Source: Methylophilus rhizosphaerae (lineage in GTDB: Bacteria; Pseudomonadota; Gammaproteobacteria; Burkholderiales; Methylophilaceae). From it: DNA of 64,000 nucleotides. Below are positions 1 through 64,000 of the stretch, piece after piece. The notes beneath the pieces are model-generated. The model made no database searches. It worked only from the letters and a program-made list of their open reading frames with translations, and was not told the origin of the DNA. A program made the translations under genes and the position numbers. The stretch covers positions 186,001 to 250,000 of the forward strand of contig NZ_FNFX01000003.1 of the NCBI RefSeq assembly GCF_900100975.1, in the 5' to 3' direction. Each line of letters starts with the position of its first letter. Positions within the stretch are counted from its first letter, which is position 1.

Positions 1-65
1 ATTTGTGTAAGTAATTTATATGCTACATACAGATAGCAAAGTTTTAATTCAATTTTAATAATAAA

Positions 66-965
66 TTACAGATACTTTTTCGAATTGGTGAGGCACTTAC
101 GCTTTGTTAATGGTGCTGTCACGTAATCTTCATCCAAGAATCGCAATAAGTCTTTGATGTGCTTTCTATCAGTTGGAATGACAAGCTTGCCATTACTGAT
201 TGAGATTTTAATATGGTATTGCTCGGGTAGGTCCTGATTAAGAGAATTGGCCACGGTTTGAATGTCTTCAATAGATAAGTTTTGAAGCACATTATTTTTT
301 TGAAGCAGCGCTACTTTTTTGCGAATAATTGAATCGGCATTTGTTTTGAAAAGTACTTCATTCTCAAATTCAAATAATGTACTTGATGCAAACGTATCAA
401 GGTCTAAATCCGTTGCTTCTTTATAGTAGTTAGTCAAATCCAAAAAGCGTTTTGTATTGTGATATGAAGCGAAATATAGAGTTCCGTTATTGTAATGAGC
501 AGTCAGTTTGTCCTGTAAAACCAACCCTGGGTCTTCAAGCTTCTTAAATGTATTCCCTGAGCCTATGATAGTTAATCCCTTACTAAGCAACTTGCCTGCA
601 TCAAATACCTGAAAACTGACTTGATTGTCGTGCTTAGCCCATACCCCGGTAAACAGAGATTTTATTTGGTGAGTTTCCTCGGTAAGGTTTAATACGGGAC
701 ATGCTAATGGATTGCTCAAAGCAGCTGGAATATTTTCGGGTAAAGGGTAGTCAGTAATGGTAAATAATTCACCTAGATCTACGTTGTAACTACCTGTGAA
801 TTCAATATTTTGCTTATTTTCAATCAATGTAGCCAGTTGATGGCTAAACATATCTTTAATAGAAATGCTTAAATCATTTGTGAGCGGAATACGCCTTATA
901 GGTGCTTCTGCGTCATCAAGTAGTGCAAACAAATTAGTTGTATCGTTATTAGCCATGTGTGACAT
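66..965 (-). CDS. kwaB: KwaB-like protein (DUF4868), Kiwa antiphage system
   Basis: This is the second component of a Kiwa-like defence pair. In the published Kiwa system KwaB is a cytoplasmic DUF4868 protein acting with membrane-embedded KwaA against phage. The 299-residue product has no signal peptide or membrane segment. Its centre (about residues 125-200) reads like DUF4868: an aliphatic run with SKGLTIIG, then LYFASYHNTKRFLDL and a downstream YYKEAT. The tail (PLTKRKCLTNSKKYL) matches the basic Asn-Ser-Lys ending I associate with this family. Length is close to known KwaB (about 315). The start overlaps the end of kwaA by 17 bp, indicating translational coupling; an internal ATG at 956 is an alternative start. 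The assignment rests on remembered family features plus the KwaA-like neighbour, not on a search. Confidence 0.72.
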   Translation of the reverse strand: MSHMANNDTTNLFALLDDAEAPIRRIPLTNDLSISIKDMFSHQLATLIENKQNIEFTGSYNVDLGELFTITDYPLPENIPAALSNPLACPVLNLTEETHQIKSLFTGVWAKHDNQVSFQVFDAGKLLSKGLTIIGSGNTFKKLEDPGLVLQDKLTAHYNNGTLYFASYHNTKRFLDLTNYYKEATDLDLDTFASSTLFEFENEVLFKTNADSIIRKKVALLQKNNVLQNLSIEDIQTVANSLNQDLPEQYHIKISISNGKLVIPTDRKHIKDLLRFLDEDYVTAPLTKRKCLTNSKKYL

Positions 966-1473
966 CCATTATCATGTACTCAGTTAGTTGAACTACTCTA
1001 GTAATGCTTTTGCTGTCGGAAATGTTTTGTTTGGTAATTAATACGTATGTAATACCGCCTTCAATAGCTACTTCATAAAAATGATATCCAAAAAAACCTA
1101 ACAAAGGATTGAAATGATAAGCATGTGAATTTTGCACAATGAAAAAGAAGATAACCGCAACGAATGTTAAAACAGGCATGCTAATAACTTTGTTAGTTTG
1201 ATTGATTAGTGGCAAAAGATAGACGAGCAAAAATCCCACTACTTCTTTATCAACAGTCTTGACGGTTTTAATTTTCACAGGCAGCTTTTCAAGTTTCTTG
1301 CCAGATAACCAGATAATTCCATAACAAAGTAATGCCATCAATACTGCAGCAGAAAGGTAATTTAACCCTGCACGATAATCCCATTGTTGGCTGAAACTCA
1401 CAAACCAAAGAGTGAGAAAAATTGGAGCCATGGATGTTGCAACTAGAGATAATTTGGCAACTTTATTCAGCAT
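949..1473 (-). CDS. kwaA: KwaA-like membrane protein, Kiwa antiphage system
   Basis: This 174-residue protein is the putative membrane sensor of the Kiwa pair. Four hydrophobic segments are visible, at about residues 8-28, 38-57, 78-92 and 99-116. They are followed by a conserved-looking NPLLGFFGYHFYEV motif (about 122-135) and a short soluble tail. Size, four-helix layout and this motif fit KwaA, and the overlapping downstream gene is KwaB-like, which is the diagnostic arrangement. It lies 88 bp downstream of tcmP on the same strand, so it could belong to one four-gene transcript or have its own promoter in that AT-rich gap. Known KwaA is slightly longer (about 200 residues). An unrelated small membrane protein remains possible, but the pairing argues against it. 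Confidence 0.7.
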   Translation of the reverse strand: MLNKVAKLSLVATSMAPIFLTLWFVSFSQQWDYRAGLNYLSAAVLMALLCYGIIWLSGKKLEKLPVKIKTVKTVDKEVVGFLLVYLLPLINQTNKVISMPVLTFVAVIFFFIVQNSHAYHFNPLLGFFGYHFYEVAIEGGITYVLITKQNISDSKSITRVVQLTEYMIMDVTHG

Positions 1474-1561
1474 AAATGTATTTCTTTATAAAGTAGTAAA
1501 GTCTATTTCTATTAATCGTTAACGAAGCATAATGACGTATTTTATTAATTTGGGATTAACT

Positions 1562-2821
1562 TCATATTAAGAAATGCAACTGAGGATTTGGCAAAATAAT
1601 GTCGCTAGGTTTAGGTAAAGTTTTACTCCCCCTAAGCTTACCATCTGGTGACATAACCAGTATTTCTCTACGAACATCGTAACTTTGGAAAGCTTCTAAT
1701 ATATCAGCCGATCTAGCAGGAGTGTAGTTGGCTTGTTCAATTTGAAGGTTTTGAAAGGTTATTCCGTCGCGGTGATGGTCGTGAATCAATTTGGGGATTT
1801 GGCAATATAAATTATTTAATGTTGAGGTCCTTGCATCAGCATTAAAACCAAAGAAATCTGAGTCTGCTTTTAAGTTAAACCCTCTCAGATTGTACATATC
1901 CAACCCTGAACTACCATAATGGACGAAATGATTTCCATGTAACCAATGAATATCAACCATCACATTTCTTGCAGTAATATTTCTAGAAAGATGCACTAAC
2001 CAATAGTCGCCGTGGCCGCCAGTCGACCTGATATAGAATGTTGTGTGATGTCCATGTCCGTCTGGAAAGCAACCGTTAATTAGATTTTTATGTAATATTG
2101 CCTGCGCAGCAAGTCTCCAATCGTGAGGTCTGGTATCTTTGTTATGAAGACCGCTGTCTAATAGCGGTTCTATGTTAAAGCCAGTATTCCGATGAAAGTC
2201 TCTTAAGTTTTTCTCGTTTAAATAATTTAATAACGCATCTACATTGAAGGTTAATAAAATTTCTGCACCAGGCAGTTCAGAAAAAATGTGATTGATTTGG
2301 CTAAATGGAACGTCCGAATAGCCATATTGATCAAGTAAAAAGAATGATCTTGCAGTTGCTGATCGTTTTTTGATGTCGTCTACAATCTCAAAAACTTTTA
2401 ATTTGAAGTCGTCATTAAAAAGATAGATGTCACTATCGTTATTTACTCTCTCAGCATATCCTTTTTCAATCAATGTGCTATTCAATAATTGATAGCCAGC
2501 TTTGTCCTCTTCTACAAAGTAAAATTTCGTATCTAATAAAAACGGTTTTAGCCTTATGCTTTGAGCTTTAATAGCTGCCTCATTGCAGGCTTCTAGGATA
2601 TTAATTGGAGAACCGTACACTGTCTCCGAGCCCCAATCCGCTCTATACTTGCCGCCCCCCGCAAAGCCATCTACTACTGCTAATTTGAAATTATCAATGC
2701 GTACATTTCTTGTAAGTGTTTCAATGTATGCCTTGAGGTAGTCGCGAAGAATTTTGTGCTTAATGACACTGTGATAGCCGATCAGAGGTTGATTCTTGTA
2801 ATCATATTGATTTTTTGGCAT
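1562..2821 (-). CDS. tcmP: Three-Cys-motif partner protein TcmP
   Basis: The 419-residue protein resembles the TcmP family, named because its members sit next to a three-cysteine-motif protein, as here. The N-terminal third contains LAVVDGFAGGGKY (about residues 46-58), a glycine-rich acidic loop resembling motif I of Rossmann-type methyltransferases, followed by SPINILEA and LKPFLLDTKFYFVEED. The middle has FFLLDQYGYSDVPF, a strand-plus-Asp segment typical of these folds. No signal peptide or membrane segment is seen. The start lies 21 bp downstream of the DUF5131 stop on the same strand, implying co-transcription. The reaction is not known to me; a nucleic-acid or nucleotide modification is only an inference from the fold-like motif. 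Such pairs occur in phages and mobile islands, consistent with the tRNA-fragment boundary to the right. Confidence 0.8.
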   Translation of the reverse strand: MPKNQYDYKNQPLIGYHSVIKHKILRDYLKAYIETLTRNVRIDNFKLAVVDGFAGGGKYRADWGSETVYGSPINILEACNEAAIKAQSIRLKPFLLDTKFYFVEEDKAGYQLLNSTLIEKGYAERVNNDSDIYLFNDDFKLKVFEIVDDIKKRSATARSFFLLDQYGYSDVPFSQINHIFSELPGAEILLTFNVDALLNYLNEKNLRDFHRNTGFNIEPLLDSGLHNKDTRPHDWRLAAQAILHKNLINGCFPDGHGHHTTFYIRSTGGHGDYWLVHLSRNITARNVMVDIHWLHGNHFVHYGSSGLDMYNLRGFNLKADSDFFGFNADARTSTLNNLYCQIPKLIHDHHRDGITFQNLQIEQANYTPARSADILEAFQSYDVRREILVMSPDGKLRGSKTLPKPSDIILPNPQLHFLI

Positions 2822-2842
2822 TTAGTTTGTTTAGAACAATTG

Positions 2843-3571
2843 TTAAAGTTGAACAGGCATTTCATCCCAAGTACGACCTCTTAATTCCCTACCGTTAGCA
2901 CTTTTGGCTCGCCGCTTTCCATCAGCACCCCAACCACCCCATTGTTTAAAGAAAAAAGCAACTCCAGCCTCGTCGCATTGATCTCTAATTGATTCAACCC
3001 ATTCAATTTGCATCGGACGCGCATTAGGGCCGGATTCCCCACCAACGATTACCCAATGAATTCCCTCTAAGTTAAGCTCTCCAACGTCCTCAAGTAAGGG
3101 TTCCACAGACAGAAAGCGAATTTGTGCGGGCACCTTACGTAAATGGTCTATTCTCTCAACCCCGTACTTTTTATCTTCCACCGACACCCCAATCCATGCG
3201 TTCTCTGGTGGAGTGCGATCTGAAAAGTACTCAGCTAATCTTTCAGCGCGTTTGGTTAAAATTTGAAACTGATGTTGCGTAGCTTTATTAATTGTCTCGA
3301 AAACTTTGTCTATAAATTCAAATGGTACATTTTCATGGAATAAATCTGACATCGAATTTACGAAATACACTGTTGGCTTCTTACGGTTCAAGGGATCATT
3401 CAATCTATTAGGCAGTAGTGTCAAAGTGAAACCGTTTTCGTACCCAGGTGTTCCCATTGCTTTGAGCCTACCGGCCATGGTCTCTGCATAGCAGTGTTTA
3501 CAGCCAGGCGAAATTTTGGTGCATCCAACTACTGGGTTCCAAGTTAACTCTGTCCATTCTATTTTGCTCAT
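2843..3571 (-). CDS. Phage Gp37/Gp68-like three-Cys protein (DUF5131)
   Basis: The 242-residue protein belongs to the DUF5131 (phage Gp37/Gp68) family. Near the N-terminus it carries C17-x6-C24-x2-C27 in the context TWNPVVGCTKISPGCKHCYAE, which resembles the iron-sulfur cysteine cluster of radical-SAM enzymes although the spacing is not the classical CxxxCxxC. Further family landmarks are YFVNSMSDLFH (about 69-79), ILTKRAERL, WIGVSVED, FLSVEPLLEDVG, WVIVGGESGPNARP and FFFKQWGGW, in that order. It is the first gene of the minus-strand island and is directly followed by its usual partner tcmP. Its 5' side faces the attachment-site remnant at 3.8-4.0 kb. The biochemical role is unknown to me; iron-sulfur chemistry is inferred from the cysteines. 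Confidence 0.85.
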   Translation of the reverse strand: MSKIEWTELTWNPVVGCTKISPGCKHCYAETMAGRLKAMGTPGYENGFTLTLLPNRLNDPLNRKKPTVYFVNSMSDLFHENVPFEFIDKVFETINKATQHQFQILTKRAERLAEYFSDRTPPENAWIGVSVEDKKYGVERIDHLRKVPAQIRFLSVEPLLEDVGELNLEGIHWVIVGGESGPNARPMQIEWVESIRDQCDEAGVAFFFKQWGGWGADGKRRAKSANGRELRGRTWDEMPVQL

Positions 3572-3941
3572 ACCAATATCGCTTTTTACTTCTGAATACG
3601 TTTCTGAACCATATTACTAGTTATGATTAATAACAAGTTGAACATGAGAATATTGCTGCAATTTTTAATATAACTCATTGAAAATGGTGAGTTTAATACA
3701 AACTTAGCACTTTATTTTCGATTATGTTCACTTAATGAACTTGAATGATCGGATCGGTACAGTTTCGGTAATTCCAAACTTATAACTCATTGAAATGCAT
3801 CGAAGTTTGAGCAGAAATTCGGAAACAATCAATTAGCAAGGTTCGGTATTAAGATCGGTATTGTTCAGGCAAGGTTTTGAGATGTGGGAAAAGAATTAAA
3901 AATCTTTGACTTACAGAGCAACGACCACGAAAGAAATCTGT

Positions 3942-3987
3942 ACTCATAATCCGTTGGTGCTGTGTTCGACTCACAGAGGGGCCACCA
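3942..3987 (+). other. Attachment-site remnant: 3' fragment of tRNA-Met(CAT)
   Basis: From ACTCATAATCCG to the terminal CCA the sequence reads as the 3' part of a Met-type tRNA gene. It has anticodon loop CTCATAA, the 3' half of the anticodon stem, a perfect T-arm (CTGTG TTCGACT CACAG, 3959-3975), the acceptor strand AGGGGCC and ACCA. The 5' half, which should start with GGCCCC and carry the D-arm, is absent; AT-rich element DNA abuts at the anticodon loop. This is what a tyrosine recombinase leaves at the far end of an element integrated at a tRNA anticodon loop. The intact tRNA gene should lie to the left, beyond the window. It is not a functional tRNA. Confidence 0.8.
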
Positions 3988-3995
3988 TTTACAGA

Positions 3996-4025
3996 GACTC
4001 AAGGTTAACGCCTTGGGTCTTTTTT
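3996..4025 (+). terminator. Terminator of the original tRNA-Met transcript
   Basis: GACTCAAGG (3996-4004) pairs with CCTTGGGTC (4011-4019) with one wobble, across a six-base loop, and runs into a T tract. It follows the tRNA CCA end by 8 bp, as expected for the native tRNA terminator carried on the chromosomal side of the attachment site. Confidence 0.8.
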
Positions 4026-4057
4026 GTTTTTTGGTGAGTAAACTACAGGAAAGATAA

Positions 4058-4159
4058 ACAGAAATTGTCCAGGAACCTACAGTTCAGCCGTATGGTATTC
4101 GAGATTGTGCAGTTCGCGATCCGGCAGGTAATTTAATTCGTGTTCAGCAATTGCCTTGA
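4058..4159 (+). pseudogene. C-terminal remnant of a VOC/glyoxalase-family gene
   Basis: This short open stretch encodes PTVQPYGIRDCAVRDPAGNL followed by IRVQQLP and a stop. It matches the C-terminal signature of VOC-superfamily proteins (glyoxalase/bleomycin-resistance type): a Tyr-Gly before a strand, then RDPxGNLIR. No start codon or upstream domain is present; an in-frame stop lies just before it at 4055-4057. It is therefore a decayed tail, probably cut when an element inserted at the tRNA gene next door. From 4160 to about 4440 I see no further gene. Confidence 0.6.
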
Positions 4160-4449
4160 TCATTTAAATCTCAGGGCATGCGACTATGAGTTGCAGTTCA
4201 ACAATCATGGGCTAGCTGATTCCGACTGAGGTCGTTGGCAGTTATGTTGGCTTGGCGTGGCATTATGGGCAAGATATCTTTTTGGATATTCAATGAGTAT
4301 TTTTGTGTAATTTTTGATTTAGAGGGTACGCTGGTCGACGTGAAGGTCTATGCAATCAAGCCTGTTTGGATTGACTACCGCAGCTGACCAAATGTATCCA
4401 AGTTGTTTAAATATGATAAAAATATCCAAAATGGTTAATATGGTTTTAG

Positions 4450-4468
4450 AATGAGAACCATTCTCATA
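4450..4468 (+). promoter_or_regulatory. Fur box upstream of fecI-like gene 1
   Basis: ATGAGAACCATTCTCAT is an imperfect palindrome with ATGAGAA and TTCTCAT arms, resembling the Fur consensus. It lies about 20 bp before the start of the ECF sigma gene at 4487. Iron-dependent repression of the sigma factor is the expected FecI-type control. Confidence 0.7.
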
Positions 4469-4486
4469 ATGGTATTTGCAACTTAA

Positions 4487-5002
4487 ATGCAATTTAAATC
4501 AGTGGATAATCTAGCTGTAACTGCACTCTACTCAAATCATCAGGGTTGGTTAAAAGAGTGGTTACGTAAGAAGCTTGGCAATACATCAGATGCAGCAGAT
4601 CTTGCGCAGGATACTTTTGTACGCATCATTAAATTGCAAAATGCTGCTGAAATACAGGAGCCTCGTACTTATTTAGCAACAGTTGCTAAATCAATTCTGA
4701 TAGATTTTATTCGACGTAAAACCCTTGAACGAGCTTATCTTGAAGCCATCGCGGAAATGCCTCAGGTTTATGTGCCATCTCCTGAAGAACAATTGGTTGT
4801 CATGGAAGCATTGTTTGAAATGGATGCAATGCTGAATGGTTTGGGGCCGAAGGTTAAGCAAACATTCATGCTTTCGCAATTTGATGAGTTAAGTTACACA
4901 CAAATTGCTGAGAAACTAGATATCTCCCTCCGCACTGTCAATAATTACATGGCTAAAGCAATGGAGCATTTTTGTATGTACAGGCTGATGAATAGGGATT
5001 AG
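4487..5002 (+). CDS. fecI: FecI-type ECF sigma factor
   Basis: This 171-residue ECF sigma factor would direct transcription of the receptor gene downstream when its FecR partner signals substrate binding. Region 2 spans about residues 10-78 (SDAADLAQDTFVRIIKL and AKSILIDFIRRKTLERAYL, the -10 contact helix). Region 4 spans about 112-165, with the helix-turn-helix YTQIAEKLDISLRTVNNYM. It is the first gene of a plus-strand set fecI-fecR-receptor-PepSY and overlaps a Fur-box promoter region. The fecR start follows its stop by 2 bp, so the two are co-transcribed. A second, only distantly similar fecI-type gene is at 14371-14889 on the other strand. The specific iron chelate cannot be read from the sequence. 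Confidence 0.9.
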   Translation: MQFKSVDNLAVTALYSNHQGWLKEWLRKKLGNTSDAADLAQDTFVRIIKLQNAAEIQEPRTYLATVAKSILIDFIRRKTLERAYLEAIAEMPQVYVPSPEEQLVVMEALFEMDAMLNGLGPKVKQTFMLSQFDELSYTQIAEKLDISLRTVNNYMAKAMEHFCMYRLMNRD

Positions 5003-5004
5003 TC

Positions 5005-5985
5005 ATGCTTAAAGCACTCCACTCACCTAGTCCAGACGAAGTGAATGCCATTCGTCAGGCGGCAACTTGGTATTCAATTCTCTCCTCAGAAAGTGCCAAG
5101 CCAAGTGACCGTGAAGCATGGGAAAGTTGGCGCACAGAAAATGTACTTCATGAACAGGCATGGCTAGAAGTTGAAGCAGTGAAAGCGCAATTTTCGAAGG
5201 TTAACAATGAAATATCGTCCTCAGTCTTGAATAACGCACCTTCAAAATCACGCAGAACGATATTACGTGGATTAGTCGTTTTAATGTCGGTGGGTTCCGC
5301 AGGGCTTCTTTCATACAAGATAGCTCCCTGGGAAGAGTGGACGGCAGATTACCATACTGCGACTGGTGAAAGGATGGACATCAAGTTAGCGGATGGGTCC
5401 ATCTTATCCATCAATACCAGAACATCAGTCGATGTGATTTTTGATGAAAGTCATCGGAGAGTTAAGTTACATTCAGGAGAAATCTTTATCACGACTTCAC
5501 CCGATCCTAACAAAATTTCCAGACCTTTTATTGTTGAAACTAATCACGGCGAAATTTTGGCTTTAGGCACGCGTTTCAATGTAGTTGTTTCTAGTCATAA
5601 ATCATCCGTTTCTGTTTTTGAGAAGGCCGTTAGGGTTAAACCAAGGAGCTCATCCTCTCTTGGGGTAGTTTTAAATGCAGGTCAAACAATCGACTTTACT
5701 TCCAATTCTTTCAGCCAAGCTCAGCGCTACAATCCCTTGTCAATTTCCTGGAAATCGGGAAGCCTCACTGTGATTGATATGCCTTTAGGCGAACTCGTTG
5801 AAGAGCTTTCACGATATAGGCCGGGCATTTTGAGATGTGAGGAAAAGATAGCGCTTCTTAAAGTATCAGGTACTTTCCCGATTGATGATACTGACCGTGC
5901 ATTGCTGGCAATTAAGAATGCATTGCCCGTGAATATAGTGAGTCGCACCCGGTATTGGATAACTATCGTATCAATTACTGCGTAG
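5005..5985 (+). CDS. fecR: FecR-type anti-sigma/signal transducer
   Basis: This 326-residue inner-membrane regulator partners the FecI sigma encoded just upstream. The cytoplasmic N-terminus has the FecR N-terminal signature (DUF4880): AATWYSILSS at about residues 19-28, then REAWESWRTENVLHEQAWLE. One membrane segment lies at about 87-105 (TILRGLVVLMSVGSAGLLSY). The periplasmic part has the FecR core (GERMDIKLADGSILSINTRT, VKLHSGEIFI, ILALGTRFNV) and ends with a secretin/STN-like segment at about 250-320, which would meet the receptor's N-terminal domain. The gene order sigma, FecR, receptor with N-terminal signalling domain is the classical cell-surface signalling layout. Length fits the family. 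Confidence 0.88.
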   Translation: MLKALHSPSPDEVNAIRQAATWYSILSSESAKPSDREAWESWRTENVLHEQAWLEVEAVKAQFSKVNNEISSSVLNNAPSKSRRTILRGLVVLMSVGSAGLLSYKIAPWEEWTADYHTATGERMDIKLADGSILSINTRTSVDVIFDESHRRVKLHSGEIFITTSPDPNKISRPFIVETNHGEILALGTRFNVVVSSHKSSVSVFEKAVRVKPRSSSSLGVVLNAGQTIDFTSNSFSQAQRYNPLSISWKSGSLTVIDMPLGELVEELSRYRPGILRCEEKIALLKVSGTFPIDDTDRALLAIKNALPVNIVSRTRYWITIVSITA

Positions 5986-6070
5986 AAAAATCCCCACCTT
6001 TGCACTTTGCCATTTGCTTGTTCGTCCCCCATTGAACAACTTCTTTTCAGGTTATTCAGCAGAGGGAAAT

Positions 6071-8506
6071 ATGCATCATCTTCGTTCAAGCAAGCTATTA
6101 CCGGTCAATCGTCATACATTTCAGCTGCCTCCTCTTCGAATTGCAATTTCAATTGCGTTCACCGGATTATCAGTTGCTCATGCCTCAACGGCTTTGGCTG
6201 CAGATCAAAACATACAGCAACAGGTGTATCAGTACAATATTGATGCAGGCCCATTAGCTGAGGTCATCAATTTATTTGCCAGTGCTTCAGGCCTGGCGCT
6301 AACTTTCGAGGCAGATACCCTCAAAGATATCCAATCTCAGGGGCTGCATGGTCAATTCACTATTCAACAAGGATTTTCAAAACTTCTGAGTGAAAATGGA
6401 CTGCAGGCTGTAAAGAGTGATGATGGCACTTACATTATCAAGAAGCGCAGCAAATCATCTAGTACAGAAAAGCCAGCTACGTTACCGGAGGTCGCTGTTA
6501 AATCAAAGGCTGATTCTGGGAGTGGCCTGCAGCCAGCCTATGCCGGCGGTCAGGTAGCTAAAGGCGGGAAAGCAGGGTTCTTGGGTAATAAAAGTATCAT
6601 GGACACGCCATTTAATAGCACCAGTTACACATCGCAAACAATTCAAGACCAGCAAGCGCGAAGTGTTTTAGATGTTGTCCAAAATGATGCATCAGTGCGA
6701 GTCGTATCACCGCAAAGTAATGGCAGTGAGGTGTTCTATATCAGAGGGTTCTCTGTCAGTAATCAAGACATTTCTTTTGATGGCATGTATGGTATTTTGC
6801 CCTACTGGAGAGGGTCAGTCGCTGCGGCCGAGCGTGTTGAAGTTCTTAAGGGGCCTAATGCATTTTTGAATGGTATGGCACCAAGTGGCAGTGTCGGCGG
6901 GGCAATTAACATAGTACCGAAACGTGCTGAAGATACGCCACTCACCCAACTCTCAGCCAGTTATATTTCAGGCTCGAATTTTGGCGGGCAAGTTGATTTT
7001 GGCAGAAGGTTTGGTCCAGACAATAGTGTTGGCATCCGTGTGAATGGCGTTTATCGGGATGGTGATACGAATCGTACTTCTCAGGAGCTGGGCGAGACTG
7101 CAATTGCACTTGATTATCGAGGGGATAGAGGGCGAGCCTGGATTGACGTTGGATACCAGAATCTTCAAACAGATAAAGTTGAGGGATTAATGGGGTTGGC
7201 GACAAACGCATCCGTACCTAGTCCACCATCTGCAAGCAAGTTTTATTACCAGTCCTGGACCACATGGAAGAACGAAACCACTTATGGTGTAGTACATGGT
7301 GAATATGATGTGAAACCCAATTTAACAGTGTATGCGGCAGCAGGGCAACGACATTTCAGAGACAATTATTTATTCCCTTTCGGCTTTGGATTAACTAATC
7401 AAGGAAGCTTCACCGAGGGCTTTGCAAGAGCTTCAAGCTGGTACGATAACACCAGCAGTGAGGTTGGCTTGCGTGGTCAGTTTGAAACTGGATCTGTGCA
7501 ACATCGTGTGAATATTGGCTTGACTAGTTTCAACCAGGATTCCGGTGTTAAAAGTGGTGTTGTACCGACTCATGCGTCAAATATATATAACCCTACGGAT
7601 ATTGCTGAACCAACCATGGCAAGTTTAGGGCATATCCCGAAGACTGGCCAACTGGACCTTGTGAGCATGGCGATTGCAGATACATTGTCGATGTTTGACG
7701 ATAGCGTTCAGTTAATCCTTGGTGCAAGAAAACAGCAAGTCGATGTAGATGCGTGGGATATAACAACAGGTGCTAAAACTGCCAGCTATTCCAGAGATGC
7801 TGTGACACCTGCGGTTGGAGTTGTTCTAAAGCCTGTCAGCAATTTATCCCTGTACAGCAACTATATCGAGGGGCTTAGCCAAGGCCCCGTTCCAACGCCA
7901 ACTGCCTTCAACAATACGCAGGTCTTTGCGCCGATTAAATCCAAACAGTTTGAAGTTGGGGCTAAATATGACTTCGGTAAACTAATGGCAACCATTAGCC
8001 TATTTGAAATCAAACGCCCCAGTGGATTCACTGATCCGGCTACAAATATTTTTGGAGTGGATGGCGAACAACGCAATCGCGGAGCTGAGCTCAATGTGTT
8101 CGGTGAAATTACTGAAAATGTCAGATTGCTTGCTGGAGGCATGTTGCTTGATGCCAAGCAGACCAAAACACAAGGCGGTACATTTGATGGCAATTATGCA
8201 GTCAATTCTCCCAAATTCACTGCAAATATTGGTACGGAATGGGACACATCATTTATTCACGGTTTTACAGTGAATGCACGTGTTGTATATACCGATGCTG
8301 CCTACATCGATGCCGCAAATACGCAAAAGATACCAAGCTGGACCAGGTTTGACTTAGGGGCACGTTATCACTTCAAGGCAGGCGAAAAACCTGTCGTTAT
8401 TCGAGCCAATATTGAAAACGTATTTGACCGTAGTTATTGGATGTCATCCTCTTTATATAGAGGCAATCCGAGAACATTAACACTCTCGGCGACCGTTAAT
8501 TTCTAA
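6071..8506 (+). CDS. TonB-dependent siderophore receptor with STN signalling domain
   Basis: This outer-membrane receptor of about 811 residues imports a ferric chelate using TonB energy. I chose ATG 6071, with AGAGGG just upstream, because it gives a plausible long signal peptide ending near STALAADQ. An STN signalling domain follows (about residues 52-110: NIDAGPLAEVINLFASASGL), then a TonB-box-like LPEVAVKS. The plug has SIMDTPFNSTSYT, GFSVSNQDISFDGMYG, VEVLKGPNAFLNGM and GGAINIVPKRA. A long beta-barrel ends in LSATVNF with the C-terminal Phe. The STN domain couples it to FecR and FecI upstream. FpvA/FecA-class siderophore receptors share this layout. The second receptor in the window (11008-13383) is clearly paralogous. 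Confidence 0.92.
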   Translation: MHHLRSSKLLPVNRHTFQLPPLRIAISIAFTGLSVAHASTALAADQNIQQQVYQYNIDAGPLAEVINLFASASGLALTFEADTLKDIQSQGLHGQFTIQQGFSKLLSENGLQAVKSDDGTYIIKKRSKSSSTEKPATLPEVAVKSKADSGSGLQPAYAGGQVAKGGKAGFLGNKSIMDTPFNSTSYTSQTIQDQQARSVLDVVQNDASVRVVSPQSNGSEVFYIRGFSVSNQDISFDGMYGILPYWRGSVAAAERVEVLKGPNAFLNGMAPSGSVGGAINIVPKRAEDTPLTQLSASYISGSNFGGQVDFGRRFGPDNSVGIRVNGVYRDGDTNRTSQELGETAIALDYRGDRGRAWIDVGYQNLQTDKVEGLMGLATNASVPSPPSASKFYYQSWTTWKNETTYGVVHGEYDVKPNLTVYAAAGQRHFRDNYLFPFGFGLTNQGSFTEGFARASSWYDNTSSEVGLRGQFETGSVQHRVNIGLTSFNQDSGVKSGVVPTHASNIYNPTDIAEPTMASLGHIPKTGQLDLVSMAIADTLSMFDDSVQLILGARKQQVDVDAWDITTGAKTASYSRDAVTPAVGVVLKPVSNLSLYSNYIEGLSQGPVPTPTAFNNTQVFAPIKSKQFEVGAKYDFGKLMATISLFEIKRPSGFTDPATNIFGVDGEQRNRGAELNVFGEITENVRLLAGGMLLDAKQTKTQGGTFDGNYAVNSPKFTANIGTEWDTSFIHGFTVNARVVYTDAAYIDAANTQKIPSWTRFDLGARYHFKAGEKPVVIRANIENVFDRSYWMSSSLYRGNPRTLTLSATVNF

Positions 8507-8512
8507 TTGCCC

Positions 8513-8536
8513 TGGCCTATCCTCAGCGATAGGCCA
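8513..8536. terminator. Hairpin after receptor gene
   Basis: TGGCCTATC (8513-8521) and GATAGGCCA (8528-8536) form a perfect 9-bp stem with a 6-nt loop, 7 nt after the receptor stop. There is no T tract, so it may attenuate or stabilise the transcript rather than fully terminate before the PepSY gene. Confidence 0.5.
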
Positions 8537-8559
8537 GTGTATTTCTGATCAAAACTTTC

Positions 8560-9666
8560 ATGGTTAGTTTGCGCAGTTGGACAATCATTCATCGCTGGTC
8601 TAGCTTACTGTGTACGTTATTCCTGTTGATTATTTGTATCACCGGCTTGCCATTGATTTTTTCGGATGAAATTCAGCAGTGGCAAGACGGATATTCAGAA
8701 ATCTCAAATAGTAAAGTGGTGACAGCACAAGACCTGGATGGAATGGTCAATACCACAAAGCAGATGTTCCCGAGGGAAATATTCAGGTGGGTTGTGTTCA
8801 GTGATCAAGGGCATGTATTGGTTACCATGGCTCCCAGTCTTGCTGCCTCTCCAATGCTTAACCACTGGATGAGATTTGGCCAAAGTAAAACGGATATTCT
8901 TGAAAACTCCCTGAGTAACAAGAAGCAGAGATCTTCGTTTATGAAAATTATTCTGCACCTTCATACCGACTTATTTGGAGGTTTGTCAGGTGAGTTATTT
9001 CTTGGGTTTATGGGCTTGTTATTCTTGGTGGCTATTATTTCTGGAGGCGTGTTATACCGCCCGTTCATGCGTAAACTAGACTTTGGCGCTGTTCGTAAAA
9101 ACAAAGGACGCAGGATCAGATGGCTGGATTTACATAATTTGCTTGGGGTAGCCACAATCATTTGGGCCGTTATCGTTGGTACAACTGGCGTGATTAATGA
9201 GCTATCGACGCCACTTTTTTCACTATGGAGCAAAACAGAAGTTTCTTCTTTGCTGGAGCCTTATAAACAAAAACCGTTACCTTCGAAAACAGTGTCGGTT
9301 GGAAAAGTGTATGAGACCATCCAATCGGCAATGCCCGACAAGGCAATTTTCAGCATCATTTACCCTGATCCAGTTGCGACCAGCGCTCATCATTATATGG
9401 TTTGGGTAAAAGGTAATAGCCCTTTGACCTCCAGGCTGTTTACGCCGCTACTTGTAGATGCTGACACTGGTTTTATAGCAGAAAGAGCCAACCTACCTTG
9501 GTACTTGAAAACCCTGGAGTTATCGAGACCATTGCATTTTGGAGATTATGCAGGGTTGCCACTGAAATGCTTGTGGTTGTTGTTTGACCTGGTCACCATT
9601 GTTGTCTTGTTAAGTGGCCTGTATTTATGGTTTGAAAAAAAGAGTAAGTCACAACTCCCGCGATAG
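8560..9666 (+). CDS. PepSY-associated membrane protein (iron uptake, FsrB/PiuB-like)
   Basis: The 368-residue integral membrane protein is of the PepSY-TM type often found beside TonB siderophore receptors and thought to reduce ferric chelates or handle them at the inner membrane. Membrane segments are visible at about residues 13-33 (WSSLLCTLFLLIICITGLPL), 146-168 (FLGFMGLLFLVAIISGGVLY), 193-213 and 336-358. Family landmarks are an early His in IIHRW, LHLHTDLFGG, WLDLHNLLG and SRPLHFGDYAGLPLK; these histidines could bind heme or metal. It starts 53 bp after the receptor stop and is the last gene of this iron operon. A 9-bp inverted repeat (9662-9670 with 9704-9712) overlaps its stop codon and may be part of the terminator between the converging operons. 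Confidence 0.85.
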   Translation: MVSLRSWTIIHRWSSLLCTLFLLIICITGLPLIFSDEIQQWQDGYSEISNSKVVTAQDLDGMVNTTKQMFPREIFRWVVFSDQGHVLVTMAPSLAASPMLNHWMRFGQSKTDILENSLSNKKQRSSFMKIILHLHTDLFGGLSGELFLGFMGLLFLVAIISGGVLYRPFMRKLDFGAVRKNKGRRIRWLDLHNLLGVATIIWAVIVGTTGVINELSTPLFSLWSKTEVSSLLEPYKQKPLPSKTVSVGKVYETIQSAMPDKAIFSIIYPDPVATSAHHYMVWVKGNSPLTSRLFTPLLVDADTGFIAERANLPWYLKTLELSRPLHFGDYAGLPLKCLWLLFDLVTIVVLLSGLYLWFEKKSKSQLPR

Positions 9667-9809
9667 GGATAAATATGAAACCTAAGCCAGCGTTATCCTG
9701 GGCATCCCTATCCATTCCTTTAATTATTTTGCTGATTAAATTGTTCAAATAATGCGCAAATCTAGCCAGATCATCAGGGCCAACATAGTCCGGGCGTATA
9801 CTGAGAGCG

Positions 9810-10909
9810 TTACGCTGGGCTGAGGTGGAGCTTACGTTTATCCCACCACAAATACAAACCACTCATTAAAACAATCATCGTCACGATATCCAATAACGCC
9901 CAAATGATCTTTAACGTTAATCCGCCGTAATCCCCGAAATGTAAGGGTTGAGAGAGAAGCAGCATTTTTGCATACCAGGGAAGCGCACGCGTCTCGGTCA
10001 ATTTGCCAGTTTCTGCATCAATCAACGCGGGTTGTACTAATTTTGATGTCACTGGCGTGTTGCCCCGCATGAAGACTGTGTAATGATGAGGGCTTGATAG
10101 CCTGCTGCCTGGGTAGCAACAAAGCCAAGGGTCATGTTGGGGATGGCTTTTACTGCTGCGTCCACCGCGACTTGAATTGATCCGAGATGCTGTAAAGGGG
10201 GGGCATTCTGGTATGGTGCAATCATCTGGGCCATCTGGTCTTTTTGCCAGATATTGATGATGACTTTATTGAGTGTATTGATCGTACCAGTGAAACCAAC
10301 CACAAGCACCCAGGAGATCGTGGTCGCCCCCAGGAGATTATGTAAATCCAGCCATGTTGTACGTAGCCCTTTGTTGCGCCTGATGGTGCCAAAATCAATT
10401 CGGCGCATAAATGGTCTATACAGCACAACACCTGAAACGACTGAAATGACAAAGACCAATCCCATCAAGCCAAGAAACAGCATGCCAGGCAAGCCTGCAA
10501 ACATTTCAGAATGCATAAAAAACAGAAAGTATATAAGGCCTTTTGTTGGCTCTGGTGCATCCAGAACTTTTGCAGTCCGTGAGTCGATGACGACAGATTT
10601 TGATGCTTGTGGCGGAGCATCCATATTGGGCGCCATCGTGACAAATATCTGGTTGGGGCTTTCAGCTTCGTTCCATGACATAAAACGTATCACATCATTG
10701 GGCCGTTGTTTGCGAGCCGCTTCTGCAACGTTGTCCAGATTGGCTTTAGGTGTTCCAGGCGGCATGTAAGGTGCTTCAACCTCTCCCCTCCACGCATCTA
10801 TTTCGTCATGGAATACCAGCGGCAACCCTGTGATACACAGCATCAGCAAAAATAGTGTGCAGATGAGGCTGCTCCACTTGTGGGTAAAAGACCAGAATTG
10901 AATGTTCAT
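9810..10909 (-). pseudogene. PepSY-associated membrane protein, frameshifted copy
   Basis: This is a paralogue of the PepSY protein at 8560-9666, broken by a one-base shift. The first part (start ATG 10909, preceded by AAGG; alternative ATG 10930) runs through WSSLICTLFLLMLCITGLPL, HSEMFAG, VVSGVVLYRPFMRR and WLDLHNLLG. Near 10100 it leaves frame and stops at about 10049. The C-terminal part continues in another frame: reading across the shift gives SSPHHYTVFMRGNTP, which aligns with AHHYMVWVKGNSP in the intact copy, and then SQPLHFGDYGGLTLK and the last membrane segment. No long homopolymer is at the junction. It could be a true null allele or a sequencing error. It lies 77 bp downstream of the second receptor, mirroring operon 1. 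Confidence 0.8.
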
Positions 10910-11007
10910 ATTTCGCCTTGGAGCATCCATTCAAAAACCAAAACCTCTAACCTGAATCAGGCTAGAGTTTTTTGGATAACTGCACTTTGAATGCAGGGAA
11001 GCATTAA

Positions 11008-13383
11008 TTAAAAATCGAAGGTTGCTGACAGCATCACTGTACGAGGCATGCTTTGAACTAGATAGCCATCGACCGCTGCCGCCCAGTAACTCTTGTCGAG
11101 AAGGTTCTGAACGTTTAAGCGGAAAGTAGTAGGTACATTGCTCAAGTGCGTTTGGTAGCGCACGCCGGCATCGTATCTCCTCCAGGACGGAATGGATTGC
11201 AGGTTTGCCAAGTCAGCATATTGGCTACTGGTGTAAATGGCACGGGCAGTGAGGGTGAGGCCTTCAATTGCCGGAACATCCCACTCTGCACCCAGGTTCA
11301 TTTGCGTGTGGGGAGCACCAGTGACCTGGTTTCCATCAGTTGCCCCATTGACCGTTTTTGTCTGTTTGCCATTGACAAACACAATCCCGCCCAGTAATCG
11401 TACATGATCCACAATCTCGCCAAAGGTGTTTAATTCGATCCCCTGCGTGCGTTGCTCACCATTTACTGCAAATAAATTTGTCAGGGGGTTAACGGAGCCA
11501 TTGGGGGTTGTTATTTGGTAGAGGCTTAAAGTCGTGGCTAAACGCCCCCAATCAACTTTGATACCTGCTTCATATTGCTTGGATACATACGGGGCGAAGT
11601 TCTGGCCAGTATTATTGCCACCGACCGCAATAGACTGCTGTAGCCCTTCAATGTAGTTAGCATATAGCGATATATTATTCTGGGGTTTAAATACCACACC
11701 CACACCAGGAGTAGTGACAGATTTATCGTATTGGGAGGTGAGTGCGCCAGTGGTCACGTCATAATTTCTGGCAAGGATATTTTGGTGACGTACTCCTAAA
11801 ATGACTTGAAGCTGGTCGTCCAGAACGGAGATGATGTCTGAAACAGCCACTCCCGAAAGCGTTGTGGAACCTGTTTTCGGTACGTGTCCAGCAGAAGCCA
11901 AGCCATCAATACTCAATTTATCAAAGAATATAGGGTCATAAATATTAGAGAATGTCGTCGCGAGCGTAGTGGCCTGAATTCCATTCTCAACCCATAAGCC
12001 TGACGCCGAAACTGACCAGTTATGCTTGAGCGGTCCGGTCTCTGACTTGCCCCGAATGCCGGCATCCACTGTTTTATTGTTGCGGTATAGCGGCCAATAG
12101 ACTTGACGTGCGCCAGTTGCCCCATTTGAACCCGTTAAGAATGCATTAGCGAATAACTCCTCTTCGCGGAATCTGGACAGCCCTAATCCACCATAGGCGG
12201 TTAAATCTGGCGTGATTTCATATTCGCCACGAATAGCCCCAGTCAGCACCTCTGACTTATCATATGACCATTTCTGCTGCCAGTTTTTACCCGAACTAGG
12301 CGGGGATGGAATATTAAAGGTACCTAACAGGTAAGTCGTACGGGAAGGAACGTATGCGTCATTCTTTCTGTAGCCAAAATCCGTAGTCAGTTTTAATTGA
12401 TCGCCGCGATAATCAAACGCCATCGTTGCCATGGTGACTCTCTTTGACTGATCGTTCACCGGCGTATCCCCATCTGAGTAGACCGTATTGACCCGAATGC
12501 CGAACCTGTCATCCTGGCCGAACCGGCGGCTGATATCCGTGGTTACGCCAAGCTGGGATTCGGAAATGTACTGGGTGGTGATACGGGTCAATGGCGTATC
12601 TAACGCGCGTTTAGGAACGAGATTAATACTTCCGCCCACGCCTCCAACCGGCCCAAGCCCATTCAGCAATGCATTGGCGCCAGTGATGACTTCAATCCGT
12701 TCCATGGATTCGACACCGGGCGACATGAGTCCGTACATGCCATTGTAGGCCGCATCCAGGGCTTTGACTCTGTTACCCCTTACGCTGAAATCCATGATGA
12801 CATCATTACTGGGATAGATAGATCTGAAAGCGGGATTATTATCCAGTACATCCGCCATAGACGTTGCCTGCTGGTTTTTAATCATCGTTGAAGTATAGGT
12901 GGTCATGTTAAATGGCGTGTCCATGAAATCCCTGTCACCTAATACACCTACTTTCCCGCCACGTGCTACCTGACCGCCTGCATAAGGTTCTGGCAAATTT
13001 TTGGAATTTTCCTTCGCATCGGTGATTTCAACTTCGGGCAAGGTCTGGGATTTTTCTTCAGGCGCCTTGACGACGGAATAGCCGGCAGAAGTTTTTTGTG
13101 TGACTAACCCGGTACCTTTTAACAGCTTCTCCAGCGCTTGCTCTACACTGTAATTGCCTTTAATCGCTGGCGCATTAAATTTGCTCGCCAGGTCAGAGGG
13201 AAAGGCGATGTTCTCGCCACTTTGCTTGCCCAACGTCAAAATTGCTTGATCAAGTGATTGCGCAGCAATATCCAGATTGCTGGAGGCAGCATAGACATTG
13301 ATGCTGATGGAGAGCAATGCTGCAATGGATAAATGCCTCAGCCTGGCTTGGGCACTGGGTTGGGAACTGAAACGTGCTGTCAT
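11008..13383 (-). CDS. TonB-dependent siderophore receptor with STN domain (second copy)
   Basis: This 791-residue receptor is paralogous to the one at 6071-8506. A signal peptide of about 32 residues ends near SINVYAASS. The STN domain follows (LDIAAQSLDQAILTLGKQSGENI, about 38-100), then a TonB-box-like LPEVEITD. The plug has PYAGGQVARGGKVGVLGD, DFMDTPFNMTTYT, ERIEVITGANALLNGLGP and GGSINLVPKRALDTPL. The barrel ends with VMLSATFDF and a terminal Phe. Blocks around the plug are nearly identical in wording to receptor 1, while extracellular-loop regions differ, suggesting different ligands. It is third in the minus-strand set fecI-fecR-receptor-PepSY. Regulation by its own FecI/FecR pair is expected. 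Confidence 0.92.
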   Translation of the reverse strand: MTARFSSQPSAQARLRHLSIAALLSISINVYAASSNLDIAAQSLDQAILTLGKQSGENIAFPSDLASKFNAPAIKGNYSVEQALEKLLKGTGLVTQKTSAGYSVVKAPEEKSQTLPEVEITDAKENSKNLPEPYAGGQVARGGKVGVLGDRDFMDTPFNMTTYTSTMIKNQQATSMADVLDNNPAFRSIYPSNDVIMDFSVRGNRVKALDAAYNGMYGLMSPGVESMERIEVITGANALLNGLGPVGGVGGSINLVPKRALDTPLTRITTQYISESQLGVTTDISRRFGQDDRFGIRVNTVYSDGDTPVNDQSKRVTMATMAFDYRGDQLKLTTDFGYRKNDAYVPSRTTYLLGTFNIPSPPSSGKNWQQKWSYDKSEVLTGAIRGEYEITPDLTAYGGLGLSRFREEELFANAFLTGSNGATGARQVYWPLYRNNKTVDAGIRGKSETGPLKHNWSVSASGLWVENGIQATTLATTFSNIYDPIFFDKLSIDGLASAGHVPKTGSTTLSGVAVSDIISVLDDQLQVILGVRHQNILARNYDVTTGALTSQYDKSVTTPGVGVVFKPQNNISLYANYIEGLQQSIAVGGNNTGQNFAPYVSKQYEAGIKVDWGRLATTLSLYQITTPNGSVNPLTNLFAVNGEQRTQGIELNTFGEIVDHVRLLGGIVFVNGKQTKTVNGATDGNQVTGAPHTQMNLGAEWDVPAIEGLTLTARAIYTSSQYADLANLQSIPSWRRYDAGVRYQTHLSNVPTTFRLNVQNLLDKSYWAAAVDGYLVQSMPRTVMLSATFDF

Positions 13384-13465
13384 GATTGTCCTTAAAAATA
13401 TCAGCGATCAAATTACCGCTATACTCATAAGGCGATTTGCCAGGGTGAAATTAGCACGTCATGAA

Positions 13466-14320
13466 TTATTTTTTCTGGATTTTGATTTCACCCTGGTCTA
13501 ACCGGGTAACTTTCACGGGAAACATTGAATCCATGCTGTCCAGTAGTTGTTCGATTTTACTGATCTCATAGATGCCGGTGATCAGCATATTCTCTAGCCT
13601 GGGGTCTAGCGCAATAGGGGCTTCCCGGTAGCGCTGAATGCTGTTAATGGCATCTTTCAGCGAGGTTTTGTTGAAGAGTATTTTTCCCGTTTGCCAGGCA
13701 GTGACTTCATCCATGCTGGCTCTGTAAGGCGAGCCAACTTCCAGCTGAGTGACTTTTACGGACTGGCCAGTGACTAACCTCGTTTTGTTGTCACCCGTTT
13801 GCAGTTCAACTTCGCCCTCCATGACGGTCGCAATAAAGCTTTGATCCCATTTTGCGATATTAAATACCGTGCCAATATCCAGTACTATGGAAGTGTTAAT
13901 TGCCACCGTAAAAGGGCGTAACGCATGCTTCACAGTGAAAGAGGCTTCACCTTTTTCCAGATATATTTCTCTTGAGCGAAGTCGATAATTGGCAGTGAGT
14001 GTCGAGTTGGCATTGAGTTGAACCGTGCTGCCATCCGAAAGCGAAATACTGTCATGTTGCGCGTAATTGGTGGTATATGTTTTGCTGGAAATAGTCGGGT
14101 TGACCGCCCAGATACCCAGGGCACAAAAAATAAACGCAGACGTATATTGCAGGGCTTTAAGTCTTTTTTTACGACCGTCCCTCTCCTTATTCACTTCTGC
14201 AAATAGCGCCTCTTTGGATGGAAATCTATTCTGCGCAGCTTTGATATATGGCATCAGGTCCGCAATACTGGATTCAGTTTCGGCGTGCATATCAGGATTT
14301 TGCTGCTGTTGAGTAGTCAT
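13466..14320 (-). CDS. fecR: FecR-type signal transducer (second copy)
   Basis: This 284-residue FecR-like protein is the partner of the sigma factor at 14371-14889. After a soluble N-terminus of about 53 residues there is one membrane segment (LQYTSAFIFCALGIWAVNP, about 56-74). The FecR core follows (HDSISLSDGSTVQLNANSTL, IYLEKGEASF, VLDIGTVFNIA, ATVMEGEVEL). A C-terminal STN-like part comes last (ILFNKTSLKDAINSIQRY, then MLITGIYEI). The N-terminus lacks the Trp-rich DUF4880 signature that is clear in the other FecR. An internal Met at residue 11 is an alternative start. It sits 50 bp downstream of fecI and 82 bp upstream of the receptor. Confidence 0.85.
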   Translation of the reverse strand: MTTQQQQNPDMHAETESSIADLMPYIKAAQNRFPSKEALFAEVNKERDGRKKRLKALQYTSAFIFCALGIWAVNPTISSKTYTTNYAQHDSISLSDGSTVQLNANSTLTANYRLRSREIYLEKGEASFTVKHALRPFTVAINTSIVLDIGTVFNIAKWDQSFIATVMEGEVELQTGDNKTRLVTGQSVKVTQLEVGSPYRASMDEVTAWQTGKILFNKTSLKDAINSIQRYREAPIALDPRLENMLITGIYEISKIEQLLDSMDSMFPVKVTRLDQGEIKIQKK

Positions 14321-14370
14321 CTCATTGAGTGTCGAAAAGTCATCTGTCAGGCAGACATAGTGGAGCCATT

Positions 14371-14889
14371 TTAAATGGATAGCTGTTTCCTGGCTATGGT
14401 GATGTTTTCCAGTGCTTTAATGAAGTGTCGGGAAACCATGTTGGCTGAAATGCCCATTTCTATGGCTATTTCGTGCTGGGGAATCTCATATAACTGGTGC
14501 AAAAGAAATACCTGTCTCTGCTTTTTAGGCAGGGCATCAATCATTTTCTTGATTTGCTCAATTTTCTGCGCAAATTCCAGGGCGGCAGCGCCATCGTAAA
14601 AATGGATACCTTCGCCTTCATCCGATGATAAGCCTGCAATATAATTTCCGCTGACTTTCTCGTGCCGGCTTCTATCCATCGCACGGTTCATGCTTGCTTT
14701 TCTAAGATAGCTCAGTGGCGCTCTTATCTCTGCAGCGGGAGGATTTTCCATGAGCTGGATGCATACGTCATGCACGACATCTTCAGCAAAGTGACGACTT
14801 CCAAAGTGCCGATTGACGTGATTGACTAGCTCACCATAATGTAAAACTAATGATGACAGCAGCCGACTTTTTGTAAGATCAATCTGCAA
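14371..14889 (-). CDS. fecI: FecI-type ECF sigma factor (second copy)
   Basis: This 172-residue ECF sigma factor has region 2 at about residues 14-85 (FGSRHFAEDVVHDVCIQLME and SYLRKASMNRAMDRSRHEK). Region 4 is at about 112-165 and its recognition helix-turn-helix reads IPQHEIAIEMGISANMVSRHFIKAL. It heads the minus-strand iron operon and has a strong Fur box about 55 bp upstream. It shares family motifs with the copy at 4487-5002 but little extended identity, so the two systems are old paralogues rather than a recent inverted duplication. Confidence 0.9.
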   Translation of the reverse strand: MQIDLTKSRLLSSLVLHYGELVNHVNRHFGSRHFAEDVVHDVCIQLMENPPAAEIRAPLSYLRKASMNRAMDRSRHEKVSGNYIAGLSSDEGEGIHFYDGAAALEFAQKIEQIKKMIDALPKKQRQVFLLHQLYEIPQHEIAIEMGISANMVSRHFIKALENITIARKQLSI

Positions 14890-14942
14890 GGAAATTATTT
14901 CTACAAACTAACGTAGTTGAATGGAAGTTGATTTATTATATT

Positions 14943-14959
14943 GATAATGATTCTCATTG
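14943..14959 (-). promoter_or_regulatory. Fur box upstream of fecI-like gene 2
   Basis: GATAATGATTCTCATT closely matches the Fur consensus (GATAATGAT arm with an ATTCTCATT half). It lies 54 bp upstream of the start at 14889, in the promoter region of the second iron operon. Confidence 0.8.
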
Positions 14960-15130
14960 GCAACAAGTTGGATGCAGGAATTGTAAGCCTTGCTATGTTA
15001 AGCTGAGTGATTGAGCAGAATCACTGCAAGAAACCGGCAAACCAGTTCGATCTCGTTTTGGCAACCTCAACCCTGTCACGCATTGCAATGCATGACAGGC
15101 TGGTACTGAAATTTCGGGCATAAAAACGGT

Positions 15131-15334
15131 AAGGTTCGGTATCATGGACGGTCTTGTTAAGACTAAACTTATCCGCAGTGAAAAAAGTGAGCAGTGAAAA
15201 AGGCATTGGAAATTTCTGATTGACTGAGTCACGATCACAAACTCATCTGTACTCGCTCCCTTGGTGCTGTGATCAGCCCACGGAGGGGCACACCATCATT
15301 GATAAAGACCCAAGCTGAACGTGCTGGGTCTTTT
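15131..15334 (+). repeat. Integration-site repeat, copy 2 (decayed tRNA-Met fragment)
   Basis: This is a diverged partner of 3838-4027, with the same blocks in the same order: AAGGTTCGGTAT (15131-15142), CGGTCTTGTT (15149-15158), CATCTGTACTC (about 15244-15254), TTGGTGCTGTG, GGAGGGGC and CACCA. A GACCCA-to-TGGGTC hairpin with a T tract ends it (about 15304-15334). The anticodon-loop and T-arm sequences are corrupted, so it is older than copy 1. It lies on the chromosomal side of the iron-uptake block and marks that block's right boundary. The stretch 14960-15130 holds no gene that I can support. Confidence 0.65.
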
Positions 15335-15421
15335 GGTTCCGAGTGAGGTAAGCACGTTAATCATGCAAGTCATTTGCCCTGGTAACCATCTGGTTTTCTC
15401 TTCACTCATTAAGCGCTACTC

Positions 15422-16456
15422 ATGATTTATCTCAATATATTCCTCGTTGCTTTTATTGCGTTCATGTTAAGCATGATTTGCGGAGGTGGTGCCGGACTGC
15501 TGCTGATTCCGGTGCTTGGCTATGCGTTACCTGCCGCCCAGGTGCCTGCCGCGTTATCAGTCGGGACATCCGTTAGTTCAGTGACCCGGCTGTATTTGTT
15601 TTTCCGGCAAATCAACTGGAACATCGTGAAACATTTTTTGCCATCCGCCCTGGTTGGTGTATTGATTGGGGCATGGCTATTGAGTTATCTGGCGCCGGTG
15701 TACATAGAGTTATGCATGGCATTATTTCTTGTTTCCAATTTGCCTTATGTATTCAAGAAACAGGCTGTCTCAAGCCCTGAAAAGTCTTTGCATTCAAATC
15801 GTTTCATGAAGTTCGTTGGATTTCTGGCCGGGTTTATTTCCGCCTTAACAGGTGCGGTGGGCGTCTTGTTTAATGGCGTGTATCTACGTTATGGCTTGAG
15901 CAAGGAAGAAATTGTGGCGACACGGGCAGCCAATGAGATTTGCCTGCATATCGTCAAGTTGTGCTTATATACTTCATTCGGATTGTTGACACTGCAGGCG
16001 CTGTATATCGGCCTGTTGGTTGCCGTTGCTGCTGTCGCTGCTACTTATTTAATGAAATACGTGCTCCCCAAAATATCAATCAGCATCTTTAGCAAGATTG
16101 GCTATAGTGCCATGGTACTGTCAGGGTTTATCTTATTGAGCAGTGCGCTCATCAGTATTCAAGAGTTACATTATCCTAACGTCCATATTGTCAGGCTGTC
16201 AAAAGGCTATGATGCAACTTTCAATTGGGACGATTTAATCTATACCATTGAATTTAAGTATGGTGAAGGCTTCGAGTTCGAGAGAATCATTCCATTTTCG
16301 CAGCTTGACCAGGTCAGGCAGGCGTATGTGCATAAGCAGGACGTTGCCGCTGACAAGGTGGTGATTGAAAAGGTCTACTCTCTGAAAAAAGTGTCATACG
16401 AAGCGTATTACTACGACGCTCGCAATCAGTTAATCAAGAAAATCAAGTTTCGCTAA
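15422..16456 (+). CDS. TSUP family permease (TauE/SafE) with C-terminal extension
   Basis: The 344-residue protein begins as a TauE/SafE-type anion exporter. The first 20 residues are hydrophobic and lead into MICGGGAGLLLIPVL, with repeat-like motifs at PAALSVGTSVSSVTRLYLFF and GALTGAVGVLFNGVYL. About eight membrane segments run to residue 245. TSUP proteins move sulfite, sulfonates or other small organic anions; the substrate here is unknown. Residues about 250-344 form a charged soluble extension (NVHIVRLSKGYDATFNWDD, then IIPFSQLDQVRQAY and YEAYYYDARNQLIKKIKF) that is not part of the usual roughly 250-residue family. It is a single gene just outside the decayed tRNA fragment. Confidence 0.8.
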   Translation: MIYLNIFLVAFIAFMLSMICGGGAGLLLIPVLGYALPAAQVPAALSVGTSVSSVTRLYLFFRQINWNIVKHFLPSALVGVLIGAWLLSYLAPVYIELCMALFLVSNLPYVFKKQAVSSPEKSLHSNRFMKFVGFLAGFISALTGAVGVLFNGVYLRYGLSKEEIVATRAANEICLHIVKLCLYTSFGLLTLQALYIGLLVAVAAVAATYLMKYVLPKISISIFSKIGYSAMVLSGFILLSSALISIQELHYPNVHIVRLSKGYDATFNWDDLIYTIEFKYGEGFEFERIIPFSQLDQVRQAYVHKQDVAADKVVIEKVYSLKKVSYEAYYYDARNQLIKKIKFR

Positions 16457-16733
16457 CCCGTCATAGGTTAGTAGGTGTTTGCCCGGTGTACGCGTCGGGG
16501 AGTGGCGATTTCCGTGCCGGATGCATGGTGTTCAGCGGTTGATTGGCAACATGAGGGCATGGATGCAGAAATTAATTAATGAACTTAACGTGTCAGTTTC
16601 CGTCTTATTTTGTCTTTGTTGGGAAGTGGTTTGCTTGTTTGTTTCACCTTGTTATTACTCAAATCTCGTGTGGTTCTCCCTGTAAGTCCAACTATATCCT
16701 GACTAATCATCTAATCTTTTATAAAGGATAAAA

Positions 16734-17831
16734 ATGAATAGCTGGCTTCAATACAAGTTTCTCAGTTTCACCATGAATGAGTGGCTTTACACATTGTTCA
16801 TCTTCATGTTTGCCTATGGTGGGCTGCTGATAGTCTGGAAGTTTGCAATCAGCAAAATCTCGAATTTCACTGCGAGAAACCCGACGAAACTGGGTGATCT
16901 GGTCATCGAAGTCATGCGTAGTACACATCAGCTCACTTTCGCCTTGTTTTCAGTGCTGTTTGCCATGCACTTCCTTGAGCTGAATTCGAGGTGGATCACT
17001 CGTCTTGATTATCTTTCCTTTTTGGTCATCGGTATTCAGGTCGCCATCTGGTTGAGCAAAGGGATCACGCTATGGGCCAGGGCCAAAGTGGTCGCCATTG
17101 ATGGGGCCGCCGAAAATGCCGTTCTGACCACCATGCTGTCATGGATTTTTAAAACAATCGTCTGGTCAATTGCATTGCTGAGTATCCTTGCGAATACCGG
17201 CGTCAATATCACCGCTTTCGTTGCCAGTCTGGGGGTTGGCGGGGTCGCTGTTGCGCTAGCCGTGCAGAATATACTCAGTGATTTATTTGCATCACTCGCG
17301 ATCGGGCTGGACAAGCCTTTTGTGATTGGCGATTTTATTATTTTCGGTAATGTATTAGGCACGGTTGAGCGCGTCGGTTTGAAGACTACCCACATTCGCA
17401 GCCTGAGTGGCGAGCAGATTGTGTGCGGGAATACCGAGTTATTGAAAAATACCATTCATAACTACAAGCGCATGGCAGAGCGGCGGGTTGTTTTTGAGTT
17501 CCGCGTGACTTATGAGACCAAGGCGGAAGTCGTAAGAAAAATTCCCGAGGTCGTTAAACATGCCATTACTGCGCAATCCAAGGCCAGGTTTGACCGTGCG
17601 CACTTCAAGGGGTTTGGCCTGAGCTCTCTTGAATTTGAAGTTGTTTATTATGTGCTTGATAGCAGTTACAACGTCTATATGGATATACAGCAAGCCATCA
17701 ATTTATATTTGATGGAAGAGCTGGAGGCGATGAAAGTCAGCTTTGCTTTCCCGACGATGACGCTTAACTTTGCTAAAGATTCCGACCTGAAAGTGGTGAT
17801 GCCAGAAGTGGATGTTGCTAAATACCACTAG
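16734..17831 (+). CDS. MscS-family mechanosensitive channel
   Basis: The 365-residue small-conductance mechanosensitive channel homologue would release solutes on hypo-osmotic shock from the inner membrane. Membrane segments lie at about residues 16-36, 63-80, 90-107 and 135-160. The pore helix is clear at about 165-200 (ASLGVGGVAVALAVQNILSD), rich in Gly and Ala as in MscS TM3, followed by LFASLAIGLDKPFVIGDFI and the beta domain (VERVGLKTTHIRSLSGEQIV). A cytoplasmic alpha-beta domain completes it. AAAGGA about 10 bp upstream supports the start. It is transcribed alone; the neighbours are a permease and small stress-type genes. Confidence 0.92.
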   Translation: MNSWLQYKFLSFTMNEWLYTLFIFMFAYGGLLIVWKFAISKISNFTARNPTKLGDLVIEVMRSTHQLTFALFSVLFAMHFLELNSRWITRLDYLSFLVIGIQVAIWLSKGITLWARAKVVAIDGAAENAVLTTMLSWIFKTIVWSIALLSILANTGVNITAFVASLGVGGVAVALAVQNILSDLFASLAIGLDKPFVIGDFIIFGNVLGTVERVGLKTTHIRSLSGEQIVCGNTELLKNTIHNYKRMAERRVVFEFRVTYETKAEVVRKIPEVVKHAITAQSKARFDRAHFKGFGLSSLEFEVVYYVLDSSYNVYMDIQQAINLYLMEELEAMKVSFAFPTMTLNFAKDSDLKVVMPEVDVAKYH

Positions 17832-18174
17832 CAGTTCCAAGTTCTTTCCTTGGTCACAGGTTTTGGGCCATAGTCAGCCAACCAGGAGCCGGCAGCTGCG
17901 ACGAGTAATCGCTGCCGGGGTTGCTCTCGCTAGGTTTGATTAAAGAGCGGGTATCTGGCCGAAATTGCTTGCTTTCGATAGAGAGTCAGTCTCTATTTGA
18001 TTGCTGTACGATGTTTTTGCTTCGCGTGAACCTGTTCCTCAGCTGTTGGCCCAGGGTGTTTCTTCCTATCGTCTTATTCCTACGCCAGTATCAGAAATCA
18101 CTTATAACCGCATAAATATATTCACACTACTCTATGCGTATGCCGGAACTGCCGGCTTTTCACAGGAGAAGTAT
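17832..18174. other. Gene-free stretch upstream of DUF2171 gene
   Basis: No gene is supported here. It contains ATTCCTAC (18076-18083) followed by TCAG at 18091, a weak echo of the repeated element described at 26743, 29291, 34996 and 38682. The downstream ATGAT landmark at 54-bp spacing is missing. It probably holds the promoter of the next gene. Confidence 0.5.
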
Positions 18175-18411
18175 ATGAATACCAGTCAGATTGTTCCAGA
18201 AATGCCAGTGGTCTGTTCACAGGGCGGCCAGTTCGCTACGGTCGATCATATGGAGGGTAGCGATTCCATTAAGTTGAAAAAAGATGCGCAGGGCCAGCAC
18301 CACTATATCCCTACCAGCTGGGTGACCGGCATTGAAAGCGGCAAGGTGGTGGTAGACAGGCCTGGAGAGCAGGCCATGAAGGATTGGAGTAATACTCCCA
18401 CCCATCACTAG
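18175..18411 (+). CDS. DUF2171-type small protein
   Basis: This 78-residue soluble protein starts at ATG 18175, with AGGAG (18163-18167) placed 7 bp upstream. The core is a PRC-barrel-like pattern: SQGGQFATVDHMEGSDSIKL followed by KHHY-like HHYIPTSWV and a KVVVDRPGEQA strand-helix. This is typical of DUF2171 proteins, which are annotated in many bacteria without a known function and often lie in stress or envelope clusters. A strong hairpin terminator follows directly. In-frame sequence upstream of 18175 is open but has no ribosome binding site and reads unlike protein. Confidence 0.7.
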   Translation: MNTSQIVPEMPVVCSQGGQFATVDHMEGSDSIKLKKDAQGQHHYIPTSWVTGIESGKVVVDRPGEQAMKDWSNTPTHH

Positions 18412-18415
18412 CCAG

Positions 18416-18451
18416 GTAAACAAAAAGGGGCTCAGGCCCCTTTTTGTTTAC
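18416..18451. terminator. Strong bidirectional-looking terminator
   Basis: A perfect 16-bp stem (18416-18431 with 18436-18451) and loop TCAG. The stem contains AAAAAGGGGC and GCCCCTTTTT, giving a T tract on either strand. It closes the DUF2171 gene. Confidence 0.9.
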
Positions 18452-18501
18452 TTTTGTATGTCTGTTTCCCATGTAATGACAAACCTGGAAAGGAGAAGCT
18501 C

Positions 18502-18693
18502 ATGGCAGACCTCAATAAGGGAGCTGCAAGTGCCAGTGAACAGCCGGTTGACCATAACAAATATCAGGATATCAATCCTAACCGTAGCAATGACGGAAAC
18601 TCGGGTAGCCCACCCACAGAAATTGATCCCGAAAATACACCGGCAGTGGAACCTGGAAAGAGGCTGGAAGATAGTAAATTCGCCCCAAAATAA
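18502..18693 (+). CDS. Small hydrophilic protein, unknown function
   Basis: The 63-residue, Pro/Asn/Asp-rich protein has no predicted fold that I recognise: it begins MADLNKGAASASEQPVDHNK and continues with a PPTEIDPENTPAVEPGKR segment. AAAGGAGAAG lies 8 bp before the start. Composition suggests an intrinsically disordered stress protein. It lies after a strong terminator and so needs its own promoter in 18452-18490, although residual read-through from the DUF2171 gene is possible. Confidence 0.6.
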   Translation: MADLNKGAASASEQPVDHNKYQDINPNRSNDGNSGSPPTEIDPENTPAVEPGKRLEDSKFAPK

Positions 18694-19180
18694 GCCCAGG
18701 TAAAAAGCTGGCGCAGGCTAGGTTTGCGGGGTCTTAATCGCCATGCTTTATTGAACTATTCCTTTGATTCATCTTTCAAGCAGGTGTCGCAAAAACTGAA
18801 GGTGGGAATGATGACCGTACTATATCAGCGCTTATGATAGGGTTAGAAATGCCACGAAGGAAGAATCAACCGTATAGGTCTGTTGACGAATAGTCATATC
18901 GAGTTTTATTTCAACCGGCCTACCTGTTACGAGTTTCCTGGTGAATGATGGTCAATCGCTTTACACTTGGCAGCAGATACTTAGGGCACAGTGATCCATC
19001 AGTAATCCCGCGCTATGCCCACTTATCAACGTCTGCATCACAGTTGGCAGCAAACAGCGCTTCTAATTAATGGGGCGAAGTAAGGCTTTGCCGCATTGCC
19101 ATCAAATCGTGTTTGGAACAGGGGTAAACAGAACCTGAGCGTAAACCTGCTCAAATTTGTGCATGAGCGGGTAGCAATCG
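18694..19180. other. Gene-free stretch beside Mu-type repressor
   Basis: No coding region, RNA gene or strong repeat is supported in these 487 bp. In Mu-like phages the left attachment end lies on this side of the repressor gene, but I could not recognise a Mu-type end. Confidence 0.4.
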
Positions 19181-19945
19181 TTAAATTTCAAACAAACCGA
19201 ACTTGAGTGGAATCACACGTCCAATTACATGAAACTGCGCGGCCTGCTCGGCAGTATACGTTTCCGCAGGAAATCCATCTTTTTCATTGTCGCTCTTGAC
19301 GGTAATAGAGCCATCCAGATTTAAGCGGATACGCTTAAAGCGCATGAACCCGCCTTGCATAATGCAGTAGATGGCGTCATCAATAAACTGTTTACAGGCC
19401 GTATCTACCAGGGTTTGGTCGCCATGACTAAGTGTGGGCTTCATGCTGTCGCCATATACTTTGGCCATCTTGATATATCGGGAGTCCAGGCCAACGTAGC
19501 GATTCCAGTCTGCAGCATTGATGGTGAGGGCCACCGATACCTGATCAGCTTGAGTGGCCAGGCCGGACCCGGTTGGGCCATACACATCAGGGAGGGATTC
19601 AATTTGTATCGTATCCAGCTTTGCCGGACGCTGGTATTTCCTGTTTGGATCTTGCCGGGCGGCTTTATCAACATAAAACGTCTCACCCGTTAAATACTGG
19701 GTATCTCCTTCGGGTAGCCTGAAATATTTAACGCCTTCCTTCGCGCCTTTTCCTGGCAAATTGATGTGATCCCATTCCTCACGCTCGGCCATTTTGTAGA
19801 CGCCCATCCTGCTGCCTGGAAAACGTCCACCCAGTGAGGCAATTGCCGTTGCACTGTAATAGCTACCCTGATCTGTAACCGCGATTCCTTTCGCAATGGC
19901 GCCAATATTTTCATACCTAATGACAGGTAACACTTTTTCTTGCAT
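19181..19945 (-). CDS. Mu-type phage repressor with S24 peptidase domain
   Basis: The 254-residue regulator has two parts. The N-terminal segment (about residues 28-80: YYSATAIASLGGRFPGSRMG, then VYKMAEREEWDH and VKYFRLP) resembles the Mu-type winged helix DNA-binding domain of Mu repressor and MuA. The C-terminal half is LexA/CI-like: the catalytic Ser sits in VYGDSMKPTLSHGDQTLVD and the catalytic Lys in FMRFKRIR, with the family's closing VIGRVI strand. Such proteins maintain lysogeny and are inactivated by RecA-stimulated self-cleavage. It is divergent from a Ner-like gene, exactly as in Mu-like immunity regions, but no transposase (MuA/MuB) or structural gene follows. Confidence 0.82.
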   Translation of the reverse strand: MQEKVLPVIRYENIGAIAKGIAVTDQGSYYSATAIASLGGRFPGSRMGVYKMAEREEWDHINLPGKGAKEGVKYFRLPEGDTQYLTGETFYVDKAARQDPNRKYQRPAKLDTIQIESLPDVYGPTGSGLATQADQVSVALTINAADWNRYVGLDSRYIKMAKVYGDSMKPTLSHGDQTLVDTACKQFIDDAIYCIMQGGFMRFKRIRLNLDGSITVKSDNEKDGFPAETYTAEQAAQFHVIGRVIPLKFGLFEI

Positions 19946-20134
19946 GATGGTTACCTCTTACTGTTACCTGTATTGCAGATAACAGCATCTATTAAGTGAA
20001 TGATTGATGAATACTTTTCTAAAGTCACCGGCAAATCCAAAGAAAGATCAACTGTTACCTTGGTGTTTATTGTTGACAAATAATGTTTACAGGTTTACAG
20101 TTTGGCTGTGTATAAACGAAACAGGTTATTAAAC
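19946..20134. promoter_or_regulatory. Divergent operator region between repressor and ner
   Basis: Several GTTACC/GGTAAC-type words occur (CAGGTAACAC near 19923, GGTTACCTC near 19951, CTGTTACCTGTA near 19961, GATAACAG near 19978, CTGTTACCTTGG near 20050). A TGTTTACAGGTTTACAG pair lies at about 20084-20100. They are good candidates for binding sites of the repressor and Ner proteins and overlap both promoters. Confidence 0.6.
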
Positions 20135-20485
20135 ATGCCAAAAAAACCAGCCTCATCGGACTGGCATCGTGCGGATGTGATTGCCGCATTCAAGAAGCGC
20201 GACACATCCATTACTCGTGTTGCCCGCGAAAAAGGTATGAATAACTCATACCTGTTAGGCGCATTAAATAAACCCTACCCTAAAGCAGAGAGAATGCTGG
20301 CCGAGTTTCTGGGTGTGACACCCCAAACTATTTGGCCCAGTCGCTATCATGCAGACGGTTCTCCTAAAAGTGGTCGGGGCGAACGTGGCCTGGGCAGGCA
20401 TCCAAGCAATCTTGCAAAGAACAGCCAAAATTCTACGCCATCCACTGTAAATGGCAATGTAAATGCCAACCCAAAGGTTAAATAA
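20135..20485 (+). CDS. ner: Ner/Nlp-type DNA-binding regulator
   Basis: The 116-residue protein, from ATG 20135, resembles Ner of phage Mu and Nlp/SfsB of enterobacteria. Landmarks in order are DWHRADVIAAFKKRDTSITR, ALNKPYPKAERMLAEFLG, then VTPQTIWPSRYHADG, the typical lambda-repressor-like helix-turn-helix with a Trp-Pro-Ser-Arg end. The C-terminal 40 residues are low-complexity and Asn/Pro-rich. In Mu, Ner represses the early promoter and the repressor gene. Here it faces the Mu-type repressor across an operator region. With no other phage gene nearby, the pair is probably a domesticated or decayed immunity module. Confidence 0.8.
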   Translation: MPKKPASSDWHRADVIAAFKKRDTSITRVAREKGMNNSYLLGALNKPYPKAERMLAEFLGVTPQTIWPSRYHADGSPKSGRGERGLGRHPSNLAKNSQNSTPSTVNGNVNANPKVK

Positions 20486-20994
20486 GCCGCATGATAGAGA
20501 TAGCCACACTTTCAGGCGATTTGGTTGAGTCTTCTCAACCAGTGCATCCGTCCCTGAGGTGCCGGCTTGCAAGGCACAAACCGCCCATTTCATGGGGGAT
20601 GCTCTTGCGGTACAGGTTAATCAGGGGGGCTATCACCGGCCTGGGTTTTATGTGGCCGATGCACTATGTTACCTTGGCAATGGGCACAATCATTCTTCGG
20701 AAGACCGGGGTAAAAACCTGTTTGAACACGGTATTGGTATGGATAAGCATATGAACGCCTGCTTTTGTTTGTACCCGTATGTGCGCTCCTTTAGTGTTAC
20801 GCGCTACCTGCTGATCCATATGATGCAGGCCCTGAGGCTGTTTGCATCGGCTGCATTCCATCTTGCCCCGAACGCAGGCATCGCTTTGCAAGCTGGCTCC
20901 TTTTTCCCCATGCGGTCTAGTAAAATGGAGGCTTGCGAAGATAGCGACCACGTGCAGATGCGTCGTTACCAGCGTTTGCGTTGGAGGGGCTGGC
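20486..20994. other. Gene-free stretch between ner and PAS-GGDEF-EAL gene
   Basis: Both strands carry open stretches here (for example 20559-21011 plus and 20664-21128 minus), but none has a convincing ribosome binding site or a family signature. I see no gene. It may be decayed phage DNA. Confidence 0.4.
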
Positions 20995-23562
20995 ATGCCA
21001 ATGGCGGGTAAGCAGAATTTTCCGGAGTTCGCTTTATTTTCACGTTTCTCCCTGAACAAAATCCAGGACTGGATTATCTGGATCAATGCGGCGGACGAGG
21101 TTGTGTATGTAAATGACGCAGCTTGCAAGGCATTGGGCTACACTCAGGAGGAGATGTGCGGGCTTGATATTGCCGCGATTCATACCAGTTATTCGCCGGG
21201 TAGCAGGCATGCGTATTTTGACCGCACCAGGATGACAGGTTTCAGGACGTTTGAAACACAGTACCGCAAAAAAGATGGCAGTTTCTTGCCAGTGGAAGTC
21301 AATGCGAATTATGTAGAGCATCACGGCCAGGCCTTTAGCTGTGTCATTGTCCGGCCGATTGTGGATCGCAAGCGGGCAGAGCAGCGAGAGCATATCAAGA
21401 ACCAGGTGCTGGCCCTGGTGGCACATAATGCGCCGTTAAAAGATATTCTCGGCTATCTGGCGCGTGGTGTGGAGGAGGAAACTCCCGAACGCCTGTGTTC
21501 CATTCTTTTACTGGATAAATCCGGGCTTTTCCTGAAAAGTTATGTCGCTCCCAGCTTGCCGGCGGCGTATTCCCGGGCGATAGGAAAACTGCAGATTGGC
21601 CCCAATGCCGGCTCATGCGGTACGGCGGCTTTTAAAGGCCAGCCGGTGATCGTGGAGGATATCCAGACGGATCCGCTCTGGGCCGAATACAGGGCACTGG
21701 CGGCCGATAATGACCTGGCTTCCTGCTGGTCTGTGCCGATTATGGTAGATGGCAATGAGGTGGTGGGCACGTTTGCCATTTATCACCGGACACCCAAGAA
21801 GCCTTCGCCAGCCGATATTGAGCAGCTGGAATATCTTTCCAACCTGGCCCGTATCGCGATTGAGCGCCACCATACCGCCGAAGAGCTCAGGTTATCGGAT
21901 GCTATCTTCAAAAATACCAGTGAAGCCATGCTGGTGCTGGATATCAATGGCAAGATCATCGCAGCCAACCCCGCTTTTACCAGGATCTCTGGCTATAGTG
22001 CTGCAGAAGTGATCGGGCATCATCCCGCCGATTTTGGTGCTCCCCGGCACGGCCAGGATTTTTATGATGTCATCCGGCAAACATTGCAGGGGAGTCGCGC
22101 CTGGCGCGGGGAAGTATGCGGCCTCAAGAAAACCGGTGAAGAATATATCAACTGGGTCAAGGTGAATACTATCAATGATGATAGGGGAAGGGCATTCAGG
22201 TGGGTGGTGCTGCTTTCCGATATCACCGAGGAGAAGAAGCACGAAGAGCGTATCTGGTATGAAGCCAATTATGATGCGCTGACACATTTGCCCAACCGCC
22301 GCCTGTTCCAGGAAAGATTACAACAGGCCGTGCTGCGTGCCAATCGCACAGGTACCAAGATCATTTTGCTATATCTAGACCTGGACGGTTTCAAGGAGGT
22401 CAATGATGCGGTGGGGCATCAGGGTGGTGACCAGTTGCTGGTCGAGGTTGCACGGCGGTTGAAGGAAGTGGTGCGCGTGACTGATTGCACCTCGCGCCTG
22501 GGCGGAGACGAGTTTACCGTGATCCTGGCGGATGTACAGGATTTCGAGCCGGCGATCAAGGTCGCAGCCTCTATTTTGGAGCTGTTACAGGCACCCATCA
22601 TGATTGATGGTTATGCCACATATATTTCGGCGAGCATTGGCATTACGGTGTACCCTGACGATGCCGAAGACGCGGCTAACCTGATTAAAAACGCTGACCA
22701 GGCCATGTATGAAGCCAAGAAACTGGGCCGTAACCAGTACTCTTTTTATACGCAGGACATGCAATATGTAGCGCACCGGCGTTCCGAGCAAAAGCGTGAA
22801 TTGCGTAATGCCCTGATCAATGAAGAGCTGGAGATTCATTATCAGCCGGTAGTGGATATGAACACCGGCACCGTGACCAAGGCGGAAGCGTTAATTCGCT
22901 GGCGGCATCGCACCATGGGCATAGTCAGTCCCGAAGAGTTTATTCCATTGGCAGAAGAAACCGGTTTGATTCATGAAATCGGCAGCTGGGTGTTTATGGA
23001 GTGCCTGGAGCAGGCGCTGAAATGGCGCGCGCGCTTTCATCCCGATTTCCAGATCAGCGTCAATCTTTCGCCGGTGCAATTTAAAAACAGCATTTATTTT
23101 GATCGCTGGTTCACCTTGCTGGCCTCTGCTGCCAATAGTCACAACTGCTTATGTGTTGAAATCACGGAGGGTGTGTTGCTTGATGCCTCGGAAAAAACCG
23201 CAGCCCAGCTGTGGCGTTTCCGCGAAGCAGGCATGGAAATGGCGATTGATGATTTTGGCACCGGTTATTCTTCACTGGCCTATATCAAGCATGTTGATGT
23301 GGATTACCTGAAAATTGACCGCACATTTATCGCCAATATTGCCACTGACGCTGCCGATTATCCGCTGGTGGAAGCCATTATCATGATGGCCCATAAACTG
23401 GGCCTGAAAGTGGTTGCCGAAGGGGTGGAAACCGAAGCGCAGCTGACCTTGCTGGCACGTATCGGTTGCGATTACATCCAAGGTTACTGGTATTCGAAAC
23501 CCTTACCCAAGCCGGCTTTTGAAGCCTGGTTACAGGCGCATGAGGCTAAGCAAGTGGTTTAA
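20995..23562 (+). CDS. PAS-GAF-PAS-GGDEF-EAL c-di-GMP turnover protein
   Basis: This cytoplasmic sensor protein of about 855 residues makes and/or degrades c-di-GMP. The start ATG 20995 is chosen because GGAGGGG lies 7 bp upstream; upstream in-frame sequence looks non-coding. Domains in order: PAS (about 18-125, with FRTFETQYRKKDGSFLPVEV), GAF (about 140-300, GPNAGSCGTAAFKGQPVIVE), PAS (about 305-420), GGDEF (about 430-590; intact RLGGDEF with RVTD inhibitory site five residues upstream), EAL (about 605-845; KAEALIRWRHR, NLSPVQF, EITEGVLL, DDFGTGYSSL, AEGVETE). Both catalytic signatures are intact, so either activity is possible. It is a single gene, first of six such proteins in the next 26 kb. 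Confidence 0.93.
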   Translation: MPMAGKQNFPEFALFSRFSLNKIQDWIIWINAADEVVYVNDAACKALGYTQEEMCGLDIAAIHTSYSPGSRHAYFDRTRMTGFRTFETQYRKKDGSFLPVEVNANYVEHHGQAFSCVIVRPIVDRKRAEQREHIKNQVLALVAHNAPLKDILGYLARGVEEETPERLCSILLLDKSGLFLKSYVAPSLPAAYSRAIGKLQIGPNAGSCGTAAFKGQPVIVEDIQTDPLWAEYRALAADNDLASCWSVPIMVDGNEVVGTFAIYHRTPKKPSPADIEQLEYLSNLARIAIERHHTAEELRLSDAIFKNTSEAMLVLDINGKIIAANPAFTRISGYSAAEVIGHHPADFGAPRHGQDFYDVIRQTLQGSRAWRGEVCGLKKTGEEYINWVKVNTINDDRGRAFRWVVLLSDITEEKKHEERIWYEANYDALTHLPNRRLFQERLQQAVLRANRTGTKIILLYLDLDGFKEVNDAVGHQGGDQLLVEVARRLKEVVRVTDCTSRLGGDEFTVILADVQDFEPAIKVAASILELLQAPIMIDGYATYISASIGITVYPDDAEDAANLIKNADQAMYEAKKLGRNQYSFYTQDMQYVAHRRSEQKRELRNALINEELEIHYQPVVDMNTGTVTKAEALIRWRHRTMGIVSPEEFIPLAEETGLIHEIGSWVFMECLEQALKWRARFHPDFQISVNLSPVQFKNSIYFDRWFTLLASAANSHNCLCVEITEGVLLDASEKTAAQLWRFREAGMEMAIDDFGTGYSSLAYIKHVDVDYLKIDRTFIANIATDAADYPLVEAIIMMAHKLGLKVVAEGVETEAQLTLLARIGCDYIQGYWYSKPLPKPAFEAWLQAHEAKQVV

Positions 23563-23628
23563 TAACTGCCCCGGTAGTGAATCTGGCAGGTAGCCAGCGT
23601 ATATGACTGCGCTGCAGGGAGCAGGGCG

Positions 23629-24519
23629 CTAGTGCCTGATGCTGAAACTGTCAGCCAGGAAGTCGATAAAAGAAGAGAGTTTTGGAGCCAGTTGTTTTTC
23701 ACCGGGAAACACGGCATAGACGGGCCTTGGCCTGGGAAGATAGTCCGCCATCACTTCGATCAGGGCGCCACTTTCAATATCCTGCTGCAATAGTGCCCGC
23801 GGCATCATGATTAACCCGATACCCGCCAGGGCAGCATCGCGCAGGGCATGGCCATTATTGGCTGTATATCGCGGTGCCCGGGCAGGTGTTTGCCTACTGG
23901 TCTTGGTCAGCGATTGCCAGCCCGCTTTATTGCCCCAGCTGGCAAATTCCAGGCACTCATGATGCGGCAAGTCATCGGGCGTGCGCGGATAACCCGCTTT
24001 TGCCAGGTAGGTCGGCGCTGCGCAGATGGCCAGTTCGAAATCAGCAATACGCCTGGCTTTTAACGAAGAGTCTTTCAATTCGCCTATCCTGATGGCCACA
24101 TCAAAGCCTTCTTCAATAATGTCGACATATCTGTCGGTGAGCGAGAGTTCGATATTGACTTCCGGGTAGCCGGTTAAATACTGGCTGATTTTGGGCGACA
24201 GTTCCAGCGCACCGAACCCCAGGGAAGCGCTGACTTTCAAATTGCCCTGCGGCCTGCGGGTGAGTGCTTCCGCACCGAGGTTAGCTGCGCTGAGCAGGCC
24301 CAGGATGTGTTTGCAGTTTTTGTAATAATTCTCCCCTAGTTCTGTCAGTTTCATACTGCGGGTGGTTCTGGCCAGCAAGGTGCCGCCCAATTGTTTTTCC
24401 AGGCCGGTGATATGACGGCTGACCATGGCCGGTGTGATGCCAAACCCATTGGCAGCAGATGAGAAGCTACCAAGCTCCACCACGGAAACAAATACCTCCA
24501 GGCTGCGCAAACGATCCAT
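23629..24519 (-). CDS. LysR-family transcriptional regulator
   Basis: The 296-residue regulator has an N-terminal winged helix-turn-helix (residues 1-60: LEVFVSVVELGSFSSAANGF, then ITPAMVSRHITGLEKQLGG and LLARTTRSMKLTELGE). A periplasmic-binding-like effector domain covers about 90-290. It belongs to the CrgA-like subgroup common next to oxidoreductases. It is divergent from the SDR gene at 24630, with 110 bp between the two starts, and probably controls it. Confidence 0.9.
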   Translation of the reverse strand: MDRLRSLEVFVSVVELGSFSSAANGFGITPAMVSRHITGLEKQLGGTLLARTTRSMKLTELGENYYKNCKHILGLLSAANLGAEALTRRPQGNLKVSASLGFGALELSPKISQYLTGYPEVNIELSLTDRYVDIIEEGFDVAIRIGELKDSSLKARRIADFELAICAAPTYLAKAGYPRTPDDLPHHECLEFASWGNKAGWQSLTKTSRQTPARAPRYTANNGHALRDAALAGIGLIMMPRALLQQDIESGALIEVMADYLPRPRPVYAVFPGEKQLAPKLSSFIDFLADSFSIRH

Positions 24520-24629
24520 TTTTTACTCCAGGTAAAATATATTTTTAATATTACAGGATTTATCGCGCTTAATTAAAGTTACATAATTTCTACCAGTGAC
24601 ACCCCATTCAACATATTCAGGAGAACGAG

Positions 24630-25226
24630 ATGAAAGTTTTATTAGTGGGTACAGGGACGATAGGTAAAGCCATTATTGCAGAGCTGGGCCAGCAGCACGA
24701 AATCATTACTGCCGGTAAAACCAGCGGCCAATACCAGGTAAACCTGGCAGACATCGCCAGCGTGGAGAAACTGTTCAGCCAGGTGGGAAAAGTCGATGCC
24801 ATTATTGCCGCTGCCGGTAACGTGCACTGGGGCGTATTCAAGGACATGACGGCGGAAGAGTTCAAACTTGGCCTCAATGAGAAACTGATGGGCCAGGTGA
24901 ACCTGGCCCTGGTCGGGCAGAGGTTCCTCAACGAAGGCGGCTCCATCACCTTAACCAGTGGTAGCCTGAGTCATGATCCGCATCGTGGCGGTGCCAGCTT
25001 CTCGACGGTGAATGCATCTGTTGACGGATTTATCAGAGGGGTATCCGTCGAACTGGATGGTGGGCGCCGTATCAACGCGGTCAGCCCCAATGTGCTGGAA
25101 GAGTCCTGGCACCTGTATGGCGCCGGCGTGCCTGGCGCAACACCTGTCCCGTCAGCCCTGGTGGCGAAAGCGTACCGCAAGAGTGTGGAAGGTCACCAGA
25201 CCGGCCAGACATATAAAGTCTGGTAA
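24630..25226 (+). CDS. Short-chain dehydrogenase/reductase-like protein
   Basis: The 198-residue Rossmann protein has a nucleotide-binding loop VGTGTIGKAII at residues 6-16 and the NAG-like IIAAAGN at about 58-64, placing it in the short SDR family. The usual catalytic Tyr-x-x-x-Lys is not visible: after the serine in TLTSGSLS the corresponding region reads GGASFSTVNASVDGFIRG, with Phe and no Lys. Either it belongs to the short-chain subfamily with an altered active site or it is a non-catalytic NAD(P)-sensing protein. AGGAGA upstream supports the start. It is divergent from the LysR gene. Confidence 0.8.
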   Translation: MKVLLVGTGTIGKAIIAELGQQHEIITAGKTSGQYQVNLADIASVEKLFSQVGKVDAIIAAAGNVHWGVFKDMTAEEFKLGLNEKLMGQVNLALVGQRFLNEGGSITLTSGSLSHDPHRGGASFSTVNASVDGFIRGVSVELDGGRRINAVSPNVLEESWHLYGAGVPGATPVPSALVAKAYRKSVEGHQTGQTYKVW

Positions 25227-25338
25227 TCGTCATCACTGCGCCAGCGAGATCGTGCATGGGCGGTGCGCGTACGTATTGTCGATATTACAGTCAGGCAGGT
25301 GTTTCAGTGAAGGGAGAAATGACTTTCTACCCCTGGTT

Positions 25339-26568
25339 TCATGAGTGCGGTACTTTCTCCGCCTCAGGTTGAGGGCGGCCGGTGCCGATCAATTGCTGAT
25401 TCCAGTGCTGCAGCCAGGCGGCTGTGGTTTCCCTGTCCATGGGTTTGGCAAAATAATACCCCTGGCCCGACTGGCAGCCCAGTTCTCGCAAGCCAATTGC
25501 AACTATGTCATTCTCCACACCCTCTGCCAGCGTGGATAACCCCAGTTTTTCAGCCAGTTGAATGGCGGAAGCAATGACTTTCCTGGATGTTGCAGAATGC
25601 TCCATGCTCGCCACCAGTGATTTATCAATGATCAGTTCGGAGAGGGGCAGTTTTGCCAGTTGGGCTGTCGACGGGTAGTCTGTGCCAAAATTCTCCATGC
25701 CGAGTTTGAAGCCCAGATGGCTTAAATGCTTAAGCGGGGCTTCAATCTGCGATAGATTAGCCAGGCTGGTGGCGCCAGTGAATTCCAGTACCACTCTTGG
25801 CGGGGCGATATTGAATGTCTGGCAGGCGTGATGCAACGCGTCTGCAAAAGCAGGATCCCGGATATTGTTCACTGACACATTGAACGAGAGGGACAGATCA
25901 GCCGCCAGTGTTTGCAGGAAGTCAAAAGCACTGGTGACCACCAGCTGCATTAACTGGGTGATCTGCCCGGTTTTTTCAGCTGTCGGTATAAATGATGCAG
26001 GCAACTTCATGCCAAAGGTGGGGTGACGCCACCGGAGCAGGGCCTCCAGTCCCGTGACTTTTCCGCTAGGCAAATCAATCTGCGGCTGGTAATACAACAT
26101 AAACTGTTTGTGTTGCAGGGCATGGGCAATGCTGGCAGCATCCGCAATAAACTGTTCCCTGCTCATGCCGGTATGGGTCGGCGGTGATGATGTCGCCGGG
26201 GTGCCGGATAACAGGCTTCTTAAGGCTTGCGGGTCAATGGGCCTAGGCAACACACCGGCCACACTAAGCCGGTTTTCACTGGCGATCAACTGTGCGGCAG
26301 GCAGCATGGGCGTTGTGGTGCCATTGGTAAAAATAATAGTGGACTGGCAATGCAGCCTGCCCAGATGGGCGAGTAATTCCGCATCATCAATGGCCGGCAG
26401 CAGTAAATCAATGGCTAAGTGGGAAGGTTGCCAAGTATGGAACTCATCAATAAATAAGTGGGGATCATCAACTATTTTTACCTCGAATCCAAGGTACCGG
26501 GCTTCGTGTGCAATGGTGTTTGCCACACTGGCATCCCCATCCAGGACCAACAGGCTTTGTGTCTTCAT
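25339..26568 (-). CDS. Receiver-EAL protein with degenerate active sites
   Basis: The 409-residue protein has an N-terminal response-regulator fold (about 1-125; candidate phospho-Asp in SHLAIDLLLPAID) and a C-terminal EAL domain (about 140-390; EALLRWRHP, FNVSVNNIRD). The EAL catalytic set is damaged: the usual EITE glutamate motif reads LEFTGA, and the essential DDFGTG reads ENFGTD. The late AEGVEN glutamate is kept. The receiver also deviates, with DGD in place of the acidic cluster and LPRP instead of the conserved Lys-Pro. It is likely an inactive phosphodiesterase acting as a c-di-GMP binding or protein-interaction module. No histidine kinase is adjacent. Confidence 0.85.
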   Translation of the reverse strand: MKTQSLLVLDGDASVANTIAHEARYLGFEVKIVDDPHLFIDEFHTWQPSHLAIDLLLPAIDDAELLAHLGRLHCQSTIIFTNGTTTPMLPAAQLIASENRLSVAGVLPRPIDPQALRSLLSGTPATSSPPTHTGMSREQFIADAASIAHALQHKQFMLYYQPQIDLPSGKVTGLEALLRWRHPTFGMKLPASFIPTAEKTGQITQLMQLVVTSAFDFLQTLAADLSLSFNVSVNNIRDPAFADALHHACQTFNIAPPRVVLEFTGATSLANLSQIEAPLKHLSHLGFKLGMENFGTDYPSTAQLAKLPLSELIIDKSLVASMEHSATSRKVIASAIQLAEKLGLSTLAEGVENDIVAIGLRELGCQSGQGYYFAKPMDRETTAAWLQHWNQQLIGTGRPQPEAEKVPHS

Positions 26569-26742
26569 GGCATGACTCCCTTTTCATTATTTGAATCATT
26601 ATGTATTGCCTGAGATGATCGAGAACAAATGATCACTAAATGTGGTTAGTGATTTCCTGGCCGGGAAAGTTCAGTGCAACCAGCTTGCCTGGCAACGATG
26701 CATCAGGCTGTCGCCACCCAGATGCGCGCAGGGAGAGGCGCT

Positions 26743-26812
26743 TGTCCGATAATTCCTACATGCAATTCAGCAAAAGTGGTATACAGGCGTGCGCCATAAA
26801 CCAGCATGATGG
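26743..26812 (+). promoter_or_regulatory. Conserved 54-spacing element, copy A
   Basis: TGTCCG, then ATTCCTACA (26752-26760), AATTCAG, TGGTATA (26777-26783) and ATGATGG (26806-26812). The distance from ATTCCTACA to ATGATGG is 54 bp, identical in all four copies. It lies 82 bp before the start of the gene at 26888. Copies B, C and D are at 29291, 34996 and 38682. A promoter or operator is the simplest reading. Confidence 0.75.
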
Positions 26813-26887
26813 AGCCTCACTGATTTATAAAATTAAGGCCAGGGTCTCCAATAAGGTATCCGGTTGACCAGGCAGGGAGATTGCATC

Positions 26888-27265
26888 ATGACACCATCCA
26901 ATACACTGAACGAAGCGGCCAGCGCGGCCTCCCTGGCCGCGATTACGGCCGGTGCAGTGGCAGCAGCCCTGCCCATTATGTCGGTAGGGTTTATGATGGC
27001 CATTATTTCGCTGGGCACCCTTTCTAATGGCGGCATGCCGGCGGCAAAAACGGGTGTCCACCATCACGTCAAGGCCCGCGCTGTCGCACAGTTGAGTCCG
27101 CACATTGATAAGGCCCATATGGTGAAGCTTAAACAAGGCAAAGCGAATTACTTGATGGATGCAGTGTTGCGGGAAGACGAACATTCTTCTGCACCAGCCA
27201 CGGCTGATCGTAAAGTGCCTCCCAAACCAGCACCCATCTCCAGCGTGACACATGTATTTGCCTAG
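26888..27265 (+). CDS. Small membrane-anchored protein, truncated paralogue of 29412 product
   Basis: The 125-residue protein starts at ATG 26888 (GGGAGA upstream). One hydrophobic segment (about residues 14-42, AAITAGAVAAALPIMSVGFM) is followed by a charged region. It resembles the start and a later part of the 308-residue protein at 29412: AGAVAAA in the first membrane segment, NYLMDAVLRE against GYFVDTLFRK, and a C-terminal VTHVFA against VTRIFA. It thus looks like the same family with the middle membrane helices and C-terminal part missing. Both genes also carry the same upstream element. Function unknown. Confidence 0.65.
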   Translation: MTPSNTLNEAASAASLAAITAGAVAAALPIMSVGFMMAIISLGTLSNGGMPAAKTGVHHHVKARAVAQLSPHIDKAHMVKLKQGKANYLMDAVLREDEHSSAPATADRKVPPKPAPISSVTHVFA

Positions 27266-27309
27266 GCAGCCAATGATCGCTGCCTGGTAAGAGGCATCGC
27301 GTTGCAGGC

Positions 27310-29181
27310 TTAACGCCGGCGCTCAACAAACAGGCTGTTGCCTGGCGTTTTTTTGGCTTCTTTTTTGGCGAGACTGACGGCAGAAGACAATTCGTGCTGT
27401 GAGCTGAACTGGCCGGGACTGACCTGCACCGCACCCACAGACAGGCTGACAAAAGGATACTCCACAACATTGCCCTGCCTGTCTTCGGCAATGATACCAC
27501 CTGCGACCTGGTGGGTTTCATCGTAAAATCCGATGACGTCCTGCTTCAGGGTTTCCAGGATTCGTGAACAGCGTGCCTGCCAGTCGTCGCTCTGGAAAAT
27601 CACAATGAAATCATCGCCGCCAATATGCCCGACGAAGTCCAGGCTCTGGTCTACATGATTCATCAGTAACCTGGCGATATAGCTGATGATTTCATCCCCG
27701 CGCCGGAAACCATAGGTATCGTTATAGGGTTTGAAGGTATCCAGGTCAAAGTAACAGACGCTGAAGAAGCATTCAGAGGCCAGCAGGCGATCCAGTTGCT
27801 CATTGATAGGCACATTGCCGGGCAGCAGGGTGATCGGGTTGGCGTAGCGTGCGGCATTGATCTGCATTTGCGTGACTTCGCGCAACAAATCCTGCCCACG
27901 CCCTATACCGAGATAGCGGCCATTATCGGTAATGATGAACCCGTTACTGAAATGATGAGCTTCTTCGGCAATAATGTCGCTTAAGGCTTTTAAGCTCATG
28001 GATTTATCGACAATCAATGGATTTTTGTCCATAAATGTCTCTGCGCAGCGGCGGGCACCATATAACTCCCGGCGGAAGGGTCGCGCCAGATTGTCTATCA
28101 TGGCATAGCGGGTAATCAAACCGATGGGCGTTTCGCCATTCACGACGGGCAGCATATGGATGCTGCTATCCGCTTCTATCAGGCGCATGACGTCGTTATT
28201 GGACATGGCTGCCGGAATAGGCTGGATGTACTTCAGCAGCTTGCTCACGTTGGAGCGGTGATCGAGCGCAATATAGCTGTTCTGGTAAAGGTGCAGCGTG
28301 TTCCTGGAAAGCTGTTTCCTGACCTCGGCAGCCACGGACTGAATCAGGTTCGCTTCAGGCCGGCCCAGATAATAACCCTGGCCGAAGTCAATTTTAAGGT
28401 CCTTGATAATGCTGAGTTCTTCATGGCATTCTATGCCTTCGGCAATGACTTTGGCCCCGGCGTTGCGGGCAATCTGCTGAATGGAGCGGACAAATTCGAA
28501 TTTGACCTGGTCTTCGTGGATATGGTGGATAAAGTGCTTGTCAATCTTGACGTAATCCGGCTTCAGCTCTGACCACAGGCGCAGGCTGGAAAATCCTTCC
28601 CCCAGGTCGTCCATGGCAATTTCAAAGCCGATGTCGCGATAATACTGCACGGCTTTACGCAACTGGCTGTAATCCATATTGCGTGTCTGTTCGGTGATCT
28701 CGATGATAATCTGCTTGGGTTCCAGTCCCAGCCTGGCCAGATAGGCCAGTGTCTCGCCCTTATTGGGCGTGGCCAGCAACAGCATTTCCGGCGTATTGTT
28801 CAGGAACAGCTTGCGTGTTTTGCAGGTGGCGGCATAATTTTCCAGGACGACCTGGCGACTGAGATGCTCCATCTCTGTCAGCAACTGGCAGGCCTTGGCG
28901 GCCTCGAACAAACCCAGGGGCGAGTGCAGCGGTGTTTCAGCCGGCCCGCGGATCAGCCCTTCAAAACCATAAATGTCTGCATTCTGCAAGGAGACAATCG
29001 GTTGGTAAACCGAGGTTAACTGGCGGTTTTTTAAAATATTGGTGACCAGCTGCGCATCAGTGGCCCGATTTTTCTCAAATAACATGTACTGCGCATCTCC
29101 CCACTGGGCACCCCAGCTATAGGCAAGGTTAGTGATTGAAGAAGTGCTTTCGATCAATTCATGTTTCATGTGTGCAAGCAT
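27310..29181 (-). CDS. EAL-CBS-CBS-GGDEF c-di-GMP protein
   Basis: The 623-residue cytoplasmic protein has EAL first (about 45-285; GFEGLIRG in place of EAL, IIIEITEQ, MDDLGEGFSSL, AEGIECHEE), two CBS domains (about 305-430, SSIHMLPVVNGETPIGLITR), then a GGDEF domain (about 450-610) with GGDDF. The EAL catalytic residues are largely kept despite the EGL variant. The GGDDF variant may reduce or keep cyclase activity; no RxxD inhibitory site is visible before it. This domain order is a recognised architecture in proteobacteria in which CBS domains sense adenine nucleotides. The start could instead be Met5 at 29169. It is a single gene, divergent from 29412. Confidence 0.9.
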   Translation of the reverse strand: MLAHMKHELIESTSSITNLAYSWGAQWGDAQYMLFEKNRATDAQLVTNILKNRQLTSVYQPIVSLQNADIYGFEGLIRGPAETPLHSPLGLFEAAKACQLLTEMEHLSRQVVLENYAATCKTRKLFLNNTPEMLLLATPNKGETLAYLARLGLEPKQIIIEITEQTRNMDYSQLRKAVQYYRDIGFEIAMDDLGEGFSSLRLWSELKPDYVKIDKHFIHHIHEDQVKFEFVRSIQQIARNAGAKVIAEGIECHEELSIIKDLKIDFGQGYYLGRPEANLIQSVAAEVRKQLSRNTLHLYQNSYIALDHRSNVSKLLKYIQPIPAAMSNNDVMRLIEADSSIHMLPVVNGETPIGLITRYAMIDNLARPFRRELYGARRCAETFMDKNPLIVDKSMSLKALSDIIAEEAHHFSNGFIITDNGRYLGIGRGQDLLREVTQMQINAARYANPITLLPGNVPINEQLDRLLASECFFSVCYFDLDTFKPYNDTYGFRRGDEIISYIARLLMNHVDQSLDFVGHIGGDDFIVIFQSDDWQARCSRILETLKQDVIGFYDETHQVAGGIIAEDRQGNVVEYPFVSLSVGAVQVSPGQFSSQHELSSAVSLAKKEAKKTPGNSLFVERRR

Positions 29182-29290
29182 GGAGGTTCTATTGTTGCAA
29201 TAACGTAAGCATTGTCTCCTAACTTGAATGACAAATGGCTGTTTAGGCAGGGTGTCACAAAAATTTCAAATGACTTGTATATGAATGACG

Positions 29291-29360
29291 CGTCCGTCAA
29301 TTCCTACAAGAAATTCAGTGTAAATGGTATAGGGCGTTTTCTGGCAACTCCGCATGATGG
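29291..29360 (+). promoter_or_regulatory. Conserved 54-spacing element, copy B
   Basis: CGTCCG, ATTCCTACA (29300-29308), AGAAATTCAG, TGGTATAGGGCG, CTGGCAAC and ATGATGG (29354-29360). The ATTCCTACA-to-ATGATGG spacing is 54 bp. It lies 58 bp before the start at 29412. TTC-N6-GAA in the left half forms a short dyad. Confidence 0.78.
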
Positions 29361-29411
29361 CAGCGTATCCTTTCACTGGCGTCCACATCATGTATAAAAA
29401 GGAGTTTGATC

Positions 29412-30338
29412 ATGGCACAAGCGATTTTATCGAATGAGGCTGCAGTACACCGTACAAACCAGAGCCCTCTGGATGCGATACATACGGGAGCCATCTCGTG
29501 GGCGGCGATACTGGCAGGGGCCGTGGCGGCCGCAGCATTGTCACTGATCCTGCTATTGCTCGGCATGGGATTAGGCCTGTCCTCTATTTCCCCCTGGGCG
29601 CGCCATGGTGTAGAGGCTGCTACATTTGGGGTGTCGGCCATCGTCTGGATCACCGTGACCCAGCTACTTGCTTCAGGCATGGGAGGTTATTTGGCTGGCA
29701 GGTTGCGCGTGAAGTGGCCAGACACCCAATTGGATGAAGTATATTTTCGCGACACTGCGCATGGTTTCCTGGCGTGGGCGCTGGCGACGCTGGCCATGGC
29801 TGTTCTGCTGACAACCACCATAGGCGCTGCGCTGCATGGTGGCGTACATGCCACTGCCGGCCTGGCGGGTGGCGCTGCCAAAGCGGGTGCTGTTGCAGTG
29901 GCTGGCGCACATGACGGTCAGTCGCGTGAAGGGCAGAAAGCAAAAGGGGAGGTTGGTTATTTTGTTGATACGTTATTTCGTAAAAATGCAGAAAGCGGTT
30001 CTGCTTCTCCAGCACAACTACCGGCTGCCGAAGTGACGCGTATTTTTGCACATGCCGGTGCTGCGGACACGTTGCCTGCTGAGGATGCGGCTTATCTTGC
30101 CCAACTGGTCTCCCGCCATACCGGTTTGAGCCAGCCTGAGGCTGAGCAACGGGTGAACGAGGTATATGCCAACATGCGCTCTGCCGCCAAAGAGGCAGTG
30201 GCCAAGGCGAAAGAAGCTGCTGACCAGGCACGCAAAGCATCCATTTATATCACGCTGTGGCTGTTTGTTTCTTTGCTGGTGGGTGCCTTCTCAGCAAGTT
30301 TAGCCGCGACCTGGGGTGGCCGTTGCCGTGATGCTTAA
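29412..30338 (+). CDS. Multi-span membrane protein of unknown family
   Basis: The 308-residue protein begins at ATG 29412 with AAGGAG 10 bp upstream. Hydrophobic segments lie at about residues 26-50 (ISWAAILAGAVAAAALSLIL), 70-90, 118-140 and 280-300, with a Gly-rich loop (GMGGYLAGRLRVKWPD). A soluble stretch contains YFVDTLFR and an Ala/Lys-rich helix (SAAKEAVAKAKEAADQARKA) that could form a coiled coil. Similar proteins are often annotated only as membrane or PhnA-like proteins. It carries the repeated upstream element and is followed 38 bp later by a 24-residue membrane peptide gene. A stress role is inferred from context only. Confidence 0.75.
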   Translation: MAQAILSNEAAVHRTNQSPLDAIHTGAISWAAILAGAVAAAALSLILLLLGMGLGLSSISPWARHGVEAATFGVSAIVWITVTQLLASGMGGYLAGRLRVKWPDTQLDEVYFRDTAHGFLAWALATLAMAVLLTTTIGAALHGGVHATAGLAGGAAKAGAVAVAGAHDGQSREGQKAKGEVGYFVDTLFRKNAESGSASPAQLPAAEVTRIFAHAGAADTLPAEDAAYLAQLVSRHTGLSQPEAEQRVNEVYANMRSAAKEAVAKAKEAADQARKASIYITLWLFVSLLVGAFSASLAATWGGRCRDA

Positions 30339-30376
30339 TATTCTTCACTTGATTTCTTGTTAACTCTGGAGGCGAT

Positions 30377-30451
30377 ATGCGCTCATTGCTGTTATATTTT
30401 CTAGGGATTCCTATTCCATTGATTATCCTGATTGCCCTGTTTGTACGTTAG
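30377..30451 (+). CDS. 24-residue single-span membrane peptide
   Basis: ATG 30377, preceded by CTGGAGG at ideal distance, encodes a 24-residue peptide (MRSLLLYFLGIPIPLIILIA, then LFVR). It is almost wholly hydrophobic. I recall near-identical short proteins with the LLGVPIPIIILIALF pattern annotated across proteobacteria, so this is a real small gene despite its size. It lies 38 bp after the 29412 gene and is closed by a strong hairpin, so the two form one transcript. Function unknown. Confidence 0.7.
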   Translation: MRSLLLYFLGIPIPLIILIALFVR

Positions 30452-30475
30452 CTGGTTGCCGACGAGGTAACCATT

Positions 30476-30506
30476 AAAAAACAGGCCGGTGACCGGCCTG
30501 TTTTTT
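30476..30506. terminator. Bidirectional terminator between membrane peptide gene and hmp
   Basis: A 14-bp perfect stem (30476-30489 with 30493-30506) and 3-nt loop, A-rich on the left and T-rich on the right, separates the convergent transcripts. Confidence 0.92.
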
Positions 30507-30507
30507 A

Positions 30508-31689
30508 TTACACCAGATCTGCCAATAAATCTGGCCCGAAGACTTCCTTGCGGATACTGTCTTCATGGGCACCCGCTGCCAGTAGCGCGCTTTTTTGCGC
30601 TGCCATGAAACTTGCCGGGCCGCACAGGTAGATATCTGCATTTGCCAGGGTCTCAGCAGGAATATCGCTGACGGTCAGTCTGTTGGCTGCACCGTTTTCC
30701 GGTTGGCTGATATACAGTTTGAATGTCAGGTTTGGCATGTTTTTAATGGCTTTTTCAATTTCGCTGCGATGCAGGTATTCTGCTTCCGAACGGACCGCAT
30801 ACAACAGATGTGCCGCCTGGTTTGGATTGGTGCGTACCAATTGGTTCAGTGCTGCCATCATGGGTGTAATGCCGACGCCTGCCGCCAGCATGACCAATGG
30901 TTTCTTGCTGCGGGTATCTATCACAAATTCGCCATAAGGATGGCTGACTTGCAATGTGTCTCCCACGGCAACATGGTCATGGATCCAGTTGGATACTGAT
31001 TTGTCGTCTGCCTTGCCGGAAGCCGGTTCTTTTTTAACAGTGATTGACAGGTAGGGCGTACCTGGCGCATCCGACAAGCTATATTGCCTGGGTTGACGAT
31101 GGCCATCGGCAAACGTGATATATACACTGACATACTGTCCCGGTTTGTAGCTGGGAACTCCCTCATTGCCCAGCGGCTGTAATTTCAGGGTTTTGGCCGT
31201 CGGGCTCTGTTCAATCACTTCTGCCACACGCATGTCAGTCAAATCACCCGCCATGACAGTATTGGCATACAGGTTTTTTTCTTCGGTAATCAAGGCATTG
31301 GCCAGCGCGCCATAAGCTTCTGCCCAGGCATCTATCAGTTCCGGTGTCGCAGCATCGCCCAGGACTTCCTTGATGGCGCCTAACAAATGCGTCCCCACGA
31401 TAGGATAGTGCTCCGGCACAATGCCCAGCGAGGCATGCTTGTGCACGATGCGGGTGACCACAGGTGCGAGGGCGGCAGGGTTCTCAAAGTTGGCGGCATA
31501 GGCAAATACGGCCGCCGCAAGTGACTGTTGCTGGGTGCCGTCTGCCTGGTTGCGCATGTTGAAAACGTTGCGTAATTCCGGGTGTGTATTAAACAAGCTG
31601 TTGTAGAACACGGTGGTGATTTTTACACCATGCTCGCGTAATACAGGCACACTGGCTTTGATATAGGGAACGGCTGCTTCGGAAAACAT
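30508..31689 (-). CDS. hmp: Flavohemoprotein, nitric oxide dioxygenase
   Basis: The 393-residue Hmp converts nitric oxide to nitrate using O2 and NAD(P)H. The globin domain spans 1-138 (proximal-His region IVHKHASLGIVPEHYPIVG; distal Tyr in FYNSLF). A ferredoxin-reductase FAD domain (about 150-260, RQYSLSD) and an NAD domain (about 265-393, PLVMLAAGVGITPMMAAL and YLCGPASFM) follow. Full length for the family. Its promoter carries an NsrR-type palindrome and the nsrR gene lies directly upstream on the same strand, giving a complete NO-responsive module. Confidence 0.95.
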   Translation of the reverse strand: MFSEAAVPYIKASVPVLREHGVKITTVFYNSLFNTHPELRNVFNMRNQADGTQQQSLAAAVFAYAANFENPAALAPVVTRIVHKHASLGIVPEHYPIVGTHLLGAIKEVLGDAATPELIDAWAEAYGALANALITEEKNLYANTVMAGDLTDMRVAEVIEQSPTAKTLKLQPLGNEGVPSYKPGQYVSVYITFADGHRQPRQYSLSDAPGTPYLSITVKKEPASGKADDKSVSNWIHDHVAVGDTLQVSHPYGEFVIDTRSKKPLVMLAAGVGITPMMAALNQLVRTNPNQAAHLLYAVRSEAEYLHRSEIEKAIKNMPNLTFKLYISQPENGAANRLTVSDIPAETLANADIYLCGPASFMAAQKSALLAAGAHEDSIRKEVFGPDLLADLV

Positions 31690-31704
31690 GACTCAACTCC
31701 TTTT

Positions 31705-31727
31705 AATATGCATATAAGATGCATGTT
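31705..31727 (-). promoter_or_regulatory. NsrR-type operator upstream of hmp
   Basis: AATATGCATATAAGATGCAT followed by GTT is an imperfect inverted repeat of ATGCAT words spaced like the NsrR consensus (AAGATGCATTT arms). It ends about 16 bp before the hmp start. Confidence 0.8.
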
Positions 31728-31763
31728 TTACTTCAAAAAAACGGGCGATCACGCCCTCTGTTT

Positions 31764-32216
31764 TTATCCGGCAAGCCGGATATAATTCCGTTGTATTTGC
31801 TGTATCGACCCTGTTGATTTTCCTTTCAGGACATCGGTCAGCGTATAGGTGTTCAATGTTTCATAAAAGACCATCAATGAGTGGTGCAGGGCTGCCTTGA
31901 GGCCACATGCCGGATTCAATACACAATGCAGGGCGTCACAATCAATCAGCTGTTCGGACCCTTCCAGCAGGCGTACCACATCACCTATCCTGATCTGGTC
32001 TGGCGCACGGGCCAGCACGATACCGCCGGTACGTCCGCGAATGGACTGGATATAGCCATATTTCGTCAGGGTGGCAGAGACTTTCACCAGGTGGTTGCGC
32101 GCTATGTTGAACTGCTGCGCCACTTCTGCCACGGTCACGGGCGGGGCTTCGCGCTCATTCACTGCCAGGTACATCAACAGGCGTAAACCTAGGTCTGAAA
32201 AACGGGTAAGTTGCAC
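31764..32216 (-). CDS. nsrR: Rrf2-family NO-sensing repressor NsrR
   Basis: The 150-residue Rrf2 protein has an N-terminal winged helix (SDLGLRLLMYLA, ITVAEVAQQFNIARNHLVKV-like helix pair, RGRTGGI wing). Three cysteines lie in the cluster region, C93-x4-C98-x5-C104, the spacing of NsrR rather than IscR. It binds an iron-sulfur cluster that reacts with NO, relieving repression of hmp. The gene lies 74 bp upstream of hmp, and a perfect palindrome just upstream indicates autoregulation. Confidence 0.93.
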   Translation of the reverse strand: MQLTRFSDLGLRLLMYLAVNEREAPPVTVAEVAQQFNIARNHLVKVSATLTKYGYIQSIRGRTGGIVLARAPDQIRIGDVVRLLEGSEQLIDCDALHCVLNPACGLKAALHHSLMVFYETLNTYTLTDVLKGKSTGSIQQIQRNYIRLAG

Positions 32217-32231
32217 ATCACACTTTCAATA

Positions 32232-32260
32232 ATTAATATGCATTTTAAATGCATATTAAT
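32232..32260 (-). promoter_or_regulatory. Perfect NsrR-type palindrome upstream of nsrR
   Basis: A perfect palindrome centred on T32246: arms TTAATATGCATTT (32233-32245) and AAATGCATATTAA (32247-32259). It contains the NsrR half site ATGCATTT twice. It lies 16 bp before the nsrR start, suggesting autoregulation. Confidence 0.85.
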
Positions 32261-32466
32261 AAAACGTAAATACTTATTTTAACGGCTGACAGTATTCATC
32301 CTGTATACATGCGGTTTGGCTGACCCGCAAGGTTGTTCGCCGGCGCTGCTATTTCTGGCTGATATGCCAGGTTTTACCAGCGCTTCCCCGGTCATACGGT
32401 CAGTGACAATGGGCACAACAGTTTATCGAACCAGTACGTGATTGCCTTCGGAGAGTGCCTGTCCAC

Positions 32467-34065
32467 TTAAGAGGCAGGAGGCGCATGGTTTGCCAGGTAA
32501 CGATAAAATTCATTGACCTTCAGGGATTTTGAAAATAGCCAGCCCTGGACATGGTGGACGCCACGTTCCTGCAGGATTTTTGCCTGTTCCGCCGTTTCGA
32601 CACCTTCTGCCACCATGTCCAGTTTCAGCGTTTTGGCCATTTCAATAATATGAAATGCTACATGGCTGGTCACGGCGTCGGTACCGACAGAGTCAATAAA
32701 GGTCTTGTCGATTTTGAGGTAATCCAGCTGGAACTTGGTCAGGTAAGATAAACTGGAATAGCCGGTGCCAAAGTCATCAATCGCTACCCGAACCCCGCAT
32801 TCGCGGATATTCCTGATGGCAGTGAGGCCCTCGTCGTCATCGAGGAAACCCCGCTCAGTGACTTCTATCAATATCTGGTGGTCGTGCGCACCGCTCGATT
32901 CCTTAAAGGCCTGTATCAAGGAGAGTAAAGCACCGGAGCGGATATCATGGGATGAAATATTAATGCCGACATGGAAATCCGGATATTGGCTAAATACATG
33001 CCGCATATCTTTTGCCACTAATTCAAACACCCGTTGCGTGATCTGGCAGATGACACCGGAGGCCTCTGCTGCGGGAATAAACAGCTCCGGGCTGATAAAC
33101 GTATTATCCGATGTGCGCCACCTGACCAGGGCTTCAGCGCCAACGCACTGGTTGTGATGCAGATTGATGACAGGCTGGTATTCCATATAAAACTCATGGT
33201 TTGCCAGGGCCCGCAGAATGGCAAATTTAGGGGAGTACCTGGTTTTCCGCACATAGAAAAAAAGGCCGCCCAGTAACAGGCTGACTACGGTAGCGAGGGG
33301 AATGAGAATCTGGATGAAGGTCATCACATCATTCACTTGCTGCAAGGGCGCAGCTGCGACCACGCCAGTCAATCCCACATGGTTGGGTGCAATATGCACC
33401 AGCATCCTGCGCTGGTCGTCGACAAATGTAAGCGCTTGCTTACCTTGGTATTTTTCCAGCCACTCAGGGAAGATTTCTCCTCTGGCGGTATATATTGCCA
33501 GGGACTGGATATTGAATACCCCGACGGCCACTTCGGCGTTACCTAACGCTTCCAGTACATGCGCGGGTACAAACATAATGGCCCAGCCGGCTTTTTCCAT
33601 CAGCACTAACCGGTTTGGCCAGTTGGGTACTGTGATGTGGTTCCAGAAGCGGGTGCCATCTGGCTCGATGCGATAGGGGCTGCCCAGGTTCAGGTTGTCA
33701 AAGATTTCCGACGTGGACGAGCATGCAATGCGCTGATCCCGGACATGGGCCACCGCCTGCAAAAACGGGCTGGAAACATTAAACTCCTGCATTTTCCGGA
33801 TATTTTCGGGCAGGCAGGCATCGCTATCCGCTACCGCCGCAAAGTAGCGCACGATATTGGCATGCTGCTCACGTGACATGTGCATGCGCGCCAGTACATC
33901 ACTGGTGATTTCATGCAGGCGGCTTGTTTCCTGGGAGATGGCCTGGTTCCTGGCAATCATTAGCGATAACAAAATGGAAATGCATGCGGTGGCGATGACC
34001 AGCAGGAGCGTCATGCCGGTCAATACTTTTTTGTTCCGCCAGTCCTTTTTTAATATGTGGTACAT
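32467..34065 (-). CDS. CSS-motif EAL phosphodiesterase (PdeC-like)
   Basis: The roughly 532-residue membrane protein is of the CSS-EAL class, which degrades c-di-GMP under control of a periplasmic redox-sensitive Cys pair. Start ATG 34065 is preferred (AAGGTGGG upstream) over the in-frame upstream codon at 34113. TM1 is at about 15-38 and TM2 at about 240-262. The periplasmic domain contains SDACLPENIRKM and RIACSSTSEIFD with the conserved cysteines. The EAL domain (about 285-525) has intact GAEALVRWRT, GINISSHDI, ILIEVTERGFL, DDFGTGYSSL, YLKIDKTFI and AEGVETAE. No GGDEF is present, so it should be a phosphodiesterase. Confidence 0.92.
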   Translation of the reverse strand: MYHILKKDWRNKKVLTGMTLLLVIATACISILLSLMIARNQAISQETSRLHEITSDVLARMHMSREQHANIVRYFAAVADSDACLPENIRKMQEFNVSSPFLQAVAHVRDQRIACSSTSEIFDNLNLGSPYRIEPDGTRFWNHITVPNWPNRLVLMEKAGWAIMFVPAHVLEALGNAEVAVGVFNIQSLAIYTARGEIFPEWLEKYQGKQALTFVDDQRRMLVHIAPNHVGLTGVVAAAPLQQVNDVMTFIQILIPLATVVSLLLGGLFFYVRKTRYSPKFAILRALANHEFYMEYQPVINLHHNQCVGAEALVRWRTSDNTFISPELFIPAAEASGVICQITQRVFELVAKDMRHVFSQYPDFHVGINISSHDIRSGALLSLIQAFKESSGAHDHQILIEVTERGFLDDDEGLTAIRNIRECGVRVAIDDFGTGYSSLSYLTKFQLDYLKIDKTFIDSVGTDAVTSHVAFHIIEMAKTLKLDMVAEGVETAEQAKILQERGVHHVQGWLFSKSLKVNEFYRYLANHAPPAS

Positions 34066-34407
34066 ATACCCACCTTCCCGCAAAGCCAGCCTGGTCGCGA
34101 ACTGGCGTAGCATCGGCCAGCTTCCGGATAATCAGCCTGTATCGTCATAAGGGAAGGGGTGCCTGCCTGCAAGGCAGCAAATGTAGAGGGGGTACAAGCA
34201 TGGTCAGCATGGTATTTATGGATATATCTGAATATTGTTCTTGAGGCTTGCCAGTAAAGGTGTGAAGACGAAGATACTCTAACGCCTGATGCGATAGATG
34301 TCTAACGTAATTTTACCGGCTGCAGGCTTATGTATTCTTTATGGCCGCTCACCCGGCTATTGGGCCGTGCCAACCGGTGATTTTGAGGGAGGGTCAGCGG
34401 TAAGAGA

Positions 34408-34890
34408 TCATGTTTTATCTGCGGGAATCACACTGATCTGGCCATCTGTTTCCAGCTGCATTTGTTTGATATCCGCGAGGTTGTCCATGCCGCTTTCCCG
34501 CAGCTTTGCCATGATATCTTCCCTGGTAATAAATTCCCGCCGCATGGCTCTGGTTTGCAGGATACCATTGCACACCAGCACAATCGGCGGTGCTTCCATG
34601 ATTCTCCTGACCCATGGGCTTCTGTAGCTGAGCCAGTCAATCAGCACATTCCAGGAGACTAGTACGGATACCAGTGCCAACCCGTCTGCCACCGATTTTG
34701 CATCGCCACTCATGGCATTTTGCGAGGCATCGGCCATGATAGCTACGAACAGGAAATCACCAATGCTGACATCACCCATGCTGCGGCGCAGGATGGATCG
34801 AAAAATCAGGAACAGGAACCAGAAAACAATAGTGCCACGCAGGATGATTTCCCAGAGGGGAACGGTTAAATAAAATACAGAAAGATCCAT
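34408..34890 (-). CDS. DUF421/YetF-family membrane protein
   Basis: The 160-residue protein has three hydrophobic segments near the N-terminus (about residues 10-30, 42-55 and 65-85) and a soluble C-terminal alpha-beta domain (APPIVLVCNGILQTRAMRRE, ITREDIMAKLRESGMDNLAD). This is the DUF421 (YetF, YcaP-like) layout. Function is not established in proteobacteria; homologues in Bacillus relate to spore or envelope stress. It is divergent from the DUF3309-like gene. Its own upstream region has TTTCCTACA on the minus strand (about 34970-34978), a partial echo of the repeated element. Confidence 0.85.
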   Translation of the reverse strand: MDLSVFYLTVPLWEIILRGTIVFWFLFLIFRSILRRSMGDVSIGDFLFVAIMADASQNAMSGDAKSVADGLALVSVLVSWNVLIDWLSYRSPWVRRIMEAPPIVLVCNGILQTRAMRREFITREDIMAKLRESGMDNLADIKQMQLETDGQISVIPADKT

Positions 34891-34995
34891 TTCCGGCTAC
34901 CTGCTAGAAGGGTATCTGCATCTTACAAAAAAGCCCTCTGCAGGGTTATCGGATACGGCGTAAACCGGTGTAGGAAATGCCTGAGGATGCATGCT

Positions 34996-35065
34996 TGTCT
35001 GGACATTCTTACAAGCGTTTCAGCACGAGTGGTCTAGCCGCTTTCCTGGCAACGCGAGATGATGG
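34996..35065 (+). promoter_or_regulatory. Conserved 54-spacing element, copy C
   Basis: TGTCTG, ATTCTTACA (35005-35013), TTTCAG, TGGTCTAG, CTGGCAAC and ATGATGG (35059-35065). The spacing is again 54 bp. It lies 66 bp before the start at 35125. The tail (CTGGCAAC then ATGATGG) matches copy B best. Confidence 0.72.
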
Positions 35066-35124
35066 GGCCAGGCGCATTTTTGTTCTTCGATGTATTGATA
35101 ATCCGATTGATCAAGGAGGTCGTG

Positions 35125-35277
35125 ATGCTGGGTACAGTTTTGTGGGTGGTATTGATACTGGCTTTAATCGGCGCTTTGCCAACATGGCCTTATAGCGCAA
35201 ACTGGGGTTATTACCCAAGTGGCGGGCTGGGACTGGTGCTGGTTATTTTAATCGTGCTGGCCATCAGCGGGAAGTAA
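35125..35277 (+). CDS. DUF3309-like small membrane protein
   Basis: The 50-residue protein, from ATG 35125 with AAGGAGG at ideal spacing, has an N-terminal membrane helix (MLGTVLWVVLILALIGALPT), a short WPYSANWGYYPSGG loop and a second helix (LGLVLVILIVLAISGK). This is the DUF3309 pattern, found widely in proteobacteria without a known function. It carries the repeated upstream element and is followed 2 bp later by another gene. A second protein of the same type is at 38836. Confidence 0.82.
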   Translation: MLGTVLWVVLILALIGALPTWPYSANWGYYPSGGLGLVLVILIVLAISGK

Positions 35278-35279
35278 AC

Positions 35280-35579
35280 ATGCACGTGGAAACTGAAACA
35301 CAACTCAACCAGGCGGTACCCAACCACGACACCGCTGTAGATACATTCCATTCCGCTGAAGCGGACGCGCGATTACTAGTCGGGATTTTTGTCCATCATT
35401 TCAAATTGCTGACTGGCGAGTCGCTGCTAACGAGCAAACTGAGTGCGATATGGTATGAGAAGCAGCGGAGTCCGCAAGATCTGGTGCAGGGGTTGGCTTA
35501 TGCCAAAATGCAGGAATGGCTGACCCCTCTCGGCGAGGCCTTCCGGCTTACTGAAGCCGGTTATACCGCTGCCTGCTAA
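35280..35579 (+). CDS. Hypothetical protein, 99 residues
   Basis: A soluble 99-residue protein I do not recognise. It is mostly helical in appearance, with VGIFVHHFKLLTGESLLTSK and AYAKMQEWLTPLGEAFRLTE as the most protein-like parts. The latter has the look of a small winged-helix wing with a following LTEAGY turn. It starts 2 bp after the DUF3309-like gene, with GGAAG upstream, so it is co-transcribed and shares the element at 34996. Confidence 0.65.
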   Translation: MHVETETQLNQAVPNHDTAVDTFHSAEADARLLVGIFVHHFKLLTGESLLTSKLSAIWYEKQRSPQDLVQGLAYAKMQEWLTPLGEAFRLTEAGYTAAC

Positions 35580-35619
35580 TGCAGGTTGCAGGCGCAAGAG
35601 GGAGTAGGGGTTAAGGCGG

Positions 35620-36042
35620 TTATAGCCGGATTTCCCTTAAAAATATCTCACTGACTTTAGGGCCCACGCCTTTAATTTCCTGCAATTTTGCGCTGAGGGC
35701 GTTTTTATTGTCAGCCGTTTGAATCAGGTGAGAAATCTTCCCCTGGTAGCGGATTTGGAGAAAGGTTGCCATTTCCAGCAGGTTGCGGGCGGTTGATTCA
35801 TCATAGCGTTTGTAATGGCCTTCTCCCAGCAGATCTACCAGATGTTGCCAGGATTGGCCGGCTATTTTCTGTGCGGAGGTCAACCCGTTATCCATAAACA
35901 CCTGCCATGTCCGTACGGCAATCTGTTGTGAAATACGATGGCCGAACAGGTAGCTGGCAAGAAACCATTTAAAGAGTGCCTGCTCCTTGCCGGAGTCCAC
36001 TTTAATATTGAGATCCTTTGCACTGATTTTTTTACGCATCAT
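35620..36042 (-). CDS. Helix-hairpin-helix protein (endonuclease III-like fold)
   Basis: The roughly 140-residue protein resembles HhH proteins annotated as DNA methylase or endonuclease-III-like. It contains KWFLASYLFGHRISQQIAVR, then EGHYKRYDESTARNLLEMAT and the HhH GVGP turn in IKGVGPKVSEIFLREIRL. No catalytic Lys/Asp or FeS cysteines of true Nth are visible, so it may only bind DNA. The start is uncertain: ATG 36042 or 36039 are the first codons before the conserved part, while an upstream in-frame Met at 36075 would overlap the P450 gene by 44 bp. It is probably translationally coupled to the P450. Confidence 0.7.
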   Translation of the reverse strand: MMRKKISAKDLNIKVDSGKEQALFKWFLASYLFGHRISQQIAVRTWQVFMDNGLTSAQKIAGQSWQHLVDLLGEGHYKRYDESTARNLLEMATFLQIRYQGKISHLIQTADNKNALSAKLQEIKGVGPKVSEIFLREIRL

Positions 36043-37309
36043 GCATTTCCTTTCTTGGGACTGGCTGGTAGGCAACCGGCCGGATAATCATGCGGCTTTT
36101 GGGTAATGCAGGCATGTCTGCCAGGGAGAAACTCAAGTCCTGCGCCGGTATTTCATAGTGCAGGTTATCGACCAGAAAGCGCACCATGACTTTCATTAAA
36201 CGATGGGTGATCCATTCGCCAGGGCAGCGGTGGTGATGTTCATACGTCGCCCCGCCATTGGCCAGCAAGGTGTAATGATCCTGGGGCCAGTTGCTAAAAC
36301 GTTCCGGATTGAATGTGTCAGGCTGGTACCAGCACCGCGGGTCATGATTGGTACCATAAATGTCCAGCAGGGTGAGCATGCCTTTTTGGAACTCAAATCC
36401 CTGCCAGGTAAATGCCTGGCGCGTATACGCGGCGAGAAAAGGGAAAAACGGGTAGAAACGCCGTACTTCCAGTACAAACCAGTCCAGGTAATCTGGATGG
36501 CTGCTTTCCAGTGGTGCGCGGACATACGGGTATTCATGCAGGGCGAGAACACTGAATGTCATGAACTGGGCAATGGCGACGGTGGGGCGTAGCACATTGA
36601 TCAGTTCCACGGCTGCGACGCCTGCCGGTAACAAATGGCCCTGTTCATCGCGATGCCAGGCAAAAGCCTGCAAGAGGCTATCGCTGTTTTCCGGGCCTGT
36701 GGCCCTGGTTTTCTTGATTTCTGCGCTGATCCACTGCTCAGCAGATTTTCTCGCCCGGCGTCCCCGCCAGTGGGCCAGCCCAAGACGGGCACCGCTATCA
36801 ATCATCCGCCCGAATGCTTGTGCACGCTGATTAAGTTCGCTTGCGGGCAAAGGTATGCCTGCCCAGGCACATACCGACTGGCACAATATTTTTTGTGCCT
36901 CGTCAAACAGGACCATGCGGCGATTAAGCGGCCACTGTGCCATGGCCGCATGCCAGTGTGCCTGATGCAGCGTTGCCAGTGCTTCAATCCTGGCGGGGGA
37001 CATGAGTTGCCGGATAAATAAATGTTTCCGGTGCCTGTGGGGTTGTCCATCCAGACTTTGTACGCCATCTACGCCTGTCAGGGTTTTCTGTATCCTGGCC
37101 GGCATGGCACCGTGGCGCAGGAACTTGTCCTGCTCATAAAAAAGCCGGGCGGCCTCTGCGCCTTGCATGCACACGACAGGCCGCAACAGCAAACGCGTCC
37201 TGAACACGTCGGTATGCAATGTGCGGCATTTGCCGGAAATAAAACGGTAACCGTGCCGCAATAGTGAGAACGCACTATCCAGCGCGGGATCCTGCGGTAA
37301 AGTAGCCAA
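36032..37309 (-). CDS. CYP152-like cytochrome P450 (fatty acid peroxygenase type)
   Basis: The 425-residue P450 matches the CYP152 peroxygenase class, which uses H2O2 to hydroxylate or decarboxylate fatty acids without a reductase. The I-helix carries R241-P242 (NVLRPTVAIAQF), which holds the fatty-acid carboxylate in this class. Q84 and H91 (VQSLDGQPHRHRK) correspond to active-site residues of the Bacillus enzyme. The K-helix ExxR is EVRRFYPFFPF, and the heme Cys is C362 in HHRCPGEW. TNHDPRCWYQPDTFNPERF precedes it. No ferredoxin partner is nearby, consistent with peroxide use. A small Pro-rich protein gene lies 22 bp upstream and an HhH gene overlaps its 3' end. Confidence 0.88.
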   Translation of the reverse strand: MATLPQDPALDSAFSLLRHGYRFISGKCRTLHTDVFRTRLLLRPVVCMQGAEAARLFYEQDKFLRHGAMPARIQKTLTGVDGVQSLDGQPHRHRKHLFIRQLMSPARIEALATLHQAHWHAAMAQWPLNRRMVLFDEAQKILCQSVCAWAGIPLPASELNQRAQAFGRMIDSGARLGLAHWRGRRARKSAEQWISAEIKKTRATGPENSDSLLQAFAWHRDEQGHLLPAGVAAVELINVLRPTVAIAQFMTFSVLALHEYPYVRAPLESSHPDYLDWFVLEVRRFYPFFPFLAAYTRQAFTWQGFEFQKGMLTLLDIYGTNHDPRCWYQPDTFNPERFSNWPQDHYTLLANGGATYEHHHRCPGEWITHRLMKVMVRFLVDNLHYEIPAQDLSFSLADMPALPKSRMIIRPVAYQPVPRKEMHDA

Positions 37310-37331
37310 CGCCTAATCGTCCTTGATCACT

Positions 37332-37511
37332 TCAGTTATCCCCGATAATTTCCGGTTGGACGTCCGGCTCATCCGGCTCGGTCGGTTGGTAAGGCGTATC
37401 AGGATCGGGTTTCACCGGTTTGTGGCTTTCTTCTGGAAATACCGGATGCGTGGTTTCGTGTGGCTGGGCGAAACTATAATCAACTGCATGGTGAGTAGAA
37501 ATACACGGCAT
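37332..37511 (-). CDS. Small Pro-rich protein, 59 residues
   Basis: A short frame from ATG 37511, with AAAGGAG 9 bp upstream, ends 22 bp before the P450 start. The product starts MPCISTHHAVDY and has a Pro/Asp/Glu-rich tail (KPVKPDPDTPYQPTEPDEPD) typical of unstructured small proteins. The frame continues open further upstream, antisense to the CBS gene, but only the part after 37511 has a ribosome binding site and gene-like composition. Function unknown; it could be the leader gene of the P450 operon. Confidence 0.5.
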   Translation of the reverse strand: MPCISTHHAVDYSFAQPHETTHPVFPEESHKPVKPDPDTPYQPTEPDEPDVQPEIIGDN

Positions 37512-37730
37512 GTGGAGCTCCTTTGCAATTCCATGAAAACGTCCACAATACGTCTGCCGCACCGCTCTTTTTATCGGGTATTGCCTGATAGTCCTGTCAG
37601 AATTCCCTGCCGTTTTGCCTGGAAATGCCCTGTAGAAATTCCTACGCTGCTTTCCTCCCGCTACCGACAGCCTGCCGTATCCCTCTGGCGTAGTCTGGGT
37701 TTTTGCAATGCAATGAAGGAGAGCTTTACC

Positions 37731-38162
37731 ATGAATATTAGCGAGGTAATGACGCGTGATGTCAGGGTGGCAGCCCCCACTGACAGTTTGCAAAGCGCGG
37801 CCAGGTTGATGGATGAGTATGATTTCGGCTTGTTGCCAGTCGGGGAAAATGACCGCCTGATCGGCATGCTGTCTGACCGTGATATTACGATACGGGCTGT
37901 CGCGCAAGGCGTTTCGCCGCTGGAGGGCAAAGTGCGGGATGTGATGACTTCCGACGTCAAATATATCCATGACGATGAATCGGTAGAGGAAGCGGCACGT
38001 AATATGAGCGACTTGCAGGTGCGCAGGTTGCCTGTGGTAGACCGTGACAACCGCCTGGTCGGGATTGTTTCGCTGGGGGATTTGTCCCTGAGTGAAGAAG
38101 ACTGTGCTAGTGCCGCCCTGAGTTCCATTTCTCAACCTGTGGGCACGGATGCTTATCTCTAG
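37731..38162 (+). CDS. Paired CBS-domain protein
   Basis: The 143-residue protein is two CBS domains back to back (about 1-62 and 70-130). Landmarks are MTRDVRVAAPTDSLQSAARL, GLLPVGENDRLIGMLSDRDI, VRDVMTSDVKYIHDDESVEE and RRLPVVDRDNRLVGIVSLGD. Stand-alone CBS pairs sense AMP/ATP or related nucleotides. AAGGAG lies 9 bp upstream. AATTCCTAC occurs at 37637-37645, a weak echo of the repeated element without its 54-bp partner. The DUF6496-like gene follows 56 bp later. Confidence 0.92.
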   Translation: MNISEVMTRDVRVAAPTDSLQSAARLMDEYDFGLLPVGENDRLIGMLSDRDITIRAVAQGVSPLEGKVRDVMTSDVKYIHDDESVEEAARNMSDLQVRRLPVVDRDNRLVGIVSLGDLSLSEEDCASAALSSISQPVGTDAYL

Positions 38163-38218
38163 CCATGAGGCTATAGACTGCTGTACTGAGTAGAACTGGA
38201 TCATGAAAGGAGGATCGG

Positions 38219-38653
38219 ATGCCGGAAAAATCTGCCATCGCCCGCGCGAAGCGTGACGCGAAGGAGGGCAAGGCGCCCACCACACAGGCGGGAGAGTTTG
38301 TGCGCGAAGAAATCAGGCACGTGCGCGAAGGCAAACACGGGGTGCGTTCTGCCAAACAGGCCATCGCCATCGGCTTATCCAAAGCACGTAAAGCGGGGGT
38401 GGATTTACCGCCACCTCCCAATACCCCGCAAGAAACGGCTCATTCCAGACGCCACTCTGCCACGCCTTCAGCCAAACGCGCTGCCGCGACCACACATGTC
38501 TTGCGTCAGGAGTCCAAAACAAGTGTATCGAAAGCGGCTTTATCACAACAAGGCCACGAAAGCGCCGCCAAGCGTACTGCCGAACAGCGTAGTCAATCCG
38601 CAAAGAAAGCTGCACAAACACGCAAACGGAACAAACTTCAGCAGACATCTTAG
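38219..38653 (+). CDS. DUF6496-like basic protein
   Basis: The 144-residue, highly basic protein has an N-terminal conserved half (AIARAKRDAKEGKAPTTQAG, EFVREEIRHVREGKHGVRSA, KQAIAIGLSKARKAGVDLPP) that I recognise as DUF6496. It has a Lys/Arg/Ala/Ser-rich tail ending AAQTRKRNKLQQTS. The composition resembles histone-H1-like or plasmid-basic proteins, so nucleic-acid binding is plausible but unproven. AAAGGAGG upstream supports ATG 38219. It probably shares a transcript with the CBS gene. Confidence 0.75.
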   Translation: MPEKSAIARAKRDAKEGKAPTTQAGEFVREEIRHVREGKHGVRSAKQAIAIGLSKARKAGVDLPPPPNTPQETAHSRRHSATPSAKRAAATTHVLRQESKTSVSKAALSQQGHESAAKRTAEQRSQSAKKAAQTRKRNKLQQTS

Positions 38654-38681
38654 GGCCACGCCTAGGGGCGGAGAACGGGAG

Positions 38682-38751
38682 TGTCCGAGCATTCCTACAA
38701 GAAATTCAGCCTGGCAAGGCTGGAGTGTTTTTTCATTAATCTGCATGATTA
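38682..38751 (+). promoter_or_regulatory. Conserved 54-spacing element, copy D
   Basis: TGTCCG, ATTCCTACA (38691-38699), AGAAATTCAG and GCATGATT, with ATGAT at 38745-38749. The 54-bp spacing is exact, although the middle TGGTATA block is lost. It lies 91 bp before the start at 38836. Its left half is identical to copy B over ATTCCTACAAGAAATTCAG. Confidence 0.72.
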
Positions 38752-38835
38752 ACTTCCACTTCTAGACCATTATTCAATAGCCAGATCACTCAACAGGCAG
38801 GCCGCGAGTGAATGGATTGATTGCAGGAGAATGTC

Positions 38836-39000
38836 ATGCTTAGTACCTTGCTAATTGTGCTTTTTGTCCTGGCGTTAATCGGTGCATACCGTACACATGT
38901 GTACAGTACGGGAGGGGAATATCATCCTGGCAGGGTATTGGGCCTGGTGATTGCCGTACTGGTGATGATGGCGTTTATGGTTGGATTTATCGACCTGTAA
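38836..39000 (+). CDS. DUF3309-like small membrane protein (second copy)
   Basis: The 54-residue protein from ATG 38836 (CAGGAGA upstream; an in-phase-shifted ATG at 38831 is not used) has the same two-helix plan as the 35125 product. An N-terminal MLSTLLIVLFVLALIGAYRT is followed by a short polar loop (VYSTGGEYHPG) and a second helix (LGLVIAVLVMMAFMVGFIDL). The LALIGA turn and Gly-rich loop followed by LGLV are shared between the two. It carries element copy D. Function unknown. Confidence 0.75.
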   Translation: MLSTLLIVLFVLALIGAYRTHVYSTGGEYHPGRVLGLVIAVLVMMAFMVGFIDL

Positions 39001-39319
39001 ATAGTAGCGACTGTCAGTGCTTATTGATTGCAAACACGCCATTTCTCCATTCTTTTATCGTGGCGCGCACGGCTTGTGACTGCCATCACTCCTCTGTTCC
39101 TTACTGCCTTTAAGTATTCCACGCAAATACCACTTCCCTGGCGGTTTGGCGACAAAGTTATCTTCTGTTGCGATAAATATGGTCAAATCATCTATGTATG
39201 AATAGGGCAACACTGATTCATATCTTCATCAATGGGTCTGCTGCAGAGAGGGTGGACGCTTGATTAAGTTGTATACAGGGAGCATGCTACTGTTGCAGCA
39301 TGGGTGAGTGCTGTAGCGG
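39001..39319. other. Gene-free stretch before GGDEF gene
   Basis: I see no coding region, strong hairpin or recognisable riboswitch here. I specifically looked for c-di-GMP riboswitch landmarks because a GGDEF gene follows, and found none. Confidence 0.4.
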
Positions 39320-40690
39320 GTGAGTCGTTTAAGGAAGAGTCAGGCAGTGCAATATAAAGCCAACCAAAAATTGAAAAGCCAGCTGATCGCCCTGGTGGCA
39401 GCACTGATCGCTTTTGTATTTTTGTATTCCCTGTTCGAATATCAACGCCAGAAGGATGAGAGTAACGCTTACCTGGACGCAACGGCGTATGGGAGCGTCC
39501 TGCGTGCAGAGGTGGATCGTGAACTGAACTCACTGTTATTTATCTCGAACGGTCTATCCAGTTTTATCAAGGTCTACCGGCATACGCTGGAGACCGACAA
39601 AATGCAGGCCATCCTGGCTGACCTCTGGATACAGGCACGCCATGTCAGAAACCTGGCGATTGCCGTCGGTTATAAACTGCGGTATGTGTATCCTGAAAAA
39701 CCCAATGAAAAAATCCTCGGTGTCGATTACCGTGAGGTGCCCGCGCAATGGCCCAAGGTAAAGCTGGCGATTCAACATAGGCAAGGCGTGCTGGATGGCC
39801 CGCTAGACCTGATGCAGGGCGGCAGCGGCATGATTTACCGTTTTCCCATTTTTATTGATGGCGAGTATTGGGGCATGCTGTCAACGGTCATTGATACCGA
39901 TGCTTTTTTAAAGGATACCTTTAAGACTGTTCAGCGCCAGGAGTTTGATTTTGCGATCAGAACGGCAGATAACCGGCATGTGTTTTATGGCAATCCGGCA
40001 TTGTTCCAGCAGAAACATATTTATATCCAGGAAAGCATCGTGCCCAATGGCAAATGGGAGTGGGCCATCGAGAACAGGAAGATCCATGATTTGCGTGACC
40101 GCAGGTTTGGTGTCCTGTTAAGTTTGCTGCTCAGTATACTGGCCGGCTGGCTTGTTTATCTTTTCGCCAAGGAGCGTTATTACCTGTCTGAAGGTGCCTT
40201 GATGGATAGTCTGACCGGTTTGCCCAACCGCCGGTTGCTGGAAAGCCGCTTGAATTATGTGCATGCAGAGGCGGAGCGCTTCAATAAAATGTTTGGCCTG
40301 ATGGCGCTGGATGTCGACCACTTTAAAAGCATCAATGATAACTATGGGCATGATGTCGGTGATGAAGTGATTAAACAGGTGGCAAATGCGCTAAAAGCCA
40401 GTATCCGCGATGTGGATACGGTCAGCCGGCTGGGTGGCGACGAATTTGTGATTGTGGTGAAGGACCAGCATTCCCGGGAAAGCCTGATCAAGATTGCCGG
40501 CAAAATTCTACAGGTATTTAAAAAGCCGATGCTGATCCATGGTCAGGAAGTGACCGTACATCTGAGTATAGGATTGACCTTGTTTGACCCCGCTGCAGGT
40601 GTGTCGTTAAAACAACTGTCCAAGCAGGCGGATATTGCGCTCTACCATGCCAAACAGAAAGGGCGTAATACTTATAGCTTCTGGCAATAG
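39320..40690 (+). CDS. Membrane diguanylate cyclase with CHASE-like sensor
   Basis: The 456-residue protein probably starts with GTG 39320. TM1 is at about 22-42 (LIALVAALIAFVFLYSLFEY). A periplasmic CHASE-like sensor (about 60-255; VDRELNSLLFISNGLSSFIK, LGVDYREVPAQWP) follows, then TM2 at about 268-288. The GGDEF domain (about 295-455) has LTGLPNRRLLE, intact RLGGDEF and RDVD five residues earlier as a product-inhibition site, so it should be an active, feedback-inhibited cyclase. Nothing adjacent reveals the ligand. Confidence 0.92.
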   Translation: MSRLRKSQAVQYKANQKLKSQLIALVAALIAFVFLYSLFEYQRQKDESNAYLDATAYGSVLRAEVDRELNSLLFISNGLSSFIKVYRHTLETDKMQAILADLWIQARHVRNLAIAVGYKLRYVYPEKPNEKILGVDYREVPAQWPKVKLAIQHRQGVLDGPLDLMQGGSGMIYRFPIFIDGEYWGMLSTVIDTDAFLKDTFKTVQRQEFDFAIRTADNRHVFYGNPALFQQKHIYIQESIVPNGKWEWAIENRKIHDLRDRRFGVLLSLLLSILAGWLVYLFAKERYYLSEGALMDSLTGLPNRRLLESRLNYVHAEAERFNKMFGLMALDVDHFKSINDNYGHDVGDEVIKQVANALKASIRDVDTVSRLGGDEFVIVVKDQHSRESLIKIAGKILQVFKKPMLIHGQEVTVHLSIGLTLFDPAAGVSLKQLSKQADIALYHAKQKGRNTYSFWQ

Positions 40691-40789
40691 GATGCTTGGC
40701 AGAAAAGGCGGAAAAGTGCGGTATCGCTGCGTGACTGCCATAAGGTTGCTTCGCGCGGGCTTTTTCTGTTGCATAAAGGCGTGCAAGAT

Positions 40790-41479
40790 ATGTTAGGTTA
40801 CAGAGGATGGAGGGAAACCATGAGTCGCTTGTTTGGGGAAGTACATCGCCAGGTGCAGGATGAGCAGGACACCAGGAAGCTGGCAGACAGAATTGAAGAG
40901 ATCGCCTGTAAAACTGAAATTGATGCGGATGCCAAAGGGTTTATTGAGTCGCTGGATATGTTTTTCCTGTCGACGGTTGACCACAATGGCCGGCCTACTG
41001 TGTCTTACAAGGGCGGCTTGCCCGGGTTTGTCAAAGTCATGGATGCGCAAACGTTGATTTTTCCGTTTTACAACGGTAACGGCATGCAGTTGTCTGTCGG
41101 CAATATGATCGGCAATGCTGACATTGGGATGCTGTTTATTGCATTTGACAAACCGCACCGTATCCGGCTGCAAGGGGTGAGCAGTGTATCCAGGGATCCG
41201 GCGTGGCTATCGTTGTATCAAGAGGCCGAGTTCGTGGTCAAGGTGACGTTGTCAGAATTGTGGCAGAATTGCCCGCGCTACATTCATCGCTACACCCGTG
41301 AAAGCCATTCCCGTTACGTGCCGGGTGAGCAGTGCCAGACACCGCTGGCTGAGTGGAAGCGCTTTGAGTTCATGCAGGATGTCTTGTCTGAGTCCGACGC
41401 GAAAAAAGCACAGGCAGCAGGGTTTATCCAGGTGGAAGACTGGGTGGAAAAAATCAAGGCAGGCGCCCCCGATGTATAA
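40790..41479 (+). CDS. Pyridoxamine 5'-phosphate oxidase-like flavoprotein
   Basis: This 229-residue protein starts at ATG 40790. The central part (about 52-130: MFFLSTVDHNGRPTVSYKGG, then PGFVKVMDAQTLIFP and GNMIGNADIGMLFIAF) is a split-barrel FMN-binding fold of the PNPOx-like superfamily. Members of this subgroup are often annotated as pyridoxamine 5'-phosphate oxidase family proteins without a proven substrate. The late NCPRYIHRY motif (about 163-171) is typical of this subgroup. It is a single gene, convergent with the porin gene. Confidence 0.85.
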   Translation: MLGYRGWRETMSRLFGEVHRQVQDEQDTRKLADRIEEIACKTEIDADAKGFIESLDMFFLSTVDHNGRPTVSYKGGLPGFVKVMDAQTLIFPFYNGNGMQLSVGNMIGNADIGMLFIAFDKPHRIRLQGVSSVSRDPAWLSLYQEAEFVVKVTLSELWQNCPRYIHRYTRESHSRYVPGEQCQTPLAEWKRFEFMQDVLSESDAKKAQAAGFIQVEDWVEKIKAGAPDV

Positions 41480-41559
41480 GGACTCCCCATTCACAGTTGC
41501 CACCGCTTGTGGAGAGCCTGCCTTCCAGGCAAAGATAGTCTTTTTACGCGCACTTAGCC

Positions 41560-43035
41560 TTAGAAACGCAGGCGCAGGCCGGCACCTATATTGCTGACTT
41601 CATGATAATTCTGGGCACGGGGGTATTTGTCCCCGGAGAAATGGTTGGTGGTATAAGCCATATAGCCGTCAAAGCGCTTGTTGAATTTGTAATCGATAAT
41701 CGATGTCCAGGTATCAATCTTTCCTTCTGAGGACGTGGAAATCGTCGGGCCATCAATGGCATCAAACTGGGTCTGGTAAAAACCAATGGAGGTACTTAGC
41801 CCTGCCAGTGTCGGCAAACGTTGTGAAAAATCAAAACTGGCCCCGATAAACGTGACATGGTTATCCTGTTTTTCGCCCGGTTTCAGGGCGGAAGTCGCCA
41901 CGCCATTAAATACCGTTTGCCCCCACAGGTTATGGTAGTCGATGGATTTGTCTGAGGAAGGCTTGAGCTGGAACCATTCCCAGCCGCCGGAGATTCTCAG
42001 GTCCTGGCTGGGCGTCCATTTCAAGGTGAGTAGGGCGGCTTCAGTGTTGTAGAGCGTGGCTGCGATGGTATCGTTGGCTAATGGATTCCCGGCAGGGGCA
42101 GTGACGGCTTTGACCGTGTCGGTAAATTTATTGTAGGCCAACTGGACCCCGAACAATGCCTCTTCGTAGCCCAGCTGTGCAGTGAACCCGCTGCCGTGAG
42201 CGCTGCCTGCAGCATTGCCAAACTGGTACATGCCGGCATAATTCAATTTTCCGCGACCATTGGTTGCGTAGGTATTGTCGTATTTGATCGAGTTTTTCAG
42301 CCTGGCGTTTTCCGAAATGCCACCACCGCCACCCACGGCCCCGCTTTCTCCAAAGGGAGAGAATGTATCCGTTTTATTGTTAGGGTCATAAGTGGCGGTA
42401 ATTTCAAAGAACGGGTTATATTGTGTGCCGTAAGATACGCGCCCCAATGTGTTGCCGTCCAACCCTATCCATGCCTGGCGGGTAAACAGTTCACCGTTCA
42501 TGGATGAGTCGCCATTCACGCTGGAGTTGGCGCGGGTGCCGGAGTTATCGGCCAGCGTTTGTGCGGCATCATGCAGCTTCATGGTCAGCGGGTTAAAGCC
42601 GGCTTCAAACTGGTAGACAAACTTGAAGTCATTATCCCGCCATTTCAATTGCGCAACTTCGCCACGTAACCCCAGGCGGGAGTCTTGTAAACCGCCATTC
42701 ACCCAGTTAGTCCTGGAGGTTACCCTGCTGGTGACTTTTGCCCCGGCATAAGGATAAAAGTTATTCGATAACGTATAGTTTCTCGGCAATGAGTGGTTGA
42801 TGCTGGAGAGGGCAATATCAATCACGCCGTAAACCTGGGCATATGCCGGATGGTCGCCCATATTGAAATCGATGCGTAGCGGGTTGTCGTCCTGCATGAA
42901 CCTGGCAAGAAAAGAAGGCGTTGTTTCTGGCGTATCCTTGTTGGAAGGCTGGTCCGGGTTCTTCGCATAAGCAGTGGCCACCTGCGTGATGGCTAATGAT
43001 AGTAATGCAAGTTTGGTGAAGTGTTTTTTTGTCAT
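41560..43035 (-). CDS. Gram-negative porin (Burkholderiales type)
   Basis: The 491-residue outer-membrane porin has a signal peptide ending near ATAYAKN. It starts its barrel with AYAQVYGVIDIALSSINHSL, continues with SRLGLRGEVA, FVYQFEAGFN and LFTRQAWIGLDGNTLGRVSYG, which are hallmarks of trimeric betaproteobacterial porins, and ends in GAGLRLRF with a C-terminal Phe. It is longer than the usual 350-400 residues owing to an N-terminal extension (about 23-60) and a Gly-rich loop (AVGGGGG). Substrate unknown. The FadL gene lies 119 bp upstream on the same strand. Confidence 0.88.
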   Translation of the reverse strand: MTKKHFTKLALLSLAITQVATAYAKNPDQPSNKDTPETTPSFLARFMQDDNPLRIDFNMGDHPAYAQVYGVIDIALSSINHSLPRNYTLSNNFYPYAGAKVTSRVTSRTNWVNGGLQDSRLGLRGEVAQLKWRDNDFKFVYQFEAGFNPLTMKLHDAAQTLADNSGTRANSSVNGDSSMNGELFTRQAWIGLDGNTLGRVSYGTQYNPFFEITATYDPNNKTDTFSPFGESGAVGGGGGISENARLKNSIKYDNTYATNGRGKLNYAGMYQFGNAAGSAHGSGFTAQLGYEEALFGVQLAYNKFTDTVKAVTAPAGNPLANDTIAATLYNTEAALLTLKWTPSQDLRISGGWEWFQLKPSSDKSIDYHNLWGQTVFNGVATSALKPGEKQDNHVTFIGASFDFSQRLPTLAGLSTSIGFYQTQFDAIDGPTISTSSEGKIDTWTSIIDYKFNKRFDGYMAYTTNHFSGDKYPRAQNYHEVSNIGAGLRLRF

Positions 43036-43154
43036 ATGGTCTCTCTGCTGAGAGTTGGCTGGAAATGGATGGTTAATCTTTAATGACTATGCCTTCTGGT
43101 TATAAGGGCTATCCTGCAGGTAGGCGCTGTCAAATCCTGGTAGAGAGCAGCGCG

Positions 43155-44423
43155 CTAGAACTGGTGGGACAGCTGGAGGCTTAACATATTGGCATCTCCC
43201 TGGTATTGGCCTGCAATCAGGCCTTTACCGGTGGCGCGCTGGTCATCATCAATATTCGCATCCTTGATAAACAGGTGCGAGTAACCGAAATCCAGTTTGG
43301 TGGCGGGCGTATATTGCCAACTGGCACCAAAAGATAACCAGATACGGTCATTGCCCGGAATACGGGCGGTGCGATGTTCGTTGTCAATCGCTTCATTGTC
43401 GTAAGCGACGCCGGTGCGTAGTTTCAGGGTGGGGGAATAACGATAATTCAGGCCGACCGAATAACGCAAGGTATTGTTCCAGTGCTCCAGGGTCGAACCC
43501 AGGATCGTGTCGGTACTGTTGTCGCGCATGATGGTCAGTTCTTTAAACTGGCTCCAGCGCGTCCAGGTAATATCGGCCAGTAAATCCCAGCGATCATCTA
43601 ACTGGCTGAAACTGCTGAGAGAGAGTGTTTCCGGTAAGGTGAGGTCTGCTGTGATATCCGTATTTAAGGTAGAGCCAGGGATACTATTTAATCCAGTGAA
43701 AGGGGAGTGGGCACTCCCTTTCAGGTGTTGCTCTACTTTTGAGCGGTAAGCCAATCCTAACCTGGTAGCTGGGGTGATCTGGTAAATGGCCCCCAGATTG
43801 TAGCCGAAGCCCCAATCCTTACCTTTATTCTTAATCGAAGACTCTCCGCCTGCACCCAGGTTCACTGCGCTGGTGAGTTCAGCTTCTGCCCACATGGCAG
43901 AAACCCCGAAGCCCAGTGACCACTGCTCGTTCACTTTCCAGGCCAGCGAAGGGTTGATGTTAACGGTTTTAAGCTCAGATTTCACAGCCTGGAAACGGCC
44001 CAGCCAGCCTTTGTCATAGTCGGTTTTCAGGCCGAAAGGGGTGCCCATGCCGATACCAAACTTCAGTTGCTCTGTCAGGTCTTGTTTGTAATAGAGGTTG
44101 GGTAAAAATGCCCAACTGCCGAAGTCGCCCCCTTCGCCGCCTAAAGAGCGGCCAGCGGCTGCAGTGCTACCCTGGTTGTCAAAGTCACCCGATGTCTTGA
44201 TCGCATGCATGGCCCCCACCAGTTGGCTGCCCTCAAGATAGGTCATGCCAGCCGGGTTGAAAAAGATGGTACTGGCATCTTCGGCCACAGCTGCCGCACC
44301 GGCATAGGCGTTGCCCATGCCACTACCGCTTTGTTCGGACAAGGCAAAGCCGGCAGCCTGGCTGCTTAACTGGTAGCCTGACAAAGCCAGGCCAATCACT
44401 AATGGTGATGAAAAACGTGACAT
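43155..44423 (-). CDS. FadL/OmpP1-family outer membrane transporter
   Basis: The 422-residue FadL-type channel takes up long-chain fatty acids or other hydrophobic compounds. A signal peptide ends near SSQAAGFALSEQ. The family's N-terminal hatch pattern follows (GSGMGNAYAGAAAVAEDAST, IFFNPAGMTYLEGSQL). The barrel repeats include NPSLAWKVNEQWSLGFGVSA and ATRLGLAYRSKVEQ, and the end is LSLQLSHQF with a terminal Phe. It lies about 6 kb from the CYP152-like gene, so a fatty-acid link is possible but not shown. Confidence 0.92.
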   Translation of the reverse strand: MSRFSSPLVIGLALSGYQLSSQAAGFALSEQSGSGMGNAYAGAAAVAEDASTIFFNPAGMTYLEGSQLVGAMHAIKTSGDFDNQGSTAAAGRSLGGEGGDFGSWAFLPNLYYKQDLTEQLKFGIGMGTPFGLKTDYDKGWLGRFQAVKSELKTVNINPSLAWKVNEQWSLGFGVSAMWAEAELTSAVNLGAGGESSIKNKGKDWGFGYNLGAIYQITPATRLGLAYRSKVEQHLKGSAHSPFTGLNSIPGSTLNTDITADLTLPETLSLSSFSQLDDRWDLLADITWTRWSQFKELTIMRDNSTDTILGSTLEHWNNTLRYSVGLNYRYSPTLKLRTGVAYDNEAIDNEHRTARIPGNDRIWLSFGASWQYTPATKLDFGYSHLFIKDANIDDDQRATGKGLIAGQYQGDANMLSLQLSHQF

Positions 44424-44479
44424 AACTCCCCCTTAACTGCGTGATCGTTCTTTTTTAAATGCTTAATGGTAACAACTGA

Positions 44480-46558
44480 TTATGATTCCGGCTGCATTAT
44501 CTTGCGGAAGACCGCCGGAATACTTTCCGGGAAATCAGCCAGAAATGCCGTGGTCTGGCTCGCGGATAATGCCGCACTGAACAAATAGCCTTGTACATGA
44601 TGGCAGAGTTTATATTGCAGGTATTCGAATTGAATCGCATTCTCCACCCCTTCGGCAACCACTTTCAGGTTGAGGCTGACGGCTAATGCGACCAGCGCAT
44701 CCACGATAGCGATATCTACTTTGTCATGCGGAATGCCTGCCGTGAATTGCTTGTCAATTTTAAGCACATCGACTGGCAGTTGTTTCAGGTAGTTCATGGA
44801 AGAGTGGCCGATGCCGAAATCATCAATGGCAATGCCTATACCTAGTTGCTTGAGGGCATAAAGAATATGCTTGGCAGATTCAATATTGCGCATCACCATG
44901 GATTCGGTGATTTCCAGGTTGAGTGTGCGTGGTGCCACCTGGTAAAAGTCCAGTGCATGCCGGATAGTATCTGACAGGCTGTCGTCATCCAGTTGACGGG
45001 AGGAAATATTGACGTTCATGAACAGGTCCTGGTCAAACGTCTGCTGCCACATCGCCAGTTGCTTCAAGGCCTGGTGGATCACCCAGGCGCCAATGCTGAT
45101 GATGAGCCCGGAACCTTCTGCCAGGTGGATAAACTGGTCGGGCGTGAGCACGCCCCTGGTCGGGTGACGCCACCTGAGCAGTGCTTCAAAACCAATGGTT
45201 TTCAGTAACTGGGTATGGATGATGGGCTGGTAATACAACTCCAACTCCTGGTTTTGCAGGGAGAAATGCAACTCTTCGCGCAGGGTGCGCAGTTCCGAAG
45301 TGCTGGTTTCATTTTCCTCGCTATAGAAACGGTACGTATTGCGCCCGGCATCTTTCGCCTGGTACAGCGCCATATCGGCATTTTTCATCACTTCGATTTT
45401 GGAGTCGAACCCCGGCCGCAGGGTGGCAATACCGATACTGATACCGATATGAATTTCATGGTCATCGACAATAAACGGCGAGGAGATGGTTTGGATAACC
45501 CGTTTGCAGACCTGCTCAATGGTACTGTGTCCTGACGCATCAATGATGATGGCGAATTCATCGCCGCCCAGCCTGAAAATGGCATCTTCCTGGGACAGGT
45601 TACCACGCAGGCGGTGGGCGACCTGTTGCAGCAGTTTGTCGCCGGTCGGGTGCCCGAAGGAATCATTCACGATTTTGAAACGGTCTAGGTCCAGCAGCAG
45701 CAGGTAAATATGGTTGCGCTCATCCGGCGGCTGTGTGGTGATTTTCTTGGTGATCGCTTCTTCAAATGCATGGCGATTGAGCAGCATGGTGTTTTTGTCA
45801 TAGTGCGCCAGGAATTGCAGTTTTTCTTCAATTTCCTTGCGATGGTCCAGTTCGGTTTGTAACCGGATATCACGCTGGTTGATGCTTTCCAGCATATTGT
45901 TGATGTCTTTGCTCAGCAGGCCAATTTCATCATCACTGGTGACGGCGACGCGCTGGTCATAATGATGGTTCTGCGTGATATTGCTGACGAATCTTTGCAG
46001 GGCGTGGATAGGATCCACAATATAGCGGTTCAGGCGCCACATGATGAAATAGCCGCATAAGGCGGCCGCAATGGCGGCAATTGTGTTGGACCAGGCAAAG
46101 CTCACCAGCATGTCGACAACCTGCTCCTGCTTGATAATGACGCGCAGGGTGCCCACTGTTTTTTCATCCACGGAGATCGGCGTGCTGAGTTCCATGTCCC
46201 TGAAAAAAGGGTACAGCCACTGCCAGGCGGAAGTCATGGGGTCATGTTGCGGATGCAGGCTCTCCAGCGTGTGCTGTTGCTGGTCCAGCAGGATGATGGT
46301 GCGGATATTCTCGTTATCTGACAGGGGGGCCAGCGTATTGGCGGCAGAACCCAGCTCGCCAAGCATCACGGCGGGGCCAATGGATGTGCCTACTACATTC
46401 ATTTGCAGCAGAATATTTTGTGTCAGGTGTGAACGCAGGTTGTGATAGTGGTTGCCAAGGGCGAATATGCTGAACACCAGCAGCATGCTTAAGGTCATGG
46501 CCAGTTCCGTCAGCAGTAATTTTTCAGCGATTTTCAGGTTGCGAAACAGTGTCAGCAT
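44480..46558 (-). CDS. HAMP-GGDEF-EAL c-di-GMP turnover protein
   Basis: The 692-residue membrane protein has TM1 at about 12-33, a periplasmic part (about 34-150) and TM2 at about 153-173. HAMP follows at about 174-228 (RYIVDPIHALQRFVSNITQN), then GGDEF (about 245-415; RLGGDEFAIIID intact) and EAL (about 430-680; GFEALLRWRHPTRG, NVNISSRQL, EITESMVM, DDFGIGHSSM, AEGVENA intact). No RxxD site precedes GGDEF. Both activities are possible. It is a single gene, downstream of which lies fadL. Confidence 0.94.
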   Translation of the reverse strand: MLTLFRNLKIAEKLLLTELAMTLSMLLVFSIFALGNHYHNLRSHLTQNILLQMNVVGTSIGPAVMLGELGSAANTLAPLSDNENIRTIILLDQQQHTLESLHPQHDPMTSAWQWLYPFFRDMELSTPISVDEKTVGTLRVIIKQEQVVDMLVSFAWSNTIAAIAAALCGYFIMWRLNRYIVDPIHALQRFVSNITQNHHYDQRVAVTSDDEIGLLSKDINNMLESINQRDIRLQTELDHRKEIEEKLQFLAHYDKNTMLLNRHAFEEAITKKITTQPPDERNHIYLLLLDLDRFKIVNDSFGHPTGDKLLQQVAHRLRGNLSQEDAIFRLGGDEFAIIIDASGHSTIEQVCKRVIQTISSPFIVDDHEIHIGISIGIATLRPGFDSKIEVMKNADMALYQAKDAGRNTYRFYSEENETSTSELRTLREELHFSLQNQELELYYQPIIHTQLLKTIGFEALLRWRHPTRGVLTPDQFIHLAEGSGLIISIGAWVIHQALKQLAMWQQTFDQDLFMNVNISSRQLDDDSLSDTIRHALDFYQVAPRTLNLEITESMVMRNIESAKHILYALKQLGIGIAIDDFGIGHSSMNYLKQLPVDVLKIDKQFTAGIPHDKVDIAIVDALVALAVSLNLKVVAEGVENAIQFEYLQYKLCHHVQGYLFSAALSASQTTAFLADFPESIPAVFRKIMQPES

Positions 46559-47131
46559 ATAAATTAACCGGTAATGATCTTGATTGCCAGTTACATTCGT
46601 CGTGTATCAAACACCATGCCGCCCATAACACAATGCGGGCATAGACAGAAAACCGGTTACCAACATGAATAACGGTGAATACTGTTTCTTCTTGAATGCG
46701 CTGTTGCAGTTGCAGCAGTGTTTGTGGGGCATATCGCAGATTGAGCGGTGAACGTCAGTGGCTGCTTTCAGTGACCGCAGGAGGCGCTGAAAATTCCGTA
46801 TTCTTTGTGATGACAGGCTAAACAGGTTCAGGCAGGCTGCACGCCCGGCAGGGATATTACAAGACCAGGGCGTGTGGATAGCATGCCGCACCGATAATAC
46901 CCGCCTCTTGCACACGATTGATTGCATGTGAAACTGAGCTCCCTTGTGATGTCACCATGGAGCGCCACCGGCCATACACGGGAAACAGGTGCAGACAACG
47001 AGCGCTGATAGGGGAATATCATACCGTTTGCCACAAAATCTACAATCCGGAAAGCTGATAAATTCTGTATATGTTTATGAAGTGGCGCGATGCTGCGCCG
47101 GCGTGTGTTGCAGCCGTTTCCGGCAGTCACT
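46559..47131. other. Gene-free stretch
   Basis: Across 573 bp both strands have only short open stretches without ribosome binding sites. I see no RNA gene, repeat or hairpin that I can support. It probably holds promoters for the gene at 44480-46558 and the 3' end of the 47132 gene transcript. Confidence 0.4.
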
Positions 47132-48637
47132 TCAATACTGGCTGTGTGCGGTTTGCAGGTGTGGGGAGGGTTTCAAGTCAAATGCGACACAAATACGTTC
47201 CGCGTTTGCATTGAACGGGATGGTCCTGTGAAACAGCGAGGAAGGGAACAGTACAATATCACCCACTTCAGGCTTGATGAAACGGGTGGGGAAGTTGTCC
47301 TGTAATTTTGGATACTGGTCTCCGTGCGTACCATATTCAAAAGCTCCTTCTTTCTGGTCTTCAGTGGTGGGCATCGCCAGGTAGACTGCCCCACTGATCC
47401 AGCCGATTTCATGGATATGCGCATCCAGGTGGCCGCCGTTCTGCATTTTCACATACCAGGAACTGGTGAATTCCAGTTCTTCCGGGAAGTGCGTGATCAA
47501 TGCGCATGATGCCTGTTGGAAGTGTTGCCGGTACAACTTGAACTCGCGCTTGACCAGTTCACCTAAAGTACGGAAAGCTGCTTCCGGGCGCTTGAACAAA
47601 TTGCCTGCCGATTGCTTGCCGTTGGTCAACCGAGCCTGTTTGCGCTCGGCGATGTCTGCCTGCGCAATGTTGTCCAGCAGCTCTGCCAGCAACGGGCTGC
47701 CTGGTGCCAGTTCGGGAATGCGCCGGTGATAGACGAATTCAAGTCCGTCCGGGCAGAACTGGTAGGGGTCTGCTTCGCCATGGTTCAGGCTGTAATGGGT
47801 AGATAAGGTCGCAATAAATGGTGCCGTATGCGGTCCTTGCTGCATGACTTCATTGCGTAGCTGTTTAAAATCCTCGAATTTTCCTGCCTGGTATAAACAG
47901 TATAAAACCCTGGATTGCCAGTCATCCAGCCGGGAGGCCTGGAAGTAAGGGATCGCTTCTTCAAAGCGCTTTGCCAGGTAAAGAAACTCTCCCATATTGT
48001 AATTGGCAACCGCATGTTGCGGATTGCGTTGCAAGGCTTGCTGGTAATACTGCACCGCTTTGGCCATATCACCCTGGTCGCGCCAGGTTTCCCCAAGGTT
48101 ATTGTAGGCGTCGGTGTAATCGGGAAACAGCGCAATCGCCTGTTCGTAACTGCGGACGGCTTCTGGCAACTGGCCTTTATCACGCAAGACCGTGCCCAGG
48201 TTGAAATGGCCGCGTGCATCCTGCGGTTGTATGCGCAGACCCTGCTGGTAACTCGCAATGGCTTCATCCAGGCGGCCCTGCTTTTGTAACAAGGTGCCCA
48301 GGTTGCCATGCGCCTCAAAAAACTGCGGGTTCAGTGCGATCGCTTTGCGATAGGCTTGTTCCGCTTCTGGGAGCCGATTCAGGTGTGTGAGCACGATGGC
48401 ATAGTTGAACCAAAGCTCCACCGCATTCGGTTGCAGCTTCAATGCTTGTGCATAGGCCTGTGCGGCTTGCGGATATTGCTGTCCCTGATCCAGCGCCAGT
48501 GCCAGCAGATGGTGCAACACAAATTCGCGTGGATATTGCGCCACAAGCTGCCCCGCCCGTTTTGCCACGCTGGCGAATTGTTGGTTGTTGAGCTGTTGTA
48601 TCAGCGTATTGATTTCTTGTGGGAGAGGGGTAGCCAT
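47132..48637 (-). CDS. TPR-2OG-Fe(II) oxygenase fusion
   Basis: The 501-residue cytoplasmic protein starts with about seven tetratricopeptide repeats (about 35-275), with TPR consensus such as AEQAYRKAIALNPQFFEAHG, NLGTLLQKQGRLDEAIASYQ and VANYNMGEFLYLAKRFEEAI. The C-terminal part (about 370-495) is a double-stranded beta-helix of the putative 2OG-Fe(II) oxygenase group: candidate metal ligands in HLDAHIHEIGWISGAVYL and the late HRTIPF, and an Arg in ANAERICVAFDL for 2-oxoglutarate. Such TPR fusions probably hydroxylate a protein bound by the repeats; the target is unknown. Confidence 0.85.
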   Translation of the reverse strand: MATPLPQEINTLIQQLNNQQFASVAKRAGQLVAQYPREFVLHHLLALALDQGQQYPQAAQAYAQALKLQPNAVELWFNYAIVLTHLNRLPEAEQAYRKAIALNPQFFEAHGNLGTLLQKQGRLDEAIASYQQGLRIQPQDARGHFNLGTVLRDKGQLPEAVRSYEQAIALFPDYTDAYNNLGETWRDQGDMAKAVQYYQQALQRNPQHAVANYNMGEFLYLAKRFEEAIPYFQASRLDDWQSRVLYCLYQAGKFEDFKQLRNEVMQQGPHTAPFIATLSTHYSLNHGEADPYQFCPDGLEFVYHRRIPELAPGSPLLAELLDNIAQADIAERKQARLTNGKQSAGNLFKRPEAAFRTLGELVKREFKLYRQHFQQASCALITHFPEELEFTSSWYVKMQNGGHLDAHIHEIGWISGAVYLAMPTTEDQKEGAFEYGTHGDQYPKLQDNFPTRFIKPEVGDIVLFPSSLFHRTIPFNANAERICVAFDLKPSPHLQTAHSQY

Positions 48638-48734
48638 GATGCGGAGTTTCTTCGAAGGTTACAATTTTGTAACATATAGGGTAATTCTGCAATGCCTGCC
48701 TTGATTTGGCGCAAATGATTCTTCAAATGCAGCG

Positions 48735-50033
48735 TCATGCGCTGGCCAGGGGAAGCATGCCATTGATTTGCGCATGATTGGAAAGTTGTTTCAGCAGGCG
48801 CACCGCAATGCCGGGCTCTTCCTGAATCAGGTTTTCCAGGCATTCTGTGTCAATTTCAATCAGGGACGCCTGTGGCGAGACCACGGTTGCACTTGCATAC
48901 AGCGGCTGTGTGGAAAACAGGGCAATGTCACCAAAGAAATCTCCTGTCTGTACAATGCGTACGGTTCTTTCCGACGCATCCGGCAGGCGCTGGGTCAGGT
49001 GCAAGGTGCCTTCTGTCACCATATAGTAGTGATGATTGGCCTCGCCTTGCTTGAAAACATAGCTGCCTTGCGGGTAGGTTTTTCCATATTTGTACATCAG
49101 CGCCTGCAAATAGTGCTGTTGGTTCGGCATGTCATCAAACAAGCCTTTAAGCAGGAGTACATCTTTTTGCCTGAGAGTGACCATCAGTTCAAAGCCGATC
49201 AGGAACACGGCAAAATTGATATATAGCCAGCTGATCGATACAAACATGGCTTTCATGCTGCCAAACACCGCGCCAAAGTTTTTATTCATGCTCAGGAACA
49301 GACCGAAGGCCGGACGCATCAGTAACCACACGGATGCAGTTAAGAATGCGGATAACAGTAAGTGGCGCCAGTGCACGGCCAAGGGGCAGAAGGTTTTGTA
49401 AAAGCCGGCAATCAGTACCGTGGTCAGGAGCAACGAGAGCAGTCCGCCAACGATATTGGTGAAAGAGGATGGCAGGTGGGTCGCGAGGAATACAATCACC
49501 GATTCCAGTACAAACCCGGCGGCGGTATAGAGGAAAAAAACCAGTAATACGCCAAGTACTGCCATGATGTCGCGAAATTTCTTGCTCCAGAACGAGGGCA
49601 CATCGTAGCGGCTGGCAATCAGGTAAAAACTGGAGCGCATGTTTGCTGCCAGTGGCGTGATGGTCCATAACAGGATGATAAAGCCGAGTGCGCCCCAGGC
49701 TGCCTTGGTTTGCGTGTTGTTATATACCTCAATCATGATGCGCTGGCTGAACTCCGGTAACAAATTACTGGTGAGTATGGCCAACTCCACAATGGCGTAA
49801 TCAGAGGAATACACCAGGTGGCTGATTAAAAAGAAGATAAGGATAATCAGCGGGATCAGTGCAAACAAGGCATAAAAGGATAACGCGGCAGAAAGCCCCA
49901 TCAGCCTGTGCTTGCTGACGCCTCTCATCGTGGTGTTGATCACAAATAAAGGTGTTGAGTATGCATAGGCCATCAGCTGCTGCCTGAGTGCCTCCCAGGG
50001 GCGCTTTACTTGCCGCAGAATATTGATCGACAT
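48735..50033 (-). CDS. YihY/BrkB membrane protein with C-terminal cNMP-binding domain
   Basis: The 432-residue protein starts at ATG 50033, 26 bp after the pip stop. The first 290 residues are a YihY/BrkB integral membrane domain with about six hydrophobic segments (GLSAALSFYALFALIPLIIL, AAWGALGFIILLWTITPLAA, AVLGVLLVFFLYTAAGFVLE, ISWLYINFAVFLIGFELMVT). Residues about 310-420 form a cyclic-nucleotide-binding fold (GSYVFKQGEANHHYYMVTEG, then GDFFGDIALFS and SLIEIDTECLENLI). The FGDIAL segment corresponds to the phosphate-binding cassette, but the usual FGE-(x)-RAA Arg is not evident, so true cNMP binding is doubtful. BrkB-like proteins are sometimes wrongly called ribonuclease BN. Confidence 0.87.
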   Translation of the reverse strand: MSINILRQVKRPWEALRQQLMAYAYSTPLFVINTTMRGVSKHRLMGLSAALSFYALFALIPLIILIFFLISHLVYSSDYAIVELAILTSNLLPEFSQRIMIEVYNNTQTKAAWGALGFIILLWTITPLAANMRSSFYLIASRYDVPSFWSKKFRDIMAVLGVLLVFFLYTAAGFVLESVIVFLATHLPSSFTNIVGGLLSLLLTTVLIAGFYKTFCPLAVHWRHLLLSAFLTASVWLLMRPAFGLFLSMNKNFGAVFGSMKAMFVSISWLYINFAVFLIGFELMVTLRQKDVLLLKGLFDDMPNQQHYLQALMYKYGKTYPQGSYVFKQGEANHHYYMVTEGTLHLTQRLPDASERTVRIVQTGDFFGDIALFSTQPLYASATVVSPQASLIEIDTECLENLIQEEPGIAVRLLKQLSNHAQINGMLPLASA

Positions 50034-50059
50034 CAACGGATATTTCCGCCCGGCGCCGG

Positions 50060-51007
50060 TTATGCCAGCGTCTTGTATTGTTCTGTGGCCGCCAGCAACG
50101 CCTGGCATGTACCAGGCTCCATCGCCGAGTGACCGGCATCCGGCACCATGACAAATTGCGCCTGTGGCATGGCATGTGCCAATTCCCAGGCCGTTTGTGG
50201 CGGGCATACCATATCGTAACGGCCTTGCACGAGGGTGGCTGGAATATGGCGTAGTGTTGATGCAGCAAGTTGTAACAATTGATCGCCATCCACGAAGCAT
50301 AAATGCCGGATGTAATGAATTTGCACGCGCGCACGTGCTAATTCTGTTGGTCCATCTATGGTTGAACTGTCTTCCTTGGGGTGTAAGCTCATAATACTGG
50401 ATTCAAATGCATTCCAGCGAATGGCGGCCGGGATGCTGATAGCCGTATCTGACTGGAATACCAGGTTGGCGTAGTATTCGAGGATATGTTCCTGCTGATC
50501 TGCCGGAACATCCTGTAACAACTTTTGCCAGGCTTCCGGAAAAAAGATCGCGACCTGCCCCAGAAACCAGTTGATTTCATGTGGCCTGCTAAGAAATATG
50601 CCTCTTAATGTGAGGCTGATGACCGGTTCAGGATGTTGCGTGGCATAGGCCAGCCCCAGTGTGCTTCCCCAGGAGCCGCCAAATACATGCCAGCGCTGAA
50701 TATTTAAATGTTTGCGAATGGCTTCGATATCCGCCACTAGTGCCTGGGTGGTATTGTCTTGCGTTTCACCCGCTGGCTGGCTGCGGCCACAGCCGCGCTG
50801 GTCAAACAGGATAATATGGTAATGCGCCGGATCGAAAAAACGTCGCTGCGCGGGATTACAGCCACTACCGGGGCCGCCATGCAGGAAAATCACTGGAACG
50901 CCTGCCGGATTCCCGCATTGTTCCACATACAGCGTATGCCCTGAACTGACAGCGAATAACTCGTGATGAAAGGGGGTGCATTCCGGATACAGACTCAAGG
51001 TGCTCAT
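50060..51007 (-). CDS. pip: Prolyl aminopeptidase
   Basis: The 315-residue alpha/beta hydrolase removes N-terminal proline from peptides. It shows the oxyanion-loop motif FLHGGPGSGCNPAQRRFFDP (about 41-60), FDQRGCGRS, the nucleophile Ser in GGSWGSTLGLAYA (about 111-123), Asp in VQGRYDMVCPP and His in DAGHSAMEPG. Full family length. It is followed by the BrkB-cNMP gene, 26 bp downstream on the same strand. Its promoter region is shared head to head with xoxF. Confidence 0.94.
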   Translation of the reverse strand: MSTLSLYPECTPFHHELFAVSSGHTLYVEQCGNPAGVPVIFLHGGPGSGCNPAQRRFFDPAHYHIILFDQRGCGRSQPAGETQDNTTQALVADIEAIRKHLNIQRWHVFGGSWGSTLGLAYATQHPEPVISLTLRGIFLSRPHEINWFLGQVAIFFPEAWQKLLQDVPADQQEHILEYYANLVFQSDTAISIPAAIRWNAFESSIMSLHPKEDSSTIDGPTELARARVQIHYIRHLCFVDGDQLLQLAASTLRHIPATLVQGRYDMVCPPQTAWELAHAMPQAQFVMVPDAGHSAMEPGTCQALLAATEQYKTLA

Positions 51008-51097
51008 AGTATCTATTCTTTTTAACTATATGATTTAAAAAATATTTTTTCAGGGCAATATTAGACGAAAAAAATAACAAAAACAAAGTCGAAAAAA

Positions 51098-51151
51098 TTG
51101 TAACCAATTTGTAACCAAACTGTTGCAATTGAAAACAAATTGTTCTATATT
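51098..51151 (+). promoter_or_regulatory. Candidate xoxF promoter with direct repeats
   Basis: TTGCAA (51123-51128) and TATATT (51146-51151) are separated by exactly 17 bp, a good sigma-70-type promoter. Immediately upstream are two direct repeats of TTGTAACCAA (51098-51107 and 51109-51118), 11 bp apart, a typical place for an activator dimer. The predicted leader is about 145 nt to the ATG at 51303. The whole 51008-51302 interval otherwise holds no gene. Confidence 0.7.
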
Positions 51152-51302
51152 GCAATCCTCACGTGCGACAAGTGAGAAATTTTTAGTGTAGTTCAGGAAA
51201 ATTTCCCTTGTCGGTGGTGTGTAAAGTGCGCGGATTAATTCAGGTTTCCCTGATGGACGCGTACTTAATATTAAACCCTTAGTACTAACTTTGGAGATCA
51301 AT

Positions 51303-53168
51303 ATGCAAGTTAATAAAATCAAACTGGCTTTGGGCCTGGTTGCTGCGCTGCCAATGGTTGCATTCGCCGCTGCTGACCAAGAAGCTGCGATGAAGGATGC
51401 AAACAACTGGACCCACCCACGTGGTAATTATTTAAACCAAGGTTACAGCACCCTGGCACAAGTGAATAAGGGTAACGTTAAAAACCTGAAAGCTGCCTGG
51501 ACATTCGCAACCGGTGTAAACCGCGGTCACGAAGGTTCGCCAGTGGTTGTGGGCAACATGATGTACGTTCACACTGCTTTCCCAAACAACGTATACGCTC
51601 TGGATCTGAACGACAACCAGAAAATCGTATGGTCCTATTTCCCTAAACAAGACCCAAGCGTTCAAGCAGTTCTGTGCTGCGATAACGTTTCTCGCGGTCT
51701 GGGTTTCGGCGACGGTAAAATCTTCCTGCAACAGAACGATGGCGTTCTGATCGCTCTGGATGCAAAAACCGGTGCTAAAGTCTGGGATGTTAAAAACACT
51801 GACCCAAAAGTCGGTGCTACTAACACTAACGCTCCACACGTTTACAAAGACAAAGTATTGACCGGTTGTTCAGGTGCTGAATTCGGCGTACGTTGCTTTA
51901 TCGCTGCATACAACATCAAAGACGGTTCTTTGGCATGGAAAGCCTACTCAACAGGTCCTGACGCTGAAGTACTGATTGGTGCTGACTTCAACAAAGACAA
52001 TCCTCAATACAATGCACTGTCTGTTTACCAAGACGTAAACGGCGGTAACAAAGAGGGTGGTTCTTTCAAGAAAATCCCTAACGACCAGCTGAAAACTGGC
52101 GAAAAAGAATTGGGTACACGTACCTGGTTGAAACCACAGGCTGTTAAAGATGGCTGGCAACATGGTGGTGGTTCCGTATGGGGCTGGTGGCCATATGATG
52201 CCCGTACCAACCTGGTTTACTACGGTACAGGTAACCCATCTGTTTGGAACCCAGACGTACGTCCAGGCGACAACAAATGGTCCATGACTATTTTTGCACG
52301 TGATTTGGACACTGGCGTGGCTAAATGGGGCATGCAAATGACACCACACGATGAGTGGGACTACGACGGTATTAACGAAGTGATCCTGTTCGACAAAGGT
52401 GGCAAAACATACGCATGGCACCATGACCGCAACGGTTTCATCTACACATGGCAAGCTAACAACGGTACATTGGTTGCTGCTCAAAAAGTACACCCATTCG
52501 TTAACTGGGCTAACAGTGTAGACCTGAAAACAGGGGTACCTGACAAACTGGCATCTGCTTCTACTCACCAGGACTACAACGCTAAGGGTGTTTGCCCATC
52601 TGCATTGGGTACTAAAGACCAACAGCCAGCTGCCTACTCTCCAAAAACAGGCTTGATGTACACACCATTGAACCACGTATGTATGACATATGAGCCAGTT
52701 GAGTCCAAATACGTTGCTGGTCAACCATGGGTGGGTGCAACATTGACCATGTTCCCTGGTCCTGACGGCGTGATGGGTGGTTTCGGTGCTTACGACCCAA
52801 TGACCAACAAAAAAGTCTGGTACAACAAAGAGAAATTCTCTGCTTGGGGCGGTGCTCTGACTACAGCGTCTGACCTGGTGTTCTACGGTACCCTGGATCG
52901 CTGGTTCAAGGCTGTTGATGCACAAAACGGTAAAGAACTGTGGAAATTCCAGGTTGGCTCCGGTGTGATCGGTAACGCATTCACCTACGGCCACAAAGGC
53001 AAGCAATACGTTGGCGTACTGTCCGGTATCGGCGGTTGGGCTGGTGTTGCGATGAACTTGGGTATGACTAACGACACAGACGCACTGGGTGCTGCTGGTG
53101 GTTACAAAGAACTGACCAAGTACAACGCTGCTCCTGGCGGTGGCGCACTGAATGTGTTCTCACTGTAA
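51303..53168 (+). CDS. xoxF: Lanthanide-dependent methanol dehydrogenase XoxF
   Basis: The 621-residue periplasmic PQQ enzyme oxidises methanol (and often formaldehyde). ATG 51303 is preceded by GGAG; an in-frame TTG at 51291 is not needed. A signal peptide ends near VAFAAADQ. The eight-bladed propeller carries WxxF-type repeats. The vicinal disulfide Cys125-Cys126 sits in AVLCCDNVSRG. Metal ligands read E193 (GAEFGVRC), N311 (YGTGNPSVWN), D353 and D355 (DEWDYDGINE); the extra D355 is the lanthanide marker, Ala in calcium-type MxaF. The E193-to-N311 gap is longer than in the Methylacidiphilum enzyme. Followed by a strong terminator, then xoxJ and two cytochrome genes. No mxa genes are in the window. 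I lean to the XoxF4 clade typical of Methylophilaceae. Confidence 0.95.
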   Translation: MQVNKIKLALGLVAALPMVAFAAADQEAAMKDANNWTHPRGNYLNQGYSTLAQVNKGNVKNLKAAWTFATGVNRGHEGSPVVVGNMMYVHTAFPNNVYALDLNDNQKIVWSYFPKQDPSVQAVLCCDNVSRGLGFGDGKIFLQQNDGVLIALDAKTGAKVWDVKNTDPKVGATNTNAPHVYKDKVLTGCSGAEFGVRCFIAAYNIKDGSLAWKAYSTGPDAEVLIGADFNKDNPQYNALSVYQDVNGGNKEGGSFKKIPNDQLKTGEKELGTRTWLKPQAVKDGWQHGGGSVWGWWPYDARTNLVYYGTGNPSVWNPDVRPGDNKWSMTIFARDLDTGVAKWGMQMTPHDEWDYDGINEVILFDKGGKTYAWHHDRNGFIYTWQANNGTLVAAQKVHPFVNWANSVDLKTGVPDKLASASTHQDYNAKGVCPSALGTKDQQPAAYSPKTGLMYTPLNHVCMTYEPVESKYVAGQPWVGATLTMFPGPDGVMGGFGAYDPMTNKKVWYNKEKFSAWGGALTTASDLVFYGTLDRWFKAVDAQNGKELWKFQVGSGVIGNAFTYGHKGKQYVGVLSGIGGWAGVAMNLGMTNDTDALGAAGGYKELTKYNAAPGGGALNVFSL

Positions 53169-53211
53169 TTTGAAATTGATTTCAAGTTACTTGTAGAAAT
53201 ACATTAACCTT

Positions 53212-53242
53212 AAACACCCTGCTTCGGCAGGGTGTTTTTTTT
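53212..53242 (+). terminator. Terminator after xoxF
   Basis: AAACACCCTGC (53212-53222), loop TTCG, GCAGGGTGTTT (53227-53237) and a run of T. An 11-bp stem capped by a stable UUCG tetraloop. It separates xoxF from xoxJ, so the latter has a separate promoter or depends on read-through. Confidence 0.95.
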
Positions 53243-53413
53243 CATGAAATTCATGATTCTGGAAAAGCAAAAGAAATTAAACTGCGTTTTGGCTACAAAT
53301 AGAAACGCATTCAAGATAAGATGATTGCGGTTGTCGTGAATTGGCAGAACTTTTGCAGTAATTAAATACTCCAAACGCGACAGGTAATGACCACAATAAA
53401 GGATGAAGTCAAG

Positions 53414-54292
53414 ATGAAAATTACATGGAATATATTGGGTGCGATTGGATTTTTGTGGGTAACGCAAACAGCGGTATTTGCAGAAGAAATAGACATTCCA
53501 TCTATTAACCCCGACGAAGGCCGGATCGGTGAAGTACGTCGTGTAGCAGATGATTCGGAGTTTAAAGTGTGTGCTGACCCGGATAATATGCCTTTCTCCA
53601 ATCTGAAGCTGGAGGGGTTTGAAGATAAAATCGCCAAAATCCTGGCTGATGACCTCGGCAAAAAGTTGACATTCCAATATGCCTATAATCGCCAGGGTTT
53701 TTTGCGTAATACGATTAACGCCATGCGCTGTGATGTCATCATGGGCATGACCTCGGACTTTGATGCTTTGCGCACTTCTACACCTTACTATCGTTCAGGC
53801 CATGTGTTTGTCTGGCGCAAGGATAGCAACTACAACATCACGGACTGGAGTTCTCCAGACCTGAAAAAGGGCATCATCGGCATTGTGGATAAGAGTCCGG
53901 CCACGATTCCTCTCAATGATCATGATTTGATGACCAATGCCAGGCCTTATCGTTTGCAACGTGACCTGAATTTGCCTACCAGCTTTATCATTGATGACCT
54001 GGTCGCCGGTAAGATCGATGTCGCCATTATGTGGGGTCCGATTGCCGGTTATTATGCCAAACAATCCAAAGTGCCACTGGAAGTGCGGTTGATTCCCGAA
54101 TATAACAAGGTCAACCTGAAGGGTAAGGAGTACTGGAATATCTCAGTGGCTGTCAGGAAGAAAGATAAAGACCGTATCAAAGTGATTAATGAAGCGCTGG
54201 AACGCAATAAAAGCAAGATTGATGCAATCCTGAAAGAGTACGGTATTCCTACTGTCCCGGTGGTTGAGGGGGATAGTGTGTATAAAAACTAA
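53414..54292 (+). CDS. xoxJ: XoxJ-like periplasmic binding protein
   Basis: The 292-residue protein belongs to the quinoprotein-dehydrogenase-associated solute-binding family (XoxJ/MxaJ). I chose ATG 53414 because it opens a signal peptide (MKITWNILGAIGFLWVTQTA, cleaved after VFA); an upstream ATG at 53387 would add nine polar residues. The binding-protein core includes FKVCADPDNMPFSNLKLEGF, IAKILADDLGKKLTFQYAY, AMRCDVIMGMTSDFDAL and IDVAIMWGPIAGYYAK. XoxJ is thought to help activate or mature XoxF rather than import a solute; no ABC transporter genes are present. It lies 245 bp after xoxF. Confidence 0.92.
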   Translation: MKITWNILGAIGFLWVTQTAVFAEEIDIPSINPDEGRIGEVRRVADDSEFKVCADPDNMPFSNLKLEGFEDKIAKILADDLGKKLTFQYAYNRQGFLRNTINAMRCDVIMGMTSDFDALRTSTPYYRSGHVFVWRKDSNYNITDWSSPDLKKGIIGIVDKSPATIPLNDHDLMTNARPYRLQRDLNLPTSFIIDDLVAGKIDVAIMWGPIAGYYAKQSKVPLEVRLIPEYNKVNLKGKEYWNISVAVRKKDKDRIKVINEALERNKSKIDAILKEYGIPTVPVVEGDSVYKN

Positions 54293-54522
54293 CACTTCAT
54301 AGAAAGATATGAAAAAATTTTATAAACAGTACATTACTCAATGACAGCGAAAAAAAAACTCAGTAAAATCTGGGACTTGTTTTGAAATGGCTCTGTGAAA
54401 CATTCTGAAATTATTCAGAAGTATTCGTCAACCGTTTATGGAACGATTCGTTAAATGGGCATGCGTCGATTGTTCAGATTTCCAGTTGGCGCCGCTCATT
54501 TTGTTTAGAATTAGGAGAAAAC

Positions 54523-55005
54523 ATGTTAGGCAACACACTTAAATCAGCATTGATGATTTCACTGTTGGCATTTGCCACAGGCGCAGTGGCTGATGTTACT
54601 TTTTCAGCGACTCAGGACGGATCTGCTCTCAATATCGATAAGGCGATGTTTGATACACCAGCCGCTAAAGAGTTTTTGGCAACAGGCAAAAATCCTTATA
54701 TCGGTAACGAAGATGCCATCAAAAAAGGCAAAAAGATTTTTAATCTGTACTCCTGCGTTGCCTGTCATGGTGGCCATGGTGAAGGTGCTGTAGGCCCAGG
54801 CTTGATCGGTGCTAACTTCCGCTATGCTAAAAATGCCACTAACAAAGGTATGTTCGAAACTATCTGGCATGGTACCAATGGTGGTATGGGCGCTAAAGGT
54901 TTTGGTTTGATGGCTCCAGATGATGGTTTGAAGCCAGACGAAGTGTTGCAAGTGATTTCTTTTGTGCGTAGCAACAGCACTGTGAAAATGACTGGTAACG
55001 AGTAA
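54523..55005 (+). CDS. xoxG: XoxG-like cytochrome c (electron acceptor of XoxF)
   Basis: The 160-residue periplasmic cytochrome has a signal peptide ending near GAVADVT. A single heme site C78-V-A-C81-H82 is followed by GGHGEGAVGPGL. A likely axial Met lies in GMGAKGFGLMAP. The C-terminal helix (PDEVLQVISFVRSN) closes the class I fold. Position after xoxF-xoxJ makes it the natural electron acceptor of the dehydrogenase. AGGAGA upstream supports the start, and its own terminator follows. A near-copy lies immediately downstream. Confidence 0.92.
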   Translation: MLGNTLKSALMISLLAFATGAVADVTFSATQDGSALNIDKAMFDTPAAKEFLATGKNPYIGNEDAIKKGKKIFNLYSCVACHGGHGEGAVGPGLIGANFRYAKNATNKGMFETIWHGTNGGMGAKGFGLMAPDDGLKPDEVLQVISFVRSNSTVKMTGNE

Positions 55006-55022
55006 TATCCAGTATAGATAAG

Positions 55023-55047
55023 ACGGTCACCCAGGTGACCGTTTTTT
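55023..55047 (+). terminator. Terminator after first cytochrome gene
   Basis: ACGGTCAC and GTGACCGT form an 8-bp perfect stem with CCAG loop, followed by six T. It implies the second cytochrome gene has its own promoter. Confidence 0.9.
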
Positions 55048-55147
55048 GTATTTATGGCACAATGATTCAAGCGGTTTACTCATAATAAGAATAATAAAAA
55101 CTGTTTCAATTCAGGGTGTTTTGAGGGATGGAAAGATAGGGGGAATT

Positions 55148-55657
55148 ATGAAAGGTTTGTTGTTAGCATCAGGATTGGCGATATTATTGGGCGCGTGTGG
55201 GAATACTGATAAGTCAGCCACAGGTTCAGCATCGGCAGAGGATATCAAGGCCATTCAATTTGTGGCCACGCAAGATGGTCAGCCGATGGAAATTGACACT
55301 AAGATGTTTGATACGCCGGCTGCAAAAGAATTTTTAAGTACAGGCAAAAATCCTTATATCGGTAACGAAGAGGCGATTAAGGAAGGCAAGAAAAAATTCA
55401 ACCTGTTTTCTTGTGTCGCTTGCCATGGTGGCCATGGTGAAGGTGCTGTCGGTCCCGGTTTGACCGGTGAGAATTTCCGTTATGCCAAGAATGCCACCAA
55501 CAAAGGCATGTTTGAAACCATCTGGCATGGCACCAATGGCGGTATGGGCGCTAAAGGTTTTGGCCTGATGGCGCCGGATGACGGTTTGAAGCCGGATGAT
55601 GTATTGAAAGTCATCGCTTTTATTCGCAGCCATGCCAAAATTACAGGCAACGAATAG
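55148..55657 (+). CDS. XoxG-like cytochrome c, lipoprotein form
   Basis: The 169-residue paralogue of the preceding cytochrome is nearly identical over the heme domain: heme site C89-V-A-C92-H93, GGHGEGAVGPGLTGENFRYA, the KNATNKGMFETIWHGTNGG block and GFGLMAPDDGLKPDDV. The N-terminus differs: MKGLLLASGLAILLGACGNT has a lipobox (LLGAC, Cys17), predicting a lipid-anchored cytochrome. ATG 55148 has AGGGGGA upstream. The pair could provide one soluble and one membrane-tethered electron carrier for XoxF. Recent tandem duplication with signal-peptide replacement is inferred. Confidence 0.9.
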   Translation: MKGLLLASGLAILLGACGNTDKSATGSASAEDIKAIQFVATQDGQPMEIDTKMFDTPAAKEFLSTGKNPYIGNEEAIKEGKKKFNLFSCVACHGGHGEGAVGPGLTGENFRYAKNATNKGMFETIWHGTNGGMGAKGFGLMAPDDGLKPDDVLKVIAFIRSHAKITGNE

Positions 55658-55679
55658 CGGTATAATAATGTAATGTTGT

Positions 55680-55711
55680 GCGCGCTTGGCAGTACGGCAG
55701 GCGCGCTTTTT
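55680..55711 (+). terminator. Terminator after second cytochrome gene
   Basis: GCGCGC (55680-55685) and GCGCGC (55701-55706) flank a 15-nt loop region with partial extra pairing and run into six T, just before the ndh start at 55729. Confidence 0.75.
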
Positions 55712-55728
55712 TATTTGAAGGATAGAGT

Positions 55729-57054
55729 GTGACAGACGAAAATGATTTGCATCATGTCATCATTGTAGGTGGCGGTGCTGGTGGCCTGGAATTGGCAACC
55801 AAACTGGGTGACTCTCTGGGTAAAAAGAAAAAGGCCCGTATTACCCTGATTGATGCAACAAGAACCCATGTGTGGAAACCATTGCTGCATGAAATTGCAG
55901 CAGGCAGTATGGACCCTGACCGTCACGAGCTGGAATATCTGGCACAGGCGCACTGGCATCATTTCAAATTCCGTCTGGGCCGCATGGATGGCCTGAACCG
56001 TAGTACGCGCGAGGTTTTGCTGGCACCGGTACACGATGAAGACGGTAATGAAATTATTGCGCGTCGCTCATTCAAATACGATACCTTGATTATTGCGGTG
56101 GGTAGCACCACGAATGATTTTGGCATTAAAGGTGCGCGTGAGTTTTCGATTGCCCTGGATACACAGGCGCAAGCACAGAAATTCCATCGTTATCTGCACA
56201 ATGCCTTGTTGCGAGCACAAACCCAGCCTGAGCCATTAAAACCTGGCCAATTGGAGGTCGCCATTGTGGGCGCCGGTGCCACAGGCGTTGAGCTGGCAGC
56301 CGAGTTGCACAATACGACACGCGAATTAACGGCTTACGGCCTGGACAAGATTGACCCGGATCGTGATGTCAAGATTTCGCTGATTGAGGCCAGTGATCGC
56401 ATCTTGCCTGCTTTACCGCCCAAGTTATCCTATGCGGTAGATGTAGAACTGCGTAAATTGCGCGTGGATGTATTTACCGGTGAGCGTGTGACCGAGGTTT
56501 CCCCTAAAGGAATTACTACGCATAGCGGCCGTACTATTCCAGCAGAGCTGGTGGTGTGGGCGGCGGGGATTAAAGCGCCGGATTTCCTGAAAGATATCGA
56601 TGGACTGGAAACAAACAGGATTAATCAGCTGGTGGTGAATCAGAGCCTGCAAGCCACGCGTGATGAAAATATTTTTGCGTTTGGCGATTGTGCGGCTTGC
56701 CCCTGGCTGGGGCATGACACGACAGTGCCTCCGCGTGCGCAAGCTGCTCACCAGCAGGCATCACTGTTAATCAAGACAGTCAAGGCGCGTGTTGCCGGCA
56801 AACGTAACCTGCCTGAATTCCATTACCGCGATTACGGTTCTCTGGTAAATCTTGGCAAGTATTCCACCGTGGGAAGCCTGATGGGGGCAGTCGCCGGCGG
56901 TAGTATGTACATCCAGGGTTTGTTTGCCAGGGTCATGTACCGCAGTTTGTACAAAATGCATTTGATGGCCTTGCATGGCGTGCTTGCCGTGATTGTACAT
57001 ACGATTGGGCGTATCATTTCCCGCCGTACGGAACCGCACGTCAAGTTGCATTAA
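55729..57054 (+). CDS. ndh: Type II NADH dehydrogenase
   Basis: The 441-residue flavoprotein passes electrons from NADH to quinone without proton pumping. It starts with GTG 55729 (GAAGGA upstream). Two dinucleotide folds are visible: FAD site VIIVGGGAGGLELATKLGDS at about 10-29 and NADH site VAIVGAGATGVELAAELHNT near 180-199. Between and after them lie KYDTLIIAVGSTTNDFG and the second FAD contact IFAFGDCAACP. The C-terminal part (about 370-435, LMGAVAGGSMYIQGLFARVM) is the amphipathic membrane-binding region. The xox context suggests a role in methylotrophic electron flow, though it is a general respiratory enzyme. Confidence 0.93.
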   Translation: MTDENDLHHVIIVGGGAGGLELATKLGDSLGKKKKARITLIDATRTHVWKPLLHEIAAGSMDPDRHELEYLAQAHWHHFKFRLGRMDGLNRSTREVLLAPVHDEDGNEIIARRSFKYDTLIIAVGSTTNDFGIKGAREFSIALDTQAQAQKFHRYLHNALLRAQTQPEPLKPGQLEVAIVGAGATGVELAAELHNTTRELTAYGLDKIDPDRDVKISLIEASDRILPALPPKLSYAVDVELRKLRVDVFTGERVTEVSPKGITTHSGRTIPAELVVWAAGIKAPDFLKDIDGLETNRINQLVVNQSLQATRDENIFAFGDCAACPWLGHDTTVPPRAQAAHQQASLLIKTVKARVAGKRNLPEFHYRDYGSLVNLGKYSTVGSLMGAVAGGSMYIQGLFARVMYRSLYKMHLMALHGVLAVIVHTIGRIISRRTEPHVKLH

Positions 57055-57072
57055 GCGCGTAGCGTATAAGAG

Positions 57073-57105
57073 AATAAAAAGGGTGCATAAAGCGCCCTTT
57101 TTATT
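57073..57105. terminator. Bidirectional terminator between ndh and lplT
   Basis: AATAAAAAGGGTGC and GCGCCCTTTTTATT form a 14-bp stem (one wobble) with loop ATAAA. A and T tracts serve both converging genes. Confidence 0.9.
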
Positions 57106-57120
57106 TAGGTTTCTGCTGGC

Positions 57121-58287
57121 TTAACGCTGTAAATGTTTGCGATACACAAAGGTAATCAGTGCCATACTCAGGATAATGAAAACACCAAAGATTGTCACGA
57201 TGGTATTGATGTTGAAGTGCGCTCCTATCATCCAGGTGTAAGCGCCAAGCAGAATCAATATGCCAATATTTTCGTTAAAATTCTGCACGGCGATCGAGTG
57301 ACCAGCTCCCAGCAAATGATGCCCTCTGTGTTGCAGCAAGGAGTTCAGTGGGACCAGGAAATAACCTGACAATATCCCTATCACGAATAATAAAATGCCT
57401 GCCAGTACAGGGCTGTGGATCAGGATCATACTGATGACGAGAATGCCCATGTAAATGCCGGCAGGCAAGACTTTGACAGCATTTTCCAACTGAACGTAGC
57501 GTGAAGCAATCACTGATCCGACAGCCACGCCAACAGCCAGAATAGCGATCAGGTAGGTCGCCTGCTGGGGGGAAAAGCCGAGCCGGATATCCGCCCATTT
57601 CAATACGACAAACTGTAAGGTTGCCCCTGCCCCCCAGAACAATGTCGTGACAGCCAATGAGACTTGTCCTTGCGGATCTTTCCACAAAGTAATAAAGGCA
57701 TGCCAGAAGTCCTTGAGCAAGAACCGCAGTGTTTTTTGCTCCACCTGGTGGTCAATGGGGACTTTGGGAATGTAATAGTTGAAGGCGGCTGCCAGTAGGT
57801 ACAGTGCAGTAATAAACGCAATACCGAGGTAGGGGTTACTGGCCGCCATCGTCGCTCCTAATACGGGGCCGAGAATAATGGCGGTCACTGTGGTTCCCTC
57901 CATCCAGGCATTGGCTTTGATCAACAAATGGGACGGCAGCATTTCGGTCAGAATGCCATATTTGGCTGGCGAGTAGGCGGCAGCACCTACGCCGACAACT
58001 GCATAGGCATACAGTGGGGGTACACCTGCCAGTACCAGCAGGCAGCCAACAAATTTCAGGCCGTTACTCATGAACATGACGCGCCCCTTGGGTAGCGCGT
58101 CAGCAAAAGGCCCTACAAAAGGGGCCAGGACAATGTAGGAAATAACAAAGAACTCACGCAGTAATGGCTCATGCCAGCTGGGCGCATTGAGTTTGGAGAG
58201 CAATACAATGGCGGCAAACAGTAATGCATTATCGGCAATCGCCGATAAAAACTGGGCAATTAAAAGGGTATAAAAACCTTTGACCAT
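57121..58287 (-). CDS. lplT: Lysophospholipid transporter LplT
   Basis: The 388-residue major-facilitator protein has about 12 membrane segments. It begins MVKGFYTLLIAQFLSAIADN and continues LLFAAIVLL, with family words EFFVISYIVLAPFVGPFADA, PKGRVMFMSNGLKFVGC, AAYSPAKYGILTEMLPSHLL and ANAWMEGTTVTAIILGPVLG. LplT flips lysophospholipids inward for re-acylation. The acyltransferase Aas that partners it in enterobacteria is not in the window. It lies 21 bp downstream of the PhoH-like gene on the same strand. Confidence 0.9.
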   Translation of the reverse strand: MVKGFYTLLIAQFLSAIADNALLFAAIVLLSKLNAPSWHEPLLREFFVISYIVLAPFVGPFADALPKGRVMFMSNGLKFVGCLLVLAGVPPLYAYAVVGVGAAAYSPAKYGILTEMLPSHLLIKANAWMEGTTVTAIILGPVLGATMAASNPYLGIAFITALYLLAAAFNYYIPKVPIDHQVEQKTLRFLLKDFWHAFITLWKDPQGQVSLAVTTLFWGAGATLQFVVLKWADIRLGFSPQQATYLIAILAVGVAVGSVIASRYVQLENAVKVLPAGIYMGILVISMILIHSPVLAGILLFVIGILSGYFLVPLNSLLQHRGHHLLGAGHSIAVQNFNENIGILILLGAYTWMIGAHFNINTIVTIFGVFIILSMALITFVYRKHLQR

Positions 58288-58308
58288 GACAACAGCGTAG
58301 ACGGATGT

Positions 58309-59703
58309 CTACAGAATCTCAGCCGCAAAATCTGCCAGGCGCGAACGTTCACCACGTACCAGCGTAATATGGCCGTTATGTGGCCAGCTCTTAAAGCGGT
58401 CAACGACATACGTCAACCCCGAGCTACCCTCAGTCAGGTAAGGTGTGTCAATTTGTGCAATATTCCCCAAACAGACTACCTTGGTGCCGGGGCCGGCACG
58501 GGTAATCAGGGTTTTCATTTGCTTCGGCGTCAGGTTCTGCGCCTCATCAATGATGAGGAACTTGTTCAGGAAAGTGCGGCCACGCATAAAGTTCAATGAC
58601 TTGATTTTAATGCGGGTACGAATCAGGTCCTGTGTCGCAGCGCGACCCCATTCGCCAACGTCTTCATCCGTTTTGTTGAGCACATCGAGGTTGTCTTCCA
58701 GGGCACCCATCCATGGCGCCATTTTTTCCTCTTCAGTGCCTGGTAAAAAGCCGATATCTTCGCCGACCGGGACAGTGACACGGGTCATGATGATTTCCGA
58801 GTAGCGTTTTTTGTCCAGGGTTTGTGTGAGGGCGGCTGCCAGCGTCAGTAATGTTTTACCCGTGCCCGCCTGGCCTAACAGGGTGACAAAATCAATGTCG
58901 GGATCCATCAACAGGTTGAGGGCAAAGTTCTGCTCGCGGTTACGTGCCGTAATGCCCCATATACTGTGTTTGGGGTTCATATGATCCTGGACGACTTCAA
59001 GCACCGCCGAGTTGTCTTCCAGCTTGCGTACAATGGCATGAAACGGTTTGTTGTATTCATAGAATACAAATTCATTGATCAGCAGTGATTTCACCACCGG
59101 GCCGGTGATTTTATAGAACATGCGGCCAGATTCCTGCCAGGAGTGCATGTCCTTGCTGTGGGATTCCCAGAAATCCTCTGGCAATTCGCGCACACCGGTG
59201 TACAGCATATCGCTGTCTTCCAGCACCTTGTCATTGAAGTAATCTTCAGATGGTACGCCCATGGCGCGCGCCTTGATACGGATATTGATATCCTTGCTAA
59301 CCAGGATAACGTTGCGTTTCGGCGCTGCTTTTTTCAGGGACAGTGCGACACTGATAATCTGGTTATCTGCCTTGCTGCCAGCCAGCCCTGGTAAATCTGT
59401 GGGGACATGTTCCGTCTGGAAAAACAACTTGCCAGTCAGGTGGCGATTGCCCTGGATGCCGAGCGGACAGCCTTCTTCCAGTTTGTCGGTTTCTATACCG
59501 GCGATGATTTCTTCCAGGAAACGGCTTGCCTGGCGGGCGTTGCGGGCAACTTCGGTCAGCCCCTTTTTATTATTGTCCAGCTCCTCCAGGGTGACCATGG
59601 GCAGGTAAACGTCATGTTCTTCAAACCTGAATAGCGACGAGGGGTCGTGCATCAGTACATTGGTATCCAGAACGAACAGTTTGGTTTGTGGAGCACGTGC
59701 CAT
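58309..59703 (-). CDS. PhoH-family PIN-ATPase (PhoH2 type)
   Basis: The 464-residue protein joins an N-terminal PIN nuclease domain (about 8-150; LFVLDTNVLMHDPSSLFRFE with conserved Asp residues, VILVSKDINIRIKARAMG) to a PhoH helicase-like ATPase (about 255-460). Walker A is LLGQAGTGKTLLTLAAAL, Walker B is FLIIDEAQNLTPKQMKTLIT, with a following RAGPGTKVVCLGN. PhoH2 proteins act as RNA helicase-nucleases. bcp lies 11 bp downstream of phoH's upstream end on the same strand, giving a bcp-phoH-lplT run. Confidence 0.93.
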   Translation of the reverse strand: MARAPQTKLFVLDTNVLMHDPSSLFRFEEHDVYLPMVTLEELDNNKKGLTEVARNARQASRFLEEIIAGIETDKLEEGCPLGIQGNRHLTGKLFFQTEHVPTDLPGLAGSKADNQIISVALSLKKAAPKRNVILVSKDINIRIKARAMGVPSEDYFNDKVLEDSDMLYTGVRELPEDFWESHSKDMHSWQESGRMFYKITGPVVKSLLINEFVFYEYNKPFHAIVRKLEDNSAVLEVVQDHMNPKHSIWGITARNREQNFALNLLMDPDIDFVTLLGQAGTGKTLLTLAAALTQTLDKKRYSEIIMTRVTVPVGEDIGFLPGTEEEKMAPWMGALEDNLDVLNKTDEDVGEWGRAATQDLIRTRIKIKSLNFMRGRTFLNKFLIIDEAQNLTPKQMKTLITRAGPGTKVVCLGNIAQIDTPYLTEGSSGLTYVVDRFKSWPHNGHITLVRGERSRLADFAAEIL

Positions 59704-59714
59704 AGAAAGTCACT

Positions 59715-60185
59715 TTACGAGTGGAAAGACTGTATGCTGGCCAGCACCTCTGCGGCGTGACCGTCGGCTTTAACACCACGCCATTCGCGGATGAGTGTGC
59801 CTTGCGGGTTGATCAGGAAAGTGCTGCGCTCAATGCCACGCACCTGTTTGCCATACATGTTTTTCATTTTGATGACATTGAATGTCTGGCAGGCCAGCTC
59901 ATCACTGTCAGAGATCAATTCAAACGGGAAACTGTATTTGGCCTTGAAGTTTTCGTGCGATTTGAGGCTATCGCGTGAAATACCGAAAATCACGGCATTG
60001 GCCGCAGTAAACTGGTCATGCAGGTCGCGAAATTGCGTACCTTGTGTGGTACAGCCGGGCGTTGCATCTTTTGGGTAAAAATACAGCACAAGAAATTTTC
60101 CCAAATAGTCGCTGGTTTGGAACTGAAGGCCGGAAGTTGCTGGCAAGGTTAACGCGGGAACAGGCGAATTCAACATAGTATTCAT
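59715..60185 (-). CDS. bcp: Thioredoxin-dependent peroxiredoxin Bcp/PrxQ
   Basis: The 156-residue peroxidase (start ATG 60185; an in-frame upstream codon at 60194 is possible) reduces hydroperoxides. The peroxidatic Cys45 is in YFYPKDATPGCTTQGTQFRD. The resolving Cys that some PrxQ proteins have five residues later is absent (Gly in its place), but another Cys is present in ELACQTFNV. Other family motifs are FGISRDSLKSHENFKAKYSF and ERSTFLINPQGTLIREWRGV. It starts the minus-strand bcp-phoH-lplT run. Confidence 0.92.
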   Translation of the reverse strand: MNTMLNSPVPALTLPATSGLQFQTSDYLGKFLVLYFYPKDATPGCTTQGTQFRDLHDQFTAANAVIFGISRDSLKSHENFKAKYSFPFELISDSDELACQTFNVIKMKNMYGKQVRGIERSTFLINPQGTLIREWRGVKADGHAAEVLASIQSFHS

Positions 60186-60274
60186 GGCAATCACTTAGTT
60201 ACATTGTTGATAAAAAAACAAAATTAAGCAAGCAGAAAAAGAAAAATTTAGATGCAAAAATCAGGTGAAAAGAC

Positions 60275-61747
60275 TTACTGTGGAAAGGTAATCGTGATAA
60301 GCGTTCCCCGGCCGGCTTCGCTCTCAAACTGCATGGTACCGCCAAGTTCTTCACAGACCTTGAAGGCGAACGGGATGCCCAGGCCAGTGCCGAACCGTTT
60401 GGTGGTCGGTCCCGGTGTAATGGCATGAGGGTCAGGTTTAAACGGCATGCCTGAGCCCTGGTCACTGATGGCCAGTGTTAATGTATTGTCTGACAATGCA
60501 CATTGCACCTGAATCTCCGCGCCTCTGGGGGAGGCTTCGGCAGCATTCAGCAGCAGGTTGTACAGCATTTGCTCCAGCAAGTGCTCGTCCGTCAGGATCA
60601 GGCGTTTAATGTGCGCGCTGTTTTCAATGACCTTGAGGTGCTTTTCGTTGAGTTTGGGCTGCAGTGTCATGATGGCGCCTTGCACGATGGATGACAGCAG
60701 CAACTGGTTCAGCATGGGTTTGATCGGATGCAAGTAGGACAACAGGCTGCCAGTCCAGCGCTCCAGCCGGTCCACCGTGTGGATAATGCCCTGTACGGAT
60801 TCTTGTGTATCTTTATCCTGCGCGTCAATCACCTGGGCGGTGGCGCGAATACTGGCCAGGGGGTTGCGGATATTATGCGCCAGCATGGGGCCCAGCAGGC
60901 CCAATGCTGCCTGTTTCTCGCTTTTGACCAGGGCATCCCGACTGGCAGCGAGATCTTCGGCCATTTTATTAATTTCTCTCGACAGAATCGCCAGTTCCTC
61001 CGCACCGGCTTCTGGAACCTGGTGGTCAAGATTGCCTGTACTGATCGCATTGGTGGCAATCATGATGTCATTAATGGGGCTGAGGATGGCGTTTTTTAAA
61101 ATCCGGCGTGAGTAGATGATCAAGATGCAGGCCAGCAGAATAGGCAGGGAGAGGACAGCGATAGAGTTGTTTTTTGCATCATTCAGGCGGTTTTTGATGT
61201 CGCCCTGCTTAATCATGAGCAAGTGCTCTGCCCGTTTGGAAACCTCTTCATACTGCGTGAAGATCCCGATCTCAATATCGTGGTAAATGGATTTCCTGGC
61301 TTGCTGGTCCGGATTGTTTTTATACCGATAAAATAACTTCGGCGCTTCGTTCACCAGCTTTTGGTATTTGCGTTCAATATCATTGAGCGCTTCTCTTTCC
61401 TCGGCATCAATCGTAATTCTGCTCAATTGCCGTAAATGCGACAAAATGGAAGCCGTATATTCATCATATTCATCCAATGCCGTATCTTCCTGCAACAGGA
61501 AGGCATCAAACAATTCTTTCATTTGGCGATATAAATCCCCCCTGACCAGGTAGATTTCCTGGATCACGATATTGATGCGCTGGGATTGCTGGGAGGCCTT
61601 GTCCCACAGGTAAATCCCGTAAGCACCGCTCGCGACAGCCAGGATAATCAGGATAATAAAGTACAGGTCATGAAAGAGCAGCAAATGCCTGAGCGGTTTG
61701 CCATGGGGTTTGCGTGAAAAGAAAGCGTTGAGCATGTGTCTGGGCAA
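60275..61747 (-). CDS. Membrane sensor histidine kinase
   Basis: The 490-residue kinase has TM1 at about 28-48 (LYFIILIILAVASGAYGIYL), a long helical periplasmic domain (about 50-195) and TM2 at about 197-218. HAMP follows (about 220-275, SPINDIMIATNAISTGNLDH). The H-box phospho-acceptor is in LLGPMLAHNIRNPLASIRA. The ATPase has N-box YNLLLNAAEASPRGA, G1 DQGSGMPF and G2 GTGLGIPFAFKVCEELGG. No response regulator gene is adjacent in the window. The tonB gene lies 6 bp upstream on the same strand. The ligand is not predictable. Confidence 0.92.
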   Translation of the reverse strand: MPRHMLNAFFSRKPHGKPLRHLLLFHDLYFIILIILAVASGAYGIYLWDKASQQSQRINIVIQEIYLVRGDLYRQMKELFDAFLLQEDTALDEYDEYTASILSHLRQLSRITIDAEEREALNDIERKYQKLVNEAPKLFYRYKNNPDQQARKSIYHDIEIGIFTQYEEVSKRAEHLLMIKQGDIKNRLNDAKNNSIAVLSLPILLACILIIYSRRILKNAILSPINDIMIATNAISTGNLDHQVPEAGAEELAILSREINKMAEDLAASRDALVKSEKQAALGLLGPMLAHNIRNPLASIRATAQVIDAQDKDTQESVQGIIHTVDRLERWTGSLLSYLHPIKPMLNQLLLSSIVQGAIMTLQPKLNEKHLKVIENSAHIKRLILTDEHLLEQMLYNLLLNAAEASPRGAEIQVQCALSDNTLTLAISDQGSGMPFKPDPHAITPGPTTKRFGTGLGIPFAFKVCEELGGTMQFESEAGRGTLITITFPQ

Positions 61748-61753
61748 CGCGGG

Positions 61754-62521
61754 CTAGCTTGCCAGCTTAAAGCTGACTGTGACCACAATGTTGTTGATTT
61801 TTCCGCGCAGTATTTCGTGAAAGTAAGGCTTCAGTTGTGATTTCTGCGCGGCCGTTGTGGCTGCATCATCAAGGGCCCGGTTGCCACTCGATTCCATAAT
61901 TTCTATGCCGGTAATATTACCCTGGTCATCAAGGTTGATGCTTAATTTGACTTCTCCTTCTATGCCTCTGTCCTGTGCAATACGTGGGTAGCGCTGGTGC
62001 TTTTTCAGCTCTCTATGCGCCGCACTTCTAAACGCATTACGGGCAGCATCAATGTCACCTTCGCTCGGCCCGGTTACTTTGGGAGGCTCCGGCGGCGGGG
62101 CAGGAGGGGGCGGTACCACCAATTCAGATTTGCTTGCATTGGGAGCCGGTGAGGCGGTGATGACCGGTTGTGACGTGACTTCAGGCGCAGGAGGGGTTGG
62201 CTCCCGTGGCGTTTCGGGCATGGGGGCCACTTTTTGTGGTGTTGGCTTGGGTTCTGCTGGTTTGGTCACGACAGGTTTGGGTGCCACCGGCCTGGGTGGT
62301 GGTTCTACGGCCTGTGGCTTGTCCGGGGCCGGCTCGGGTTTTGCTGCCGGTGCCTCTTGTTTGACCAGTTCGATGTGGATTTCCTGTTTTTTGGCCGGAC
62401 GGTTTTCGTATGTGGGCTTGGGAATGAAAAGCAAGAGCAATGCATGAATCAGCAATGAAGCAAGCAGCCACCACTCTAATGCATGTTTGAACTGTTTTGA
62501 TCCCTGTAACTCGGCTTGCAC
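61754..62521 (-). CDS. tonB: Energy transducer TonB
   Basis: The 255-residue TonB has an N-terminal membrane anchor (about 15-33, WWLLASLLIHALLLLFIPKP, with a Ser-x-x-x-His-like arrangement in SLLIH). A long Pro/Lys/Glu-rich periplasmic spacer (about 50-165) and a C-terminal domain (about 170-255; HRELKKHQRYPRIAQDRGIE, then GEVKLSINLDDQGNITGIEI) follow. It energises TonB-dependent receptors such as the two at 6071 and 11008. ExbB and ExbD are not adjacent, so they must be elsewhere. It is co-directional with, and 6 bp before, a histidine kinase gene. Confidence 0.93.
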   Translation of the reverse strand: MQAELQGSKQFKHALEWWLLASLLIHALLLLFIPKPTYENRPAKKQEIHIELVKQEAPAAKPEPAPDKPQAVEPPPRPVAPKPVVTKPAEPKPTPQKVAPMPETPREPTPPAPEVTSQPVITASPAPNASKSELVVPPPPAPPPEPPKVTGPSEGDIDAARNAFRSAAHRELKKHQRYPRIAQDRGIEGEVKLSINLDDQGNITGIEIMESSGNRALDDAATTAAQKSQLKPYFHEILRGKINNIVVTVSFKLAS

Positions 62522-62609
62522 GCCTACATCCTTATTATAAAACCCCCATCACGACCCGACACTATAAGCTATTTTCTGGTATTCACGCCACTCTGGCGGG
62601 CCTGGGTAT

Positions 62610-63869
62610 TTAACATGTGCCGTAAAAAGGCTGAACGGTGACCATGGCGCCTGCTTCCAGGGCACCGGTTTGTTCATCCAGCACGATAAAGCAGTTTGCC
62701 TGGCTCATGCTGCTGAGGATACCTGAACCCTGCTGCCCCAGGGTGCTCACTTTCCAGATACTGCCTTCTTTGAATAAGATGCCGCGCTGGAATTCCGTAC
62801 GGCCAGGCGCTTTTTTAATGGCATTGCTACACTCAACCTGGAAGGACGGCTGTTCTCGTTGGGTTTCACCCATCAGGGAGTTGAGCGCACGCTGCACGAA
62901 CTGGTAAAAGGTGACCATGGTAGACACCGGGTTGCCTGGCAGGCCAAAATAATGTGCATTACCAATCTTGCCGTATGCCAGTGGCCGGCCAGGTTTCATG
63001 TTAATTTTCCAGAACAATACTTGGCCATGGTTTGCCAGTAACGCTTTCATATAATCTGCTTCGCCTACGGAAACACCGCCGGTGGTGATGACAACATCAT
63101 GCGTACTGGCTGCTTGCAGGAGTGCGTTTTCTAGTTGTTGCGGATCATCCGCCACATTGCCTAAGTCGGTGACTGTGATGCCTGGCGATTGCAGCATCCC
63201 CCATAAACTGTAGCGGTTGCTGTCATAAATCTGCCCTTGTTGCAGTGGTTGCCCAATGCTGACAAGTTCGTCCCCGGTGCTGAAGAATGCCACTTTCAGT
63301 GTTCGATATGCCTGGATGACTGGAATACCGAGGGAGGCGACCAGGCCCATATCTGCCGCTTGTATGCGATGACCGGCGGGGAGTACGGTGTGGTTCATGG
63401 CAATATCCTCCCCTGCCAGGCGGATATTGGCGCCTGATGCCGGAAGTTTGTGAATACTCACTGTTTGGCCAGTGGTAGATGTATGCTCCTGCATGACCAC
63501 CGTATCTGCATCCGCCGGCATGACGGCTCCTGTCATGATTTTGATACAGCAATTGGCCGGGAGGGCGGCATTAAAAGGCTGGCCGGCAAAGGCGGTGCCA
63601 ATGATGGTGAGCGGCTGGTCGCCCTCGGCATGCCTGAAGGCAAAACCATCCATGGCAGAATTGTTGTGACCGGGAACATTGATGCCGGAAATGATGGGCG
63701 CTGCCAGCACACGCCCTAATGCGTCCTTGATACCAATGGACTCTGTTTCCCGGACAGGATCTAAAAACTGTTCGATATAATGGCGCGCCTGTGTCACTGA
63801 CATAGCATTCGGGTCATAATCATCGACACAGGAAGGATTGCTTATCAAGTCTGAAAGATGGTGTTGCAT
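62610..63869 (-). CDS. moeA: Molybdopterin molybdenumtransferase MoeA
   Basis: The 419-residue MoeA inserts molybdate into adenylylated molybdopterin. Landmarks include INVPGHNNSAMDGFAFRHAE, KIMTGAVMPADADTVVMQEH, VAFFSTGDELVSIGQPLQQG, GQIYDSNRYSLWGMLQSPGI, VVITTGGVSVGEADYMKALL and FGLPGNPVSTMVTFYQFV. These cover all MoeA domains at normal length. A molybdoenzyme such as formate dehydrogenase or nitrate reductase elsewhere in the genome would need it. The window ends 131 bp upstream of its start; no gene is visible there. Confidence 0.95.
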   Translation of the reverse strand: MQHHLSDLISNPSCVDDYDPNAMSVTQARHYIEQFLDPVRETESIGIKDALGRVLAAPIISGINVPGHNNSAMDGFAFRHAEGDQPLTIIGTAFAGQPFNAALPANCCIKIMTGAVMPADADTVVMQEHTSTTGQTVSIHKLPASGANIRLAGEDIAMNHTVLPAGHRIQAADMGLVASLGIPVIQAYRTLKVAFFSTGDELVSIGQPLQQGQIYDSNRYSLWGMLQSPGITVTDLGNVADDPQQLENALLQAASTHDVVITTGGVSVGEADYMKALLANHGQVLFWKINMKPGRPLAYGKIGNAHYFGLPGNPVSTMVTFYQFVQRALNSLMGETQREQPSFQVECSNAIKKAPGRTEFQRGILFKEGSIWKVSTLGQQGSGILSSMSQANCFIVLDEQTGALEAGAMVTVQPFYGTC

Positions 63870-64000
63870 AGCTCGTCACAATGAAAGAGAAATAGTCATT
63901 CTTGCATATTTTTCCCTGAAAATAGGGCCGGGAACAGTTTTGGTCAGGGCTCACCAGGCAAAGTATTGATATTGGTAAATGCCGTATCATCCGCAAAATC

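Follow-up and report, generated by a model that had tools for sequence, protein, structure and literature searches.

Displaced tRNA-Ile2 fragments very probably record a tandem array of integrative elements in Methylophilus rhizosphaerae

How did an iron-uptake segment of about 11 kb come to lie between two copies of a partial tRNA gene? The copies occur in the same orientation at positions 3838-4027 and 15131-15334 of the window, the whole 64,000-nucleotide stretch analysed here from a contig of the methanol-consuming bacterium Methylophilus rhizosphaerae. They had been predicted, from the sequence, to be remnants of successive insertions at one tRNA gene, with the left copy perfect and the right copy corrupted, and both are present as described. 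Their tRNA-plus-terminator parts align with a score of 77 (best dinucleotide shuffle, 33), and the element flanks, which are the right-end arms of two adjacent segments, align with a score of 56 (best shuffle, 39); in each case, 0 of 2,000 shuffles reached the observed score. The flank match is modest and contains a 16-nt gap. Searched genome-wide, the whole left copy recovered the right one at E 6e-12; the 125 bp that surround the left flank (window 3821-3945), used as query by themselves, failed to recover it at E 1e-4.

ARAGORN identified no tRNA in the window. An intact CAT tRNA gene starting GGCCCC and sharing the 46-nt 3' end had been expected upstream, and is found at C7:144244-144322, directly behind rpoD and 46 kb to the left of the first window copy. 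Its matches in Escherichia coli extend over the full length at 82.7% identity and are annotated as tRNA-Ile; the gene, previously called tRNA-Met, is therefore most plausibly tRNA-Ile2 (CAU). Beyond it lie three displaced 3' fragments on the same strand, at 168888, 189942 and 201257. The first matches tRNA-Ile2 at 48/48 nt, the second (the left window copy) is identical to its last 46 nt (46/46), and the third (the right window copy) aligns over 39 columns at 82%. In the two intact fragments, identity to the tRNA starts 1-3 nt ahead of the anticodon loop, in agreement with the crossover position originally proposed. Viral contigs contain 0 exact matches of the 46-nt fragment, and a viral reservoir was rejected on this basis.

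The fragments bound three AT-rich segments, rather than the two islands of the original prediction, in the order E1, EA and EB outward from the tRNA (Table 1). E1 (24.6 kb) carries an integrase, arsenic genes, and replication and mobilisation genes that include a TrfA-like replication initiator and a MobA/L relaxase. EA (21 kb) carries an integrase, a short-Argonaute/SIR2 system and Kiwa, and EB (11.2 kb) carries two Fec operons; the eight EB cargo genes scanned are of Fec type, and the PepSY_TM reading frame of operon 2 is broken. G+C contents are 41.1% (E1), 40.9% (EA) and 45.2% (EB), compared with 50-52% in the chromosome further out and 46.6% in the 4.7 kb to the right of the last scar. 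The integrases of E1 and EA have Phage_integrase domains, and a domain scan found no such match in EB. A tyrosine recombinase had been anticipated beside the tRNA; the integrases instead lie inside the two younger segments, and a 305-aa tyrosine recombinase about 8 kb upstream of tRNA-Ile2 is taken for XerC/D. The window had been described as free of integrases: no intact one is present (that of EA ends 1.6 kb to its left), but a C-terminal remnant occurs, with pieces that share 89% (18 aa) and 76% (29 aa) amino acid identity with the EA integrase. EA also contains a tRNA-Lys remnant, which we regard as a decayed near-complete gene because its Rfam alignment spans the whole tRNA model and shows a deletion in the D-arm (27.3 bits; cut-off, 29); its reading as a simple 3' fragment was dropped.

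Table 1 Features of the scars and segments within the window
Feature	Window position	Strand	Evidence
Kiwa pair, right part of EA (KwaB 66-965, KwaA 949-1473)	66-1473	-	PADLOC: KwaB E 1e-82, KwaA E 1e-62
Candidate defence pair (PDC-M30A-like, DUF5131/PDC-M30B), right end of EA	1562-3571	-	PADLOC
EA right-end arm, related to right arms of EB and Leaf416 segment b	3838-3941	+	Shuffle test
Displaced tRNA-Ile2 3' fragment, begins 1 nt before anticodon loop	3942-3987	+	46/46 nt
tRNA-Ile2-type intrinsic terminator (GACTCAAGG...CCTTGGGTC), left end of EB	3990-4044	+	
Partial copy of Methylophilus ~105-bp scar-associated repeat ('unit')	4185-4264	+	nhmmer, 51 bits
Fec-type operon 1: ECF sigma, FecR, TonB receptor, PepSY_TM	4487-9666	+	Pfam
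Fec-type operon 2, convergent: PepSY_TM, TonB receptor, FecR, ECF sigma	9810-14889	-	Pfam
EB right-end arm, diverged from that of EA	15131-15248	+	Shuffle test
Corrupted tRNA-Ile2 3' fragment, anticodon loop destroyed	15249-15295	+	BLAST part 15257-15295, 82%
Diverged tRNA-Ile2 terminator copy, then TauE/SafE gene	15296-15334	+	
C-terminal integrase remnant, right of outermost scar	18929-19067	+	tblastn E 5e-11

The window copies are thus very probably attachment-site scars that were displaced as integrative elements accumulated in tandem behind tRNA-Ile2, and the predicted tandem insertion gains support from the intact upstream tRNA, the fragments and the integrases of the two younger segments. 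An incoming element would recombine at the anticodon loop of tRNA-Ile2, the 7 nt of which may be the crossover, and each insertion would bring a new tRNA 3' half and terminator and shift the earlier 3' half outward. These insertions were probably made by the E1 and EA integrases. The EA and EB right arms are alike beyond chance, and tandem accretion is therefore well supported; the arm of EA scores higher still against that of segment b in Methylophilus sp. Leaf416 (104; 0 of 2,000 shuffles reach it). Ends pair by type in all seven segments read (three here and four in Leaf416), a pairing that is weak for EA and EB because their type II left end is indistinguishable from the host's own tRNA terminator; 10 of 20 relatives have this terminator behind their intact tRNA. 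Segments further out would have arrived earlier, as originally proposed, and the right scar of EB is indeed more decayed than that of EA, but the rule is not universal. In Methylophilus sp. 42, decay is greater in the closer fragment (81%) than in the more distant one (100%), which counts against a simple age gradient.

Might homologous recombination, or a segmental duplication around the tRNA, have spread the fragments, with no site-specific insertion? In favour of this, the terminator was copied along with the fragment (98% identity over 95 bp between the 168.9-kb and 189.9-kb copies), and remnants in relatives are sometimes full length or start in the D-arm. This origin is nevertheless very improbable, given that several fragments begin just before the anticodon loop, that integrases are present, that the intervening segments differ in G+C and gene content, and that the E1 arm motif ACAAAAGTTCAAC occurs near both ends of E1 and is absent from the rest of the 124 kb examined. 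A single arrival of EA and EB as a composite element, with the 189.9-kb fragment carried along as an internal scar, would account for their related right arms and for the near-identical terminators at their left ends, and transfer of such composites has been described (PMC5704250). We consider it unlikely: decay has gone much further in the right arm and fragment of EB than in the EA counterparts, in keeping with segments of different ages.

Because EB lacks an integrase, its own insertion is something that we infer. Its left core is perfect and the anticodon loop of its right core is destroyed. EB is probably a decayed or cargo-only segment, similar to a CIME, that the broken core would now fix in place. 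It is quite possible, although not the reading we lean towards, that EB never had an integrase and was a cargo-only element with complete ends, placed and moved, in trans or with a neighbour, by the integrase of another element, as proposed for CIMEs. Most layers scanned in the genus lack their own recombinase: 10 of 14 scar-bounded segments from eight genomes have no Phage_integrase match, a count that leaves out three further segments in G004, G005 and G012. Leaf416 has four such segments, three of them without an integrase; type I ends persist in these three, which are a (copper), c (nitric oxide) and d (small ORFs), and the five Phage_integrase matches in that genome include no close relative of the E1 integrase (23-47% at best, over partial lengths). 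Against a cargo-only origin, an integrase lost by deletion would leave the identical pattern, EB has a destroyed right core and the left arm motif of segment d is degenerate.

The tRNA and tmRNA islands of Islander (PMC4383910) share with this locus the regenerated tRNA at one end, the same-strand displaced 3' fragment at the other, the anticodon-loop sublocation and tyrosine integrases, but tandems are resolved there only when every member has an integrase, as E1 and EA do and EB does not. CIMEs (PMC5704250) resemble EB in the absence of integration and transfer genes and in stacking by accretion; they keep attL and attR, whereas EB has a corrupted right att and its mobilisation is hypothetical. 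In Dehalococcoides, many tandem islands likewise lie behind one RNA gene, ssrA, and 15 of them without an integration module were suggested to be cis-mobilizable (PMC3146451), although a serine recombinase, a tmRNA target and T-loop insertion set that system apart. Tycheposons (PMC10872708) likewise target tRNA genes for integration, among them one named tRNA-Met(cat), and have a tyrosine recombinase and cargo.

When 11,061 bp of the Fec segment was compared with 21 other genomes of the genus, the EB block was found in none; matches were partial (65-78% identity, about 2.1 kb at most) and, among the matches listed (up to 13 candidates scored per genome), none lay near the tRNA-Ile2 gene. Further Ile2 remnants occur in 10 of 20 relatives' loci, and Leaf416 has a homologue of EA (integrase, 65% amino acid identity) between tRNA-Ile2 fragments. 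No exactly empty site was present among the loci compared, but that of strain 11 (G012) is nearly empty: chromosome collinear with C7:229.2 kb onward begins 3.3 kb behind its tRNA, and a weaker match (50%) to 225.4 kb lies 1.8 kb behind it. The TauE/SafE gene beyond the last scar is shared by just one of 20 relatives' loci (G009), which leaves the variable region without a firm outer limit. MscS (window 16734) was rejected as an ancestral flank marker, as its homologues in relatives sit elsewhere.

In several relatives, tRNA-Ile2 remnants lie behind the tRNA-Lys(UUU) gene and tRNA-Lys(UUU) remnants behind the tRNA-Ile2 gene, together with the unit. Across 38 loci we counted 46 tRNA remnants, omitting the cut-off end of the intact tRNA of Leaf416. 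Intervals between scars at seven loci have a median of 866 bp and contain one ORF in 27 of 40 cases; these loci were hand-picked and the Lys loci were taken because they had matches, so neither set is an unbiased sample. A homologous cassette shared by two species terminates at a tRNA-Lys scar in the first and at a tRNA-Ile2 scar in the second, and its stop codon falls within the anticodon loop. A bolder reading, possible but less likely than not, is a two-tRNA cassette system in which single genes without integrases would insert, through site-specific recombination, at the anticodon arm common to both tRNAs (GCGGACTnnTAATCCGT) and circulate between both loci, sometimes taking their stop codon from the anticodon loop, with the unit at the joints, a recombinase acting in trans, and E1, EA and EB as large members of the pool.

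Small cassettes behind a tRNA gene, bounded by part-tRNA direct repeats, are also the pattern of the 'additive' islands of Ca. Actinomarinales (PMC7771536) and of fGI-2 in Ca. Methylopumilus (PMC10872708). The latter belongs to the same family as Methylophilus, and its island lies behind a different tRNA, tRNA-Lys(ctt), with a repeat of 20 nt. As these cases are presented in the available text, only in Methylophilus do tRNA-Ile2 and tRNA-Lys(UUU) have their scars and a conserved unit in common, and a scar pool common to two tRNAs seems to be new among published tRNA-targeted 'additive' islands. The array displays, layer by layer, the build-up of arsenic resistance, phage defence and iron uptake at one tRNA gene. 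The recombinase behind 'additive' islands is not named in the available text of either source; a two-tRNA system, if real, would give the search for it a defined core, cargo genes known by name and cultivable hosts that are easy to handle in the laboratory.

Of 63 copies of the unit, 51 belong to loci with an intact tRNA-Ile2 or tRNA-Lys as anchor, and all of these lie on the strand of that tRNA; only these were counted, the other 12 being unanchored (two of those loci were oriented by choice). At the Rfam gathering level, sequences from six sources gave matches only to five intact tRNA-Ile2 genes, and we rejected a structured RNA. An integron attC is not favoured either: the unit is absent from seven intI neighbourhoods of 20 kb, save one weak minus-strand match (E 0.014), the genome of the window has no match above the intI cut-off, and 47 copies yield no consensus fold (0.0 kcal). 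On the other hand, 13 copies that include the terminator fold better than shuffled columns (-28.0 versus -2.7); their structure combines the hairpin of the terminator with some stems of the unit itself.

The original prediction described two copies of a tRNA fragment with its flank and terminator (window 3838-4027 and 15131-15334). Both are present: the left fragment is intact, identical to the final 46 nt of a tRNA, and the right one is corrupted. Compared separately, the flanks of the two copies outscore all 2,000 shuffles, and so do their tRNA-plus-terminator parts; the flank alone matches too weakly for a genome search to return at E 1e-4. An intact tRNA with anticodon CAT, predicted to the left of the window, indeed lies there as the one found by ARAGORN, immediately preceded by rpoD (named from sequence). 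Its reading as tRNA-Met, which ARAGORN bases on the CAT anticodon alone, is not the best one. Against E. coli genes it matches at 82.7% over its full length, the three matches listed are annotated as tRNA-Ile, and its acceptor stem has C4 and C5, which are lysidine synthase determinants on tRNA-Ile2; we therefore call it tRNA-Ile2. Its exact 46-nt end occurs in 23 stretches of named genomes from Methylophilus, Methylotenera and other Methylophilaceae, except for two metagenome-assembled genomes labelled to phylum or class only.

Three displaced fragments on the same strand (scars) bound three segments behind this tRNA, named E1, EA and EB in order outward (see table). The transporter, LMWPc-family protein and regulator of E1 are read as arsenic genes, and E1 also holds several defence-like genes. 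EA has an integrase that we take to be P4-type; EB has no Phage_integrase match. The second PepSY_TM gene of EB spans two reading frames, from either a broken gene or a sequencing error. G+C content is 41.1% in E1, 40.9% in EA and 45.2% in EB, compared with 50-52% in the chromosome further out. The 4.7 kb to the right of the last scar have 46.6%, and an integrase remnant there may be the trace of a related element of even greater age.

Features of the tRNA-Ile2 array and of related loci (C7, contig of the 2.76-Mb Methylophilus rhizosphaerae genome, with the window at C7:186001-250000; L-numbers, extracted loci)
Feature	Coordinates	Description
Intact tRNA-Ile2	C7:144244-144322	anticodon CAT
Displaced fragment	C7:168888	48/48 nt
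Displaced fragment, left copy	C7:189942; window 3942-3987	46/46 nt
Displaced fragment, right copy	C7:201257; window 15257-15295	82% identity
E1		24.6 kb; integrase (Int_N, Phage_integrase), TrfA-like, MobA/L and TrbL/VirB6 proteins, SBF-family transporter, LMWPc-family protein, ArsR-type regulator
EA		21 kb; also Kiwa and a PDC-M30-like pair (defence)
EA integrase	C7:183211-184398	Arm-DNA-bind_3 domain
EA SIR2-type and short Argonaute pair	L011:6464-9639	PADLOC class I pAgo, E 3e-195; FRG-domain gene adjoins
EA tRNA-Lys(UUU) remnant	L011:2978-3039 (C7:168978-169039)	decayed, nearly full length
EB		11.2 kb; two convergent Fec-type operons
EB second PepSY_TM gene	window 9810-10930	
Integrase remnant	window 18929-19067	
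Repeat unit, this genome	window 4185-4264, 17860-17923 (weak); C7:169836, 175777, 457802, 458609	
PEP-CTERM genes	L135:11699-12559; L051:17894-18634; L126:6762-7598	last codon and stop in tRNA anticodon-loop remnant
Orphan half-arm, Leaf416	C2:596758 (L112:1500-1564)	

Tyrosine recombinases crossing over in the anticodon loop most likely built this array. Both intact fragments begin 1-3 nt 5' of the 7-nt loop, which agrees with the crossover site originally proposed, although the crossover itself is something we infer. Each arrival would rebuild the tRNA and terminator and push the older end outward. The large elements E1 and EA would supply their own integrase, whereas EB, segments a, c and d of a relative (Methylophilus sp. 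Leaf416) and small cassettes would be cargo-only, having lost an integrase or been inserted in trans.

The segment ends fall into two classes, type I (E1-like) and type II (EA/EB-like). In E1, one copy of the motif ACAAAAGTTCAAC begins 54 nt past the end of the intact tRNA and another begins 105 nt ahead of the first displaced fragment; the 124 kb examined contain no further copy. EA and EB share a right arm different from that of E1, and a relative of it precedes a fragment in Leaf416. Each right end has matches in two of 150 family genomes, this one and Leaf416 (E 1e-5, 1e-4). Left- and right-end types agree in all seven segments of these two genomes. Since the type II left end doubles as the host's common terminator, strong evidence comes from the type I pairs alone, one of which (Leaf416 segment d) has a degenerate left arm. 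An orphan half of the type I right-end arm lies far from the array in Leaf416, with no tRNA gene found within its 3-kb locus.

Scars of a second tRNA occur as well. Directly behind the Ile2 fragment and terminator, the left end of EA holds a tRNA-Lys(UUU) remnant with the terminator type seen after tRNA-Lys in relatives; the intact tRNA-Lys of this genome (contig C9) has a different terminator. Conversely, Ile2 remnants lie behind intact tRNA-Lys(UUU) genes in four relatives (G014, G009, G021 and G004). Both tRNAs contain GCGGACTnnTAATCCGT. A conserved unit of ~105 bp at the scars has 63 copies across 38 loci, 51 of them in loci anchored to intact tRNA-Ile2 or tRNA-Lys and all 51 on the strand of the tRNA. 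It occurs in at least 14 of 150 family genomes, all Methylophilus (five or fewer candidates per genome scored). The tRNA-Lys locus of this genome has neither unit nor Ile2 remnant. The unit pair at 457.8 kb misfits the Ile2/Lys pattern: it lies close to a tRNA-Arg(CCG) encoded on the other strand.

Of 40 between-scar intervals (median length, 866 bp) from seven loci picked for having arrays, 27 hold exactly one open reading frame (ORF) of at least 70 amino acids. One cassette, behind tRNA-Lys in both G002 and G009 (75% identity over 1.06 kb), ends in a tRNA-Lys remnant in the former and a tRNA-Ile2 remnant in the latter; homology continues through TCATAATCCGTT and then diverges. Masked comparison makes alignments halt at scars, and this unmasked junction displays the switch directly. 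Two more cassettes are common to G007 and G021, with differing neighbours; these three are all the shared stretches that passed the filters of the comparison. The TAA of the anticodon loop is kept in 30 of 46 tRNA remnants. It closes an ORF of at least 60 amino acids in six of these, compared with 438 of 13,272 other TAAs (binomial P 4e-4) and 10 of 267 other TAATCCs, but the cases are not independent, since PEP-CTERM genes account for three of the six.

Tandem accretion and CIMEs (cis-mobilizable segments that keep attachment ends without their own integration genes) have been described (PMC5704250, PMC3146451, PMC4383910), as have additive islands with tRNA-targeted cassettes in Actinomarinales (PMC7771536) and additive islands differing by gene cassettes in Alteromonas (PMC5217437). 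A further additive island, within the family to which Methylophilus belongs, lies behind a tRNA-Lys(ctt) in Ca. Methylopumilus (PMC10872708). The pool of scars shared by two tRNAs seems new; neither it nor the unit nor the stop codon within the anticodon loop was met in the accessible parts of these works. Among titles on Methylophilus and tRNA cassettes we found no description of this locus, which does not prove that none exists.

Of 20 relatives' loci, four of them shorter than 6 kb, 10 contain one or more additional Ile2 remnants. The four Leaf416 segments carry copper resistance, defence, genes for detoxifying nitric oxide, and small ORFs; apart from the integrase, these labels are our reading of translations. 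Only the second, the defence segment, has a Phage_integrase match, 65% identical to the EA integrase; none of the five such matches in that genome is close to the E1 integrase. Across eight genomes scanned, 10 of 14 segments lack a Phage_integrase match. Among the matches listed, none of the other 21 genus genomes contains the Fec block, and parts of it match at 65-78% in other loci of these genomes; the best FecA homologue in 40 relatives has 48% identity. The gene intI exceeds the family cut-off in none of this genome and G018, and in all 17 relatives G001 to G017. Collinearity with the chromosome from C7:229.2 kb on starts 3.3 kb behind the tRNA in strain 11 (G012), where a weaker 50% match to C7:225.4 kb lies 1.8 kb behind the tRNA; thus, ~81-85 kb found behind the tRNA here are missing in that strain.
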